A DNA stretch of 56,299 bases from Fibrobacterota bacterium (GTDB lineage Bacteria > Fibrobacterota > Fibrobacteria > UBA11236). The notes beneath the pieces were generated by a model. That model worked only from the letters and a program-made list of their open reading frames with translations, was not told the DNA's origin and did not search any database. A program made the position numbers and the translations under genes. The DNA lies in NCBI GenBank assembly GCA_028287505.1, contig JAQBPN010000023.1:1-56299 (forward strand), written 5' to 3'. This document shows, in pieces, positions 1-56,299 of the stretch (within the stretch, counting starts at the first letter, position 1; every line of letters begins with the position of its first letter).

Positions 1-254
1 TGAAACAGGCCCGGCGGGTGGAATTGCGGACCCCGTGGGTCTATCGTAAGCCGATGGGAACTTCCCTGGGCTCCAAACCCTGGATGCTGGGGATCCTGCT
101 TTTTTCCTCCATAGCCGCCGTCATCGGGGGTATCCTGTACTTCCGGAAGCGGAAACAGATTGCCGACAGGTATACCATGGGCGAGTCCGAGGGCTCGGGT
201 TCGTGGGACGCCCATCAAGCCCGGGATGAGAGCCTGGCTTCAGCCCGTCCCTGA
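1..254 (+). CDS. Small membrane protein, 5' end at or beyond window edge
   Basis: An open frame runs in from the left edge and stops at 252-254. The codon straddling the edge reads ?TG followed by AAA CAG, so the true start may lie exactly one base outside the window; a GTG at 18 is the first start codon fully inside. The product has one hydrophobic segment (about residues 27-45 counted from the GTG) followed by RKRKQ, which suggests a single-pass membrane protein with a cytoplasmic C-terminal tail of about 30 polar residues. No family recognised. It could be the C-terminal end of a longer protein. A convincing transmembrane segment and charge pattern support it being real. Confidence 0.45.
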   Translation, partial: KQARRVELRTPWVYRKPMGTSLGSKPWMLGILLFSSIAAVIGGILYFRKRKQIADRYTMGESEGSGSWDAHQARDESLASARP

Positions 255-462
255 GACCCGCAGCGGGGCGCTTCGCCGCGCCTCCAGTAGCCTGCACGTT
301 ACCCCCGCCGCGGATCCGGTCCACCGTGGCGTACTGCTTGCGGCGCGCGTTTCCATCCGCGGCCCGGCGTGACGGGATGGACCGATTCCGATCCGATGCC
401 GGCCGGCCGTCGGATAGGGATGGCCAAGTGGGGGAATCGGACCTCCGGCGCGATATTCCTGG

Positions 463-491
463 CTGCATCGCTTCCTTTAAATTGCTATAAT
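463..491 (+). promoter_or_regulatory. Candidate sigma-70 promoter of prc
   Basis: The -10 hexamer TATAAT (486-491) is perfect. The -35 hexamer at 17-bp spacing is CTGCAT, a poor match to TTGACA. No other good promoter lies between here and the gene start. Confidence 0.35.
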
Positions 492-611
492 ACTGCGATA
501 AAACGATGCGCCCAGCGTACCGTCATGGAGCATCGGATGCACATGGCACATAGGTCGCGAAACGGCGCACAAGAGGCGTAGAAACGCAGAGGATGCGTGG
601 ACGCGCGCAAG

Positions 612-627
612 ATGCGCGAAAGCGCAT
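612..627 (+). promoter_or_regulatory. Hairpin with GAAA tetraloop in the prc leader
   Basis: ATGCGC (612-617), GAAA loop (618-621), GCGCAT (622-627): a perfect 6-bp stem closed by a GNRA-type tetraloop. It ends about six bases before the purine-rich ribosome-binding site GGAAAGG and 18 bases before the start codon at 646. There is no T-tract, so it is not a terminator. A role in translation control or mRNA stability is possible but inferred. Confidence 0.4.
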
Positions 628-645
628 AGGATCGGAAAGGCTGGG

Positions 646-2862
646 ATGTCTAAAGGCTTATGGACCTTCGCTTGTTCAATGCTGGTTTTCGGTTGGGCCG
701 CCGCCGGCATTCCCCAGCCCACCAAGGAAGAATTCCTCTCCAAAATCGTGATCAAGAGCCTCGGCTCGTGGCACTATAGTCCGCCCAAAATAGATGATGC
801 GTTTTCCCGCAAGGTCTACGCTCTGCAGATCAAGCGCATGGATCCCCAGAAGCGCTTCCTGGTCCAGGAAGACATAGACTCCCTTTCCAGATTCGAAACC
901 GATATCGACAACGAACTCAGCCAGGGCACCACCACCTTCTTTGAAGCCTCTTCCGCCCTGCTGCGCCGCCGCATGCTGGAAGCCCAGGCTCTGACCGTCA
1001 CCGTCCTGGAAGGGCCCCTGGATCTCAATCAGGACGATTCCCTGCCCATGGATCCGGAAAAGCAATCCTGGGCCAAGTCCAAGGACGAGTTGCGCCAACG
1101 CTGGAGCCGGCTGCTGAAATACCAGATCCTGACCCATATCCAGGACGTCAAGGAGACGAAAGAGAAGGAAAAGGAAAAAGACAAGCCCAAGGAGGATGGG
1201 AAGGAAAAGGGCGGCAAAGCTCCGGAAAAGACCAAGGAATCCGCCAAGGCCAAGGACACCTCCAAATCCGCGGACAAAGCCAAGACCGTGGCCCTGATCG
1301 CAAAGTCCGCCACGCCGGAAGAGCAGGAGAAGGATGCCCGGGAATACGTGAAGCGCAGCCTCCACCGCCTCTTCGAGCGCATGCTGAAGGAAGACAAGCT
1401 TGAAAAGGTGTCTTCCTACCTGAACACGGTGAGCAATTCCCACGACCCGCACACGGAATACTTCAAGCCGGAAGCCAAGGAAGACTTCGATCTGAGCATG
1501 ACCGGCACCCTGGAAGGCATCGGGGCGGTTCTGCGCGAGGATGACGGGTACATCAAGGTGGTCAGCATCGTTCCCGGCAGCGCTTCCTGGCGGCAGAAGG
1601 AATTGAAGGCCGAAGACAAGATCCTGAAGGTGGCCCAGGGATCGGAAGAGCCCGTGGACCTGGTGGAAGCCAGCGTGAACGAAGCGGTGCGCCTGATCCG
1701 GGGCCGCAAGGGCACGGAAGTGCGCCTCACGGTGCAAAAGCCCTCCGGACGCGTCCAGGTCATCGCCATCACCCGCGACGTGGTGGTGGTGGAAGAGACC
1801 TACGCGAAGTCCGCCATCATGACGCCGGCCTCCGGCAAGAAGAAGATCGGCTATATCAACCTGCCCGCCTTCTACCACGACTTCAACAACAGCCGCGGCC
1901 GCACCGCTTCCGCGGACGTACGCGACGAATTGGAAAAGCTGAAAGCGGAAAACGTGGACGGCATCGTGCTGGATCTGCGCAATAACGGGGGCGGCGCCCT
2001 GGATGACGCCGTCAAAATGGCGGGCCTGTTCTTCAAGAGCGGCCCGGTGGTCCAGATCAAGGATCAGAAGGGCAACACCACCGTCCTGAACGACCAGGAC
2101 ACGGACATCACCTACGATGGCCCCCTGGTGGTCATGATCAACACCTTCAGCGCTTCGGCCTCGGAAATCGTCGCCGCCGCCCTGCAGGATCTTGGCCGGG
2201 CGGTCATCCTGGGAACGGATACCACCTTCGGCAAAGGCACCGTGCAGTCCATGCTGGACCTGGACGCCTACCTGCCGCCGGCGTTCGCATCCATGCGGCC
2301 GATGGGCTCCCTGAAGCTGACCATCCAGAAGTTCTACCGTATCAACGGCGGCACCACCCAATACAAGGGGGTGGTCCCGGATATTCTCATTCCCGACGCC
2401 TACAGCAATCTGGAAGTGGGGGAGAAGAACCTGGACTATCCCATGCCCTGGGATACGGTCTCCTCGCTTTCCTACCCCAAGTGGTCCAAGAACAAAGTCG
2501 ACCTGGCCACTCTGAAAAAGAAGAGCCAGGCCCGATTGAAGGCCGACCCGTTCGCCCAAAAGCTGGCTGACTTATCCGATCGCTTGCAGAAGCAGCGGGA
2601 GCGCACCTATCTCAGCCTGCAGAAGTCCAAGTATTTCCAGGAACAGGAAACCGCGCGCAAAGAGACGGAGAAGTTCGAGGCTGTCCAGAAAGAGAACGTC
2701 AATCTGAAGGTGTCCCCGCTGGCACTGGCCCGTCCCGCAGCCGACTCGCTGGATGATGAGAAGGAAAAGAAGTGGCGCGAGGCGCTGGCGAAGGATTTCT
2801 ACCTGCGCGAGGCCGTGAACGTCCTGGGAGATATGGGCGGGTCCAACGTGGCCGCGAAGTAA
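646..2862 (+). CDS. prc: Carboxy-terminal processing protease (Tsp/Prc, family S41)
   Basis: Predicted periplasmic serine protease that degrades or trims proteins from their C-terminus. The 738-residue product begins with a signal peptide (hydrophobic to about AAAG at residue 20), then the N-terminal helical Tsp domain, a PDZ domain (about 285-380) and the S41 catalytic core. The catalytic dyad is visible: Ser504 in SASASEI and Lys530 in TTFGKGTVQ, with the usual Asp515. The Ser-Lys spacing is 26 residues, one more than I count from the remembered E. coli Prc motif. A C-terminal Tsp extension follows. Residues about 167-215 form a Lys/Glu/Asp-rich low-complexity insert inside the N-terminal domain, which explains a length above the roughly 680 residues of E. 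coli Prc. GGAAAGG lies just upstream of the ATG. The gene stands alone and is closed by a strong terminator. Confidence 0.93.
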   Translation: MSKGLWTFACSMLVFGWAAAGIPQPTKEEFLSKIVIKSLGSWHYSPPKIDDAFSRKVYALQIKRMDPQKRFLVQEDIDSLSRFETDIDNELSQGTTTFFEASSALLRRRMLEAQALTVTVLEGPLDLNQDDSLPMDPEKQSWAKSKDELRQRWSRLLKYQILTHIQDVKETKEKEKEKDKPKEDGKEKGGKAPEKTKESAKAKDTSKSADKAKTVALIAKSATPEEQEKDAREYVKRSLHRLFERMLKEDKLEKVSSYLNTVSNSHDPHTEYFKPEAKEDFDLSMTGTLEGIGAVLREDDGYIKVVSIVPGSASWRQKELKAEDKILKVAQGSEEPVDLVEASVNEAVRLIRGRKGTEVRLTVQKPSGRVQVIAITRDVVVVEETYAKSAIMTPASGKKKIGYINLPAFYHDFNNSRGRTASADVRDELEKLKAENVDGIVLDLRNNGGGALDDAVKMAGLFFKSGPVVQIKDQKGNTTVLNDQDTDITYDGPLVVMINTFSASASEIVAAALQDLGRAVILGTDTTFGKGTVQSMLDLDAYLPPAFASMRPMGSLKLTIQKFYRINGGTTQYKGVVPDILIPDAYSNLEVGEKNLDYPMPWDTVSSLSYPKWSKNKVDLATLKKKSQARLKADPFAQKLADLSDRLQKQRERTYLSLQKSKYFQEQETARKETEKFEAVQKENVNLKVSPLALARPAADSLDDEKEKKWREALAKDFYLREAVNVLGDMGGSNVAAK

Positions 2863-2924
2863 GAGAAGATCTACGATTAAGCTTGTGGCGTGGATGGACG
2901 CTTTGGCCGTCGTGGAAGCGTTTC

Positions 2925-3070
2925 GTCGAGCGTAAAGAAAAAAAGAACCAGGGAGCATTTCCTGGTTCTTTTTTTTGCTTTTGGATTTGTCTTTACGCCC
3001 GACGCCGAGGCGCCAAGTCAATGCTTCTACAAAGCTAAACTCTGGCGCGCCGGTCGCCCGACGCCCGACG
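2925..3070. repeat. CGTCGGGCG-family intergenic repeat, copy A
   Basis: The 80-bp segment 2991-3070 aligns without gaps to 9103-9182 with 72 of 80 identical bases by my count. A left arm at 2925-2938 (GTCGAGCGTAAAGA) is the inverse of 2990-3003 with one mismatch, enclosing the terminator. The right end is CGCCCGACGCCCGACG (3055-3070). The left terminal repeat is degenerate. It lies in a convergent intergenic region. Confidence 0.75.
2941..2976. terminator. Bidirectional intrinsic terminator between prc and pyc
   Basis: AAGAACCAGG (2943-2952) pairs perfectly with CCTGGTTCTT (2961-2970) around an 8-base loop and is followed by a T-run to 2976. An A-run precedes it, so it can also act on the minus strand for the convergent pyruvate carboxylase gene. 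It sits between the inverted arms of the CGTCGGGCG repeat. Confidence 0.85.
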
Positions 3071-3143
3071 AAATGCGGATAAAATGTTGTCAGGATCCAA
3101 TCGCGCCGCGGATTCCTTATCGATCTTTGGCCAGCCTGACTTT

Positions 3144-6100
3144 TCAGACCGGCTTTATTTCGAACACTAAATCCCCTGGCGACACGTCGTCGCCTTTGGC
3201 CACCAGTACCCGGGCCACCACGCCCGCGCAAGGGGCCTTGACCACGTTCAACATCTTCATGGCTTCCGTGGTCAGCAGTTTCTGGCCTTCTTCCACCCTG
3301 TCGCCGGCTCCGGCGGCCAATTCGACCACCTTGCCCGCCATGGGGGCGGGGATATGGCCGGGATTGTCCGGATCGGCCTTGTCGCGCTTCTTGATCTTGA
3401 CCCCTGAATTGGCGTCCGTGACCACGGTATTGCGGCGGCGGCCGTTCAGCTCCCAGAAGATGGTGCGCGTCCCGTCCGCCTGCAGATCGCCGATGGCGAG
3501 CAGCTTGACGATCAGGGTCTTGCCTTCCTGGATGGTGATGGCTTTTTCCTCTCCCGGCTTCACGCCATAGAAGAAGGTGGGCGTGTCCAGCACGGAGACG
3601 TCGCTGTAATGATCCCCGAAACGCAGATAGTCGATGAACACCTTGGGGTACTGGGCGTAGCTGAGCAGATCCTCTTCCGTGAAGTACCGGCCGAATTTGC
3701 CCTTCAGGGTATTCTGCGCGGCGTCGAAATCGAAATTCTCAAGGAGCTCGCCGGGGCGGCAGGTGATGGGCTCTTCGCCCTTCAGGATGGCCTTCTGCAC
3801 CTCGACCGGGAAACCGCCCGGAGGCTGGCCCATCATCCCCTTCATCATGCTGACGTATGAATCCGGGAAGGCCAGGTCCTTGGCGCGCGTGACCACGTCC
3901 TGGGGCGTCAGGTTGTTCTGGGTCATGAACAGCGCCATGTCGCCTACGGCCTTGCTGGAGGGCGTGACCTTGATGATGTCGCCGCTCATGTCGTTGACCG
4001 TGCGGTACATGGTCTTGACCTCTTCCCAGCGCTCGCCCAATCCCAGGGAAATCGCCTGCGCGCGGAAGTTCGAATATTGTCCGCCCGGCATTTCGTGGCG
4101 GTATACGTCGGCGGTGCCGGCCTTGAGGCCGCACTCGAAGGGCGCATAGGGCTCGCGGGCCACTTCCCAATAGTCGGCCAGCTTCTGCAGCTTGTCTTCG
4201 TCCATGCCCGTATCGCGTTCGGAACCCTTGAGGGCGTAGACAAGCGCGTTGAGGGACGGCTGCGAGGTGATGCCGGACATGGAGGATAAGGCCGCGTCCA
4301 CCACGTCCACGCCCGCCTTGGAGGCTTCCAGCAGGGCCGCCACCTGGTTGCCGCTGGTATCGTGGGTGTGCAGGTGGATGGGCAGGGAGACCGCGTTCTT
4401 GAGTTCCGTGACCAGGATGCGGGCCGCATCCGGTTTCAGCAGGCCCGCCATGTCCTTGATGCCGAGGATATGCGTACCGGCTTTTTCCAGTTCCTTGGCC
4501 AGCTTCACGTAATAGGAGAGCGTGTATTTGACACGCTTCCCGTCCGTGATGTCGCCGGAATAGCAGATGGCCGCTTCCGCGATCTTGCCGGTCTTGGCCA
4601 CCGCTTCGATGCAGGGCTTGAGGCCTTCGACCCAATTGAGGCAGTCGAAGATGCGGAAGATGTCGATGCCGTTCTTGGCGGACGCGTCGATGAAACGGTT
4701 GACGATGTTGTCCGGATAGTTGGTATAGCCCACCGCATTGCCCGAACGCAGGAGCATCTGCAACAGGGTTCCGGGCATGAGCCTGCGGATGCGGCGCAGA
4801 CGTTCCCAGGGATCCTCATGGAGGAAACGCAGGGCCACGTCGAAAGTGGCGCCGCCCCACATCTCGTTGGAGAAGAGAGGCGCGGCCAGGTGCGCGGTGG
4901 CATGCGAGATCCGGAACAGATCATCGCTGCGCATGCGCGTGGCGATAAGGGATTGGTGCGCGTCCCGGAAGGTGGTGTCCGTCAGCAAAAGGGACTTCTG
5001 CTTCAGCATCCAATCGGCCAGCCCCTTGGGGCCGTTCGCCTTGAACACCGCGAAGGCGGGGGAGACGGGCGGAGCGGATTTGGGCACCGCCGGGACCTGG
5101 GGGATCTGGATACGGGCCGGTTTCAGCTTGGCGTCGATATCCGGAAAGCCGTTGACGGCCACCTGGGACAGATAGTCCAGCACCTTGTTGGCCCGGTCCA
5201 GCTTCGGCTTGAAGTCGAACAGTTCCGGATGGGTCTCGATGAACTTGGTGTCGCATTCCCCGGCCAGGAAGGCGGGATGCTTGAGGACGTTTTCCAGGAA
5301 GGGAATGTTGGTCTTGACCCCGCGGATGCGGAACTCGCGGATGGCGCGCAAGGCCTTGTTGGCGGCCTGATCGAATTGCAGGCCCCAGGAGCAGACCTTG
5401 ATGAGCAGGGAATCGTAATGGGGGGTGATGACGGCGCCGTCGAACCCGGAACCCGCGTCCAGGCGGATGCCCATGCCCTCGCCCGCGCGGAAGGCCGTGA
5501 TCTTGCCATGGTCCGGGGCGAAATTGTTCTGGGGGTCTTCCGTGGTCAGGCGCAGCTGGATGCAATAGCCGCTTTTCTTGATATGGGCCTGGTCGGGAAT
5601 GCGGATGGTGTCATGGGAGAGGGGATAGCCCTCGGCGATGCGGATCTGGCATTGCACGATATCGCGGCCGGTGATCACCTCGGTAATCGTGTGTTCCACC
5701 TGGATGCGCGGATTGACCTCGATGAAGTAGTGGTGGCCCTTTTTGTCGACCAGGAATTCCACCGTGCCCGCATTGACGTAATTGACCTGGCGCGCGATGG
5801 CCAGGGCGTCCGCGTACAGCGAGGCCTTCTGCTTGGGGCTGAGGTTGAGAGCCGGAGCTATTTCCACCACCTTCTGGTGGCGGCGCTGGATGGAACAATC
5901 GCGCTCGAACAGATGCACCATGTTGCCGTGGTTGTCGGCCAGGATCTGCACTTCGATGTGCTTGGGTCCATCCAGGTAACGTTCGATGAAGACTTTGGGG
6001 TTGCCGAAGGAGGCTTCCGCCTCCGCCCGGGACCGGGCGATGGCGTTGAGAAGCTCGCTGCGGTCGTTGACGATGCTCATGCCCCGGCCACCGCCGCCCA

Positions 6101-6605
6101 TGGCGGCTTTGATGATCAGGGGATATCCGTATTCCTTGGCGAACAGGAGCGCATCCTGCTCGGTTTCCACCGCGTCCTTGGTGCCGGGCACGGTTTGGAC
6201 CTTGGCTTTTTCCGCGATGAGGCGGGCCGCGACCTTGTCGCCCATGGCGTCGAGGACTTCCGGGGGCGGACCGATGAAGGCGATCCCGGCCTTGCGGCAG
6301 GCGCGCGCGAAATCGGCGTTTTCCGAAAGGAACCCATAGCCGGGGTGGATGGCGTCCACGCCCTTGTCCACCGCCAGTTCCACGATCTCATCGATGGCCA
6401 GATAAGCCCCGACAGGGGTCTTGCCCACGCCGATGAGGTAGGCCTCGTCGGCTTTGTAGCGATGGAGGTGGAGGCGATCTTCCGTCGAATAGATGGCCAC
6501 CGTCTGGATGCCCATTTCGGCGGCGGCCCGGAAAATGCGAATCGCGATTTCTCCGCGATTCGCCACCATGATTTTCTTGAAAGGCCTAACGGAAACTTCT
6601 GCCAT
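3144..6605 (-). CDS. pyc: Pyruvate carboxylase (full-length, biotin-dependent)
   Basis: Carboxylates pyruvate to oxaloacetate using ATP and bicarbonate (anaplerosis). The 1153-residue single chain has the standard order. The biotin carboxylase domain (about 1-460) carries the glycine-rich ATP-grasp loop GGGGRGM and the VNPRIQVEHT motif. The carboxyltransferase domain (from about 530) has DTTFRDAHQS, the carboxylated-lysine motif GIKDMAG near residue 716 and the metal-binding HLHTHDT near 743. A biotinyl domain at the C-terminus has EAMKM with biotin-accepting Lys1117. Length matches the family. The ATG at 6603-6605 lies 24 bases after the FKBP stop, so the two are probably cotranscribed. Transcription ends at the bidirectional terminator near 2941-2976. 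Confidence 0.96.
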   Translation of the reverse strand: MAEVSVRPFKKIMVANRGEIAIRIFRAAAEMGIQTVAIYSTEDRLHLHRYKADEAYLIGVGKTPVGAYLAIDEIVELAVDKGVDAIHPGYGFLSENADFARACRKAGIAFIGPPPEVLDAMGDKVAARLIAEKAKVQTVPGTKDAVETEQDALLFAKEYGYPLIIKAAMGGGGRGMSIVNDRSELLNAIARSRAEAEASFGNPKVFIERYLDGPKHIEVQILADNHGNMVHLFERDCSIQRRHQKVVEIAPALNLSPKQKASLYADALAIARQVNYVNAGTVEFLVDKKGHHYFIEVNPRIQVEHTITEVITGRDIVQCQIRIAEGYPLSHDTIRIPDQAHIKKSGYCIQLRLTTEDPQNNFAPDHGKITAFRAGEGMGIRLDAGSGFDGAVITPHYDSLLIKVCSWGLQFDQAANKALRAIREFRIRGVKTNIPFLENVLKHPAFLAGECDTKFIETHPELFDFKPKLDRANKVLDYLSQVAVNGFPDIDAKLKPARIQIPQVPAVPKSAPPVSPAFAVFKANGPKGLADWMLKQKSLLLTDTTFRDAHQSLIATRMRSDDLFRISHATAHLAAPLFSNEMWGGATFDVALRFLHEDPWERLRRIRRLMPGTLLQMLLRSGNAVGYTNYPDNIVNRFIDASAKNGIDIFRIFDCLNWVEGLKPCIEAVAKTGKIAEAAICYSGDITDGKRVKYTLSYYVKLAKELEKAGTHILGIKDMAGLLKPDAARILVTELKNAVSLPIHLHTHDTSGNQVAALLEASKAGVDVVDAALSSMSGITSQPSLNALVYALKGSERDTGMDEDKLQKLADYWEVAREPYAPFECGLKAGTADVYRHEMPGGQYSNFRAQAISLGLGERWEEVKTMYRTVNDMSGDIIKVTPSSKAVGDMALFMTQNNLTPQDVVTRAKDLAFPDSYVSMMKGMMGQPPGGFPVEVQKAILKGEEPITCRPGELLENFDFDAAQNTLKGKFGRYFTEEDLLSYAQYPKVFIDYLRFGDHYSDVSVLDTPTFFYGVKPGEEKAITIQEGKTLIVKLLAIGDLQADGTRTIFWELNGRRRNTVVTDANSGVKIKKRDKADPDNPGHIPAPMAGKVVELAAGAGDRVEEGQKLLTTEAMKMLNVVKAPCAGVVARVLVAKGDDVSPGDLVFEIKPV

Positions 6606-6629
6606 GGGAATCGGGTCGCAAAGTCCGGA

Positions 6630-7421
6630 TTAAGGGGCCTTTTTCAGGGCCGGCTTCCCGGTCTGGGGCTTGCCGTCCGGAATCCCGGGGACCTTGGACG
6701 CCTCGCCGATGGAAATCAGCTCGACCTCGAAGATCAGGGCGGAGTTGGGGCCGATCTGCTTGCCCGCGCCGTGTTCGCCGTAGCCCAGCGCCGGGGGGAT
6801 GAACAGCTTCCACTTGGAACCAACGGGCATCAGGAGGAGGGCTTCCGTCCAGCCTTTGATGACGTTGCTGACCGGGAAGGAAACCGGCTGACCGCGCTTG
6901 ATGGAGCTGTCGAACTCGGTGCCGTCCAGCAAGGTGCCCACGTAATGCACGGTGACGGTGGAGGTGGACTCCGGCTTGGGACCCTTGCCTTCCGTCAGGA
7001 CCTTGTACTGCAGGCCGCTGGCGGTGGTGATCACGCCGGCTTCCTTGCCGTTCTTCTCGAAGAAAGCCTTGGCGGCCTTCTCGTTCTCGGTGGCTTTGAC
7101 CTTGTTGGTCGAATCCTGACGGGCCATCATGTCCTTCTGGAAGGACATCATGGTCTCTTGCAACTGGGAGTCGGAAAGGATGGGCTTGGCGCCGCTCAGG
7201 GCGTCATTGATGCCGATGCGCAGCTTGTCCAGGTCCACGTCCCCGGCGGCCAGGTTCTGCTGCTTGAAGCTGCGGCCGATATCAAGGCCGATTCCGTAGC
7301 TGACCTTGTCCTTTTGGGATTTCAGTTCGCGGGAACCCTTGGTGTCGATTTTGTCGCAGGCGAAGAAAGTAGTGGCGAGAATCGCCAATCCCATGGCGCA
7401 TGCGCGTTTCCATGTATTCAT
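6630..7421 (-). CDS. FKBP-type peptidyl-prolyl isomerase, probable lipoprotein
   Basis: Peptidyl-prolyl cis/trans isomerase of the Mip/FkpA type, acting on exported proteins. The product is 263 residues from the ATG at 7421, chosen because AGGAG lies a proper distance upstream; the open frame extends further but without a binding site. A hydrophobic signal segment ends in TFFAC (Cys22), a plausible though atypical lipobox. An FKBP N-terminal dimerisation domain (SYGIGLDIG onward, about 40-130) is followed by the FKBP catalytic domain (about 140-245) with VHYVGTLLDGTEFDSS, VIKGWTEAL and FIPPALGYGEHG. A short Pro/Lys tail follows. It is the first gene of an operon with pyc. The pairing with a cytosolic enzyme is unexplained. 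Confidence 0.9.
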   Translation of the reverse strand: MNTWKRACAMGLAILATTFFACDKIDTKGSRELKSQKDKVSYGIGLDIGRSFKQQNLAAGDVDLDKLRIGINDALSGAKPILSDSQLQETMMSFQKDMMARQDSTNKVKATENEKAAKAFFEKNGKEAGVITTASGLQYKVLTEGKGPKPESTSTVTVHYVGTLLDGTEFDSSIKRGQPVSFPVSNVIKGWTEALLLMPVGSKWKLFIPPALGYGEHGAGKQIGPNSALIFEVELISIGEASKVPGIPDGKPQTGKPALKKAP

Positions 7422-7557
7422 TGTGAGACTCCTGGATGATCCGGCCAGACATTTCGCCGGCATCGGCCTTGTTGTTTTACGGCGGTCAGAAATTAGGAAA
7501 AAAGTGATGGATTGGGATGGGTGAGAGTATAATTTTGGTGTTATATGGCGGAAGAAT

Positions 7558-7665
7558 CGTCGGGCGTGCGGCTCGGCTTTGCCGAGCCGACGGCGTCGGG
7601 CGTCGGGCGTAAAAGCCGGGAAAATGCGGCTTTTTCTCTTTTCGCCCGACGCCGAACGCCCGACG
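7558..7665. repeat. CGTCGGGCG-family intergenic repeat, copy C (short form)
   Basis: Contains CGTCGGGCG at 7558-7566, CGTCGGGCGTCGGGCG at 7594-7609 and the inverted arm CGCCCGACG...CGCCCGACG at 7643-7665. Between the arms AAGCCG (7613-7618) pairs with CGGCTT (7627-7632) followed by five T, a terminator-like hairpin. A second perfect hairpin, GGCTCGGC/GCCGAGCC, lies at 7570-7588. Unlike copies A and B it sits between divergent genes, where no gene needs a terminator. Confidence 0.7.
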
Positions 7666-7692
7666 AACGGAGTACTGGCAAAAGGGAGTCTT

Positions 7693-8061
7693 ATGGAGCA
7701 TAGCGAAAAGTTTTTACGAATCGTCGAAGACGCGAAATCCCGCATTGATGAAATCAGCCTGGGCGAGGTGAAACGGAAGCTGGATGCGGGCGAACGCTTT
7801 CATCTGGTGGATGTCCGCGAAGACGGGGAGTGGGCCAAGGGCCGCTTGCCGGGGGCCGAGCATCTGGGAAAAGGGGTGCTGGAGCGGGATGTGGAAAAGG
7901 CCATACCGGACACGGGAGCCGAGATAGTGCTTTATTGCGGCGGGGGATTTCGTTCCGCCTTGTCGGCCGACAACCTTCAGAAAATGGGATATACCAAGGT
8001 GCTCTCCATGGACGGCGGATTCCGCGGTTGGGTGGAAGCTGGGTATCCTATCCAGTCTTGA
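7693..8061 (+). CDS. Single-domain rhodanese-like sulfurtransferase
   Basis: Likely transfers sulfane sulfur through a persulfidated cysteine in the cytoplasm; the physiological acceptor is unknown. The 122-residue protein is one rhodanese domain: VDVRED near residue 40, and the active-site loop CGGGFRS with Cys82, followed by DGGFRGW, a typical C-terminal rhodanese motif. The start was placed at the ATG at 7693, preceded by GGGAG; a longer open frame reaching back through the repeat has no binding site. The gene stands alone, divergent from the FKBP gene. Confidence 0.88.
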   Translation: MEHSEKFLRIVEDAKSRIDEISLGEVKRKLDAGERFHLVDVREDGEWAKGRLPGAEHLGKGVLERDVEKAIPDTGAEIVLYCGGGFRSALSADNLQKMGYTKVLSMDGGFRGWVEAGYPIQS

Positions 8062-8477
8062 GGTTAAGTCTTTAAAATGCGGTAACTCATTGTGAAATAA
8101 GGCTTTGGTGGCCCTTTCTTATGTACCGGCACAAGCTCCCCTAGGCCTCTTCTCCCTTTCATGTCGGGATTTCCCCTAGCCGAAAGCCTCCATTCCGGGC
8201 TTTCCCGGGGTCCCGAAAAGTGCGATAACCAACCTTCGGTTTCCCAAGTCCAATCCTTTCGGAGCCTGGCTGGCAGCCACCGCCTGGGCGATCGGAGGCT
8301 TTTTCCTTCCGGTTGTATATCACATTGTTGTAGCCGGTTCATTTGCCCGGTGGTACGATCAATTTTGCAGCCCGGCGATCGGAGCGACCCGCCTCATCGC
8401 CCCGGGGAATCCTTCCAGTCGGAAGGGTACCCGGGACGGTGGGACGTCCGGCCAGGCGAGCGATGGAGGACGGTGTC
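8062..8477. other. 416-base non-coding stretch before a small membrane gene
   Basis: No convincing gene on either strand. A short stem GCCT/AGGC followed by TTTTT (about 8280-8310) resembles a weak terminator for the rhodanese gene. The rest is rich in small complementary blocks (for example CCGA and TTCGG near 8215-8250) that could fold in RNA, but I recognise no known riboswitch consensus. Confidence 0.4.
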
Positions 8478-8879
8478 ATGTACGCGGCGGATATCACCAT
8501 GAAAGCAAGTGCATTGGAAAGCCAGACCGGGATATGGATGCTGGCGATATTTCTCCTGGGACTCGCGGCGATGGCTTGGCTCACGGTCCGCGAAGCCAGC
8601 CTGTATGAGACCCGGACGGCGATCAAGAATCTCCGCCGCGGCCGCAAGGCCAACATTCCGGCCCGCGAACGGCTTCCCGCATTCTCACGCTTCAATCTTT
8701 TCGTGCGCAGCGTAATCCGCGGCGGCGATATCATGGATCCGTTCCAGGACGTACTCGGCGACGGCCGCGCCGCATATGAACTCAGGCTGCGGCGCGAGAT
8801 CGATAAGCTGGTGGGCAAGGATGTCTACCACGGACAGAAGGAACAACTGAAACCCCCGACGAGACCTACTTCGGACTAA
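8478..8879 (+). CDS. Hypothetical single-pass membrane protein
   Basis: 133 residues from the ATG at 8478, chosen because GGAGG lies eight bases upstream; an in-frame ATG at 8463 overlaps that binding site and is less likely. A short N-terminal segment is followed by a hydrophobic span (about residues 16-34, with IWMLAIFLLGLAAMAWL), then a basic cytoplasmic-type region (NLRRGRKANIPARERL) and a charged tail. No family recognised. The positive residues after the span suggest N-out/C-in topology. It stands alone, with repeat copy B downstream. Confidence 0.65.
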   Translation: MYAADITMKASALESQTGIWMLAIFLLGLAAMAWLTVREASLYETRTAIKNLRRGRKANIPARERLPAFSRFNLFVRSVIRGGDIMDPFQDVLGDGRAAYELRLRREIDKLVGKDVYHGQKEQLKPPTRPTSD

Positions 8880-8986
8880 CCCCCCTACCTTTTGTCGGAC
8901 GCTTCCATGGGCGTCTGATCCCCGATTCTCAAAGAGACTTTGACAAGGCGAGGCGAATCCCGAAACGAAGCGCTTCGTAGCAGCGC

Positions 8987-9184
8987 CCCGTCGGGCGTCG
9001 GGCGACGGGCGTAAAGCTTTTTCCGCACTCTGCGGGCGAAAAGGCAATGCAAGCCATGTATGCCAGAACGCAACCCTAGGATTGCGACTCTGCCTTTTTT
9101 TGCTTTACGCCCGACGCCGAGGCGCCAAGTCGATGTCTTTTAAAAGCTGAACTCCGGCGCGCCGGTCGCCCGACGCCCGACGGG
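8987..9184. repeat. MITE-like element with perfect 18-bp terminal inverted repeats (copy B)
   Basis: CCCGTCGGGCGTCGGGCG at 8987-9004 is exactly inverted at 9167-9184. Inside, a second inverted pair (9001-9017 against 9102-9118, one mismatch in 17) flanks a core that holds the hairpin CGCAA/TTGCG (9069-9086) and a T-run at 9095-9101. The segment 9103-9182 is the sister of copy A. The element is 198 bp and has no coding capacity. I see no clear target-site duplication (left flank GCAGCG, right flank AGGCCG). With the ORF-free flanks it fills the 8880-9242 gap between convergent genes. Confidence 0.75.
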
Positions 9185-9242
9185 AGGCCGCCCCGAGGGC
9201 TGTCGTGTCTTTATACACAATCTTTCCCGATCGCCACTTTTC

Positions 9243-10214
9243 CTACCAGGCGTATGCCTCCGGTGCCCCACCCCCGGGCCCCGGCCAAATCCCATCCAGC
9301 TTTTCCAGGGTCTCCGGACTCAACTTCAATTCCAGGGCCTTGAGGCTTCCCGTGAGTTGTTCCATCGTGCGCGGACCGATGATGGGGGAGGTCACGGCCG
9401 GGTTCGCCAGCACCCATGCCAGGCCGACGTCGGCGGGGCTTTCTCCCAATTCGCGACAGAAGTTTTCATATCGTTCCAATTGGGCTTTGCTCTTTTCCAA
9501 TTCCTTCTGGACCGCCGGGGTAACCCGCCGGCTTCCCGCCGTCACCTTTTGCAGGATGCCCGCCAGCAGGCCGCCCGAAAGCGGGCTCCAGGGGAAAAAC
9601 CCCAGCCCCAGGCCTTTGCAGGCCGGCAGCACTTCCAGTTCCGCCATGCGGGTTTTCAGATTGTACAGACCCTGCTCGGAAACCAGGCCCAGGAGCCCGC
9701 GGCCGGAGGCCACCCGGTTGGCCTCGGCGATATGCCAGGCGGCGAAATTGCTGCTGCCTATGTAAGTGACCTTGCCCTGTTGCACCAGGGTCTGCATCGC
9801 CTGCCAGATTTCCTCCCAGGGAACGGCCCTGTCGACGTGGTGCATCTGGTACAAGTCGATGTGATCGGTTTTCAGGCGGCGGAGACTCTCCTCGCAGGCC
9901 CGCCGGATGTGATACGCGGAGAGGCCCTTATCGTTGGGACCGTCACCCATCTTGCCGTAGACCTTGGTGGCCAGGACGATCCTGTCCCGGCGCCCGCCCT
10001 GGGCCAGCCAGCGGCCCACGATGGATTCGGTGATCCCCTCGCCCCTTTTGGCCCCGTAGACATTGGCGGTATCGAACACGTTGAAGCCCAGTTCCAGGGC
10101 CATGTCCATCATGGCGAAGCTTTCCGCTTCGGTGGCGTAAGGGCCGAAATTCATCGTGCCCAGGGTGAGACGGCTGACCTTGAGACCCGTGCGGCCGAGT
10201 TGTACGTATTGCAT
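9243..10214 (-). CDS. Aldo/keto reductase
   Basis: NAD(P)H-dependent oxidoreductase of the aldo/keto reductase superfamily, 323 residues, cytosolic TIM barrel. The catalytic tetrad is visible: Asp and Tyr in FDTANVYG, Lys in LATKVYG, and His in YQMHHVD. The cofactor-binding C-terminal part includes IGSSNF and the GPRTMEQL motif typical of the family. The start ATG at 10214 has AGAGG upstream. It resembles the general stress/tyrosine-auxotrophy-suppressor-type group rather than sugar-specific members; the substrate cannot be read from sequence. The upstream minus-strand gene ends about 70 bases away and may share a transcript. Confidence 0.9.
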   Translation of the reverse strand: MQYVQLGRTGLKVSRLTLGTMNFGPYATEAESFAMMDMALELGFNVFDTANVYGAKRGEGITESIVGRWLAQGGRRDRIVLATKVYGKMGDGPNDKGLSAYHIRRACEESLRRLKTDHIDLYQMHHVDRAVPWEEIWQAMQTLVQQGKVTYIGSSNFAAWHIAEANRVASGRGLLGLVSEQGLYNLKTRMAELEVLPACKGLGLGFFPWSPLSGGLLAGILQKVTAGSRRVTPAVQKELEKSKAQLERYENFCRELGESPADVGLAWVLANPAVTSPIIGPRTMEQLTGSLKALELKLSPETLEKLDGIWPGPGGGAPEAYAW

Positions 10215-10285
10215 ATGCCTCTTTGGTTGGAAGATCCAGGCATAAAAATAACGATACGGAAGCGTTTACCGGGCCACTCGGGACG

Positions 10286-10756
10286 TTATCGGACCGTTAT
10301 GCCGCGGATGCGGGTTCTGGGGATGGCGCGCGGGCGCCCGACGAAAAACAATCCCCATAGAGTTCTCGCCAACGCCATCGGCCATCCGCCGGGCCTGGAT
10401 CCGGTCGAAGCGGTTACCGCGCCCGCCACTGCAACGGACGGAGTGACAACCTCTTGGTAACCGGGAGCGGCCGGGACCGCCCGGACGATCACGCAATCGT
10501 CGCAATCGCTCATATCCTCGGCCTCTGCGGGGGAATCGGCGGGAGCTTGCTTTTCCGGCTCCGCGGATTTCTCCCGGGGTGTCGGGGACTTTTCCGTTTT
10601 CTTGTGCGCGGGCGCCTTTTCCCGCATGGGAACGGCAGTTTCATTTCCCCGCAAAACGGGCTCGCCGGCGGCGTTGGGCTTGGCCCCGGGCGGGGTCGAC
10701 GCCATCGCAAAACTCACAGAACAGGCCAAAATACTGATCGGGATCGAGTATCTCAT
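10286..10756 (-). CDS. Hypothetical exported Pro/Lys/Glu-rich protein
   Basis: 156 residues. The N-terminus is a signal peptide (MRYSIPISILACSVSFAMAS), followed by a long disordered, Pro/Lys/Glu-rich linker (about residues 25-80), then an acidic CDDC motif in DMSDCDDCVIVRAV, and a basic C-terminal tail. GGAAAGG lies a proper distance upstream of the ATG at 10756. No family recognised. The CxxC-like pair may bind metal or form a disulfide, but this is a guess. The exported architecture and binding site support it; the low-complexity composition leaves some doubt. Confidence 0.55.
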   Translation of the reverse strand: MRYSIPISILACSVSFAMASTPPGAKPNAAGEPVLRGNETAVPMREKAPAHKKTEKSPTPREKSAEPEKQAPADSPAEAEDMSDCDDCVIVRAVPAAPGYQEVVTPSVAVAGAVTASTGSRPGGWPMALARTLWGLFFVGRPRAIPRTRIRGITVR

Positions 10757-10976
10757 GCTTCAACCTTTCCAATGTGAGGACGCTGGAGAGGATTACTGAG
10801 CAAAATGCGATCCGCCGATTTGGGGAAATGGGGCCCGGCGGTAACTGAGTTGTAAGGTTTCCCTTTGCAGGGAGGGTAATTTTTACACTATTTCCAAGTT
10901 ATGGAATCGGCCTGCAGCCCTACATACAAAGGGTGGCGGGCAGTTACTATATTTTCGATCACCGCGTCTAAAAGTA

Positions 10977-11005
10977 TTGATATTGTTTTTTGAGAATCAT
11001 AAAAT
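10977..11005 (+). promoter_or_regulatory. Sigma-70-type promoter for the exported protein at 11031
   Basis: TTGATA (10977-10982), 17-bp spacer, TAAAAT (11000-11005); each hexamer matches the consensus at five of six positions. The expected start of transcription is about 20 bases before the ATG. Confidence 0.6.
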
Positions 11006-11030
11006 ACGCATAACTGCAGCAGAGGGGCTT

Positions 11031-11456
11031 ATGTCTTCCAAAGTGTTCGTAGCCGGCCTGTTCATCCTTTCCGCTTCCGCCTTCGCCGCGGACGCTTCCT
11101 TCCAGCTGGTCAGGCAGGATGAGAAAGTCAGCGTCTACGGCAAGCGTCCGGAGAACTGCGTGTCCGACGGGGCCAGCGTGATGTTCCTGGTGGAGAACCG
11201 CACCAAGGAGCGCTTGGAGCTGAAGCTCGAGCTGTTGAACATGAAGGTGAAGAACAAGCTGACGGTGATGGTGGAGCCTTCCGGCAACACCTCGGTGCTT
11301 TCCCTGTCCCCGGACCCGGAGGCCTGCAACACGGAATTGGTGGACATGAAGGTCAGCCCCGTGTTGGTCAAGCCCATCAAGGCGGTGGCGCCGGGAGAAA
11401 TGCCTTCTGTCGAATCCAAACCGGTCGAGCCCGCGTCCGCGGACAAAGTGATGTAG
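11031..11456 (+). CDS. Hypothetical exported protein
   Basis: 141 residues from the ATG at 11031 (AGAGGGG upstream); the open frame starts earlier but that would destroy the signal peptide. The signal peptide ends at SAFA-AD (about residue 20). The mature part is a small domain, probably beta-rich (VSVYGKRPENC, VMFLVENRTKERLELKLELLNMK), with two cysteines about 55 residues apart that could form a disulfide, and a Pro/Ser-rich tail. No family recognised. It has its own promoter and is convergent with the ABC-F gene, five bases between the stops. Confidence 0.7.
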   Translation: MSSKVFVAGLFILSASAFAADASFQLVRQDEKVSVYGKRPENCVSDGASVMFLVENRTKERLELKLELLNMKVKNKLTVMVEPSGNTSVLSLSPDPEACNTELVDMKVSPVLVKPIKAVAPGEMPSVESKPVEPASADKVM

Positions 11457-11461
11457 TCTCT

Positions 11462-13423
11462 TCAGCCCTCCCCGCGCTGCTTGGCTTCCAACCACTCCCA
11501 CCTGGCGTACAATTCGGCGACTTCCTTTTGCTTGGCCGCAAAGGTCTGGTTGGCCTCTTTTACCGCTTCGAACCTGCCGGAGGCTGAAGCCGCCAGCATG
11601 GCCTGCTCCGCCTTCTCCTGTTCCTTTTCCGTGGCGGCAATCCGGGCTTCGATGGTCTCCAAATCCTTCTTCTCCTGATGGGATAGGCCCGGACGCTTTT
11701 TGGTCTGTTCCACCACGCTCTTCGCCGCAGCCGCCGCGTCCGCCGCGGCCTTTTCGTCCTCCGCCTCCGACTCCAGGTAATCGCTGTAGTTGCCCTGGAT
11801 CTGGCGCACCTTGCCGCTCTTGCTGAAGATCAGCATGGAGTTGGCCACCTGGTCCAGAAAGAAACGATCATGGCTGACCACGATGGCGCAGCCGGGAAAT
11901 TCGGAGAGGGCGCGTTCCAGCACCTGCAGCGTGGCGATATCCAGATCGTTGGTGGGTTCGTCCAGGATGAGCAGGTTGGCGGGGTTGGAAACCAGCGCCA
12001 TGGCCAATTGCAGCCGGTTCTGTTCGCCGCCGCTCAGGCGGCCGGCCTTGGAGTAATGCATGCGGGCGGGGAAGAGGAAGTTTTCCAGGAAGCCGCGCTT
12101 GGGGACCTTGGCCCCGCCGAATTCGACGTATTCGGCGTCGCCGCCCAGGGTCTGCCAGACGGTTTTTTCCGGATCCAGGCTTTCCCGCTTCTGATCGAAG
12201 TAGGCCGTAAGCGTGTTCACGCCCAGTTTGATCTCCCCGGAATCGGCTTTGATCTTGCCGAGCAGGATTTTCAGGAAGGTCGTCTTGCCGGAGCCGTTGG
12301 GGCCCAGGATCCCGATGCGATCGCCCGGGAGCAGGCTCAGGTCCAGGCCCTTGAAGAGCTGCCGATCCCCGTAGGCCTTGGCCAGATTGGTGATCTCAAG
12401 GATGGTCTTGCCCAGCCGGGCCGCCGAGTCCAGGTCCAGATCCATGATCTTGTCGGCGGCGAAAGCCTTCTTGTCCCGGATCTCCTCGAAACGCTGGATG
12501 CGGGATTTGGCCTTGGTGCCGCGGGCCTTGGGCCCCCGGCGGATCCAGTTGATCTCCTCTTTCAGGAAGGCCATGCGCTTGCCTTCGGTGACGGCCAGGT
12601 TTTCCTCCAGCTCCGCCTTCTTTTCCAGGTAACGTCCGTAATTCCCCGGGAAAGAACGCATGTCCCCGTTCCAAAGTTCCAGGATGTGATCCACCGCGTT
12701 CTCGAGGAAGTAGCGATCATGGGTTACCACGATCATGGTGCCGGGGTAACTTGCGAGTTTCGCTTCCAGCCAGCGGATGGCGTTCTCGTCCAGATGATTG
12801 GTGGGCTCATCCAGGAGCAGCAGATCGGGTGTTCCCGCCAGGGCGCGGATGAGCTGGATTTTCTTGAGCTGCCCGCCGGATAGGGCCGGCTCGATGGTCC
12901 AGGCCAGATCCATGTCCAATTGGCCGGCCAAGGCCTGTACCTGGCCGAAGAGATCCCATCCGTGATCGCGCTCGATGGCGTCGTTGAGATGGGACAATTC
13001 CTCGTGCGCCTTGTCCACGGCCGCTTCGCTCAGGGCCGCGTGCGCCGGGGAGCCCATTTCATGGAGAACCATGACATAGCGGGCCAGCAGGGCGCCGATG
13101 GCCCCTTGGGGGGCGAAGACCTCATCCGCGATGGAACGGCCGGACACCAGATCCCCGGGGGCGGTATTGGGATCGCCCGGCTTGACCACCTTGGCGGCCT
13201 GATCCAGGTAACGATGGATGAAGTTCGACCGGCGGGTGATGGAACCTTCGAAATCGGTTTCCCGGCCTGCCAGGATGCGGAGCAGGGTGGATTTGCCGCT
13301 CCCGTTGAGGCCCAAGAGGGCGACTTTCTGGCCGCGATCCACGCCGAAGGAGAGGCCGTTGAACAGGACTTTTTCGCCCCAGGCTTTATGCAGGTTCTGG
13401 GCGGTAAGGACATTGTCGGCCAC
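11462..13423 (-). CDS. uup: ABC-F family ATPase, Uup-like
   Basis: Duplicated ATP-binding cassette protein without membrane domains; ABC-F proteins act on ribosomes and Uup is linked to ribosome or DNA-intermediate tolerance. Of 653 residues, cassette 1 has Walker A GLNGSGKST (about 37-45), signature LSGGQ and DEPTNHLD; cassette 2 has GPNGSGKTT, LSGGEQNRLQLAMAL and DEPTNDLD. Between them is the ABC-F linker. The C-terminal about 100 residues form a charged coiled coil (KKDLETIEARIAATEKEQEK), the Uup hallmark. The start is GTG at 13421-13423 with GGAG upstream. It lies 89 bases after the PilZ/FeeM-like operon on the same strand and may be read from it. Confidence 0.9.
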   Translation of the reverse strand: MADNVLTAQNLHKAWGEKVLFNGLSFGVDRGQKVALLGLNGSGKSTLLRILAGRETDFEGSITRRSNFIHRYLDQAAKVVKPGDPNTAPGDLVSGRSIADEVFAPQGAIGALLARYVMVLHEMGSPAHAALSEAAVDKAHEELSHLNDAIERDHGWDLFGQVQALAGQLDMDLAWTIEPALSGGQLKKIQLIRALAGTPDLLLLDEPTNHLDENAIRWLEAKLASYPGTMIVVTHDRYFLENAVDHILELWNGDMRSFPGNYGRYLEKKAELEENLAVTEGKRMAFLKEEINWIRRGPKARGTKAKSRIQRFEEIRDKKAFAADKIMDLDLDSAARLGKTILEITNLAKAYGDRQLFKGLDLSLLPGDRIGILGPNGSGKTTFLKILLGKIKADSGEIKLGVNTLTAYFDQKRESLDPEKTVWQTLGGDAEYVEFGGAKVPKRGFLENFLFPARMHYSKAGRLSGGEQNRLQLAMALVSNPANLLILDEPTNDLDIATLQVLERALSEFPGCAIVVSHDRFFLDQVANSMLIFSKSGKVRQIQGNYSDYLESEAEDEKAAADAAAAAKSVVEQTKKRPGLSHQEKKDLETIEARIAATEKEQEKAEQAMLAASASGRFEAVKEANQTFAAKQKEVAELYARWEWLEAKQRGEG

Positions 13424-13512
13424 GATGGAAATCTCCGGGAAAAAACTGGGTCAGGAGGGGGAAAGGTAGAAAACGGCCGGGCGGGAAGGACGGGAGGACG
13501 GAGGCAATCGCT

Positions 13513-15207
13513 TCAATCCGGGATGGCCGGCGAGGCTTCCTCCGGTCCGGACGGATCTTCGGAATCCGGCCGGGAGATGCGCCTTAGGGTCTCGATATGC
13601 TTGCGGAAGCTTCTGCGGGCCTTGGATTCCGTCGCCAGCTTGGACAGGGGCAGGAAGAACAGCTTCAACCGGACCAAGACCCGGATGGGCCCGATGACCT
13701 TGATCAAGCCACGGTCAATCAGGTAGCGGATCAGATCCCCGAAGAGAACGTTCCAGATGAAAATATTGATGCCCGCGCCGAACAGGAACGCGTTCCTATG
13801 GGCCAGGATGAGATGATGCTCCTTGTTGTTCAGGCGGGGATGCTTGTAACTGGCTTGCAAACGCTTGAATCCGATGCGCTCGTAGATCGGCAGGAGTTCA
13901 TCCACCGCGGAAGTCAGGAGCCAGTGCCGGTCGGACATCAGGAAATGCTTCAACCCGTGCTCGAACAGGCCCTGCAGCAAATCGGTCCCGCGGTATTCAT
14001 CATGGATGCATAAGCGCGAGACTTCGATGAGATTGGCCTTGGGAGGGATCTTCACCGGGTACTTCCGCCCGGGAAAGCCCGTCTGGCTGTCCAGCATGGT
14101 GTCTTCGTTGGAGGGAAAGGTGAAGGTCATGGTGCCCACCAGGCGGCCGCGGTGATGGGCTATGAGGATGCGGCTGATTCCGTCCAGCGGGGTCGCCATT
14201 TCCTCGGGCGTGGTGCCGTGGAACCTTTTTCCGGCCCCCACGTACGCATCCCTGCGCAAATGCAGTACCTGGGCATATTCATCCATGGTCCGCACGGCCC
14301 GGAAGCGCAGATGGCTTTTGACGTGCCGGGCCTGGAAGCCTTCGTCCTTCAAGCGCTGGGGAGTCCATTGCTGGGAATGGAGCAGGAATCCGCAAATGGA
14401 GTTATGCAGGTTCCATTCCATGGCCAGGCAGACTACGCCGAACTTCACCGAATGGGCTTCCGTGGCGTGCACCCAGATTACCCGGGCCGTCATGGGTACG
14501 TTCCGGAATGAAGCGAGGTCGAAATGGATTTCCAGCTCCATGCCTTCGAAGACGAGGATGGAGTGGTCATTGCTGTGGAAGGAAAGGCCCATGTCCTTGT
14601 TGACGTCCGAAACCGACATGGGGGACCAGTGGCTGAAAATGAAAGGATGTTTGACCCGCGCCCTGAGGGACAGGGAAGGGGACAGGGCCAAGCGGGACGC
14701 GATGCGGCGATCGTATTCCACCGACTGGGCGGTCGCCACGTCCATGCGCCTGAGGCCTATCCGGATGCCTTCCTTCCAGGCGGTCTTGTTCTTCACCTGG
14801 CACCAGACCTGGAATTCCTGGCCGGGCCTTACCCGGATGCGGATTTGGATATCATCTCCTTCGGAGAGATGCAGGCGTTGCGCCTCCTCTTCCGGTGCGC
14901 CGGCCATGGGCTCCGGCCGTTGATAGAGGATTCCGAAGGAGATCGAAGTGAAGTCCCAGAGCTTGACGGGTATCCAGGTTTCCTTGCCGGGTTCGCGGAT
15001 TTCCATCGACACGTTCCCGAGTTCCCGTTGGGATATCCGTTCCTGGCTCCTGTGTTCGAAGGTTCCGGGGAACTTGAAAATGCCCGTGGCAAGCTTGGAC
15101 ACGTCCACCGGCGAACCCTTGGACCAATCTCCGCGGATGCCCGGGGAGGCCGGATCCTGGACCAGGCCGGGTTGGCGTTTCAAGGTTTTGACGGACTTTT
15201 TTCCCAT
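13513..15207 (-). CDS. PilZ-like / FeeM-like N-acyltransferase protein (paralogue 1)
   Basis: 564 residues. The N-terminal half has PilZ-like sequence: R57-I-S-Q-R61 fits RxxxR, but the second motif is D85-F-T-S-I-S90 instead of DxSxxG, so c-di-GMP binding may be weakened. A second PilZ-like stretch follows (about 190-290). The C-terminal half (about 310-480) resembles the FeeM N-acyl amino acid synthase/autoinducer-synthase branch of the GNAT superfamily: LRRDAYVGAGK, then E395-V-S-R398 in LIEVSRLCIH, then YRGTDLL and LLPIYERIGFKRL. LuxI-type synthases keep a comparable E-x-S-R. Such enzymes acylate amines from acyl-ACP or acyl-CoA; the substrate here is unknown. Third gene of an operon, 29 bases after the diiron oxidase. 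Family assignment is by motif only. Confidence 0.75.
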   Translation of the reverse strand: MGKKSVKTLKRQPGLVQDPASPGIRGDWSKGSPVDVSKLATGIFKFPGTFEHRSQERISQRELGNVSMEIREPGKETWIPVKLWDFTSISFGILYQRPEPMAGAPEEEAQRLHLSEGDDIQIRIRVRPGQEFQVWCQVKNKTAWKEGIRIGLRRMDVATAQSVEYDRRIASRLALSPSLSLRARVKHPFIFSHWSPMSVSDVNKDMGLSFHSNDHSILVFEGMELEIHFDLASFRNVPMTARVIWVHATEAHSVKFGVVCLAMEWNLHNSICGFLLHSQQWTPQRLKDEGFQARHVKSHLRFRAVRTMDEYAQVLHLRRDAYVGAGKRFHGTTPEEMATPLDGISRILIAHHRGRLVGTMTFTFPSNEDTMLDSQTGFPGRKYPVKIPPKANLIEVSRLCIHDEYRGTDLLQGLFEHGLKHFLMSDRHWLLTSAVDELLPIYERIGFKRLQASYKHPRLNNKEHHLILAHRNAFLFGAGINIFIWNVLFGDLIRYLIDRGLIKVIGPIRVLVRLKLFFLPLSKLATESKARRSFRKHIETLRRISRPDSEDPSGPEEASPAIPD

Positions 15208-15236
15208 ATTAGCGGACCGGCCGGTTCATTGCGGGT

Positions 15237-15947
15237 TCAGGAAGCCCGCACCTTTGCTTTTGTCGTTACCAAATCCGCCGGACGCCAATCGTGCTTGCCT
15301 GCGGCTTCGTCCATGATTCCCTGCAGCATGATTCCGTAAAGCTTGCACGATCCGGTGGCCACATGGATGACGGCCTCGAGGTCCTCTTCAGTCGCGATGG
15401 CTTCCCGGAAGTTCTGTTCCAGCCACTTGGTGTGGCCCACATCCGCTTCGGCATGCTCGGTCAGGAAGGACATGGCGTTTTCCGGTACGCCGATGCCGGC
15501 AAGGCTCTTGATCAGATGTTCGCCTTTTCCGGAGGCGAGCATTTCCAGATGGAAGACATAGCCCAGATAAGAGGCGGGTTTGCCTTGGTGGATATGGTAG
15601 ATGGCGAATGCGATCAGGGCTTCGGTAGTGGCCAGCGGCCGCCCATCGGGAAGGCCGGAGACATCCACGCCCAGCGCGCCGAGATCCGCCAGGGCCAACT
15701 CATGGTGTCCGTATTCGGCCGCGCAATGGCGGAAGATACGCTTGGATATGTCGCGTTGCCCGCCCTTGAGGTGGCCGGCCATCAGGGCGAAGGATGTGGG
15801 GTTTTCCCGGGTATTGTAATAGGTCTCGCGCAGCCAGATCTTGTAGTGTTCCAGCGTGAGGGTGCCGTCCTGCATGCGGCGGAAGAATTCTCCGGACAGC
15901 AGATCCGCCTGGGCGCGTTTCCATTCGGTGCGGATGGTTTCAATCAT
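15237..15947 (-). CDS. Haem-oxygenase-like diiron oxidase (iron-containing redox enzyme family)
   Basis: 236-residue all-helical protein of the family that includes UndA, CADD and related oxidases, which use a dinuclear iron site to oxidise or fragment small substrates. Candidate ligands: Glu41 (RETYYN), His81/His82 (EYGHHE), Glu135 (GYVFHLEM), and the signature H165-x3-D169-x2-H172 in TEHAEADVGH. The ATG lies inside the end of the upstream gene (8-base overlap), with GGAGAAGG as binding site, so translation is coupled to paralogue 2. The next gene follows after 29 bases. Being sandwiched between two acyltransferase-like proteins suggests it modifies an acylated product, for example by oxidative decarboxylation or desaturation; this is inference. 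Confidence 0.8.
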   Translation of the reverse strand: MIETIRTEWKRAQADLLSGEFFRRMQDGTLTLEHYKIWLRETYYNTRENPTSFALMAGHLKGGQRDISKRIFRHCAAEYGHHELALADLGALGVDVSGLPDGRPLATTEALIAFAIYHIHQGKPASYLGYVFHLEMLASGKGEHLIKSLAGIGVPENAMSFLTEHAEADVGHTKWLEQNFREAIATEEDLEAVIHVATGSCKLYGIMLQGIMDEAAGKHDWRPADLVTTKAKVRAS

Positions 15948-17502
15948 TGACTTTTTCCTTCTCCAGGGCTTTCCGGACCTGGGCCCGGAATTGTTTCTCC
16001 AACCTTCTTTTGATCCAATGTTTGGCGAATCCTCCCATGATCGCCCGGTAATAAAGAACGACGTTCCGCCAGGTGGATAAAGTGAGGAGCCGCTTATCCA
16101 GCAGGTCCCGGATCAATTCGCCATAAAAATATTCCCAATCGAGGGGGTTCAGCCCCATCCCGTTGGTGACGGTATGCGTATCCAGGGCGATGAGATGGTG
16201 CCGGATATTGTTCAGGGACGGGACCGAAGTGGTGGCCCCGGTTTTTCTGAAGCCGAAGCGCTGGTATAAAGGAAGCAATTGATCGGTGACCAGGGTAATG
16301 GCCCAGCGTCGATCGGAAAGGATCAGGCAGCGCAAGGCATGGACCATCATCCCCTGGAAAAGATCGCCGCCGCGGAAATCCTTGTGGGTGCATAGGGAGT
16401 GTGCCTCCAGCAATTTCCCCTTGGGAGGAATGGCCACGGGATACTTATTTCCGGGAAAGGAATCCTCGGAGCGGAGGCGGAAGGAGTCATTGTTCGGGAA
16501 AGTCAGCGCCAGGCTGGCCACCATGGTGTCGTGATGGAAAGCGGCCAGGATCCGGCTGTATTTGTCCGTCATGGAGGCCAATTGCTCCACCTCGGTGCTT
16601 TCATCCCTCTTTCCCGCATAGACATAGGCATTGCGCCTGAGTTCCAGCACCTGCTCGTATTCATGCTGGGTGGAGATGAAGCGGAAGCGCAATTGCTCCT
16701 TGAACCGTTTCAACATGATTCCGTAGCGGGGGAGATCCCCCGGACTGCATCCCCAACTCTGCAGGAGATATTCGCCGACCGCATTGCTCAACTCGAAGGG
16801 AATGTCGGACCACCGGACGGAAAAGAGGATGCGATCTCCTTCCCTCACGCTGGTCCATACGATATCGCCCGAACACATTCCTCCGTTTTCCATGGGCAAT
16901 TGGATGAAGAGGCGCAGGGTGTGGCCGGGGAGCAGCAGCAAGGCCGTATCGGAAGACTCGAACACCCACTCATTTCCGGGTCCTATTCCGATCAACCCGG
17001 CATCGGCCCATTCATCGTACAAGAACGGGTTCGCCACCTTTACGTCCACGGGATTTTCACGATTACTCAGGTAGTTTCCGGGGAATCCCATGGATGCCGG
17101 TTCCATCAGGCTTTGGATATCCATTCTCCGCAAGCCAAGCCGGAGGCCCTTGCCGGGCAGCCCGGTATTCTTGATCCTGCACTTCACGATGGATTCGGTT
17201 TTCAGGTGATCGACTATTTTCAACTGGACGTCTTCGCCAATCAGCGCCGAAAAGGGTTTGCCGGGAATCGAATCGTATTGGATCCCGAAGCCCAGCACGG
17301 AATAGTCGCGTAGCTTCACGGGAGCCCATTGCGGATATTTCACCGATTTGACCCAGGCGGGAATGCGCTCCAATTCCCGCTCACCGATGCGCTCGCCTTT
17401 CCGCTGGTTTTCAACTTCAAAAGGCCGCCATGATTCCGGCGGAAGCTTTTGCAGATCGAGGCCGATGGCATCGATCGGTTCACGGTTGTCGTTGTTTTTC
17501 AA
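15940..17502 (-). CDS. PilZ / FeeM-like protein (paralogue 2, altered synthase motif)
   Basis: 520 residues, same architecture as the protein at 13513-15207. The PilZ motifs are canonical: R38-I-G-E-R42 and D66-Y-S-V-L-G71, predicting c-di-GMP binding. In the FeeM/GNAT-like half the usual E-x-S-R is E366-A-H-S369 (LLEAHSLCTH), so the conserved arginine is lost while YRG-like (FRGGDLF) and LLPLYQRFGF are kept. It may be a regulatory partner rather than an active synthase. The start used is TTG at 17500-17502; no clear binding site is visible and the true start is uncertain. First gene of the operon, overlapping the diiron oxidase by 8 bases and divergent from the histidine kinase at 17698. Confidence 0.72.
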   Translation of the reverse strand: MKNNDNREPIDAIGLDLQKLPPESWRPFEVENQRKGERIGERELERIPAWVKSVKYPQWAPVKLRDYSVLGFGIQYDSIPGKPFSALIGEDVQLKIVDHLKTESIVKCRIKNTGLPGKGLRLGLRRMDIQSLMEPASMGFPGNYLSNRENPVDVKVANPFLYDEWADAGLIGIGPGNEWVFESSDTALLLLPGHTLRLFIQLPMENGGMCSGDIVWTSVREGDRILFSVRWSDIPFELSNAVGEYLLQSWGCSPGDLPRYGIMLKRFKEQLRFRFISTQHEYEQVLELRRNAYVYAGKRDESTEVEQLASMTDKYSRILAAFHHDTMVASLALTFPNNDSFRLRSEDSFPGNKYPVAIPPKGKLLEAHSLCTHKDFRGGDLFQGMMVHALRCLILSDRRWAITLVTDQLLPLYQRFGFRKTGATTSVPSLNNIRHHLIALDTHTVTNGMGLNPLDWEYFYGELIRDLLDKRLLTLSTWRNVVLYYRAIMGGFAKHWIKRRLEKQFRAQVRKALEKEKVND

Positions 17503-17697
17503 GTGCGGACCGTTGTATTGCAGTGCGTTGAATCCAAACCCTAAAACGGAAAGTCAGACTAAAATTCAACCAAATCTTAAAGGTTGGCGGGGAATCATGT
17601 CAATTTGCACGTAGGCGGGATTGAATACCATTCCGCCAATCAGGGGGTTTAAAGAAATTTTAGGCGAGAAAACGCCGTTTTCCTAGTTTTTCGTCAG

Positions 17698-19854
17698 ATG
17701 GAAAAAATCTATTCGAATAAAATCTGGATGTCCTTCATCCACTTCATGGAGAACCGTTACGGCAAGAATTTGACGGACGTGGTCCTCCAGGAGGTGGGGG
17801 CGGACCGCTTGGCTTTGGCGGATACCAACGGGTTCCAGCCGAACGATTTCGGCGTCCGGTTGATTGAATCCGCGATCAAGCACACGGGGAATCCGGAGAT
17901 ATCTTACCTGTCCGGCAAGTCCCTGGCGGATAGCCTGGGAAAAGTGGGCGGATTCGTGATTGGTCTGACCTCCCCGTCTTTGATCATGAAGTTGATGGGA
18001 CAGATAGAGGGGAAAATGGCCCTCAATACCATCACCAAAACGGAGTTGACCGGAAAAAACAAATACAAGGTGACGGTTTCCTTCCGCAATGGCTTCCAGG
18101 AAAGCATTTACGCCTGCCAGAACAGGATCGGAAGCTATGAGTCCGGTCCCCGCTTTTTCGGCCTTCCTTACGCCCAGGTCGAGCATACCGAATGCGTTTT
18201 CCTGGGAGGCAGCCAATGCAGGTACCTCGTCACCGTGCCGGAATATGGATTCCTGGTTTTGAAAAAAATCGCCGTGGGGCTAGGCGTCGCGGCGGCAGTC
18301 TTGGGAGCCTACGCATGGCTGGGCTCCCATCCCCAAGCATCCCTGTGGACCTCGATTGCAAGCCTGTTCGCCGGCATGGGTTGTTACTCGTATTACAAAC
18401 ATCGCCAGGCCAAGGGCTCTTTGGAATGGACCCTGCTCGGGAATGAAAGTCTATCCAAACAGAACCGGGAACTGGAAAAGAACAACACGGAAATCACATC
18501 CCTCCAGAATCTGACCCTGACCTTGGGGCAGACGCCGCGTGTCCAATCGATATGCGAAGTGGTGGTTTCCACCTTGGTGAAGGATTTCAAATACGGCTCC
18601 AGCCAGCTTTGGCTTCTGGATGAGAAGGGCGCGTATCTGTCCAACAGGTCCGCCAAAGGCTACACGGACGAACTGAACTCTTTCATACGCGACACGAAAT
18701 TCGAAATGGGAGTCGGCTGGGACAATCCCTACGGCCTATTGATACAGACATTGGAACAAAGGAAAACTCTCCTTGTGAACGATGTGGAGGCGGCTTTGGA
18801 AAAGCTGTCCTCCCGCACGCGCGAGTTCATCGAGACCTTGCATCCGTCGTCCTTCATCATCACGCCCTTGTTCCACGACAATGCCCCAATCGGGATCCTC
18901 ACGGCGGAGCACCATGCCGGCGGGAAACTGGACAACAAGGACAAGCTTCTGTTCCAATCGATTTCCAACATCGTCGCGAATGCCCTTGTCAAAGCCGAAC
19001 TGTTCGAGGGTATGGAAAGGAAAATCGAGCAGCGTAGCCGGGACTTGGAGGCGGTGAACCGGCAATTGCTGACGGCAATGGAAATGGCGATCCAGAGCGA
19101 AAAGCTCTCTTCGCTCGGCCAGATGGCCGCCGGCGTAGCCCATGAAATCAACAACCCGCTCAATTTCCTGGTCAACATCATTCCGGACGTGCGCCGGGAC
19201 GTGGAAGGACTGGAAAAGATCCGCGAGTTGGCCGGGCTTGCCGGATTGAGCGGGGATATCGCCCGCAAGATAAAGGAAGTTGATGATCAGTACGATCTGC
19301 AATCCCACCTTGAGGAAAAGAATTTCGTATTCGAAAAGATCCAGAAGGCCTTGGACAAAAGCACCCGTATCGCCAACAGCTTGAAGGTCTTTTCGCGTTC
19401 ATCTTCCAAAGAGCTGGTGGCCCGGGAGAGCTTCGCCACCATGGTCAAGGAGGTCATCGATTTGGTGCCGCAAACGGTGCGCGGGGACACTCGCATCGAA
19501 GTGGCGATTCCCGAGAACCTGGGCTGGGCGGTGAACAAGAACGAGATGGAACAGGCCTTCCTGGTCCTGGTCAACAATGCCATTGATGCGATGGGCCAAA
19601 AGGGGTGCCTGGAAATCCGCGGTTCCGAGGCTCCGGAGGAAATCATCCTGGCCTTCCGGGACGAAGGCCCCGGCATCCCGGAAGCGTCATTGAAAAAAAT
19701 CTTCGATCCCTTCTATACCACGAAACCGCCGGGCAAGGGCACGGGATTGGGCCTCACCATTGCCGCGGAAATAGTGAAGAAGTATGGCGGGGCCTTGGGG
19801 GTGGATTCGGCTCCGGGCGAAGGCGCCACATTCACGATTCGTTTCCGCAAGTAG
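17698..19854 (+). CDS. Sensor histidine kinase with V4R-like and GAF domains
   Basis: 718 residues. The N-terminal about 180 residues form a sensory domain ending in ECVFLGGSQCRYLV (Cys166, Cys174), the pattern that closes V4R/XylR-N-like domains, which bind small hydrophobic ligands. Two hydrophobic segments follow (about 185-205 and 215-230), then a GAF domain (about 275-440), a coiled coil, and the kinase core: His482 in GVAHEINNPLNFL, N-box NNAIDAMG, and DEGPGIPE/GTGLGLTI. It has no REC domain; a possible phosphorylation partner is either nearby REC protein (20960-21631 or 24588-25289). It is divergent from the PilZ/FeeM operon, 195 bases apart. No clear Shine-Dalgarno precedes the ATG. 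Cytoplasmic placement of both ends is likely. Confidence 0.85.
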   Translation: MEKIYSNKIWMSFIHFMENRYGKNLTDVVLQEVGADRLALADTNGFQPNDFGVRLIESAIKHTGNPEISYLSGKSLADSLGKVGGFVIGLTSPSLIMKLMGQIEGKMALNTITKTELTGKNKYKVTVSFRNGFQESIYACQNRIGSYESGPRFFGLPYAQVEHTECVFLGGSQCRYLVTVPEYGFLVLKKIAVGLGVAAAVLGAYAWLGSHPQASLWTSIASLFAGMGCYSYYKHRQAKGSLEWTLLGNESLSKQNRELEKNNTEITSLQNLTLTLGQTPRVQSICEVVVSTLVKDFKYGSSQLWLLDEKGAYLSNRSAKGYTDELNSFIRDTKFEMGVGWDNPYGLLIQTLEQRKTLLVNDVEAALEKLSSRTREFIETLHPSSFIITPLFHDNAPIGILTAEHHAGGKLDNKDKLLFQSISNIVANALVKAELFEGMERKIEQRSRDLEAVNRQLLTAMEMAIQSEKLSSLGQMAAGVAHEINNPLNFLVNIIPDVRRDVEGLEKIRELAGLAGLSGDIARKIKEVDDQYDLQSHLEEKNFVFEKIQKALDKSTRIANSLKVFSRSSSKELVARESFATMVKEVIDLVPQTVRGDTRIEVAIPENLGWAVNKNEMEQAFLVLVNNAIDAMGQKGCLEIRGSEAPEEIILAFRDEGPGIPEASLKKIFDPFYTTKPPGKGTGLGLTIAAEIVKKYGGALGVDSAPGEGATFTIRFRK

Positions 19855-19873
19855 GAACGGCCGGGAGGATGTC

Positions 19874-20980
19874 ATGGTGAGATCGGTATCCAGGCATGTC
19901 TCAATGCGGCTGACCATCCTGGCCCTGTCATTGATATCCGCCGCAAGCATAAGCGGAGAGCTTTCCCCCTGCAAATTCAATTTCGGCATGTCCTGGCAAG
20001 GTCCCGATTACGCCTATCCCGCCCAAGTGGACTATGTGACCCTGTGGGCGGGAGGGGACGAGAACTTCAATATCTATTGGGACGGCGCCATGCTCAACGC
20101 TTGCAAGCCGGGCGGCAAACAGGCGGGCCGCACGCCCGTCTATTACAGTTACATCATCGCCTTTACCGCGCGTCGGGACCTGGGCCTCAAGGATTGCGAC
20201 GTGGGCACCCCCAATCTGTGCCAACAGGGCGCGGATTTCATCAGGCAAAAGAAAGCGCGCATTCTTTCCCAGTACGACAAATACGCTTCGGAAGCCGCCA
20301 AGGTGTGGGGAACCCGGGACCCCATCATCTGGATGATGGAACCGGATTATTACCAGTACGCCTCGGGCAACACCCAGGTCGGAGGGCCAATCACCTACGC
20401 TGAAGCGGGCGCCTTGATGGATGAGATTCTGGCGACCGTGAAAAAGAGCCTGCCGAACGCCGTCTTCTCACTCGACATCTCGCCCTGGGTTTCCAATCCC
20501 ACCGCCTGGTATGCAGCCTTCAAGATGGATGCCTTCGCCTACATCAACACCTCAGGCGGCCGCACGGACGCCGATGATGCGCGCATCCGCAAGGAGAACA
20601 CCATGACCTGGAAAGCCGTCCATGAGCTGACCAGGAAGCCTATCATAGCGGATGACGGGTATGGGGTGGCGGGCGCGTCCATTGGCCACGACTCGACCTG
20701 GGACAAGTCCGTGAATCTGAATGCGCGGATAGGGGATGGGGTGGTGGCGATTACCCAGGCCAATCCCAGGGTGGACTGGAACGGGGTGCTGGCGGGAGTG
20801 CGGGGGCAGTTGGTGGCGGTAAGTTGCCAGACAGGTATCCGGTTGGCGCCGACGCACCAAAGCGGGAGCCGGGGTTTGCTTCAGATCCTGAGCGGGCCGG
20901 AATTCTCCAATTCCGATGGTCGCAATGTTTTGGGACGCGTGCTTCCGATGCCCGATAAATCACCAGTCGAACGCCAATAG
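19874..20980 (+). CDS. Secreted glycoside-hydrolase-like protein, function unproven
   Basis: 368 residues from the ATG at 19874 (GGGAGG upstream), 19 bases after the kinase stop, so probably cotranscribed. N-terminal signal peptide (LTILALSLISAASISG), then a mature domain with TIM-barrel-like strands: IIWMMEPDYYQY (possible acid/base Glu after a strand), VFSLDISPWV, AFAYINTSGG, and KPIIADDGYGVAG near the C-terminus. In clan GH-A enzymes the last position usually carries a nucleophile Glu; here it is Asp, so hydrolase activity is uncertain. Paired cysteines suggest export. The 3' end overlaps the convergent REC gene by 21 bases. I do not recognise the exact family. Confidence 0.65.
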   Translation: MVRSVSRHVSMRLTILALSLISAASISGELSPCKFNFGMSWQGPDYAYPAQVDYVTLWAGGDENFNIYWDGAMLNACKPGGKQAGRTPVYYSYIIAFTARRDLGLKDCDVGTPNLCQQGADFIRQKKARILSQYDKYASEAAKVWGTRDPIIWMMEPDYYQYASGNTQVGGPITYAEAGALMDEILATVKKSLPNAVFSLDISPWVSNPTAWYAAFKMDAFAYINTSGGRTDADDARIRKENTMTWKAVHELTRKPIIADDGYGVAGASIGHDSTWDKSVNLNARIGDGVVAITQANPRVDWNGVLAGVRGQLVAVSCQTGIRLAPTHQSGSRGLLQILSGPEFSNSDGRNVLGRVLPMPDKSPVERQ

Positions 20981-21631
20981 CCCCTGGATCATCGCCAAAT
21001 ACTCTTCGCCCTTTTTGTCGAAATCCACGGGCTTGTTGATGAATTCGTAGAAGCGATCCTTCCTTAAGGACCGATACATGAGATCCCCGTCATGGTTGGG
21101 ATTTCCCGTCATGAGGATGAATTTCATATTGGGCTTGGCCTTCTTGGTCTCATCGCAAAGCTCATTGCCGCTCAGCCTGGGCATCACTTCGTCCGTAATC
21201 ACCAAGGCTACCTGAGGGCTGCGGATGATATAATCCAGGGCTTCGACCGGGTCTACGAAGGTTTTCAGGTTGAGGCTTTTTCCGAAACGACGTTTGAAAA
21301 TGAAGATGTTTTCCGGTTCATCATCGACGTATACAACTTCACTGGCACTGCGCTTCTCAAACCCTTTATCGAGCAGGTAATCGCAGAGTTCGCCGAGGTT
21401 TTTGAATACCTGCAATTTCTCGATCAGACCCGGCGGTACTTTGAAAGTCTTCGTCGGGATCCTTGCCTCCAAAAAGGGAAAGAACTCCTGGCCGGAAAGC
21501 ATGTCGATTTGCAATTCTTCGAGCGAGGACCCCCAGTCCGGTTTTTCGGGCAATGGGGTTATGGTGTCATCGGAACCAGAAACTTCCAGGCTGATGGTTC
21601 TGAGCACTCTGTAGATTTCATCGCGATTCAT
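20960..21631 (-). CDS. Response regulator with degenerate acyl-carrier-like N-terminal domain (1)
   Basis: 223 residues. The N-terminal about 90 residues resemble an acyl carrier protein (LEELQIDMLSGQEFFPFLE...LGELCDYLL), but the position of the phosphopantetheine serine in the D-S-L motif is Met, so it should not carry a prosthetic arm. A REC domain follows (VVYVDDEPENIF; phospho-acceptor Asp147 in VITDEVMPRLSG; FINKPVDF). There is no DNA-binding output domain. The start ATG follows AGGGTAAG, four bases after the stop of the alpha-oxoamine synthase, so the two form an operon. A sister protein lies at 24588-25289. It may act as a protein-interaction switch on an acyl-transfer enzyme; this is inference. 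Confidence 0.8.
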   Translation of the reverse strand: MNRDEIYRVLRTISLEVSGSDDTITPLPEKPDWGSSLEELQIDMLSGQEFFPFLEARIPTKTFKVPPGLIEKLQVFKNLGELCDYLLDKGFEKRSASEVVYVDDEPENIFIFKRRFGKSLNLKTFVDPVEALDYIIRSPQVALVITDEVMPRLSGNELCDETKKAKPNMKFILMTGNPNHDGDLMYRSLRKDRFYEFINKPVDFDKKGEEYLAMIQGLLAFDW

Positions 21632-21635
21632 TGTC

Positions 21636-22940
21636 TTACCCTTGGATTAAGGAATACCGGTATTCTTTACTGAATGTTTTCCAGATTTGGGATATGGCTT
21701 CCTCGTCTTTTCCGATAATATCATAGGCGGCACTTTTTATCGCATCAACAAAATTTTCGATGTCCGTTTCCCGTGTTTGGCGGTTGACCATAAAACGTAA
21801 TCCAGAATGGTGAGGGCCCACAGCCGGAAAGTGGGCGACATTCAGCCAGAATCCCTTTTTAATGAGAATCTTGGCGATCTCTTGGGCCTTTCCGGTAGGA
21901 CCGATTCCCAGGAACCGAATAGGTGAATTCACGGCCGACATCTGGGGCAATGGCTGATTATCCAATGCCTTGGTCATAAAGGCCATCTTGTCCCGCAATT
22001 CGTGTTGCAAGGATTCAAAATCGTCGCGTAAATGGATCTTGGCGGATTCGATGCCCGCGCCCAGAAGCGGCGGTTGTATGGGTCCGGAAAAAATCTGCGT
22101 GCCTCCGCAATTCCGGATCAACTGTTTCACTTCGTTGTTGGGGAGGATCATGGCTCCGCCTCCGGTGCCGAATCCTTTGGCCAGACCTGTCAGGACGTAA
22201 AGCCGTTCATGCTTTTTCATATTGTCCAGCACGTAGCCGCAACCGCGCTTTCCCATCCAGCTCATGCCATGGGCATCATCGAGGTAAAGGTGGAACTGCT
22301 CATAAGTATTCAGTAAGTGCTCCAATTCAGCGACCGGAGCGAAGTCCCCATACATGCTGTATACGCCGTCGCCCAAGTACCAGATTTTCTTTTTGGTATC
22401 CTTGAACGCTTTGATTTTGCGCTCAATCCTGGCCACATTGGAATGGGATATGATTTCGATTTGGACGCCGTTCGCCTTCAGCACCTTCGAGGCCATCTGG
22501 ACGCTGCTGTGGACCTGTTGATCCATCAGAACCACATCATCCGGGCTTACCAGCGTCGGAAGCGCGGCCAGATGGGCGAGCGTGGTAGTGGAAGCCAAAA
22601 GGGTAGGACTTTGGAAAATGTTTTCCAGGAGGCCTTCCAACTTGGGGTACATGGGATTGGATAAATAAGAGCGTGAAGAGGAGAACTGGATCCCATAATT
22701 CCGGATGGCTTCAATGCCTCCTTCCCTGACGCGTGGATCGAATTCCAGGCCCATATAACCGCACGAGCCGAAGTTTATCAGTTCTTGGCCATTGACAACG
22801 ACCGAATGTCCGTTATGCTGGCTGCCTTGGTCCACTAGTTGGATCAATCCATGGGATCTGGCTTGGTTGATGTAGCCGTTTATCTGCTGGATGGGACTTA
22901 AATCTTTGGTTTCCGCTGTCGGATCGGAGCCAGTCCGCAT
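21636..22940 (-). CDS. PLP-dependent alpha-oxoamine synthase-like enzyme (KBL/BioF/SPT/CqsA fold)
   Basis: 434-residue fold-type I PLP enzyme of the family that condenses an amino acid with an acyl thioester and releases CO2 (BioF, Kbl, serine palmitoyltransferase, CqsA). Seen: FGSCGYMGLEFDPRV near the N-terminus, the FSSSRSYLSNP substrate region, LDDAHGMSWMG (Asp that pairs with the pyridine nitrogen, plus His), and Schiff-base Lys255 in LTGLAKGFGTGGG. Start ATG has AGGAAAT upstream. First gene of an operon with the acyl-carrier-like response regulator. No other biotin, threonine or sphingolipid genes are nearby, so a primary-metabolism role is not supported and a CqsA- or SPT-like signalling or lipid role is plausible. 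Confidence 0.85.
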   Translation of the reverse strand: MRTGSDPTAETKDLSPIQQINGYINQARSHGLIQLVDQGSQHNGHSVVVNGQELINFGSCGYMGLEFDPRVREGGIEAIRNYGIQFSSSRSYLSNPMYPKLEGLLENIFQSPTLLASTTTLAHLAALPTLVSPDDVVLMDQQVHSSVQMASKVLKANGVQIEIISHSNVARIERKIKAFKDTKKKIWYLGDGVYSMYGDFAPVAELEHLLNTYEQFHLYLDDAHGMSWMGKRGCGYVLDNMKKHERLYVLTGLAKGFGTGGGAMILPNNEVKQLIRNCGGTQIFSGPIQPPLLGAGIESAKIHLRDDFESLQHELRDKMAFMTKALDNQPLPQMSAVNSPIRFLGIGPTGKAQEIAKILIKKGFWLNVAHFPAVGPHHSGLRFMVNRQTRETDIENFVDAIKSAAYDIIGKDEEAISQIWKTFSKEYRYSLIQG

Positions 22941-23023
22941 GATGTTATTTCCTGGTTTAGTTTTTTGGGAGTGAGTATTTCGGGATGGCCAAGCAAGATG
23001 CCCACCCTTTAGAATTGTGAGGC

Positions 23024-24586
23024 ATGTTGAATAAACCCTCTTTTACCGGCCTAGTCGGCAAAGCCGTCGGTTTTCTGGCAAAGCTGCCTGTATTAAAGCG
23101 CTTGGTATTCAATCGCGATTACTCCTACCTGATGAGGCTCGGTACCGTCCTCTTGTGGGTGGGCGGACCATCGGAAATATTCTTCTATTGGTATGAATCT
23201 TCCCAGGGATACTGGGACTCGCTGCAAATCCGGTTCCTGGCGGCGATAGGAATGGCTTCCCTGGGAGTCGTGGACTGGAGAACGGTCAAAGGTTGGCTCC
23301 CCAAGGTCTACTGGGAACTGGTCTTGTTCATAGCCTTTCCTTTCCAATCCACCATGGCGCTGCTGCACAATGGAGCCATCGACTATTACTTCACATCCCA
23401 ATGCGCAATGTTTTTCATCCTGGGGATGATGACAAAAGCCTGGATGATTCCGGTTCATATCGTGATTGGAAGCGGTCTTTCGACCTTGGGCTATTTTCTC
23501 TGGTACGGATGGGACGCGAAGCTGTTGGCGCATAGCCTGCCTGCCCAGGTGAATGCGATGTTCTGCGGAATCGTGTCCGCTTCCATCATGCTCGTGCTGG
23601 AAAGTTACCACCGGAGAATCACCGAAGCGAAGGTGGCGCTGGCCAAGGCGGAGGAAACGGAAAAGGCTTACGAGGAACTGAAGATCCGCGAGGAGCTCAT
23701 CCGCATCTACGTCCGCCCCTCCCTGGTCGAAGAGATCCGCGCCGGCAAGGACCCTTCCAAGTCCCAGCCCGTCATCCGCAACCTCTCCATCATGTTCTGC
23801 GACATCCGCGACTTCACAAAGCTTACGGAAACCCTGACGCCCTATGAACGCCAGATGTTCCTCAACCAGTATTTTTCCATGATGACGCGCCCCATCGTGG
23901 ACAACGGCGGCGAAGTCGACAAGATCATGGGGGACTGCGTCATGAGCGTATTCCCGGACGGCGCCACGGCCGTGAATGCCGCCATCTCCATGCGTCTGGA
24001 GCTGCAGAAGTTCAACGAGACCATGTTCAAGGCCGAAAGCCCCATGATCCGCAACGGCATCGGCATCGCCAAGGGCGACGTCATGCAGGGGAATTTCGGT
24101 TCCTTCGAGAAGCTGGACCGCACCGTCATCGGCGAGGCCGTGAACATCGCTTCGCGCCTGGAATCCAAGACCAAGATGTATAACCTGGACGTGGTGGTCA
24201 CCGAGGACGTGATCAGGGACATGCCGGCGGGATCCGCCCATTACCGGTGGATTGACAACGTGCAGGTGAAGGGCTCCACCCGGCATATCAAGCTTTACGA
24301 AATCTACGGCCATCAGCCCCCGGAGGTACGCCAGTACAAGGACGATACCCGGGAATTGCTGGAAAAGGCTTTGATGATTTATTTCCAAAAAGGGTTCCGG
24401 GACGCTTCCCGGCTGTTCCGGGCCATGTTGGAGAACGTGCCGCCCCACCGCCTCATCGCCAATGATCTGATGGACAACATCCTCCGCTACTACATCGCCC
24501 ATTGCGATGCCTGGATCAATAATCCCAATGGAACCTGGGAGGAGATTCAGCGTTGGGAGGGCGTGCATGTTTTCACGGAAAAGTGA
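23024..24586 (+). CDS. Membrane-bound class III adenylate/guanylate cyclase
   Basis: 520 residues. About six hydrophobic segments in residues 35-200 form a membrane domain, followed by a short coiled coil (KVALAKAEETEKAYEELKIREEL) and a class III cyclase domain. Metal-binding residues are Asp260 in MFCDIRDFTKL and Asp304 in KIMGDCVMSVF; Lys300 and the Thr in LDRTVIGEAVNIASRLE favour ATP as substrate. A C-terminal extension (about 130 residues) ends in QRWEGVHVFTEK. The ATG at 23024 follows GTGAGG. It is divergent from the alpha-oxoamine synthase (83 bases) and convergent with the second acyl-carrier-like regulator, one base apart. A decayed copy of its last codons lies at 25455-25519. Confidence 0.9.
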   Translation: MLNKPSFTGLVGKAVGFLAKLPVLKRLVFNRDYSYLMRLGTVLLWVGGPSEIFFYWYESSQGYWDSLQIRFLAAIGMASLGVVDWRTVKGWLPKVYWELVLFIAFPFQSTMALLHNGAIDYYFTSQCAMFFILGMMTKAWMIPVHIVIGSGLSTLGYFLWYGWDAKLLAHSLPAQVNAMFCGIVSASIMLVLESYHRRITEAKVALAKAEETEKAYEELKIREELIRIYVRPSLVEEIRAGKDPSKSQPVIRNLSIMFCDIRDFTKLTETLTPYERQMFLNQYFSMMTRPIVDNGGEVDKIMGDCVMSVFPDGATAVNAAISMRLELQKFNETMFKAESPMIRNGIGIAKGDVMQGNFGSFEKLDRTVIGEAVNIASRLESKTKMYNLDVVVTEDVIRDMPAGSAHYRWIDNVQVKGSTRHIKLYEIYGHQPPEVRQYKDDTRELLEKALMIYFQKGFRDASRLFRAMLENVPPHRLIANDLMDNILRYYIAHCDAWINNPNGTWEEIQRWEGVHVFTEK

Positions 24587-24587
24587 T

Positions 24588-25289
24588 TTAGAAGAAATCG
24601 CCCGATAACACTTTGTTCATCGACTCGAAATATTCCTCGCCCTTCTTGTCGAAATCCAAAGGCTTGTTGATGAAATCGTAGAAGCGCCCATGGCGCAGGG
24701 AACGGTGCATCAGGTTCTCGTCCCCGCCGGGATTACCGGTGATGAGCACGAATTTCAGGAACGGCTTGGACATGTGCACCTGGTCGCAAAGCTGGTTGCC
24801 GCTCATGCCGGGCATGGACTCATCCGTCAGCACCAGCACCACGTCCGAATTATCCTTGATAAAGGCCAGGGCCTCATCCGGCTTGGAAAAGGTGCGCAGG
24901 TTGACGCGCTTGGCGTAACGGCGGCGGAACACGAAGAGGTTTTCCTCTTCATCGTCCACGTATACCACCACGGGATTCTGGATGCCGTGATGCAGGCTGG
25001 ACTGGATATGCCGGACCATGTCGCCGATGGTGGAATATTGGTTTTGGCCCGAGGAGGTGCCTCCGAATGCCTTTTGCATGCGGTACATGAGTTCCACGTT
25101 CAGGGCGATGCCCCCTAGGCGGTTGCGCAGTTCCTTGGCGAGTTCGCCGATGTTGGCGTCGGTTACGTGAAGAGCTTCCAGGGTGGTGCTTTGGTCGATG
25201 ACCGAAGGTAGGGACGCGAAAGAAGGATTCTCACGGGACAGACTTGAGAACACCTCTCGCAATATGGCGAGGACGCGATCAGATTGCAA
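24588..25289 (-). CDS. Response regulator with degenerate acyl-carrier-like N-terminal domain (2)
   Basis: 233 residues, paralogue of the protein at 20960-21631. The N-terminal region again looks like an acyl carrier protein (TTLEALHVTDANIGELAKEL...IGDMVRHIQ), with Thr-Asp in place of the Asp-Ser phosphopantetheine site. The REC domain carries VVYVDDEEENLF, phospho-acceptor Asp156 in VLTDESMPGMSG, ITGNPGGDENLMHRSLR and FINKPLDFDKKGEEY, nearly the same as its sister. No output domain. Convergent with the cyclase, and upstream of it lies the remnant of a second cyclase in the opposite direction, suggesting that a [regulator-cyclase] unit was duplicated. Confidence 0.8.
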   Translation of the reverse strand: MQSDRVLAILREVFSSLSRENPSFASLPSVIDQSTTLEALHVTDANIGELAKELRNRLGGIALNVELMYRMQKAFGGTSSGQNQYSTIGDMVRHIQSSLHHGIQNPVVVYVDDEEENLFVFRRRYAKRVNLRTFSKPDEALAFIKDNSDVVLVLTDESMPGMSGNQLCDQVHMSKPFLKFVLITGNPGGDENLMHRSLRHGRFYDFINKPLDFDKKGEEYFESMNKVLSGDFF

Positions 25290-25454
25290 AATATTTCCTA
25301 TCGATACGGACGGCTTCTGATAAAACTACTCAATCGATACCAAACATGTGCAGGGTTCTTGATCAAATGGGAATATCGGTTTGGGGATTTTGGAAATGTT
25401 ATCCCGATGATAAGTCATTGAAGTAACAAGATTTAAAAGAAAAGAGTGCTCTCC

Positions 25455-25519
25455 TTTCCAGCGGGACCTGACAGCAGATGGAACGCTGGGAATGCGTGCA
25501 CATCTTTTACGAGAAGTAG
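25455..25519 (+). pseudogene. Remnant of the C-terminus of a second adenylate cyclase
   Basis: Read in frame to the TAG at 25517-25519, the segment gives G-T-stop-QQMERWECVHIFYEK, matching the last residues of the cyclase at 23024-24586 (GTWEEIQRWEGVHVFTEK). The stretch aligns without gaps to the end of the intact gene, with about 39 of 59 bases identical by my count. The Trp codon TGG has become the stop TGA. Nothing recognisable as the rest of a cyclase lies upstream, so most of the gene has been deleted or has decayed. Confidence 0.6.
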
Positions 25520-25654
25520 TTCCCTGGCAAGCCGCCCTTAACGGCAAGCCTCCAATATCAGAAAATGATTGTGAAACACCCCGCGCACATCCTTTGGGCT
25601 GGGGGTGATAGCGGGTGGGCTAAGTCCATGGTCTTTAGGATATTACAGAAGTCT

Positions 25655-25683
25655 TTGAAATACCCATATGGGTTAATTAATAG
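25655..25683 (+). promoter_or_regulatory. Candidate promoter with 12-bp palindrome upstream of the poly-HAMP kinase
   Basis: TTGAAA (25655-25660) is a good -35 box; a weak -10 (TAATAG, 25678-25683) lies 17 bases downstream. The spacer contains the perfect palindrome ACCCATATGGGT (25662-25673), well placed for a repressor. About 95 bases separate it from the start codon. Confidence 0.35.
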
Positions 25684-25777
25684 TAAAGTCGCCCTTGCCT
25701 TATAGAAATATCTTGCGACGAATTCCCTCGAAAATTAGCTAGGCCCTGAATGTGGACTGGATCCACTAGGAGATGTC

Positions 25778-28700
25778 ATGCCTGCAAAGACCGCCCCTCT
25801 GCCCAAAGCTCCCGCATCACGCGCCGCCCAGGCCCCCAACGGCCATTCCAAAGCCCATACCGGCCCGGCCAACGGCAACGGCCATAACGGCAATGGCGGG
25901 CACACGGGCCTGGACAAGAAAAAGCTCTTGCAGATATTGGAAGCGTTCAAGCAAGGCGACTTCAACGCCAAGATGGACGAGGACTTCGGCGGACTGGACG
26001 GAAAAATCTGTTCGGTTCTCAACGACGTGATAGACATGAACCGGCGCCTGGTCCGGGAGCTGGAAAAGGTCAACCGGGTGGTGGGCAAGGAAGGCAAGAT
26101 CAGCCAGCGCATCGCCATGGGTCCGGTGGAAGGGGCCTGGTCCGAGGCACAGGATTCCATAAATGGTTTGATCGATGATCTGGTCTGGCCCACCACGGAA
26201 ATGTCCCGCGTGATCGGCGCCGTGTCGAGCGGCGATTTGTCCCAGACCGTGGCCGTGGAAGCGGAAGGCCGCCCTTTGAAGGGTGAATTCCTGCGTTCCG
26301 CGAAGACGGTAAACACCATGGTGAGCCGTTTGAGTTCCTTCGCATCGGAAGCCACGCGCGTGGCCCGTGAAGTGGGATCGGAAGGCAAGCTGGGCGGCCA
26401 GGCCGAAGTGAAAGGCGTGTCCGGCACCTGGAAGGATTTGACCGATAACGTGAATTTGATGGCCTCCAATCTGACCGGCCAGGTGCGTAACATCGCCGAA
26501 GTGGCCACCGCCATCGCGAACGGGGATTTGTCCAAGAAGATTACCGCGGAAGCCAAGGGCGAAATCCTGGAATTGAAAAATACCGTGAATACCATGGTGG
26601 ATCAGCTGAACTCATTCGCTTCGGAAGTGACCCGTGTGGCCCGTGAGGTGGGATCGGAAGGCAAGCTGGGCGGCCAGGCCCAGGTGAAGGGCGTGTCCGG
26701 CACGTGGAAGGATTTGACGGATAACGTGAACTTCATGGCCGGTAACCTTACGGGCCAGGTGCGCAATATCGCGCAGGTGACCACGGCCGTGGCCAACGGG
26801 GATTTGTCCAAGAAGATCACCGCCGAGGCCAAGGGCGAGATCCTGGAGCTGAAGGAAACCATCAACATCATGGTGGATCAGCTGAACTCGTTCGCCTCGG
26901 AAGTGACGCGCGTGGCGCGCGAGGTGGGCACGGACGGCAAGCTGGGCGTGCAGGCCGAAGTGCGCGGCGTGGCCGGCACCTGGAAGGATTTGACCGATAA
27001 CGTGAATCTGATGGCCTCGAACCTGACGGGCCAGGTGCGTAACATCGCCGACGTGACCACGGCCGTGGCCAAGGGCGATTTGTCCCGCAAGATCACCGTG
27101 GACGTGAAGGGCGAAATCCTGGAGCTCAAGAACACCATCAATACCATGGTGGATCAGTTGAACTCGTTCGCCTCGGAAGTGTCGCGCGTGGCGCGCGAAG
27201 TGGGCTCGGAGGGTAAGCTGGGCGGCCAGGCGGATGTGAAGGGCGTGGGCGGCACCTGGAAGGATTTGACGGACAACGTGAATTCCATGGCCGGTAATCT
27301 TACGGGCCAGGTACGCAACATCGCCCAGGTGACGACGGCGGTGGCCAACGGCGATTTATCCAAGAAGATCACCGCCGAAGCCAAGGGCGAGATCCTGGAG
27401 CTGAAGGAAACCATCAATACCATGGTGGACCAGTTGTCCTCGTTCGCCTCGGAAGTGTCGCGCGTGGCGCGCGAAGTGGGCTCGGAGGGTAAGCTGGGCG
27501 GCCAGGCGGATGTGAAGGGCGTGGGCGGCACCTGGAAGGATTTGACGGAAAACGTGAACTCGATGGCCGCCAACCTTACGGGCCAGGTGCGCAATATCGC
27601 CCAGGTGACGACGGCGGTGGCCAATGGCGATTTGTCCAAGAAGATCACTGTGGACGTGAAGGGCGAAATCCTGGAGCTGAAGAACACCATCAATATCATG
27701 GTGGATCAGTTGAACTCCTTCGCCTCGGAAGTGACGCGCGTGGCGCGCGAGGTGGGCACGGAAGGCCGTCTGGGCGGCCAGGCGGAAGTACGCGGCGTGG
27801 GCGGCACCTGGAAGGATTTGACGGACTCGGTGAACTTCATGGCGGGAAACCTCACGGGCCAGGTGCGTAACATCGCCGAAGTGGCCACCGCCATCGCGAA
27901 CGGAAACCTTTCCAAGAAGATTACGGCGGAAGCCAAGGGAGAAATCCTGGAGCTGAAGAACACCATCAATATCATGGTGGATCAGCTGAACTCGTTCGCC
28001 TCGGAAGTGACGCGCGTGGCCCGCGAGGTGGGCACGGACGGAAAGCTGGGCGGCCAGGCCGAAGTGAAGGGCGTGGGCGGCACCTGGAAGGATTTGACGG
28101 ACTCGGTGAACTACATGGCCGGTAATTTGACCTCGCAGGTGCGCAACATCGCCGAAGTGACGACGGCCGTGGCCAACGGGGATTTGTCGAAGAAGATCAC
28201 CGTGGACGTGAAAGGCGAGATCCTGGAATTGAAGCGTACGATCAATACCATGGTGGATCAGCTGAACTCGTTCGCCTCGGAAGTGACGCGCGTGGCCCGC
28301 GAGGTGGGCTCGGAAGGCAAGCTGGGCGGCCAGGCGGAAGTGCGCGACGTGGGCGGCACCTGGAAGGATTTGACGGACTCGGTGAATTTCATGGCCTCCA
28401 ACCTTACGGGCCAGGTGCGTAATATCGCCCAGGTGACGACGGCGGTGGCCAACGGCGATTTGTCGAAGAAGATCACCGTGGACGTGAAGGGTGAGATTCT
28501 GGAATTGAAAAATACCATCAACACCATGGTGGATCAGCTGAACTCGTTCGCCTCGGAAGTGTCGCGCGTGGCGCGCGAGGTGGGTTCGGAAGGCAAGCTG
28601 GGCGGCCAGGCCCAGGTGAAGGGCGTGTCGGGCACGTGGAAGGACTTGACCGATAACGTGAATTCGATGGCTTCGAACCTTACGGGCCAGGTGCGCAATA

Positions 28701-31700
28701 TCGCGGAAGTGACCATCTCGGTGGCCAATGGCGATTTGTCCAAGAAAATCACCGTGGACGTGCGCGGCGAGTTCTTGCAGTTGAAGGACACCATCAATAC
28801 CATGGTGGATCAGCTGCGCGCCTTCGCCTCGGAGGTGACGCGCGTGGCGCGCGAGGTGGGCACGGAAGGCAAGCTGGGCGGCCAGGCATACGTGCAGGGC
28901 GTGGCCGGCGTGTGGAAGGACTTGACCGATAACGTGAATTTCATGGCCTCCAACCTTACGGGCCAGGTGCGTAATATCGCCCAGGTGACGACGGCCGTGG
29001 CCAACGGGGATTTGTCGAAGAAGATCACCGTGGACGTGAAGGGCGAGATTCTGGAATTGAAGAACACCATCAATACCATGGTGGATCAGCTGTCCTCCTT
29101 CGCCTCGGAAGTGTCGCGCGTGGCGCGCGAGGTGGGTACGGAAGGCAAGCTGGGCGGTCAGGCCCAGGTGCGCGGCGTGGGCGGCACCTGGAAGGATTTG
29201 ACCGATAACGTGAATTTCATGGCCGGTAACCTGACCAACCAGGTGCGCGGTATCGCCAAGGTGGTGACCTCGGTGGCCAACGGCGATTTGAAACAGAAGC
29301 TGGCGTTCGAAGCCAAGGGCGAAATCGCCTCCTTGGCCGATACCATCAACGGCATGATCGATACCCTGGCGACCTTCGCCGACCAGGTGACGACCGTGGC
29401 CCGCGAAGTGGGCGTGGAAGGCAAGCTGGGCGGCCAGGCATCCGTGCCCGGCGCGGCGGGAACATGGAAGGGCCTCACGGATAACGTGAATCAGTTGGCC
29501 GCCAACCTTACGACCCAGGTGCGCGCCATCGCCGAGGTGGCGACGGCCGTGACCAAGGGCGATTTGACCCGCTCCATCCAGGTGGATGCCCAGGGCGAGG
29601 TGGAAGCCTTGAAAGACACCATCAACCAGATGATCGTGAATCTGCGCGAGACGACGCTGAAGAACGCCGAGCAGGATTGGCTGAAGACCAACCTGGCCAA
29701 GTTCACCCAGATGTTGCAGGGCCAGAAGGACCTGCTCACCGTGACCAAGCGCATCCTGGCCGAATTGGCGCCGGTGGTGGCCGCCCAGCATGGCGTGTTC
29801 TACCTGGTGCAGTATACGGACCAGGAGCCGGTATTGAAGCTGATGGCGTCCTATGCCTATAAGGAACGGCGCCTGGTGGCCACGGAGTTCAAGATGGGGG
29901 AGGGCCTGGTCGGCCAGTGCGCGCTGGAAAAGGAGCGCATCCTTCTCACCAATGTGCCTACCGATTACATCATGATCAATTCGGGACTGGGGGAGGCGCC
30001 GCCTCTTTCCATCATCGTGCTGCCGGTTATTTTCGAAGGCCAGGTGAAAGCGGTCATCGAATTGGCGTCCTTCGAACGCTTCAACGCCACCCATCAAACC
30101 TTCCTGGAACAGCTTACGGAATCGATCGGTATCGTGCTCAACACCATCGAGGCCAACATGCGCACGGAGGACCTGTTGAAGCAGTCCCAGTCGCTGGCCC
30201 AGGAACTCCAGTCCCAGCAGGAAGAATTGCAGCAGACCAACGAAGAGCTGGAGGAAAAGGCCAAGCTGCTGGTGGAGCAGAACGCGGAAGTGGAGCGCAA
30301 GAACCGCGAAGTGGAACAGGCCAAACAGGCCCTGGAGGAAAAGGCATCCCAGCTGGCGCTGACTTCCAAGTACAAGTCCGAGTTCCTGGCCAACATGTCC
30401 CACGAGTTGCGCACTCCGCTGAACTCCCTGCTCATCCTGGCGCAGCAGCTGTCCGACAACGTGGAAGGCAACCTGCACACCAAGCAGATCCAATTCGCCC
30501 AGACGATTTATTCCGCCGGTTCGGATCTGCTCACCCTCATCAACGACATCCTCGATCTGTCCAAGATCGAATCGGGAACGGTCACGGTGGATCCCACCGA
30601 CGTGTCCTTCAACGAAATGCGGCAGTACGTGGAACGGACCTTCCGCCACATGGCGGACAACAAAAACCTGGAATTCCGCATCACCATCGAGGACGATCTG
30701 CCCAGCTACATGAACACGGACGTGAAGCGCCTGCAGCAGGTCGTCAAGAACCTGCTGTCCAACGCCTTCAAGTTCACGGATCGCGGCCGGGTGGACATGC
30801 GCATCCAGTTGGCAAAGAGCGGCTGGAGCCCATCCCAGAACATGCTCAACCGCTCCCGGCACGTGGTGGCCTTCTCGGTCACCGATACCGGCATCGGCAT
30901 CCATCCGGAAAAGCAACAACTCATCTTCGAGGCCTTCCAGCAGGCCGACGGAACCACCAGCCGCAAATACGGCGGCACGGGTCTGGGGCTTTCCATCAGC
31001 CGCGAAATCGCGCGTCTGCTGGGCGGCGAAATCCGGTTGCGGTCCACGCCGGGCGAAGGAAGCACTTTCATCCTGTATCTGCCCTTGGATTACAAGCCTT
31101 TGCCCTCCGCCGTCAAGAAGACGGAAGACGGGGCCTTCAACCTGTTGCCGGCCCCGGAAACCGGGGAGGGTCCGGAATCGGAAACCTTGTCCAGGGAGGA
31201 GTACGCCAATCGCCTGGTCGACAGGGACAATTGGATGGCGCCGCCCAAACCGCAGCCCGTCACGGACGACCGCGACTCCATCGCCAGCGGGGATCAGGTG
31301 GTGATGATCGTCGAGGATGACGCCAACTTCTCCTATCTGCTTTTGGACGTGGCGCGGGAGAAGGGATTCAAGGGCATCGTAGTGCCTTGGGGCAATTCCG
31401 TGATGACCTTGGCCCGGGAATTCCAACCGGATGCGATTACGCTGGATCTGCATTTGCCGGATATGGACGGTTGGAGCGTGCTGGCGCGCCTCAAGGAGGA
31501 CGCGGCCACGCGCCACATCCCCGTACATATCATTTCCGTTGACGAGGAAAAGGACCGCGGCCTGCGCCAAGGGGCCCTTTCCTTCATCAACAAGCCGGCG
31601 ACGAAAGAATCCTTGAACAACGCATTCGATTCCATCCATGAGTTCATTGCCAAGGGGGTCCGCAACCTGCTGGTGGTGGAAGACAACGTCGATCAGCGCA

Positions 31701-32464
31701 CGGCAATCCTGGAGCTTATCTCCGATCCGGACGTGGAAGTGGACGCGGTGGGAACCGGCGCGGAGGCCCTGTCGCTCATGCGCAGCAAGCATTTCGATTG
31801 CATGGTCATGGACCTGGGGTTGCCGGATATGGACGGGTTCGCCATGATCGAGCAAATCAAGGCCGACCCCGCGCTGCGGGAAGTGCCCATCGTGGTGTAC
31901 ACGGGCAAGGACCTGAGCACCAAGCAGGAAGCCCAGCTCCGCGAGGTGGCGCAGACCATCATCATCAAGGACGTCCGTTCCCCGGAACGCCTGCTTGACG
32001 AAACGGCTTTGTTCCTGCACCGGGTGCAAAAACGCCTGCCGGAGCACAAGCGCAGGATGCTGGAGCAGTTGCACCAGTCGGACGCGTTGCTCCAAGGCAA
32101 GAAGGTGCTGGTGGTGGATGACGACATCCGCAACATCTTCGCCATGACCAGCCTGCTCGAGCGTCATGGAATGGAGGTCATCACCGCCGAGAACGGCCGG
32201 GATGCCGTGGAAATCATGGGCAAGGGCCTTCACATCGACGCGGTGCTGATGGACATCATGATGCCGGAAATGGACGGGTACGACACCATGCGGGCCATCC
32301 GCCAGATGCCGCAATACCAGGCCCTTCCCATCATCGCCCTCACCGCCAAGGCCATGAAGGGCGATCGCGAGAAGTGCATCGAGGCCGGCGCATCGGATTA
32401 CATCTCCAAGCCCGTGGACACGGATCAATTGCTTTCCCTGCTCCGGGTCTGGGTGTACCGCTGA
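25778..32464 (+). CDS. Giant poly-HAMP hybrid histidine kinase
   Basis: 2228 residues with no transmembrane segment, so probably cytoplasmic. A disordered N-terminus rich in Pro/Ala/Gly/Asn leads to one divergent HAMP unit and then 12 near-identical 92-residue units (residues 192-1295), each with two HAMP-like halves, as in group III (Nik1-type) kinases. Then come GAF (about 1310-1460), a long Gln/Glu coiled coil, HisKA with His1542 in [13 protein letters not shown], HATPase ([18 protein letters not shown]) and three REC domains with phospho-acceptors Asp1890, Asp2012 and Asp2159. AGGAG precedes the ATG. The stop overlaps the CheR start by one base, and a second hybrid kinase follows. Group III kinases sense osmotic or physical stress; the stimulus here is unknown. 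Confidence 0.93.
26351..29662 (+). repeat. Twelve tandem 276-bp HAMP-coding repeats
   Basis: Each unit is 276 bp (92 codons) in exact register, starting at VTRVAREVG or a close variant (26351, 26627, ... 29387). Units differ mainly in a few codons: TVNT/TINI/TINT, AEVKGV/AQVKGV/ADVKGV, SEGK/TDGK/TEGR, ITAEAKG/ITVDVKG. Units 4 and 5 share long identical DNA stretches, suggesting recent duplication or conversion. The last two units (11-12) are more divergent and lead into the GAF domain. Confidence 0.95.
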
Positions 32465-33345
32465 TGGCCATCCGCGACAAGGCCGTGGACGCGGAATTCC
32501 GGGAGGTGGGGCCGGAGAAGCTCGGGGCGGATATGCTCAGGGAGGAGAAGCTTGAACCGATCCTGGACGGTATCCTGGACCGCTACGGCTACGATTTCCG
32601 GGACTATGCCCGGCCCTCCCTGGACCGCCGCATCAAGGCGTTCATGAAGTCGGAGGAAATCCCTTCCCTGGGCGGGTTCAAGGAACGCATCCTGGCCGCG
32701 CAGGAGTGCATGCAGCGCTTTCTCCTGACCATGTCCGTGAGCGTAACCTCGATGTTCCGGGATCCGGAATTCTACGTCGGGTTCCGCCGCGATATCATCC
32801 CGGTCCTGCGCACCTATCCCTTCATCCGGATTTGGCATGCGGGATGCTCGACCGGCCAGGAGGTCTATTCCATGGCGATTCTGCTGGCTGAAGAGGGCCT
32901 TTACGATCGCTGCCGCATCTACGCCACCGATATGGACGAATCGGCCCTGCGCAAGGCCCGGGACGGGATTTTCTCCCTGCAAGCCATGCGCAAGTACACC
33001 GCCAACTACATCCAGGCCGAAGGCAAAAAATCCTTTTCCGACTATTACACGGCCAAGTACAACAGCGCGATCGTCAATTCATCCTTGCGGAAAAATATCG
33101 TTTTCGGCCATCATAACCTGGTTTCCGACGGATCTTTCAACGAGTTCCAGGTAATCTTTTGCCGCAATGTCCTGATTTTTTTTAATTCCCGATTGCAGGA
33201 ACGTGTGCTCGAACTCATCCACCAAAGCCTGGGCATGTTCGGATATCTGGGCCTGGGCGCCAAGGAAAGCGTCTCCTTGGGCGGCTACGAGGGCTGTTTC
33301 CAGGAGCTCGACGCGAAACACAGACTTTACCGGAAGATAGCATGA
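32464..33345 (+). CDS. CheR-type protein-glutamate methyltransferase
   Basis: 293 residues, S-adenosylmethionine-dependent methyltransferase of the CheR family, which methylates receptor glutamates. Seen: the N-terminal CheR helical domain (YGYDFRDYARPSLDRRI), the SAM-binding motif HAGCSTGQEVYSMAI, YATDMDESALRKAR, and FCRNVLIFF near the C-terminus. The ATG at 32464 overlaps the kinase stop by one base and the next start overlaps this stop (ATGA), so all three are translationally coupled. No chemoreceptor, CheB or CheW is in the window; CheR proteins linked to hybrid kinases form a known non-chemotaxis class. Whether it methylates the poly-HAMP protein is a reasonable but untested idea. Confidence 0.9.
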   Translation: MAIRDKAVDAEFREVGPEKLGADMLREEKLEPILDGILDRYGYDFRDYARPSLDRRIKAFMKSEEIPSLGGFKERILAAQECMQRFLLTMSVSVTSMFRDPEFYVGFRRDIIPVLRTYPFIRIWHAGCSTGQEVYSMAILLAEEGLYDRCRIYATDMDESALRKARDGIFSLQAMRKYTANYIQAEGKKSFSDYYTAKYNSAIVNSSLRKNIVFGHHNLVSDGSFNEFQVIFCRNVLIFFNSRLQERVLELIHQSLGMFGYLGLGAKESVSLGGYEGCFQELDAKHRLYRKIA

Positions 33346-35438
33346 TGGACGGAGAGGCGATTGGCGTGAACGGAAACCCTATGGAAAATCTCGTGGCTAA
33401 CGAAGCCGTCGATCAAAGTGGAAGCGAATTGCTTCCGGCCCAGGCGGTCAAAGAGGAAAAGGTCAAGGTCCTCCTGGTGGATGATCTGCCCCATAAGCTG
33501 ACCGCCCTTTCGGCCGTATTGGAAAACGAAAACCTGAACCTGATCACGGCCACTTCCGGCTTCGATGCCTTGCGACACCTGCTCCGGGAGGACTTCGCGG
33601 TGATCCTGCTGGATGTGATGATGCCGGGCCTGGACGGGTTCGAAACCGCCGCCCTGATCCGCCAGCGCAAGCGCTCGGAACACACCCCCATCATTTTCAT
33701 CACCGCCAATCTGGCCAATGACAAGAACCTTTCCAAGGGCTATTCCCTGGGCGCCGTGGACTACATCTACGCTCCCGTGGTTCCGGAGATCCTCAAGGCC
33801 AAGGTGGCCGTATTCGTGGAGCTTTTCCGGATCAACCGCAAGGTGCGCCAGCAAACCCGCGCCTTGCGCACCTACACGCTCGATTTGGAATTGGTGAACC
33901 GCCAATTGGAGCACCGTACGCGGGAATTGCAGTCCAGCAAGGAGAGTTTCCGCAACATCGTCGAGAAGAACCAGGAGGGCATCGCCGTCCTGGACGCGGG
34001 CGGGACCATCCGCTTCGCCAATCCCTCTTTCGTCCGCTTCCTCGGAGATCCGGCCGGCGGCGTCATCGGCAAAGCCTTTCCGTTCCCGATGGAAGTGAAT
34101 ACCATCCAGGAAATCGAGCATACCGGTTCCGACGACGAGATCCTGCCTATCGAGGTGACCTTGGCGGAGACCCAATGGGAGGGTATCACGGCCTATCTCG
34201 CCAGCGTGCGCGACATCAGCCTGCGCCGCGAGGCGGAAGAGGCCCTGAAGGACAGCGAAGAGAAATTGCGCCAGGCGCAGAAACTGGAATCCATCGGCCG
34301 CCTCGCGGGCGGAGTCGCCCATGACTTCAACAATCTGCTCACCGCCATCAACGGATACACGGACATGGTGCTGGCTTCCATGGACGATGAAAATTCCCTG
34401 AAGGGCTATCTGCACGAAGTCAGGCGTTCGGGAGAGCGGGCGGCGGAGCTGACCCACCAATTGCTGGCCTACAGCCGCAAGCAGGTGCTTGTCCCCAAGC
34501 TGCTCAACCTGAACAGCGTGGTGGAAAACATGACCAATATGCTGCGGCGCCTGATCGGCGACAACATCGAGCTGGCCTCGGTCCCGGATCTGTCCCTGGG
34601 ACTGGTCAAAGCCGATCCGGGCCAATTGGAACAGGTGATCATGAATCTGGTCGTCAACGCCAAGGATGCCATGCCGGACGGAGGCCGCATCACGGTGGAA
34701 ACCGGCACGGAAATATTGGACGTGGATTCGGACGCCATGCATCCCATCGACAAGGAGATCTCCATCCATCCGGGCCGCTACGTGGTACTGATCGTTTCGG
34801 ACACGGGAACCGGCATGGACGAGGATACCCGCGGGCGGATTTTCGAACCCTTCTTCACCACCAAGGAAGTGGGGCGGGGAACCGGACTGGGGTTGTCCAT
34901 GGTCTACGGCTTCGTCAAGCAGAGCGGCGGCAACATCACCGTGGTCAGCAAGCCGGGCGAAGGCACCACCTTCCGGATTTACCTGCCCATGTCCGCGGAA
35001 AACGCCGCATGGAAGCGGAATGAATCCGGTGCGGACGCCAAGGCCGAGGTCGGCTTCGAGACCATTCTGCTGGTGGAAGACGAAACCACCGTCCGGAAAT
35101 TCCTGCTCAGCGTGCTCCAGCACGTCGGATATACCGTGATCGAAGCGCAGGACGGCAAAGAGGCGCTGGAACTGAGCGCGGCCGGCGGCGGAACCATCCA
35201 CTTGCTGCTGACGGACGTGATGATGGCGAACATGGGCGGCCGCGAACTTGCCGAAAAGCTTTCCCAATGCCGTCCGGATATGAAGGTGCTTTTCATGTCC
35301 GGTTACGCGGAGGACTGTTATCCCAAGGGATGGGAAGCTAGGGACGGAATAGAGTTCCTGCAAAAGCCATTTTCGCCGGGAGTTCTGGCCCAGAAAGTGC
35401 GATCCGTGCTTGATTCGGCCCCGGCCGTAGCTTCCTGA
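33342..35438 (+). CDS. Hybrid histidine kinase REC-PAS-HisKA-HATPase-REC
   Basis: 698 residues, cytosolic. Order: REC (about 40-155, Asp91 in VILLDVMMPGLDG), a short coiled coil, PAS (about 205-300), HisKA with His327 in GGVAHDFNNLLTAI, HATPase (LVVNAKDAM, VSDTGTGMDE, GRGTGLGLSMVYG) and a C-terminal REC (Asp625 in LLLTDVMMANMGG). Start ATG at 33342 overlaps the CheR stop by four bases; a second ATG at 33345 is equally possible. It is the third gene of the poly-HAMP kinase-cheR operon. The N-terminal REC could take phosphate from the REC domains of the large kinase, giving a multi-step relay. Confidence 0.9.
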   Translation: MMDGEAIGVNGNPMENLVANEAVDQSGSELLPAQAVKEEKVKVLLVDDLPHKLTALSAVLENENLNLITATSGFDALRHLLREDFAVILLDVMMPGLDGFETAALIRQRKRSEHTPIIFITANLANDKNLSKGYSLGAVDYIYAPVVPEILKAKVAVFVELFRINRKVRQQTRALRTYTLDLELVNRQLEHRTRELQSSKESFRNIVEKNQEGIAVLDAGGTIRFANPSFVRFLGDPAGGVIGKAFPFPMEVNTIQEIEHTGSDDEILPIEVTLAETQWEGITAYLASVRDISLRREAEEALKDSEEKLRQAQKLESIGRLAGGVAHDFNNLLTAINGYTDMVLASMDDENSLKGYLHEVRRSGERAAELTHQLLAYSRKQVLVPKLLNLNSVVENMTNMLRRLIGDNIELASVPDLSLGLVKADPGQLEQVIMNLVVNAKDAMPDGGRITVETGTEILDVDSDAMHPIDKEISIHPGRYVVLIVSDTGTGMDEDTRGRIFEPFFTTKEVGRGTGLGLSMVYGFVKQSGGNITVVSKPGEGTTFRIYLPMSAENAAWKRNESGADAKAEVGFETILLVEDETTVRKFLLSVLQHVGYTVIEAQDGKEALELSAAGGGTIHLLLTDVMMANMGGRELAEKLSQCRPDMKVLFMSGYAEDCYPKGWEARDGIEFLQKPFSPGVLAQKVRSVLDSAPAVAS

Positions 35439-35746
35439 GTCCTGACCTCTCCCGCCTCCCGTGCCGCGTCCAGCATCAACCCCAGATAGGGGGAGCTTTG
35501 GTTACGGTTTTTCAGCCGGAAAAAAAACCATTTCCAGGCCCTACGGCAGTGGTCTCATCTTTGATTCGTAATTAACTTTTTTCCGGGCGGACCCTGGGAT
35601 TTTCTTTCGTTAACGGGCCGATTTGGCGGTAAGCGGAGGTTCTGGAAATGTTTGGGAAAAACGAAAAAAAACAACCTCGTAATTTAATGGAATCCCAGGG
35701 GATTCATGGGATAATTGGAACAGCCCCCCTCGAAGGAGTTTCTCCC
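35439..35746. other. Non-coding leader before the sigma factor gene
   Basis: 308 bases without a supported gene. A weak GGTTTTT/AAAAACC stem (35506-35529) may end the kinase operon. A GATAAT box at 35710-35715 could be a -10 element but no matching -35 is visible. The open frame of the sigma factor reaches back to 35648, but that part has no binding site. Confidence 0.4.
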
Positions 35747-36664
35747 ATGGATGTGCCCAAGACCAGTAAAGAACGCTCCAACCGCAATGCCGCCGTAGCC
35801 GCGGCAGACAGGCAATCCGCCGCAAAGGTGCGGTTCATGCAGGACGATGACGGCCTGGGAGCCTATCTGCGCGAGATCGGCAAGAACCGCGTGCTTTCCC
35901 AACCGGAAGAACGCGAGCTGCTGTTGCGCATGCGCCAGGGGGACCGGCGGGCGTTCAAGGATCTCATCACGGCCAATCTGCGCTTCGTCGTTTCCGTATG
36001 TCGCAAGTATCAGCATCAGGGCTTGCCGCTCACCGATTTGATCAGCGAAGGCAACTTGGGACTAATCCGCGCCGCCCAGAGCTTCGATGAGACCCGCACT
36101 TGCCGTTTCATCAGCTATGCGGTCTGGTGGATCCGCCAGCGCATTCTCCAGGCTTTGGCCGAGCAGTCGCGCAACATCAGCCTGCCGGTCGGCAAGGCCG
36201 CCCTGCTTCGGAAAATGAGCCATGTGCGCAAGACCCTGGAACAGAAAAACGCGCACGAGCCGCTCCCATACGAACTGGCCGAGGCCCTTGGCATCAAGGA
36301 GAAGGACGCCATCGATCTGATGCAGGCGGGCCGGGCGCCGCTCTCGTTGAGCGAGCCTGGCGCGGGCACGGACGACCTGCCCATCGAGGACATGATCGCG
36401 GACGAAGCCGCGGACAGTCCGGATATGGAAATCGACAACGCGCGAAGGCGCCAAACGGTCTTGGAAGTGCTGGATGGTCTCAAGGACCTGGAAAGCCAGG
36501 TCCTGCGCCTTTATTTCGGCCTGGACCTCGAACATTCCCTGACCTTGGAGGAAATCAGCTACCGCCTGGACGTGAGCCCGGAACGTATCCGCCAAATCAA
36601 GGAAAGCGCCCTCAACCGCCTGAGGCATCCCAGCCGGATTCAGAAGCTCCGCGACGCCGCCTGA
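35747..36664 (+). CDS. RNA polymerase sigma-70 factor (group 1/2)
   Basis: 305 residues. It has region 1.2 (DGLGAYLREIGKNRVLSQPEE), region 2 (DLITANLRFVVSVCRKYQ, LPLTDLISEGNLGLIRA, TCRFISYAVWWIRQ), region 3 and region 4.2 helix-turn-helix (LTLEEISYRLDVSPERIRQIKE). It lacks the large 1.1 region, so it is closer to a group 2 or short primary-type factor than to E. coli RpoD; gene symbol not assigned. The ATG at 35747 follows AAGGAG at eight bases. It lies downstream of the kinase operon and could direct its output, but no anti-sigma factor is adjacent. Confidence 0.92.
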   Translation: MDVPKTSKERSNRNAAVAAADRQSAAKVRFMQDDDGLGAYLREIGKNRVLSQPEERELLLRMRQGDRRAFKDLITANLRFVVSVCRKYQHQGLPLTDLISEGNLGLIRAAQSFDETRTCRFISYAVWWIRQRILQALAEQSRNISLPVGKAALLRKMSHVRKTLEQKNAHEPLPYELAEALGIKEKDAIDLMQAGRAPLSLSEPGAGTDDLPIEDMIADEAADSPDMEIDNARRRQTVLEVLDGLKDLESQVLRLYFGLDLEHSLTLEEISYRLDVSPERIRQIKESALNRLRHPSRIQKLRDAA

Positions 36665-36677
36665 GGCGGTCCGCCTT

Positions 36678-37016
36678 TCACCTTCCCTGGAACCGGATGT
36701 TAACCTTGGAGATACCCCTCTCCTTGGTTGACACCACGGTTTTCAGAACCCTGATTTCAAACCCGATTCCTTCCATGAACGCACCGATTCCGCTTTGCGG
36801 AAACGCATAGATGGCTATGTCCTCATTGCATATTTCCAACTGGCCGCCCGCGCGTATCGCCAGGGAGGTGATCCGGTAGAGCAGGCGGTAGTCGAAACCG
36901 GTGCCGGTGGAGATGTTCACCAGAATGGCCGAAGCGCTCATAGAGTAGACATTGAAAACCCCGGAACCGTTTCCGGCCCCGGTTTTCGGTTCCATGGTGC
37001 CGATTGCGAAGGACAT
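36678..37016 (-). CDS. Possible small hypothetical protein
   Basis: 112 residues from the ATG at 37016 (in-frame ATG at 37070 and TTG at 37088 are alternatives); no strong binding site at any of them. The protein is soluble, with alternating hydrophobic stretches (FNVYSMSASAILVNIS, IAIYAFPQSGIGAFM) and no recognised domain. It sits convergent with the sigma factor, 13 bases apart, and fills a region that would otherwise be empty. Real but unconvincing; could be spurious. Confidence 0.4.
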   Translation of the reverse strand: MSFAIGTMEPKTGAGNGSGVFNVYSMSASAILVNISTGTGFDYRLLYRITSLAIRAGGQLEICNEDIAIYAFPQSGIGAFMEGIGFEIRVLKTVVSTKERGISKVNIRFQGR

Positions 37017-37185
37017 TGGGCGATTTTCCGGCTTTTTTTCGGAACGTATTTCAAAGGGGAAAATATCCATTTGAAAGATCCGGCGCAAATGTTTTCCGCC
37101 AGCGGTGCCGCTGGATTCGCGGATTTTCCCCGCATTTGCCCTTCTTCTTGAATTAATCGGGAGAGAAGGTCATAATCTCCTAGAA

Positions 37186-38361
37186 ATGCGCTTAACAGCT
37201 TTGACACTCCCGGTTCTGGTTTCCTTTTGCCTTTCCGCCGGCCTCCGCGCCGCCGAACCTGCCGCCGCTCCCGCGGCCGCGGCCAAAGCCGTTGCGGCCG
37301 ATACCGTGGACCAGAAGCGGATCCATTCCGAATACGGGGACGGGAATTTCGAAATCGTCGTCCAGATCCTGGAGGATTTCCGCGCCAAGCATGACCAATA
37401 TCGTCCCATCGACAGCCTGATAGTCGCCAAGTACCTGGGGGTGGTGTACGCGTCCAATCCCGATTCCCGGGAAAAGGGAAAGTACTGGCTGTACAAAATG
37501 CTGCAGATGGATCCCACCGCGGATCTGGTGGATCTGTATGTCGGGGAAGAAGTGGAAAAGACCTTCGAAAAGGTGCGTTCGGAATTCATCGTGCGCAGGA
37601 ACTACCGCGGGATCAACGACACGCGCTTGGCCAAGGCGGTCAAGGACGGGGACATCGGCAAGCAGAAGGATACCGTGGTCCTCAAGGATACGGTCCTGGT
37701 CAAGGACAACTGGATATCGCCCCTTACGGACGGTATCAAGGGCGGCTATAGCGAGGTGAAGGGCGGCATCAAGGCCGGGATCCAGAGCGGATACGTGCCT
37801 ATCGAGGAAAAGACCGCCAAGGACGATTCCCATTGGACGGGAAACATCAACGTGGGCGGAGGCCTCAAGTTCCTGGATAAGGAGCAGTGGGAGGCGGTTT
37901 CCGGAATCAGCGACCAGACGGAAATCCGCGTGGCCACGGATATCCGCCAACGGAAGTGGCCCATCAACATCGCCCTGGATTTCTCCTATGCCTTCGCTCC
38001 GGAGATCTACCAGGATCGGACCGCCAGCGGAAAGGGCCTCCAGAAGCAGACCATCGAAACCTATGAGCTGAACCTGGGCGTCCGCAAGATTTTCGATTTC
38101 CGCCTGTATTCCGTGCGGCCTTTTTTCGGGGGCGGGTTCGGCCGCATCACCACCGAATGGGATCTGGTCAGCGAGGAATCCAATGATCCCTACCGCGACG
38201 GGAAACTGGGCATCTGGTTGAACGGCGGCTGCTATTGGGAACTGGACCGGCATTTCAATCTGGGCCTCGAATACCTGTACTCCTCCGCGACCATCGAGAT
38301 GTACGGGAAGCGCAATCACGGCGGCCATCATCTGGACATGATCGTCGGCTTCCACTTCTGA
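37186..38361 (+). CDS. Exported protein with C-terminal beta-barrel-like domain
   Basis: 391 residues from the ATG at 37186. Signal peptide ending near LRAAEPA, an Ala-rich linker, a helical TPR-like region (about 40-150: KYLGVVYASNPDSREKGKYWLYKML), then a segment VKGGYSEVKGG-type linker and, from about residue 220, alternating aromatic strands ending with F (IVGFHF), typical of outer-membrane barrel proteins. The TPR-like part with a barrel suggests an outer-membrane assembly or envelope protein; no function assigned. It is followed after 31 bases by the glycosyltransferase gene, so they may be cotranscribed. Confidence 0.7.
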   Translation: MRLTALTLPVLVSFCLSAGLRAAEPAAAPAAAAKAVAADTVDQKRIHSEYGDGNFEIVVQILEDFRAKHDQYRPIDSLIVAKYLGVVYASNPDSREKGKYWLYKMLQMDPTADLVDLYVGEEVEKTFEKVRSEFIVRRNYRGINDTRLAKAVKDGDIGKQKDTVVLKDTVLVKDNWISPLTDGIKGGYSEVKGGIKAGIQSGYVPIEEKTAKDDSHWTGNINVGGGLKFLDKEQWEAVSGISDQTEIRVATDIRQRKWPINIALDFSYAFAPEIYQDRTASGKGLQKQTIETYELNLGVRKIFDFRLYSVRPFFGGGFGRITTEWDLVSEESNDPYRDGKLGIWLNGGCYWELDRHFNLGLEYLYSSATIEMYGKRNHGGHHLDMIVGFHF

Positions 38362-38392
38362 TAGGAAGCCGGCCCTTCAAGCCTCCCTCGGC

Positions 38393-40012
38393 ATGAAAAA
38401 CATCCTCCTTCTGCAACTGAACCGCTTGGGAGACCTGGTTCAGACCTTGCCTTTGCTGCGCCGGATGAGGCGGGAAAACCCGGATGCCAAAATCGTGTTG
38501 GTGGCCCTGGAAGGCTTCAGCGGCATCCTCGGAGAGTGCGGATACTTCGATACCCTTATCGCCATTCCCCAGCGCGACATGGAAGCCCTGGGGATACCGG
38601 AAAGGCAGGCGGCCTTTCCAGGACTCGCGCCATTCGATGCCCATCCGGAGTTCCGCCAATCCTACGACCTTATCGTGAACCTGACCAACGATCTGGGTTC
38701 AGCCATCCTTTGCGAAAAGGTGCAAGCGGTCCGCAAATTGGGGCGCATCCATACGTATGAAGGCGAAATGCGGCTCCTGGGCCCGTGGTCGAAATACATG
38801 TTCTCCATGGTCAACCACCGGGTGGAGAATCTCTTCAACATCGTGGACATCCAGATGGGTATCGCGGGAATGACTCCGGCTCCGGAGCCGCGGTCCATGC
38901 CCGTGGCCCGGGTCCGCAAGGAGGAAGCCGCGGCCCTGCTCGCGGCCAATGGGCGCAGGCCGGGCCGGATGCTGATCGCATTGCAGACCGCCGCCAGCGA
39001 TTTGCACAGGGCCTGGTCCCTGGAAAACTTCTCCGCGGTGGCCCAGTCCCTGCTGGCCAACGGGTACGCGGACATCGCCCTGATGGGTGACGCGAAAGAT
39101 CGCGAGCGGGCGGAAAAATTGGCAGGCATGATCGGCATGCCGATCCTCGATTTGACCGGGAAGACGACCCTGCTGCAGTTGCCGGCGGTTCTGCAGGCCT
39201 GCGATTTGTTGATCAGCAACGATACGGGCACCATCCACATTGCGGCCGCGGTGGGCACGCCAACGTTGGGGCTTTATTTTTCCACGGCCTATTATTCCGA
39301 GACGGCGCCCTACGGCGACAATCATATCGTGTTGCAAGTGGAAATCCCCTGCGCTCCCTGCCATACCATCTCGCGGTGTCCGGTGCAGATCTGCCGGGAT
39401 CATCTGAAGCATGAGGCGGTGAGCGAAACCGCCTTTTGGATGCTGGGGGCCCGCAAGGAACCTCCCGTCGCCTATCCCAACCTTTCCATGTACCGGAGCC
39501 GCTTCCTTTCCAACGGCAGCCTGGCCTATCTTCCCGTGCGCCCGGAACTCGCCACCGCCCACTTTCTGTCCGGGCTTTTGGGGCGCATGCTCTGGGAGGG
39601 CGCGCTGGGAATGGATCGGGACCCGGCCACGGAGACCCTTTGGCAACGGGTGCGCGGACTGAAGGAGTGGGAGGGAAAACGCGAGCGCATGTCCTCGGCC
39701 CTGGCGGGGTTGGGCGGTCCTTTCCGGGAAGGCCTCGATCTGGCGGAAAGACTGCGCGCGGAATTCGAATCGGAAACGCCCGGGCGGGAACGCATCATCG
39801 TGCTTCACGAAAACCTGACGCGCCTGGGCAAATCGATGGCAAGCGCCTCGCTTGCCGCGGGCCTGTGCGGCAGCTTTCTCAAATTCGAGATGATGGACAT
39901 GGACTTCGCGACCTATCCGGCCTTGGCGGAAATCCTGGAGGAAAAGTACCGGATGCTGGCGGAATGGATGGAACGTTTCGAATCCACCTTGGCCCGCTTG
40001 TCCGGAGGCTGA
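38393..40012 (+). CDS. Family 9 glycosyltransferase (heptosyltransferase-like)
   Basis: 539 residues. The N-terminal half matches ADP-heptose:LPS heptosyltransferases: ILLLQLNRLGDLVQTLPLL at the start, then LISNDTGTIHIAAAVGTPTLGLYF with the typical donor-site motif, followed by the cysteine-rich CAPCHTISRCPVQICRDHL. About 180 extra C-terminal residues (helical, no recognised domain) make it longer than the usual about 350. Likely acts at the cytoplasmic face in LPS or other surface-glycan assembly. No clear binding site precedes the ATG at 38393. No other LPS gene is adjacent, so the acceptor is unknown. Confidence 0.85.
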   Translation: MKNILLLQLNRLGDLVQTLPLLRRMRRENPDAKIVLVALEGFSGILGECGYFDTLIAIPQRDMEALGIPERQAAFPGLAPFDAHPEFRQSYDLIVNLTNDLGSAILCEKVQAVRKLGRIHTYEGEMRLLGPWSKYMFSMVNHRVENLFNIVDIQMGIAGMTPAPEPRSMPVARVRKEEAAALLAANGRRPGRMLIALQTAASDLHRAWSLENFSAVAQSLLANGYADIALMGDAKDRERAEKLAGMIGMPILDLTGKTTLLQLPAVLQACDLLISNDTGTIHIAAAVGTPTLGLYFSTAYYSETAPYGDNHIVLQVEIPCAPCHTISRCPVQICRDHLKHEAVSETAFWMLGARKEPPVAYPNLSMYRSRFLSNGSLAYLPVRPELATAHFLSGLLGRMLWEGALGMDRDPATETLWQRVRGLKEWEGKRERMSSALAGLGGPFREGLDLAERLRAEFESETPGRERIIVLHENLTRLGKSMASASLAAGLCGSFLKFEMMDMDFATYPALAEILEEKYRMLAEWMERFESTLARLSGG

Positions 40013-40088
40013 CCCGCCCCCCAGGGGCCTTTGCTATATTCCCTGGGCCAGGACCGGTGCGGAACCCCGCCCGGAAAAAATCAGACCC

Positions 40089-41204
40089 ATGCCTCGTATC
40101 CTCCACGCCGCCGATCTGCATCTGTCCGAAACGGACCGGGACTACGGTCTCGCGGTTTTTTCCGAGCTGGTGGAAACGGCCCGCCGCGAGCGCGCGGACT
40201 ACCTGCTTTTCTGCGGGGATTTGTTCAATACCTTCGTGGACGCGGAGAAGTTGCGGGCGGAATTCCGCCGCATCCTCGGCTCCCCGTCCTTCGAATTCCT
40301 CTATCTGCCCGGCAACCACGAGGACTTGCAGCGGAGCGGCGGCGAATTGTCCCGGCTGGACTGGGGTTCGGCGACCGTGTTGCACGGCAAGCCGTTCGAA
40401 TTGCTGCGCCGGGATCGCGGGGGCGTTCCCGTGGAATTCCTCTCCATTCCGCACCAGGAGCAATACGCCGGTTACGGTGACTGGCAGGTTCCCGACAAGC
40501 AGGCCCCCTGGCGCATCGCCATGGCCCATGGGGTGGTGGCCGGCATGTCCTATCGCGGCCCGGACGACGAAGGCGGAGCCACCGCCATCGATCCGGATCT
40601 CTTTCTGCGCTTCCGGGCGGACTATGCGGCCCTGGGGCACATTCACGGTCGCCGTTGCCAGACCCAGGGCGGCGCCACCTTCGCCTATCCCGGATCCACG
40701 CGCGTCTGGCGCCGCAATGAAAGCGGTCCGCGGGGAGCCCTTTTGCTGGACATTCCCGCGGGTGCGGCCTCCGCCTTGCCGGAGCCCGTTTTCATTCCGA
40801 TGACGTCCGCGGGGGAGTATCGTCATTACGCCCTGCCCCTGTCCCTCGAGGGCGAACCGCCCGATCTGGACGGGCTGGCCAAAGGCTGGGGCGGAGCGGA
40901 TTACATCGACCTGACTTTCACGGGCCTGGTCGAAGACGAAAGGGCCGTGGCCCGATTGGCGGACAGGTTACGCGCGCGTTACGCCGCCGCGGTCCGCGTC
41001 CTGGAAATCGATCGGGAGGGCGTCTCCGCCCTTCCCGGCATCGCCTCGCAACCCATCGTCAGGAAATTCCTGGAGGCCTGGAGCGCCCGCATGCCGAAGC
41101 CTTCCGCGGAAGGCGCTCTCGACGAGGCCGCCCACGCGGTCTGGATCCGGGCCCGGGAAATGGCGCTTAACTCCCTCAAGGCCAATCTGGAGCGGCTGGT
41201 TTGA
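40089..41204 (+). CDS. Metallophosphoesterase, SbcD/YhaO-like
   Basis: 371 residues of the calcineurin-like phosphoesterase superfamily, nuclease branch. Metal-binding motifs are visible: AADLHLSETD, LLFCGDLFN, YLPGNHED, AHGVVAG and ALGHIHGRR. The gene is paired with an AAA/SMC-like ATPase whose TTG start overlaps this stop by four bases, as in SbcD-SbcC and B. subtilis YhaO-YhaN pairs. Such complexes process DNA ends or hairpins. A C-terminal about 110-residue cap domain follows. No strong binding site was seen before the ATG. A role in DNA repair is inferred from the pair. Confidence 0.88.
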   Translation: MPRILHAADLHLSETDRDYGLAVFSELVETARRERADYLLFCGDLFNTFVDAEKLRAEFRRILGSPSFEFLYLPGNHEDLQRSGGELSRLDWGSATVLHGKPFELLRRDRGGVPVEFLSIPHQEQYAGYGDWQVPDKQAPWRIAMAHGVVAGMSYRGPDDEGGATAIDPDLFLRFRADYAALGHIHGRRCQTQGGATFAYPGSTRVWRRNESGPRGALLLDIPAGAASALPEPVFIPMTSAGEYRHYALPLSLEGEPPDLDGLAKGWGGADYIDLTFTGLVEDERAVARLADRLRARYAAAVRVLEIDREGVSALPGIASQPIVRKFLEAWSARMPKPSAEGALDEAAHAVWIRAREMALNSLKANLERLV

Positions 41205-43465
41205 TCAACAAACTGACTCTTACCGGATTCGGCAAGTTCCGCCAGGCCGTCTTCGACCTATCCGGGGTCACCCTGGTCTACGGGCCCAACGAGGCGGGCA
41301 AAACCACCTTTTTCGACGGGCTGTTCCAGGCCCTCTGCCGTCCCAGCGAAACCAAGAAATCCGGCAAAGTGCTCAAGGCCCGCTATGGCGCGGGCCGCGC
41401 GGCCCAAGCCGTGATCACCAACGACGTCCCCATCACCGATGAAGAGTTCATGAATCTGTACGCCATCCGCGAAGGGGATTTGCGGTTGGAACTGGACAAG
41501 GGCACGGAATGGCTGGACAAGCTGAAATCCCGTTTGTTCCACGGTGGATTGGATCCTTCCGTGCTGGCCGCGGAATTCGAAAAACGGAGCTCGGATTCCC
41601 GGACCCACACCCACAACAAGGAAATGGAAAAGGCCCGGGAGACGGCCGCCAAAGCCCGCCAGGAATTGGACGGCAAAAAACGGGAGCGGGATTCCCTGCT
41701 GGCCCGGGAAAAAAGCCTGGCGGATACGGAAGCGGAATTGGAGGAAACCCGCCGGTTACTCCGGGACGCCGCCGCCGAAGCGGCCGATCTGGAAAAGCAC
41801 GCCTCGGGCGAGGACAAAATCGCCATGCGCCAGAAGTGGAGCGCGATGCTGGCGCGCCTGGAGGATTGGGAGGCCCTGGAAACGGAGGCCAAGGTCTTCG
41901 CTCCGTACCGGGAAGATCGCCGGCCGGAGCTGAACGGTTTGATGGACGCGTCGCGCCAGGCCGCGGCGGCCATCCATTCCGAGAAGGGTAAGCGCGATCA
42001 GCAGGCGAACCTAGTATCCCAGGCCAAGGCCGAGGGCCGCTCCCTTCGGGAAGCCAGGGACGCGGCGACGCCCCGCTCGGCCGCGGCCAAGCGGTTGGCG
42101 GATGAGGCCCGCGCGGTCCTGGCGGGAAAGACTACCGCCGGCCGGCCGCCTCTCTGGAGTTCCGTCCTGGCCGTATCGCTGATGGTGTCGGGCGCGGCGG
42201 GAGGGTTCTTCGCCACCGGCGTCGCTGCCTTCGCATCCTTGATCCTCGGCCTGGCGCTTGCCGGTCTCTCCTTCTTCTCAGGCCTGCGGGCGCGGGATAC
42301 CGTTGCCCGCAATGTCGGTGCGAAAAACCTGTCCCGATGGAAGGACGAATGGAATTTGTCGGCCGTTCCGGGCGCCGGAACGGGAGCGGGGGAGATGTCC
42401 ACGGTGGAGGGGTTCCTGCAGGCCATGGAGGCTTGCGCCCGGGAACGGGAAACATTGGAGGCCAGGGAAGCGGAGGCCGCGCGGCGCCTGGAAACATTGG
42501 CGGAGACCTTGGAAAAACTCGATGTCTCCCTGGCAGGGCTTAAAGAGGCCGAGGAAGCCGCGCGACGGTCGGAACGCGAATGGCTTGCGCGCCATGGCGT
42601 GGACGGAGCGGAGGAATATGTGCTGAAGGTATCGCGGAGCCTGCAGATCCAGGCGGACCTGCCCCGCCGCCGCGGGGAACTCGAGACCCTGGCCCAAGGT
42701 TCCGATTTGGAGTCGTTCCGAAGGGAAGCGCGGCGGAAATTGCAGGGGTTGGATGAAGAGGGCATTCCGGAAAAAGGCCTCGATGACGCGGCCTTGCAGC
42801 GCATGCGAAAGCGGCGCCAGGAAATCCAGGATCGGCGGGAGGTTGCCGGACGCAGGGAGCGCGAGCTGATCGCCAAACGGGAGGGCTTGGCCGGGGAAAT
42901 CCGGGGTGCTTTCGGAAAACTGGCCGGGGAAATCGTGGCTTGCGAAGACAGGTTGGCGGCGGCGGAAGCCGACATCCATGCCAAGGAACTGGACAAGCAG
43001 GCTGCGGCGCTGGCCTTGGAGATTTTCAGGGACATCGGCGATGGCGCGGACCTGCTATTGGCGGGACTGTCCCGGGAGATGGAAGCCATGTTGGGAAATA
43101 TCCTCCCGGCGGGGCGCGCGGTTTCCCTGTTGGGCCTGGAAGACCGGCTTATCCAGGTGAAGGATGCCGGAGGCGGCACGCGTTCCCTGGACAACCTCTC
43201 CACGGGAACCAAGCATGCCATGGTGCTGGCCGCCAAGCTGGCGATGGCGCTCAAACACCGTCAAGGCCCGGGTATTCTGGTGTTGGACGAGCCTTTCCTG
43301 GCCATGGATGATGAACGGGAAACCCGGGCCTTGGAACTGCTCCGGGACTTCCATACCCGGCATGGCTGGCAAATAATCCTGATGACCAAGGAAACGGGCC
43401 TCAAGGACAAGGTGCTGAAATTGTTCGCGGCCCCCAGGCTCGTGGATCTTTCCCTTTTCGGCTGA
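41201..43465 (+). CDS. SMC-like AAA ATPase, YhaN type with central membrane hairpin
   Basis: 754 residues. Walker A GPNEAGKTT at the N-terminus, a long coiled coil, two hydrophobic segments (residues about 318-363, in the middle of the coiled-coil region), a second coiled coil, then the C-terminal half of the ATPase: LSTGTKHAMVLA signature and Walker B ILVLDEPFLAMDD. This is the layout of B. subtilis YhaN-like proteins, where the hinge of an SMC/SbcC-type molecule is replaced by membrane segments. The start is TTG, overlapping the upstream stop (TTGA), so translation is coupled to the phosphoesterase. The complex would be a membrane-anchored nuclease-ATPase. Confidence 0.87.
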   Translation: MINKLTLTGFGKFRQAVFDLSGVTLVYGPNEAGKTTFFDGLFQALCRPSETKKSGKVLKARYGAGRAAQAVITNDVPITDEEFMNLYAIREGDLRLELDKGTEWLDKLKSRLFHGGLDPSVLAAEFEKRSSDSRTHTHNKEMEKARETAAKARQELDGKKRERDSLLAREKSLADTEAELEETRRLLRDAAAEAADLEKHASGEDKIAMRQKWSAMLARLEDWEALETEAKVFAPYREDRRPELNGLMDASRQAAAAIHSEKGKRDQQANLVSQAKAEGRSLREARDAATPRSAAAKRLADEARAVLAGKTTAGRPPLWSSVLAVSLMVSGAAGGFFATGVAAFASLILGLALAGLSFFSGLRARDTVARNVGAKNLSRWKDEWNLSAVPGAGTGAGEMSTVEGFLQAMEACARERETLEAREAEAARRLETLAETLEKLDVSLAGLKEAEEAARRSEREWLARHGVDGAEEYVLKVSRSLQIQADLPRRRGELETLAQGSDLESFRREARRKLQGLDEEGIPEKGLDDAALQRMRKRRQEIQDRREVAGRRERELIAKREGLAGEIRGAFGKLAGEIVACEDRLAAAEADIHAKELDKQAAALALEIFRDIGDGADLLLAGLSREMEAMLGNILPAGRAVSLLGLEDRLIQVKDAGGGTRSLDNLSTGTKHAMVLAAKLAMALKHRQGPGILVLDEPFLAMDDERETRALELLRDFHTRHGWQIILMTKETGLKDKVLKLFAAPRLVDLSLFG

Positions 43466-43477
43466 TCCCTTCACAAT

Positions 43478-43523
43478 CCACCGACCGGTGGACGTCCAAA
43501 ATCCATCTTGACAACCCCACCGG
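43478..43523 (+). promoter_or_regulatory. Inverted repeats around a TTGACA box upstream of the beta-oxidation operon
   Basis: CCACCG-AC-CGGTGG (43478-43491) is a perfect 6-bp inverted repeat, and CCGGTGG (43485-43491) is inverted again as CCACCGG (43517-43523). A TTGACA box lies between them (43508-43513). No good -10 box follows at the right spacing, so the promoter call is weak; an operator for a fatty-acid-responsive repressor is possible. Confidence 0.35.
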
Positions 43524-43733
43524 TAGTTACCGTTTTTCCCGTAACAATGTTCCGGTCCTCAATAGCGGGCTTTCATTATCGTCGGAACCGGCCGGAAGGC
43601 ATAACCGGATGACCCGGAAACACTGTTATGTTATTATACAGGAACCATTATGGTAGTTGAATCCCGACCCGGTAACCGGCACGATGCCGGAACACCGGGA
43701 TCCTTGTCTCCATCTTCTCCAGGGAGATCCCCG

Positions 43734-45497
43734 ATGAGTGATACCTTCCGGACCTTGCCCGGGCTTCTCAAGTACGTAGAAGCGAACCACAAAAACGACA
43801 GCGCCTTGGGATACAAGAAAGCCGGCGCCTGGGTGGGGATCTCCACGGCCGAAGTGGGGGATACAGTACGCCGGCTCTGCCTGGGACTAGTGGACCTGGG
43901 CCTGAAACCGGGTGACAAGGTGGGCGTGGTGGCGGATCCCTCGCCTTTCTGGATCCTGATGGATCTGGCCATCCTGGGAGCGGGCGCCGTCTCCGTTCCC
44001 ATGTTCTCGAACATCTCCCACGACAACCTGACCTTTGAAATCGAAGATTCCGGAATGCGCTTTCTGTTCGTCGGTTCCGACCAACAGTACCAGGCCATGA
44101 AGCCTTTTTTCGGCAAGCTGGAAAAAATCATCACAATGCCGCAAGGCCTGGGCGACGGCCAATGCGTTTCCTATCAGACCTTGCTGGAGTTGGGAGCCAA
44201 ACGCCAGGCCAAGAACGCGGGAGAATACCTGCGGCTATCCGAAGGCATCAATGAGCAGGATACCGCGACCCTGATCTACACCTCCGGCAGCACCGGAGTG
44301 CCCAAAGGCGTGGAGCTCACGCATCGCAATCTGGTGTTCCAGGTGTTGGCCGCCCATAAGCGTTTTCCCCTGGATCCGGCCACGGACAAAATCGTCAGTT
44401 GCCTGCCCTTGGCGCACGTCTTCGAACGCATGGTCACGTACTATTACTTTTTCACGGGCACCAGCATCTATTTCGCCGAAGAGATCAAGAAGGTGGCGGA
44501 AAACCTCCGCGAGTTGCATCCCACCGTCGTCACCTTGGTGCCCCGCCTGTTGGAAAAGGTGCATGCCAAGATGCAGGCCAATGTGGAAATGGCCCAGGGA
44601 TTCAAGAAAATCCTGGGCACCAAAGCCTGGGACCGCGCCCATAGCAAGGTTCCCGGTTCGCCAAACACCTTCATGGACAATATCTACGATGCCCTCGTCT
44701 ACAAGAAAATGCGCGCGGCCCTGGGCGGGAATCTGCGCATCGCCATTTCCGGCAGCGCGCCTTTGGATCCTTCCCTGGCCGCGTTCCTCCTCAACATCGG
44801 CATTCCCATTTACGAAGGCTATGGCCTCACCGAGGCGTCCCCGGTGATTTCCTGCAACTTCCCCGGCCATCGTAAATTGGGAACGGTGGGCATGGCCTTT
44901 CCGGGCGTGGAGGTCAAAATAGGCGACGACGGGGAAATCCTGACGCGCGGCCCTCACGTCATGAAGGGCTACTACAACAAACCCACGGAAACGGCCGAGG
45001 TGATCGACAAACTGGGCTGGCTGCATACCGGCGATCTCGGCCACTTCGACGCCGAGAATTTCATCAAGATCACCGGCCGGAAAAAAGAACTCTTCAAGAC
45101 CGCCAACGGCAAATACGTGGCGCCGGTGCCCATCGAACAGGCCATTGCCGGGAACAAGCTCGTGGACATGGTGATGGTGGTTGCCGAAGGGAAACCGTTC
45201 ACAACCAGCCTGATCTTCCCGGACTTCGAGAACCTGAAAGCGGTCAAATCCGAGTTGGGCATGTCGGAAACGGGCAACGACGCCTTTTTGGATAGCCAGG
45301 AAGCCAAGGCATACATCCAAAAAACCCTGGATGAAGTCAATGTCAAGCTCAACCATTGGGAGCAGGTCCAGAAGTTCACGGTCATCAAGACCCCGATAAC
45401 GGTGGATTCGGGAGCCTTGACTCCCACCATGAAAATCCGCCGCCACATCGTGATGGAAAAATACCGCGCGGAAATTGATTCCATGTACCGCCCATAA
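43734..45497 (+). CDS. fadD: Long-chain acyl-CoA synthetase (AMP-forming)
   Basis: Activates fatty acids to acyl-CoA with ATP. 587 residues from the ATG at 43734, chosen for AGGGAG seven bases upstream; the open frame starts at 43650 without a binding site. Motifs: the AMP-binding P-loop TLIYTSGSTGVPKGVELTH, YEGYGLTEASPVI, the TGDLG motif (LHTGDLGHF), and GRKKELFKTANGKYVAP near the C-terminus. The sequence resembles the FAA1/long-chain group (YxxF-type eukaryote-like ligases) more than E. coli FadD. First gene of a three-gene beta-oxidation operon. It would feed the dehydrogenase/hydratase and thiolase downstream. Confidence 0.92.
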   Translation: MSDTFRTLPGLLKYVEANHKNDSALGYKKAGAWVGISTAEVGDTVRRLCLGLVDLGLKPGDKVGVVADPSPFWILMDLAILGAGAVSVPMFSNISHDNLTFEIEDSGMRFLFVGSDQQYQAMKPFFGKLEKIITMPQGLGDGQCVSYQTLLELGAKRQAKNAGEYLRLSEGINEQDTATLIYTSGSTGVPKGVELTHRNLVFQVLAAHKRFPLDPATDKIVSCLPLAHVFERMVTYYYFFTGTSIYFAEEIKKVAENLRELHPTVVTLVPRLLEKVHAKMQANVEMAQGFKKILGTKAWDRAHSKVPGSPNTFMDNIYDALVYKKMRAALGGNLRIAISGSAPLDPSLAAFLLNIGIPIYEGYGLTEASPVISCNFPGHRKLGTVGMAFPGVEVKIGDDGEILTRGPHVMKGYYNKPTETAEVIDKLGWLHTGDLGHFDAENFIKITGRKKELFKTANGKYVAPVPIEQAIAGNKLVDMVMVVAEGKPFTTSLIFPDFENLKAVKSELGMSETGNDAFLDSQEAKAYIQKTLDEVNVKLNHWEQVQKFTVIKTPITVDSGALTPTMKIRRHIVMEKYRAEIDSMYRP

Positions 45498-45575
45498 GTA
45501 CAATATTGGAATGAAGGATGGCCGGGGAGCGGTCGTCCGGAAACATACCGCCCTGATCCCCCGGAGGAAGCTCAT

Positions 45576-47906
45576 ATGCAACCCATTCGTAGCGCAACCG
45601 TCATCGGCAGCGGCATCATGGGGTCCCAGATCGCGGCTCATCTGGCCGGCTGCGGCATCCCGGTCCTGTTGCTGGACATTCCCACCGAAGGCAAAAACCG
45701 GAACCTGGTGGCGGACAAGGGCCGCGACGGCCTGAAGAAGATCAAGCCTTCGCCCACCTATTCCGCCGACGCCCTGGATTTGATTTCCACCGGCAACACC
45801 GCGGACCACCTGGCCGAGGCGGGCAAAACGGATTGGATCATCGAAGCCATCGTAGAACAGCCCGATCCCAAGCGCGACTTGTTCAAGAAGCTCGCCGCGG
45901 TCATGGGGCCCAATACCATTCTGGCCACCAACACTTCCGGCATCCCTTTGAAAGTGCTCTGCCAGGATCTCTCCGCTTCCGTCCAAGAACGCTTCATCGG
46001 CACCCATTTCTTCAACCCGCCGCGCTACCTGCGCCTGGTGGAAGTCATCCGCGGCCCGAAAACCTCCCAGATCACCGTGGACCGCATCAACCACGTGCTC
46101 GGCGCCGTGCTCAACAAGGTGGCCGTGCCCGCGCTGGATTCCCCCGCGTTCATCGCCAACCGCATCGGCGTGCACGCCATGGTGGCCACCGTGAAGCTGG
46201 CCAAGGAAATGAACCTGACGGTGGAAGAGGTGGATATCCTCACCGGCCCCATCATCGGCCGCCCCAAGACCGGCACCTTCAAACTGGTGGACCTGGTCGG
46301 CATCGACACCCTGGGGCACATCATCAAGGGTCTGCAACAGGCTTTCCCAAGCGAGATCTTCTCCATCGATCCCGTCATCCAGGGATTGATCGACAAGAAA
46401 GCCTTCGGCAGAAAATCCGGAGCCGGATTCTACCGCAAGGGCAAGGAGGGCATGGAAGCCCTGGACCTTGCCAAAGGCGAATACCGTCCGGAGGCCAAAG
46501 CGCGCTTCGAAGAATTGAAGGATGTCTCCAAAGAGGAGACGCCCGAAAAGAAATTCCGCAAACTTTTCGCCGCCGAAGGCCGCGGCGCGGACGCCGCCAA
46601 AAGGATCCTGTCCACCACGCTCGCTTATGCCGCCACCGTGGCCCCCTCCATCACGGAAGACCTGTCCTACGTGGACGAAGCCATGGAATTGGGATTCGGC
46701 TGGGAGATGGGCCCTTTCAAGATCATCGACGCCATCGGCCCCGAGAAATTCCAGGCCGCCTGCGCCCAATACAAGATCGAGGCTCCCGCCTGGCTGTTCC
46801 AACAGGCCGCAGGGGATGCCCGCGTCTACAAGCCGGAAGGCGGCAAGGTCGCCATCAAGGATCTGCCCAAGGCGGGATCGGCGGGTTCGCGCCATGATCT
46901 CAAGGCCCGCGGATTCAGCCTGGTCCGCCAGCGCGCCAGCTCCAAGCCCGTCATCGAAACCACCGACGCCACCCTGTGGGACATGGGCGATCAGATATTG
47001 CTTCTCGAGTTCCACTCCAAGATGAACTCCATGGGGCCGATTTCCCTCGATATGATCCTGAAGTCCGTGGACAAGGCCAACGACGGCTGGGCAGGACTGG
47101 TGATCGGCAATCAGGGCCAGAACTTCTGCGCCGGCGCCAACATCGCCATGGTTCTCGTGGATGCGGCCAACGGCGAATTCGACAATATCGATTTCGCCAT
47201 CAAGCAATTCCAGCGCGCGAGCATGGCCATCAAGTATTCCGGCGTGCCCGTGGTGGTCTCTCCCCATAACATGGCCTTGGGAGGCGGCTGCGAGTTCGTG
47301 CTGCACAGCAACCGGCCCGTGCTTTCGCCCGAGACCTACATGGGCCTGGTGGAAGTGGGCGTGGGCCTGCTCCCCGCCGGCGGCGGCACCAAGGAACTGG
47401 CCGTACGCACCTACCAGAACAGCAAGGGCGCCCTGGCCCTCAACACCCTGATCAAGGCTTTCGAACTCATCGCCATGGGTAAGGTTTCCACCAGCGCCAA
47501 GGAGGCCTTCGACATGGGCTACCTGGACCGCCGCGCCGTGATCGCCTCCAACGAATCCACCCGCCTGGATCAGGCCAAGGCCGAGGCCCTGGCCATGTCA
47601 CGCGCCGGTTACCGTCCTCCCGCGCCCGCCCGCAAGGTCGAGGTGCTGGGCGCCGAAGCGCTTGCCGCATTCGACACCGGCGTCTTCATGCTGCGCGAAG
47701 CGGGCTTCGCCTCCGAACATGACGCCCTCATCGCCCGGGAGGTGGGCAAAGTGCTGGCGGGCGGAAACGTGACCGCGGGAACCACGGTGGACGAGGACTA
47801 CCTTTTGGATCTGGAACGGGACGGCTTCCTGCGCCTGGTGGGCACCAAGAAATCGCAAGAGCGCATCGAGTTCATGCTCAAGAAGGGCAAGCCGTTACGG
47901 AACTAG
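45576..47906 (+). CDS. 3-hydroxyacyl-CoA dehydrogenase / enoyl-CoA hydratase fusion
   Basis: 776 residues catalysing two beta-oxidation steps. The order is NAD-binding dehydrogenase domain first (VIGSGIMGSQIAAHL, residues about 7-21), HCDH C-terminal domains (about 190-430), then an enoyl-CoA hydratase domain at the C-terminus (about 460-700: NFCAGANIAMV, GGGCEFVLHSNRPV, VEVGVGLLPAGGG). This is opposite to FadB of E. coli, where the hydratase comes first, and like the fusions found in archaea and several other bacteria. GGAGGAAG precedes the ATG. It lies 78 bases after the ligase and 87 before the thiolase. Confidence 0.92.
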   Translation: MQPIRSATVIGSGIMGSQIAAHLAGCGIPVLLLDIPTEGKNRNLVADKGRDGLKKIKPSPTYSADALDLISTGNTADHLAEAGKTDWIIEAIVEQPDPKRDLFKKLAAVMGPNTILATNTSGIPLKVLCQDLSASVQERFIGTHFFNPPRYLRLVEVIRGPKTSQITVDRINHVLGAVLNKVAVPALDSPAFIANRIGVHAMVATVKLAKEMNLTVEEVDILTGPIIGRPKTGTFKLVDLVGIDTLGHIIKGLQQAFPSEIFSIDPVIQGLIDKKAFGRKSGAGFYRKGKEGMEALDLAKGEYRPEAKARFEELKDVSKEETPEKKFRKLFAAEGRGADAAKRILSTTLAYAATVAPSITEDLSYVDEAMELGFGWEMGPFKIIDAIGPEKFQAACAQYKIEAPAWLFQQAAGDARVYKPEGGKVAIKDLPKAGSAGSRHDLKARGFSLVRQRASSKPVIETTDATLWDMGDQILLLEFHSKMNSMGPISLDMILKSVDKANDGWAGLVIGNQGQNFCAGANIAMVLVDAANGEFDNIDFAIKQFQRASMAIKYSGVPVVVSPHNMALGGGCEFVLHSNRPVLSPETYMGLVEVGVGLLPAGGGTKELAVRTYQNSKGALALNTLIKAFELIAMGKVSTSAKEAFDMGYLDRRAVIASNESTRLDQAKAEALAMSRAGYRPPAPARKVEVLGAEALAAFDTGVFMLREAGFASEHDALIAREVGKVLAGGNVTAGTTVDEDYLLDLERDGFLRLVGTKKSQERIEFMLKKGKPLRN

Positions 47907-47993
47907 TAGGTTGTTAGGGTAGAGCGATAAGCGAGAGTGCGCTTTGAACTTTGAAATTTCGTCGGCGTCGACATCATCGTATCAGGAGGCCTT

Positions 47994-49172
47994 ATGAATG
48001 AAGCAGTCATCGTCGCCGGCGTGCGGACCCCCGTAGGCAAGGCGGGCAAGGGTTCCTTCACCCATGTGCGGTCGGACTCCCTGGCGGCCATCACCGTTCG
48101 GGAAGTCCTCAAACGGGCCCCCGGCGCCAAAGCCGAGGACATCGAGGATCTGATCCTGGGATGCGCCATGCCGGAAGCCGAGCAGGGCATGAACGTGGCG
48201 CGCATGGTGGGCCTGATGGCCGGCCTGCCGGACAAGGTCCCGGGCATGACGGTAAACCGCTATTGCTCCTCCGGCCTGCAGTCCATCGCCCTCGCCTCCG
48301 ATCGCATCAACCTGGGGGACGCGGAAGCCATCCTGGCGGGCGGTCTGGAGAGCATGTCCATGATTCCTATGGGCGGCCATAAAATCGCCCCCAACGCGGA
48401 GCTGGTGCAAAAGCGCCCCGAGTCCTATATGACCATGGGCCTCACCGCCGAGCGCGTCGCCGAAAAATACGGCATCTCCCGGGAGGAGCAGGACGCCTTC
48501 TCCTTCCGCTCCCACCAGAAGGCCATCGCGGCCATCCAGTCCGGCAAGTTCAAGGACGAAATCGTCCCGGTGACCTGGATTGAGACCCAGCTGGACTCTC
48601 ACAACAAAGAGCGGAAGATCGAACGCACCCTGGCCATGGACGAAGGCCCGCGCGCCGATACCACCGCGGAAGCCTTGGCCGGGCTCAAGGCCGTCTTCAA
48701 GAATAACGGCACCGTCACGGCGGGAAACAGCTCCCAGGTCAGCGACGGCGCCGCGATGGTGCTGGTGACATCCCGGAAGTATGCGGAATCCCACGGACTC
48801 AAACCCATCGCCCGTCTGGTCAAGTACGCGGTGGTAGGCGTGGCTCCGGAAATCATGGGCATAGGCCCCGCGGACGCCATCCCCGCGGTCTTGAAGAAAG
48901 CGGGCATTTCCCTCGACCAAATCGACCTGATCGAATTGAACGAGGCTTTTGCCGCCCAATCCCTGGCCGTGCTCAAGGCCCTGAAGTTCCCGGAGGAAAA
49001 GGTCAACGTCAACGGGGGCGCCATCGCCCTGGGCCACCCCCTGGGCTGCACGGGCACCAAACTGACGGTTTCCCTGCTCAGCGAACTGAAGCGTCGGGGC
49101 GGAAAATACGGGATTGTCTCCATGTGCATAGGCGGGGGCATGGGCGCTGCCGGCCTGTTCGAAATGCTGTAA
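47994..49172 (+). CDS. fadA: Acetyl-CoA acyltransferase (thiolase)
   Basis: 392 residues; performs the thiolytic cleavage that ends each beta-oxidation round. Catalytic residues: Cys91 in NRYCSSGLQS (acyl-enzyme), His348 in ALGHPLGCTG, and Cys378 in MCIGGGMGAAG. NEAFAAQ is also present. Length matches the family. AGGAGG is ideally placed before the ATG. Last gene of the operon; a strong hairpin-T-run terminator follows at 49259-49277. The gene symbol is by function; the sequence alone does not separate FadA from other degradative thiolases. Confidence 0.93.
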   Translation: MNEAVIVAGVRTPVGKAGKGSFTHVRSDSLAAITVREVLKRAPGAKAEDIEDLILGCAMPEAEQGMNVARMVGLMAGLPDKVPGMTVNRYCSSGLQSIALASDRINLGDAEAILAGGLESMSMIPMGGHKIAPNAELVQKRPESYMTMGLTAERVAEKYGISREEQDAFSFRSHQKAIAAIQSGKFKDEIVPVTWIETQLDSHNKERKIERTLAMDEGPRADTTAEALAGLKAVFKNNGTVTAGNSSQVSDGAAMVLVTSRKYAESHGLKPIARLVKYAVVGVAPEIMGIGPADAIPAVLKKAGISLDQIDLIELNEAFAAQSLAVLKALKFPEEKVNVNGGAIALGHPLGCTGTKLTVSLLSELKRRGGKYGIVSMCIGGGMGAAGLFEML

Positions 49173-49258
49173 GGGCATTCCGGCGCCCCGCACCCCGCGG
49201 GCGCCGCTCCCCGGTTCCATTACTACTGATTTTAGGGCCTTTTAACCGAACGGTAATC

Positions 49259-49277
49259 GGGGGTTCGGCCCCCTTTT
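49259..49277 (+). terminator. Intrinsic terminator of the beta-oxidation operon
   Basis: GGGGG (49259-49263), loop TTCGG, CCCCC (49269-49273) and a TTTT run (49274-49277). It lies 87 bases after the thiolase stop and just before the next gene. Confidence 0.75.
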
Positions 49278-49302
49278 GATTTATATTTGGCTTGTCGCTT
49301 TT

Positions 49303-52300
49303 ATGGCCATTAAAAAAGACAATCCCTTTAACGCACTTCCCCCAGCGGAACCGGGTCCATCGCGGAAGCCATGGTCGCCGCAACCGTTCCGGAACCTCCA
49401 TCCCCATCTGTTCGCGCTTCTGGCCCTGTGCCTTTTCTCGCTGGTTCTCTGGTCTTGCAATACCAATAGCCCCGATGACGTGTATACCGTCACTTTCAAA
49501 TTGGACTCCACCCGCGTGGGCAAGTTCGACAGCGTCCTGGTGCAGATCTATAACGGCAAGGCTCCCGGGCCGGGCGATACCAACCAGGCCGTGCAGGTGG
49601 AAGTCATCAAGCTGACGCCCACCACCAAGGAAGTCACCGTAGAACTCAATTCCAAGGTGAAGAAGGACTTCTCTGTCGTGATCACGGGATTCAGCGGCAA
49701 GGAAATCGCGTACCGGAACCTTCACATCGTGGATGGATTCGCCACTCCCGACACCAGCAATCCGTCCGTGCTTTTGATCTCCCGCATCCAGGCGGAGGAT
49801 CTGACCTTGAGCGTGGGGGAGACGCGCGCTCCGGCCCTGACATTCACCCCCGCGAACGCAGGGGACAAGCGCTTCGTACTGGTCAGCAAGGACAGCGCCA
49901 TCGCCAAGGTGGTGGGGGACAGCCTGAAGGGCCTCAAGGCGGGCAGGGCGAAAGTCTTCGCATCCACTCCGGACTTCAGCGTGACCATCGATTTCTCGGT
50001 GAACGTGGTGAACGTGCGTGTGACGGTCCTCAAGACGGATTCCCTCTTCCTGAAGGTGGGCGACAGCCTCAAGCCTCCCGTCACCGTGCTTCCCGACAAC
50101 GCCACGGACCCGGACTACCGCCTGGAGTCCTCGGATTCCACGGTCCTGCAAGTGGCCGGCAAATCGGTCAAGGCGCTGAAACCCGGCAAGGTGCATGTCC
50201 TGATGATCGCAAACGACGGCGGTGTCACGGACACCTTCTACGCGGACGTGCGGATTCCGGTCACGGCCCTCAAAGGCAACAACCTGGTGAAGGAAACGGG
50301 CGACATGTTCGCTCCGGTATTGGAGTGGACGCCTTCGGACGCCACCATCCAGAAGTATACCCTGGAGTCCAAGGACACCAATAATGTCGCCGTCCGCGGA
50401 GACAGCCTGGAGGCGAAAGCCATCGGGGCGGTGAAAATCACGGCCACCAGCGAGGATGGCAAATTCAAGGCCGAATTCGAGGTCGATGTGAGGGCGAAAG
50501 TCTTCCGCGTCAAGAGCATCCAGGCCGAAAATCTGCGCGGCCTGCAAGGGGATACCTTGGACGCCAAGTTGACCTGGGATCCCGCCAATGCCAGCGATCA
50601 GGGTTTCATCCTCAAGTCCATGGATTCCGCCACGGCTTCCATAGTGGATGGGAAAATCATCCCCAAGCTCGTGGGGAAAACCAACATCGAGGTCACCTCA
50701 ACGGATGGCGCCAAGAAAGCCACCTTCGAACTTTCGGTGGAACTCGCGAATTTCAAGGCGGACATCCTGCCCATTACGAGCACCAAATGCGCGCCCTGCC
50801 ATGTTCCCCCTACCGCGACCTTCAATTGGACGGATTCCGTCCAATTGGTACGGAAGGGCGGAGTCGCAATCGACAGGCTTACCCGGTCCGATACGGCTGC
50901 AGGGAAAATGCCGCTGGTCGGCGCCACCGGCGGACCCTTGGGAAGACGCGATTTGAACGTCCTGTTGGGATGGCTGGCCCGGGTGGCGATTTCGCTGAAA
51001 TCGATCACGATTACGGATACGGTCGTGAACCTGGGCGATACCGTGGTTCCGGATATCGTTTTCACCCCGGCGAACGCTTCCGACAAGGTCCTGACGCTTT
51101 CCAGCCAGGATAGCAGCGTCGTGGTGGTCAGGGGGGGCGCGCTTGTGCCCGTGAACATGGGTTCGACCTCAATCGACGTCGTGACGGATGAAGGCGGCCT
51201 GCACGTCAAATTCAAGATCACGGTGGGAGCGCCCCTTTTCCAGAAGAACATCCTGCCCATCACTTCGGTGAAATGCTTTCCCTGCCATGGTCCCGGCACC
51301 ACCTTCAATTGGCAGGATTCCATCTCGCTGATTTCCGATGGATCCAATGCTTTGGATCGCCTGCAAAGGGATATCGACGCGGCCGGGCGGATGCCTTTGA
51401 AAGTCGGGGCGCCCAACGGGGATCTGACGCCCACGGAATTGCACGTCCTGCTCACGTGGCTCAATTCCAAGGTGGTGCCGCTGAAAGGGATTTCGGTCCC
51501 GAACGACAGCGTCAAATTGGGATCCCTAAAAGCCCCCGCCATCGTCTACACACCGGCGAACGCCACCAACAAGGCGTATGAATTGATCAGTTCGGACACC
51601 AATACGGTGGCATTGGATGGGAACCAGTTTGTCGGGAGGGCGTTGGGTTCGACTACGGTCCTGGTGCGTGCATTCGACGGCAACTTTTCGAAGCAGATTA
51701 CCGTAAAAGTGATCCCGGTCGCGGTGGATTCCGTCACCGTGAACGATACGGCCGGAGCCATCGGGGATACCGTGGTTCCCAGGGTGAATTTCTTCCCGGC
51801 CAATGCCACCAACCAGGCCTATACAATCGCTTTGCTCAAGCCGTCAGCCATCATCAAGGTGGACGCGATCAAAAAGGCCGTGATTGGTTTGTCCATAGGC
51901 AAGGACACCCTGGAAGCCACCTCCACGGACGGAAGCAAAAAGGGGCGCATCATCTTCACCGTCGGTCCGGTGTTGCCGAAATCCCTGTCCATTCCCGATA
52001 CCAATGGGACTGGCAGCGATCTGGTCAGCCCCAGGTTGATTTGGACTCCGGCCTCCACGACGGACAAAACCTACTCCTTGTCCATTCCCGCCGCGGATAC
52101 CCTGATTGCCGCGGTGCGCGGCGGCCAAATCCTTTGCAAGTCGGTCGGAACCGTCGCGGCCGTAACCGCCACTTCCACGGCGGATGCCAACGTCAAAGCG
52201 ACCTTCAAATTCACGGTAGGCCCGGTTCCCGTCCAGAGCATCACCGTGGCCACCCGGTATGCCGCCATCGGCGCTACTTTCGCCCCGGTCATCACCTTCA

Positions 52301-52728
52301 TTCCCGCCAATGCCACCAACAAGAATTATACGCTCACGCTTGCGGGTGGCGATACCAATATGACCGTATCGGGCGGCTCCCTTTTCGGCAAACATCTGGA
52401 CAGCACCAAGGTCACGATTACGACCCAGGACGGGGCGAAGACGGCGCTTTGGACGGTAGTGGTGACCCGGCCTCCCTGGGGAGCGGTGAAGGCCCTGGTG
52501 GTCTCACGGTGCGATCAATGCCATGCGATAGGCAATGCTTCCCATCTGCCGACCTGGGAGGACTCCGTCTCCATGGTGGCGCTGACGCCGAAAGATTACC
52601 CTGCGACCATCATCGGCCGCGTAACCAGTACCGGCGCCCCCATGCCGCCGACGAATGCGGTTCCTACTCCGGGACCCCTTCAACCCGGAGACATCTCAAT
52701 CATCGTCAACTGGCTGAATACCAAGTAG
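49303..52728 (+). CDS. Ig-like (BIG2) repeat lipoprotein with three c-type haem segments
   Basis: 1141 residues from the ATG at 49303 (a TTG nine codons upstream is less likely). A long N-region precedes a hydrophobic segment ending in LWSC (Cys52), predicting a lipoprotein. The rest is a series of about 80-residue Ig-like BIG2 repeats (FTPANAxDKxxTLxSxD; ATSTDGxxKAxFxxxV). Three short CxxCH segments interrupt them: C496-APC-H500, C658-FPC-H662 and C1070-DQC-H1074. Each is followed by a candidate distal Met (Met536, Met697, Met1114) and ends in LxWL or similar, the layout of PSCyt1-like mini cytochromes. It is probably a surface electron-transfer or anchoring protein. The neighbouring minus-strand barrel gene ends 9 bases away. 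Confidence 0.85.
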   Translation: MAIKKDNPFNALPPAEPGPSRKPWSPQPFRNLHPHLFALLALCLFSLVLWSCNTNSPDDVYTVTFKLDSTRVGKFDSVLVQIYNGKAPGPGDTNQAVQVEVIKLTPTTKEVTVELNSKVKKDFSVVITGFSGKEIAYRNLHIVDGFATPDTSNPSVLLISRIQAEDLTLSVGETRAPALTFTPANAGDKRFVLVSKDSAIAKVVGDSLKGLKAGRAKVFASTPDFSVTIDFSVNVVNVRVTVLKTDSLFLKVGDSLKPPVTVLPDNATDPDYRLESSDSTVLQVAGKSVKALKPGKVHVLMIANDGGVTDTFYADVRIPVTALKGNNLVKETGDMFAPVLEWTPSDATIQKYTLESKDTNNVAVRGDSLEAKAIGAVKITATSEDGKFKAEFEVDVRAKVFRVKSIQAENLRGLQGDTLDAKLTWDPANASDQGFILKSMDSATASIVDGKIIPKLVGKTNIEVTSTDGAKKATFELSVELANFKADILPITSTKCAPCHVPPTATFNWTDSVQLVRKGGVAIDRLTRSDTAAGKMPLVGATGGPLGRRDLNVLLGWLARVAISLKSITITDTVVNLGDTVVPDIVFTPANASDKVLTLSSQDSSVVVVRGGALVPVNMGSTSIDVVTDEGGLHVKFKITVGAPLFQKNILPITSVKCFPCHGPGTTFNWQDSISLISDGSNALDRLQRDIDAAGRMPLKVGAPNGDLTPTELHVLLTWLNSKVVPLKGISVPNDSVKLGSLKAPAIVYTPANATNKAYELISSDTNTVALDGNQFVGRALGSTTVLVRAFDGNFSKQITVKVIPVAVDSVTVNDTAGAIGDTVVPRVNFFPANATNQAYTIALLKPSAIIKVDAIKKAVIGLSIGKDTLEATSTDGSKKGRIIFTVGPVLPKSLSIPDTNGTGSDLVSPRLIWTPASTTDKTYSLSIPAADTLIAAVRGGQILCKSVGTVAAVTATSTADANVKATFKFTVGPVPVQSITVATRYAAIGATFAPVITFIPANATNKNYTLTLAGGDTNMTVSGGSLFGKHLDSTKVTITTQDGAKTALWTVVVTRPPWGAVKALVVSRCDQCHAIGNASHLPTWEDSVSMVALTPKDYPATIIGRVTSTGAPMPPTNAVPTPGPLQPGDISIIVNWLNTK

Positions 52729-52737
52729 CCCGGCTTC

Positions 52738-53766
52738 CTAAAACCCCACGCTCAATCCGGCTCCGGCCACCCAGAACTTCGCATTGGACGTCGCATCGAA
52801 GTCCTTCTCCTGTTGGGCATAAACCCCCAGATCGAGCCAGGACCAGGGAGAATAGGCGTAGCTCGCTCCCAAAGTCAGAACCCGATCCAGGGCGGATGCG
52901 AATTGCCAGTCCATGGCGCTGCGCAGGGAAACCAGGTGGCTTCCATTGTCCCAATCCGCCTGGAACGCCAGGCCGGCCCCGCCTACCGTTATTTGCCGTG
53001 AAGAGTCCGCGCAGGCCTTGCCGGTTTTCCCTGCGCAGACCGAAGGGCTTTGATCCTGTCTCTGGCGATAGCCCGAACCCGCGGCGCCGAATTCGAAATC
53101 ACCAATGGATTTGGTCAGCCCGCAGGATCCGCTCCAGGTCCGGAAGGTTTCCCCCAGGTCATCGTAACCCGCCGCCGCCCTGACCTCCCAAGTGCTGTCG
53201 GCGTCCAGTGCCAGGCGTTGGGAGAGGTCCGCTCCGTAACGGAAATCCGTTGAGGCCTCGGCCTTCACTTTTTCAGTCCGCGTCAGTTTGTTGTAGAGAA
53301 TCGAGGTATAGGCGATTCCCGTCTCCGCCCCCATGGAAAATCCGCCGAGTTTGTACCGCAAGGAGAAACTGGCATCGCCGCTCTGGAGTTTGTTTTTCCG
53401 CATATTGGTGTTGGAAGCCACCGCGGCGTTTTCGGTGAGGCGGCCCCCGCCCGGACGCTGCCGCAAGGATAGGGAGAGGGAGTCGTTCGCGTGGAGCCCG
53501 TTTTCGGTTTTCCGTCCCTGGCCGAAGGTCAGCCCATGGCCGGAGTAGCAGCGGACATGGCGGAAAGGCTTCGACGCCGGCGGACTCGCCGAATCCACCT
53601 GCATGGAGGGACCATCCAAACCGGTCGCAAGCGTTTCCTGCCCTGCCGCGAAGCCCGCGGAGAAAAGCCCGATCAGGCAGATAAGGATATGACGGGAGGG
53701 GAGGCGTGGAGGAAGGGAAGGCGCGGGCGGCCGGAGACCGGCGACCCGCCCGGAAAGCGGCGACAA
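52738..53766 (-). CDS. Predicted outer-membrane beta-barrel protein
   Basis: 342 residues. Signal peptide after a Pro/Arg-rich start (LICLIGLFSAGFAAGQ); the mature part shows alternating amphipathic strands (ASFSLRYKLGGFSMGAETGIAY, cut here for brevity to its pattern) and ends in Phe (GAGLSVGF), typical of BamA-recognised barrels. The start used is TTG at 53766, two bases after the stop of the upstream heptad-repeat gene, so coupled translation is likely; no ATG lies before the signal peptide. No specific family recognised. It is convergent with the haem/Ig lipoprotein gene, suggesting a possible functional pairing but not a shared transcript. Confidence 0.7.
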   Translation of the reverse strand: MSPLSGRVAGLRPPAPSLPPRLPSRHILICLIGLFSAGFAAGQETLATGLDGPSMQVDSASPPASKPFRHVRCYSGHGLTFGQGRKTENGLHANDSLSLSLRQRPGGGRLTENAAVASNTNMRKNKLQSGDASFSLRYKLGGFSMGAETGIAYTSILYNKLTRTEKVKAEASTDFRYGADLSQRLALDADSTWEVRAAAGYDDLGETFRTWSGSCGLTKSIGDFEFGAAGSGYRQRQDQSPSVCAGKTGKACADSSRQITVGGAGLAFQADWDNGSHLVSLRSAMDWQFASALDRVLTLGASYAYSPWSWLDLGVYAQQEKDFDATSNAKFWVAGAGLSVGF

Positions 53767-53767
53767 A

Positions 53768-54250
53768 TCAGGGAGTAGCGTTCTTCATGTCCTTTTTATC
53801 CTGATGTTTGTCCTTGCGGTCCGCGCGCTTTTCTTTGCGGTCTTCGCGCAATTCCTTTTTATCCTGCTTCACTTCCTTGCGATCGGCTTTGACATCTTTC
53901 GCATCCTGGTGAAGTTCTTTCTTGTCGGATTTGATCTCGCCGCGATCCGCGGTCAGCTCATCCTGGCCCGCGCCCGCGGCCTTGTCCGCCTTGTACTCCT
54001 GTTTGTCTGTTTTGAGCTCCGCCGCATCCTGCCGGGTCTCCTGCTTATCCGCGCGCTTCTCGGCCTTGTCAGCCTTGATCTCTTTCTTGTCCTGATGGAT
54101 CTCTTTGCGATCCTTTTTCAGCTCTTTGTTGTCCTGCTTGATTTCCTTGGCATCCTGGCTCACGCCGGCGCCAGCGGGTTGCGCGGGATCCTCCGCGCGA
54201 CCGAATGTTACGGCTCCGAGAATCATTCCGCAATAGATGAGGTTTTTCAT
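53768..54250 (-). CDS. Exported heptad-repeat protein (DxKExKx repeats)
   Basis: 160 residues from the ATG at 54250 (AGGAAAGG upstream). Signal peptide MKNLIYCGMILGAVTFG, then about 16 heptads of the pattern D-x-K-E-[ILV]-K-x (for example DAKEIKQ DNKELKK), in two blocks of eight separated by DKAAGAGQDELTA, with a short C-terminal ATP. The regular spacing predicts a long, highly charged single helix or coiled coil outside the cytoplasm. No family recognised; similar charged repeat proteins are known but without clear function. The next gene starts two bases after its stop. Confidence 0.75.
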   Translation of the reverse strand: MKNLIYCGMILGAVTFGRAEDPAQPAGAGVSQDAKEIKQDNKELKKDRKEIHQDKKEIKADKAEKRADKQETRQDAAELKTDKQEYKADKAAGAGQDELTADRGEIKSDKKELHQDAKDVKADRKEVKQDKKELREDRKEKRADRKDKHQDKKDMKNATP

Positions 54251-54337
54251 GATTATCCTTTCCTGAGGTTGGGTTCCATTAATTACTCGCTTTTCGGCCC
54301 GCATCCACGCCCTGATCGCAAAGAAAAGGGGCAAAGA

Positions 54338-54361
54338 AAAAGGGGCATCTCCGCCCCTTTT
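54338..54361 (-). terminator. Terminator-like hairpin after the barrel gene at 54393
   Basis: AAAAGGGGC (54338-54346) pairs perfectly with GCCCCTTTT (54353-54361) around ATCTCC. On the minus strand the T-run follows the stem, 32 bases after the stop of the gene at 54393-55217; on the plus strand it also ends in T. It probably works in either direction. Confidence 0.65.
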
Positions 54362-54392
54362 CCCCAATCCACGGATTCAAGTCCGTTCGAAG

Positions 54393-55217
54393 CTAGAGGG
54401 CGTTGTACAAGCCCTCGTCCAAGGTGAAGAACAATTCGAACCGGAACGTCTGCGTATCCGGCTGGTTCTGACCGGAAAGGGAGATGGGGAAGGCCATTTC
54501 CGCGCTCACGATTTTGTTGAACGTGTAATAAGCTCCGGGGGCCACCTGGAAAAGATGCGCGCCTTCGTCCACGGACTCCCCGTTCACCATGTGGTTGAAA
54601 TAGAAGTCATACTGCATGGCCAGATTGATGCCCAGGTATTGGTTGCGCTTGGTTATGCCCGGGATGGGCAAGGGGTATTCCGGCTTGGCGAAAAAGTGGA
54701 GGTTGTCGATTTTGTTTTTGTCGTTGTCCTCGGTGTTGAAAGAATAGGACACGTTGCTGTACAGGTTCACCTGGGGGAATTTCTTATCGTACATGCCGCC
54801 GAAGGTCATGGTGGCGTAGTTGCCCGCGTTCATGATGTCTTCGAATCCAACGGGAAGGGAAATGGCCAGGAATCCGCCGCCGCCGGTAACCGGGTCCCCG
54901 TATTTCAGGCCCAGCACGGGCCGGTCCAGTCCGGTATGGCCGGTTTCGTCCACAATCAGATAGCGGATGGCCATGGACGCTTCCAGCATGTCCAGCAAAC
55001 CGAATTTGCCCTGCATGGGCAGGGAAGTGGGATTGTTCGTGTTCTCAATACCGTCGCTTTCCCAACTGTCCTGGTAATTGCCGGAGACTGAGGTCCGGTC
55101 CATTCCGACGTTGATTTGCATGACTCGGGCCGCGACCGGCATGTACTCATCCAGGGCGAAAAGCGCCGAGGCCGTGCAAAGGGCGGTTAGAGTGCTCAGC
55201 ATCATCTTATGGGACAT
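54393..55217 (-). CDS. Exported outer-membrane-type protein
   Basis: 274 residues from the ATG at 55217 (AGGAG upstream); the frame runs further but the signal peptide starts here (MLSTLTALCTASALFA). The mature part has regularly spaced aromatic strands (YATMTFGGMYDKKF, QYDFYFNHMV, RFELFFTLDEGLYNAL) and glycine turns, a beta-barrel pattern similar to MetA-pathway-of-phenol-type and transporter barrels. No specific family. It stands upstream of the heptad-repeat gene on the same strand, separated by a terminator, so it is probably its own unit. Confidence 0.7.
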   Translation of the reverse strand: MSHKMMLSTLTALCTASALFALDEYMPVAARVMQINVGMDRTSVSGNYQDSWESDGIENTNNPTSLPMQGKFGLLDMLEASMAIRYLIVDETGHTGLDRPVLGLKYGDPVTGGGGFLAISLPVGFEDIMNAGNYATMTFGGMYDKKFPQVNLYSNVSYSFNTEDNDKNKIDNLHFFAKPEYPLPIPGITKRNQYLGINLAMQYDFYFNHMVNGESVDEGAHLFQVAPGAYYTFNKIVSAEMAFPISLSGQNQPDTQTFRFELFFTLDEGLYNAL

Positions 55218-55385
55218 TCCGTGCTCCTGATCATTTTGTCCGCTTGCAAAAGGCGCCATCGATCGGCGAAAAAGATACATGCTCAGTTTAACCGTATTTG
55301 TGCCATGATTTCAACTTTTTGATGCTGAGAGCCCAATTTTTCCGAATCGGAGGCGAAAACGGGTGGATTGGAAGCCCGACTGCGC

Positions 55386-55438
55386 TGGAAAGGTTCCGAA
55401 CGGGTGGAAAGGATTGGAAAGGTGGGTTAGACTATATT
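55386..55438 (+). promoter_or_regulatory. Triple TGGAAAGG repeat and -10 box before the Rrf2 gene
   Basis: TGGAAAGG occurs at 55386-55393, 55405-55412 and 55415-55422, followed ten bases later by TATATT (55433-55438), 20 bases before the ATG at 55458. The repeats overlap the place of a -35 box, consistent with an operator for autoregulation, which is common in Rrf2 genes. Confidence 0.4.
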
Positions 55439-55457
55439 ATTAGACCGGACCCATCCC

Positions 55458-55958
55458 ATGAAATTCACCAAGAAAACCGATTATGCCCTCAGGACCATGC
55501 AGTTCCTGGCCAGGCAATGGTTCGAACCCGACGGGGGGGAGGCCGGTCAGCCCCATCCGGTGCCCGTACAGGCCATCTCGGAGCAATCCCATCTCTCCAT
55601 GCGGTTCCTCCAGGGCATCGTTTCCCGCCTTTCCAAGGCCAAACTTCTGCGCACCATTCCCGGAGTCAAGGGCGGCATCATGCTGGCCCGCCAGCCGGAC
55701 CGGATTTCCATCCTGGACATCATCGAAGCCGTGGAGGGAAAGATCAACCTGATGAACTGCCTGGAGCACCCGGAGCATTGCGGGGATTTCCAGGGCTGTT
55801 CCATTATGGGGGTCCTATCCACGGCCCAGACCGCTCTGGTTACGAGCCTGGCCAACACCAACCTCAAGCTGATGGTCAAGGCCAAACAGGACCCTTTCAA
55901 CCTGATGCCGGACAAGCATTTCCTGAAGCCGCAATTCGGCTGCCCCGTCCTGAAGTAG
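55458..55958 (+). CDS. Rrf2-family transcriptional regulator, probable Fe-S sensor
   Basis: 166 residues. N-terminal winged helix-turn-helix (KKTDYALRTMQFLAR, SMRFLQGIVSRLSKAKLL, KGGIMLARQPDRISILDI) followed by three cysteines at 101, 108 and 114 (NCLEHPEHCGDFQGC), the arrangement that ligates a 2Fe-2S or 4Fe-4S cluster in IscR/NsrR-like members. The C-terminal part is a dimerisation helix. It may sense iron-sulfur status, nitric oxide or oxidative stress. The gene precedes sucC, with a terminator between them, so control of the TCA gene is possible but unproven. Confidence 0.88.
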   Translation: MKFTKKTDYALRTMQFLARQWFEPDGGEAGQPHPVPVQAISEQSHLSMRFLQGIVSRLSKAKLLRTIPGVKGGIMLARQPDRISILDIIEAVEGKINLMNCLEHPEHCGDFQGCSIMGVLSTAQTALVTSLANTNLKLMVKAKQDPFNLMPDKHFLKPQFGCPVLK

Positions 55959-56037
55959 AGCCTTGGCGGCCTCAACCCGCTTCTCGATCCCGCCTTGATC
56001 CGACCTTGATTCCGCCGAATGGCACGCCGACGCCGGA

Positions 56038-56074
56038 GGGCTTTGTTCGCGCAGCAAACGCCCGGGCTTTTTTT
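56038..56074 (+). terminator. Intrinsic terminator after the Rrf2 gene
   Basis: GGGC-TTTG (56038-56045) pairs with CAAA-C-GCCC (56055-56063), one bulged base, and is followed by GGGC and a seven-T run. It separates the regulator from sucC. Confidence 0.65.
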
Positions 56075-56156
56075 CCCGGTCTTTACCTCAAAATGATTGA
56101 TCGCGGGCCCATTATTGAGCATTTTTTAGCGGTTGTAAACCAAGCAAGGAAAATCC

Positions 56157-56299
56157 ATGAAGTTGCATGAATACCAAGCCAAGGCCATCCTGCGCCAGGC
56201 CGGGCTGCCCGTGCCCAAAGGCGAAGTGGTCTTCAAGACCGAAGAGGTTTCCGGGGCGCTGGCCAAACTCGGAATGAACTCCGGAGTCGCCAAGGCCCA
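56157..56299 (+). CDS. sucC: Succinyl-CoA synthetase beta subunit (partial, runs off the window)
   Basis: Begins at the ATG at 56157 with AAGGA upstream; the first 47 residues start MKLHEYQAKAILRQAGLPVP and continue with KGEVVFKTEE, the hallmark N-terminus of the ATP-grasp beta subunit of succinyl-CoA/ADP- or GDP-forming synthetase. The gene continues past the right edge. It would make ATP or GTP from succinyl-CoA in the TCA cycle. Confidence 0.88.
   Translation, partial: MKLHEYQAKAILRQAGLPVPKGEVVFKTEEVSGALAKLGMNSGVAKA

Follow-up and report, generated by a model that had tools for sequence, protein, structure and literature searches.

The window, that is, the whole stretch of 56,299 nucleotides of contig JAQBPN010000023.1 (assembly GCA_028287505.1) from a Fibrobacterota bacterium, carries a three-gene cassette and, next to it, a set of signalling-type genes. 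The features considered here are the following:

15940-17502, minus strand: P2, the first gene of the cassette, as given in the open reading frame listing, with a TTG start; tandem PilZ-like barrels and a FeeM-like GNAT domain.
15237-15947, minus strand: HDO, a haem-oxygenase-like diiron oxidase (PF14518, 8e-22).
13513-15207, minus strand: P1, tandem PilZ-like barrels and a FeeM-like GNAT domain (FeeM 8.3e-12, PilZ 1.2e-5).
17698-19854, plus strand: divergent sensor histidine kinase with an N-terminal Arabinose_bd-like domain, GAF and HATPase (Pfam).
20960-21631, minus strand: response regulator with an extra N-terminal domain, in an operon with the alpha-oxoamine synthase.
21636-22940, minus strand: PLP-dependent alpha-oxoamine synthase of the BioF/Kbl/CqsA superfamily (NCBIfam PRK07505, 4e-83, below the cut-off of that model).
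23024-24586, plus strand: membrane class III nucleotide cyclase (Guanylate_cyc 1.5e-17).

The layout described in an earlier, sequence-only reading of this DNA, with an overlap of 8 bases between P2 and HDO (15940-15947) and a gap of 29 bases between HDO and P1 (15208-15236), proved exact on re-derived coordinates. By sequence comparison P1 and P2 are paralogues (33% identity, E about 1e-85), and the pattern seen in the window recurs across seven orthologues of each, so that it is not a matter of chance.

The same reading had assigned the proteins to the PilZ, FeeM-like and diiron oxidase families and considered them functionally linked, a view that profile matches, folds and the conservation of synteny bear out. 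The best profile match of P1 is FeeM (8.3e-12, 45.6 bits against a cut-off of 27); it also matches Acetyltransf_5 at 4.5e-5, and its second barrel matches PilZ (1.2e-5, 26 bits against a cut-off of 22.5). The window P2 misses every Pfam cut-off and gives no match with the FeeM profile at E<=1; its barrel 1 lies below the PilZ cut-off, which is passed by barrel 1 of the P2 orthologues in genomes G001, G003 and G005. An HMM search of the C-terminal halves against FeeM, singled out beforehand as capable of overturning the assignment, upheld it, since 11 of the 12 aligned P1/P2 orthologues match at E<=0.1. A profile search of P1 and P2 for the LuxI autoinducer synthase gave no match, and E-x-S-R, which that assignment would require in both paralogues, occurs in P1 only.

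AlphaFold (AF2) models, with a mean pLDDT of 79.1 for P1 and 81.6 for P2, show the same architecture for both proteins: a pair of beta-barrels and a GNAT domain, together with a helical C-terminal region that is conserved. In Foldseek searches P1 matches FeeM 2g0b (E 7.6e-7, TMt 0.71) and PP4397 with c-di-GMP (1.3e-6), while P2 matches FeeM 2g0b (E 1.4e-6, TMt 0.63) and also MotI and VCA0042. The c-di-GMP receptors with two barrels found in this way (PP4397, VCA0042, MotI and MrkH) have low TM-scores (by target, 0.3-0.4), for which a different orientation of the barrels to each other would account; many GNATs are matched too, and many acetyl-CoA GNATs rank close to or above FeeM. Both paralogues are remote from characterised synthases, the fold match with 2g0b having 14% identity. 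By models and Foldseek matches together, the N-terminal halves are YcgR-like double barrels rather than single PilZ domains; thus, the proposal of one PilZ-like N-terminal half in each protein holds as regards the PilZ-like character, but each half contains two barrels.

PilZ domains are c-di-GMP receptors, and their motifs are unevenly distributed between the paralogues. Barrel 1 of P2 has both RxxxR and DxSxxG in all seven orthologues, the window protein having D66-Y-S-V-L-G71 and two overlapping RxxxR, the invariant one at residues 34-38 and the one noted earlier at 38-42; barrel 2 of P2 has neither motif. In P1, barrel 1 retains RxxxR in 7/7 copies and is mostly DFTS-I-[SG] at the second motif (D85-F-T-S-I-S90 in the window), a perfect DxSxxG (D-F-S-A-I-G) being found solely in G002, so that the degeneracy first described is correct for the window and not universal. 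Barrel 2 of P1 has RxxxR and D-x-N-x-x-M-G in all copies examined (168-172 and D201-x-N-x-x-M-G207 in the window), through which P1 may sense as well. The degenerate first barrel of P1 and second barrel of P2 count against the explanation preferred below. Judged from the motifs, the barrel asymmetry is real and conserved, but it is more even than first stated and spread over both barrels.

The motifs quoted for the GNAT domains are also all present, namely E395-V-S-R398 in P1 and E366-A-H-S369 in P2. The beta4 strand of P1 is E-V-S-R in all copies; in P2 the glutamate is followed by varied residues (AHS, VHS, ING, VIS, VNS, INC), S-R being absent in 7/7. The glutamate itself is invariant in all 14 paralogues, and the LRRxAYV region is also kept in P2. 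Correspondence with the beta4 glutamate of FeeM 2g0b ('AEVVQ') was established by alignment through L070, a protein of the same phylum with an N-terminal PilZ domain, which aligns with 2g0b at E-V-V-Q; the residue, number 96 when counted in the chain sequence, is published as Glu95, and the two are taken as the same. Comparison proteins of the phylum, L070-L072 included, have strong FeeM scores (1e-36 to 1e-43), and their beta4 reads E-[IVL]-G-[AS] in L070-L072 and E-L-T-N in L073. In Nas354, likewise a fusion of PilZ and N-acyl amino acid synthase (NAS), Glu103 is essential, as E103A abolishes the phenotype (PMC4897644).

As canonical FeeM proteins lack S-R and P2 keeps the glutamate, E-A-H-S is as compatible with FeeM chemistry as the E-V-S-R of P1. 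Of the complementary motif losses claimed initially, the barrel asymmetry therefore stands and the catalytic loss in P2 does not, only S-R being different. Nor does E-x-S-R support the division into an active synthase and a sensing partner that had been drawn from it, and a dead-enzyme reading of P2 from the loss of S-R is weakened for the same reasons; the active/inactive split itself is possible. The S-R of P1 is itself not canonical for FeeM, which counts against the explanation preferred below. A catalytic histidine in P2, by analogy with serotonin acetyltransferase, was considered and rejected, the position being H, N or I among the orthologues. The mean identity of the GNAT domain is 47% for P2 and 75% for P1, indicating faster evolution in P2.

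HDO matches Haem_oxygenas_2 (PF14518) at 8e-22, with 78.3 bits against a cut-off of 28.9, and further profile matches include PDB 3dde (2.1e-30), MboA (2.6e-7), CADD (8e-5) and 4-aminobenzoate synthase. The substrates of those relatives that have been characterised are amino acids, peptides or fatty acids. The 3H/3C ligands (E78, H81, E135, H165, D169 and H172) are complete and invariant in six orthologues, which makes a working diiron site likely; residue E41 is likewise invariant. The same ligand set has been described for MboA and its family (PMC13185094, PMC13108848).

P1 and P2 are found in all six genomes of a genus of uncultured Fibrobacterota (the window genome, which is a MAG, and five others). 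The three-gene order, for which conservation in other genomes had been proposed as a check, is kept in five of them as a full cassette, always with HDO between P1 and P2. In G004 two complete cassettes adjoin each other, and G003 carries a broken remnant besides its own cassette. In G001, which lacks HDO, P1 and P2 lie on separate contigs and P2 is shorter at its C-terminus; P1 and P2 are thus not strictly tied to the oxidase. Among 168 Fibrobacterota genomes, no HDO was found outside this genus or without P1/P2, and P1/P2 are confined to it, apart from remote relatives in one other genus. Relatives in G012 and G014 were rejected as members of the same system, having tandem PilZ but no recognisable beta4 glutamate in the acyltransferase. 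Beyond the phylum, a scan of genome contigs returned the same genus only, and a tblastn search of plasmids with P1 gave one remote Rhizobium E-V-S-R protein and nothing else.

In the tree, the P1 and P2 clades are separate with full support. Between the window genome and G002/G004, identity is 92-95% for two flanking housekeeping proteins, EttA and pyruvate carboxylase; for the cassette, in the same genomic place, identities are 56-59% for P1, 58-63% for HDO and 42-43% for P2, with 60-69% for the kinase. Fast local divergence of this kind commonly accompanies specificity in signalling or secondary metabolism, and in-place replacement by gene transfer is a possible alternative source. Identities correlate at r=0.91 between P2 and HDO and at 0.61 between P1 and HDO, and the P2 and HDO trees have the same split; in the second cassette of G004, P2 and HDO both belong to the other type. 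An initial idea of perfect co-evolution between P2 and HDO was toned down, because the split largely follows species relationships, with that second cassette as the exception.

Response regulators, the oxoamine synthase and the cyclase lie close to the cassette. In all but one of the six genomes the divergent sensor kinase is the neighbour of P2, and Arabinose_bd is matched in 5/6 kinase orthologues at E<=0.5 (best 1.3e-5). Homologues of the response regulator occur near the cassettes of G001, G002 and G004, as well as near a PilZ-FeeM gene in G065. The type of oxoamine synthase differs between genomes, the counterparts in G001 and G065 matching best the alpha-hydroxyketone (AHK) autoinducer synthase model (about 300 bits, cut-off 428). 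A cyclase homologue is immediately divergent to the PilZ-FeeM genes of G064, G065 and G066, which belong to another, distant family, and in G001 a cyclase is divergent to P1. The island of G065 brings together an AHK-type synthase, a regulator, two kinases, a radical SAM protein, an acyl ligase, a cyclase and the PilZ-FeeM gene. These neighbourhoods support a link between PilZ-FeeM proteins and signalling at the level of the phylum. The window genome has 10 GGDEF matches, and every one of these genomes encodes c-di-GMP synthases; no domain for the binding of cNMP was detected.

The preferred explanation, to which about even chances are given, is that P2-HDO-P1 forms a small biosynthetic cassette that makes an oxidised N-acyl signal or lipid, with a cyclic nucleotide gating the synthesis. 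The two FeeM-like N-acyltransferases would load an amine or amino acid with an acyl chain, the donor probably being acyl-ACP or acyl-CoA, and HDO would oxidise the amino-acid part by decarboxylating or desaturating it, either ahead of the acylation or afterwards. Acyl transfer would be switched by a cyclic nucleotide, in the simplest case c-di-GMP, bound in the first barrel of P2 and perhaps also in the second barrel of P1. The product, for which the oxidised N-acyl amino acid suggested by the sequence-only reading is a plausible candidate, would be a signal or a membrane-active lipid, and the divergent sensor kinase would probably read it. The explanation builds on the observed gene content, folds, complete diiron ligands, glutamate in both acyltransferases, constant gene order and fast divergence, as well as on the presence of c-di-GMP synthases and the signalling-type neighbours that recur in part around PilZ-FeeM in G065. 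Against it stand the distance of both proteins from characterised synthases, the state of G001 and the fact that P2 and HDO co-vary largely along species lines.

It is somewhat unlikely that P1 is instead the sole active synthase and P2 a c-di-GMP-sensing pseudo-enzyme, acting as an obligate partner that regulates P1 or HDO. Such a division of labour would agree with the complete motifs in barrel 1 of all seven P2 proteins and the usually degenerate first barrel of P1, with the faster-evolving GNAT domain of P2 and its uniform lack of S-R, and with the co-occurrence of both paralogues in 6/6 genomes; the two-barrel proteins of G012 and G014, without a recognisable beta4 glutamate, may even represent a pseudo-enzyme of a related family. 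P2 nevertheless keeps the glutamate in every copy together with the LRRxAYV region, the lack of S-R is shared with canonical FeeM, and the motifs in barrel 2 of P1 would allow this protein to sense too.

Two further alternatives concern the chemistry and the ligand. P1 and P2 could be ordinary c-di-GMP-controlled acyltransferases for aminolipids or small molecules (OlsB-like Acetyltransf_5 or plain GNAT), with HDO merely co-transcribed and serving an unrelated metabolite. The Acetyltransf_5 match of P1, the acetyl-CoA GNATs ranked near or above FeeM by Foldseek and the persistence of P1 and P2 without HDO in G001 point this way, but FeeM is the best profile match of P1, HDO is always found between P1 and P2 and never without them in the 168 genomes, and acyltransferase-HDO neighbours recur in gamma-proteobacteria, so that this reading is considered rather unlikely. 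The barrels could also sense a mononucleotide, cAMP or cGMP, made by the class III cyclase, instead of or besides c-di-GMP, as might be suggested by the divergent cyclases next to P1 in G001 and next to the PilZ-FeeM genes of G064, G065 and G066; since the barrel motifs are of the c-di-GMP-receptor type, all these genomes are rich in GGDEF proteins and no cNMP-binding domain appeared, this is held to be very unlikely.

A broader view, which is regarded as unlikely, extends the preferred biosynthetic cassette to a self-contained and rapidly diversifying signalling island, in which gated acyltransferases and HDO would make a lineage-specific oxidised acyl signal; the neighbouring kinase and regulators would read this signal, which would be linked to intracellular c-di-GMP and to the cyclase. 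Were it true, synthase activity would be the point at which quorum-type and second-messenger signalling meet. A syntenic system present in several genomes, with two such paralogues that differ in which barrels are intact or degenerate and with a dedicated diiron oxidase, makes c-di-GMP gating of acyl-signal synthesis directly testable. Furthermore, if HDO uses an N-acyl substrate, haem-oxygenase-like diiron chemistry would extend to fatty amides.

Among known systems, Nas343 and Nas354 (Thies et al. 2016, PMC4897644) resemble P1 and P2 in combining a synthase of FeeM fold with PilZ and an essential beta4 glutamate, and regulation by c-di-GMP has been proposed for them (PMC4897644). They differ in having the NAS domain N-terminal and one PilZ C-terminal, whereas the cassette proteins have two N-terminal barrels, and in making N-acyltyrosine from a single gene without a diiron oxidase, in place of two paralogues and HDO (PMC4897644). 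In other Fibrobacterota, L070-L072 share with the cassette a PilZ domain N-terminal to FeeM (1e-36 to 1e-42) and a divergent cyclase alongside, but have one barrel, the canonical E-x-G-[AS], and a methyltransferase where the cassette has HDO. As for the oxidase, its fold and 3H/3C metal ligands are those of MboA, UndA, CADD and SznF.

The closest plasmid-borne homologues of HDO are only about 21-31% identical to it. In Vibrio and Pseudoalteromonas they belong to T_hemolysin-AMP ligase-HDO-SDR operons; on Pseudomonas plasmids the neighbours of the homologue are a flavodoxin and a small protein that FeeM matches weakly (0.037). These operons resemble the cassette in placing an acyltransferase-type gene (T_hemolysin or weak FeeM) beside HDO, but they have no PilZ, a single acyltransferase, and extra ligase and reductase genes. 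As GNAT profile searches gave no relation between T_hemolysin and P1/P2, the gamma-proteobacterial pairing is a functional parallel only. A search of a limited literature collection for an N-acyl amino acid synthase or thermostable hemolysin paired with a haem-oxygenase-like protein found no paper; stieleriacines are oxidised N-acyl tyrosines, for which other enzymes have been proposed (PMC7293339). Finally, the CqsA/LqsA alpha-hydroxyketone systems also cluster an alpha-oxoamine synthase with a sensor kinase and a response regulator, but at the present locus the AHK model stays below its cut-off and the type of synthase varies between genomes. The parts of the cassette are thus known, and it is their combination, a lineage-specific PilZ-FeeM variant with a dedicated diiron oxidase, that appears to be new.

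In three genomes that belong to a different Fibrobacterota family, the genes coding for acyltransferases with a single PilZ domain and a FeeM-like domain, followed by a methyltransferase gene, lie directly divergent from the gene for a membrane class III nucleotide cyclase. The cyclase is likewise directly divergent from P1, one of the two paralogues with two PilZ-like barrels, in G001, a member of the window's genus. This divergent organisation is a conserved cyclase-acyltransferase pairing (L084 5025-7982; L085 5153-8142; L087 7830-10746; L032 8133-11744). The window carries the following signalling and metabolic genes:

20960-21631, receiver-domain protein with additional N-terminal domain (alignment)
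21636-22940, alpha-oxoamine synthase
23024-24586, membrane class III nucleotide cyclase
24588-25289, receiver-domain protein with additional N-terminal domain (alignment)
25778-32464, repeat-rich sensory protein

The additional domain of both receiver proteins, of some 85 residues, has no match in Pfam; on visual inspection it looks like an acyl carrier protein that lacks the phosphopantetheine serine. The sensory protein (2228 residues), upstream of the island, contains many near-identical repeats and ends in kinase and receiver domains. The type of the alpha-oxoamine synthase adjoining the regulator varies by genome, being PRK07505-like, AHK-synthase-like or serine palmitoyltransferase-like (also compared: L032 4766-5974; L083 16188-17390; L086 5628-6812).

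In another genus, the relatives of P1 and P2 in G012 and G014 (L034 5090-6634; L035 2158-4302) keep two PilZ domains, with a GNAT-like part lacking a recognisable beta4 glutamate, and are possibly true pseudo-enzyme sensors. The loss of a second cassette is suggested in G003, since two fragments of a broken additional copy, one with PilZ alone and the other with GNAT, remain between the cassette and EttA (L030 5704-7667).

Outside this phylum, homologues of HDO, the diiron oxidase, adjoin genes of the acyltransferase type on gamma-proteobacterial plasmids, coding either for T_hemolysin or for a protein with a weak resemblance to FeeM (L058 2225-5793; L060 3874-7408; L061 5406-6636). On Rhizobium plasmids, an N-terminally extended FeeM-like protein with E-V-S-R is encoded (L062 3807-5762; L063 4395-5762); together with the neighbouring flavin halogenase (annotated as CmlS), adenylate-forming enzyme and SDR genes, its gene constitutes a putative biosynthetic cluster.
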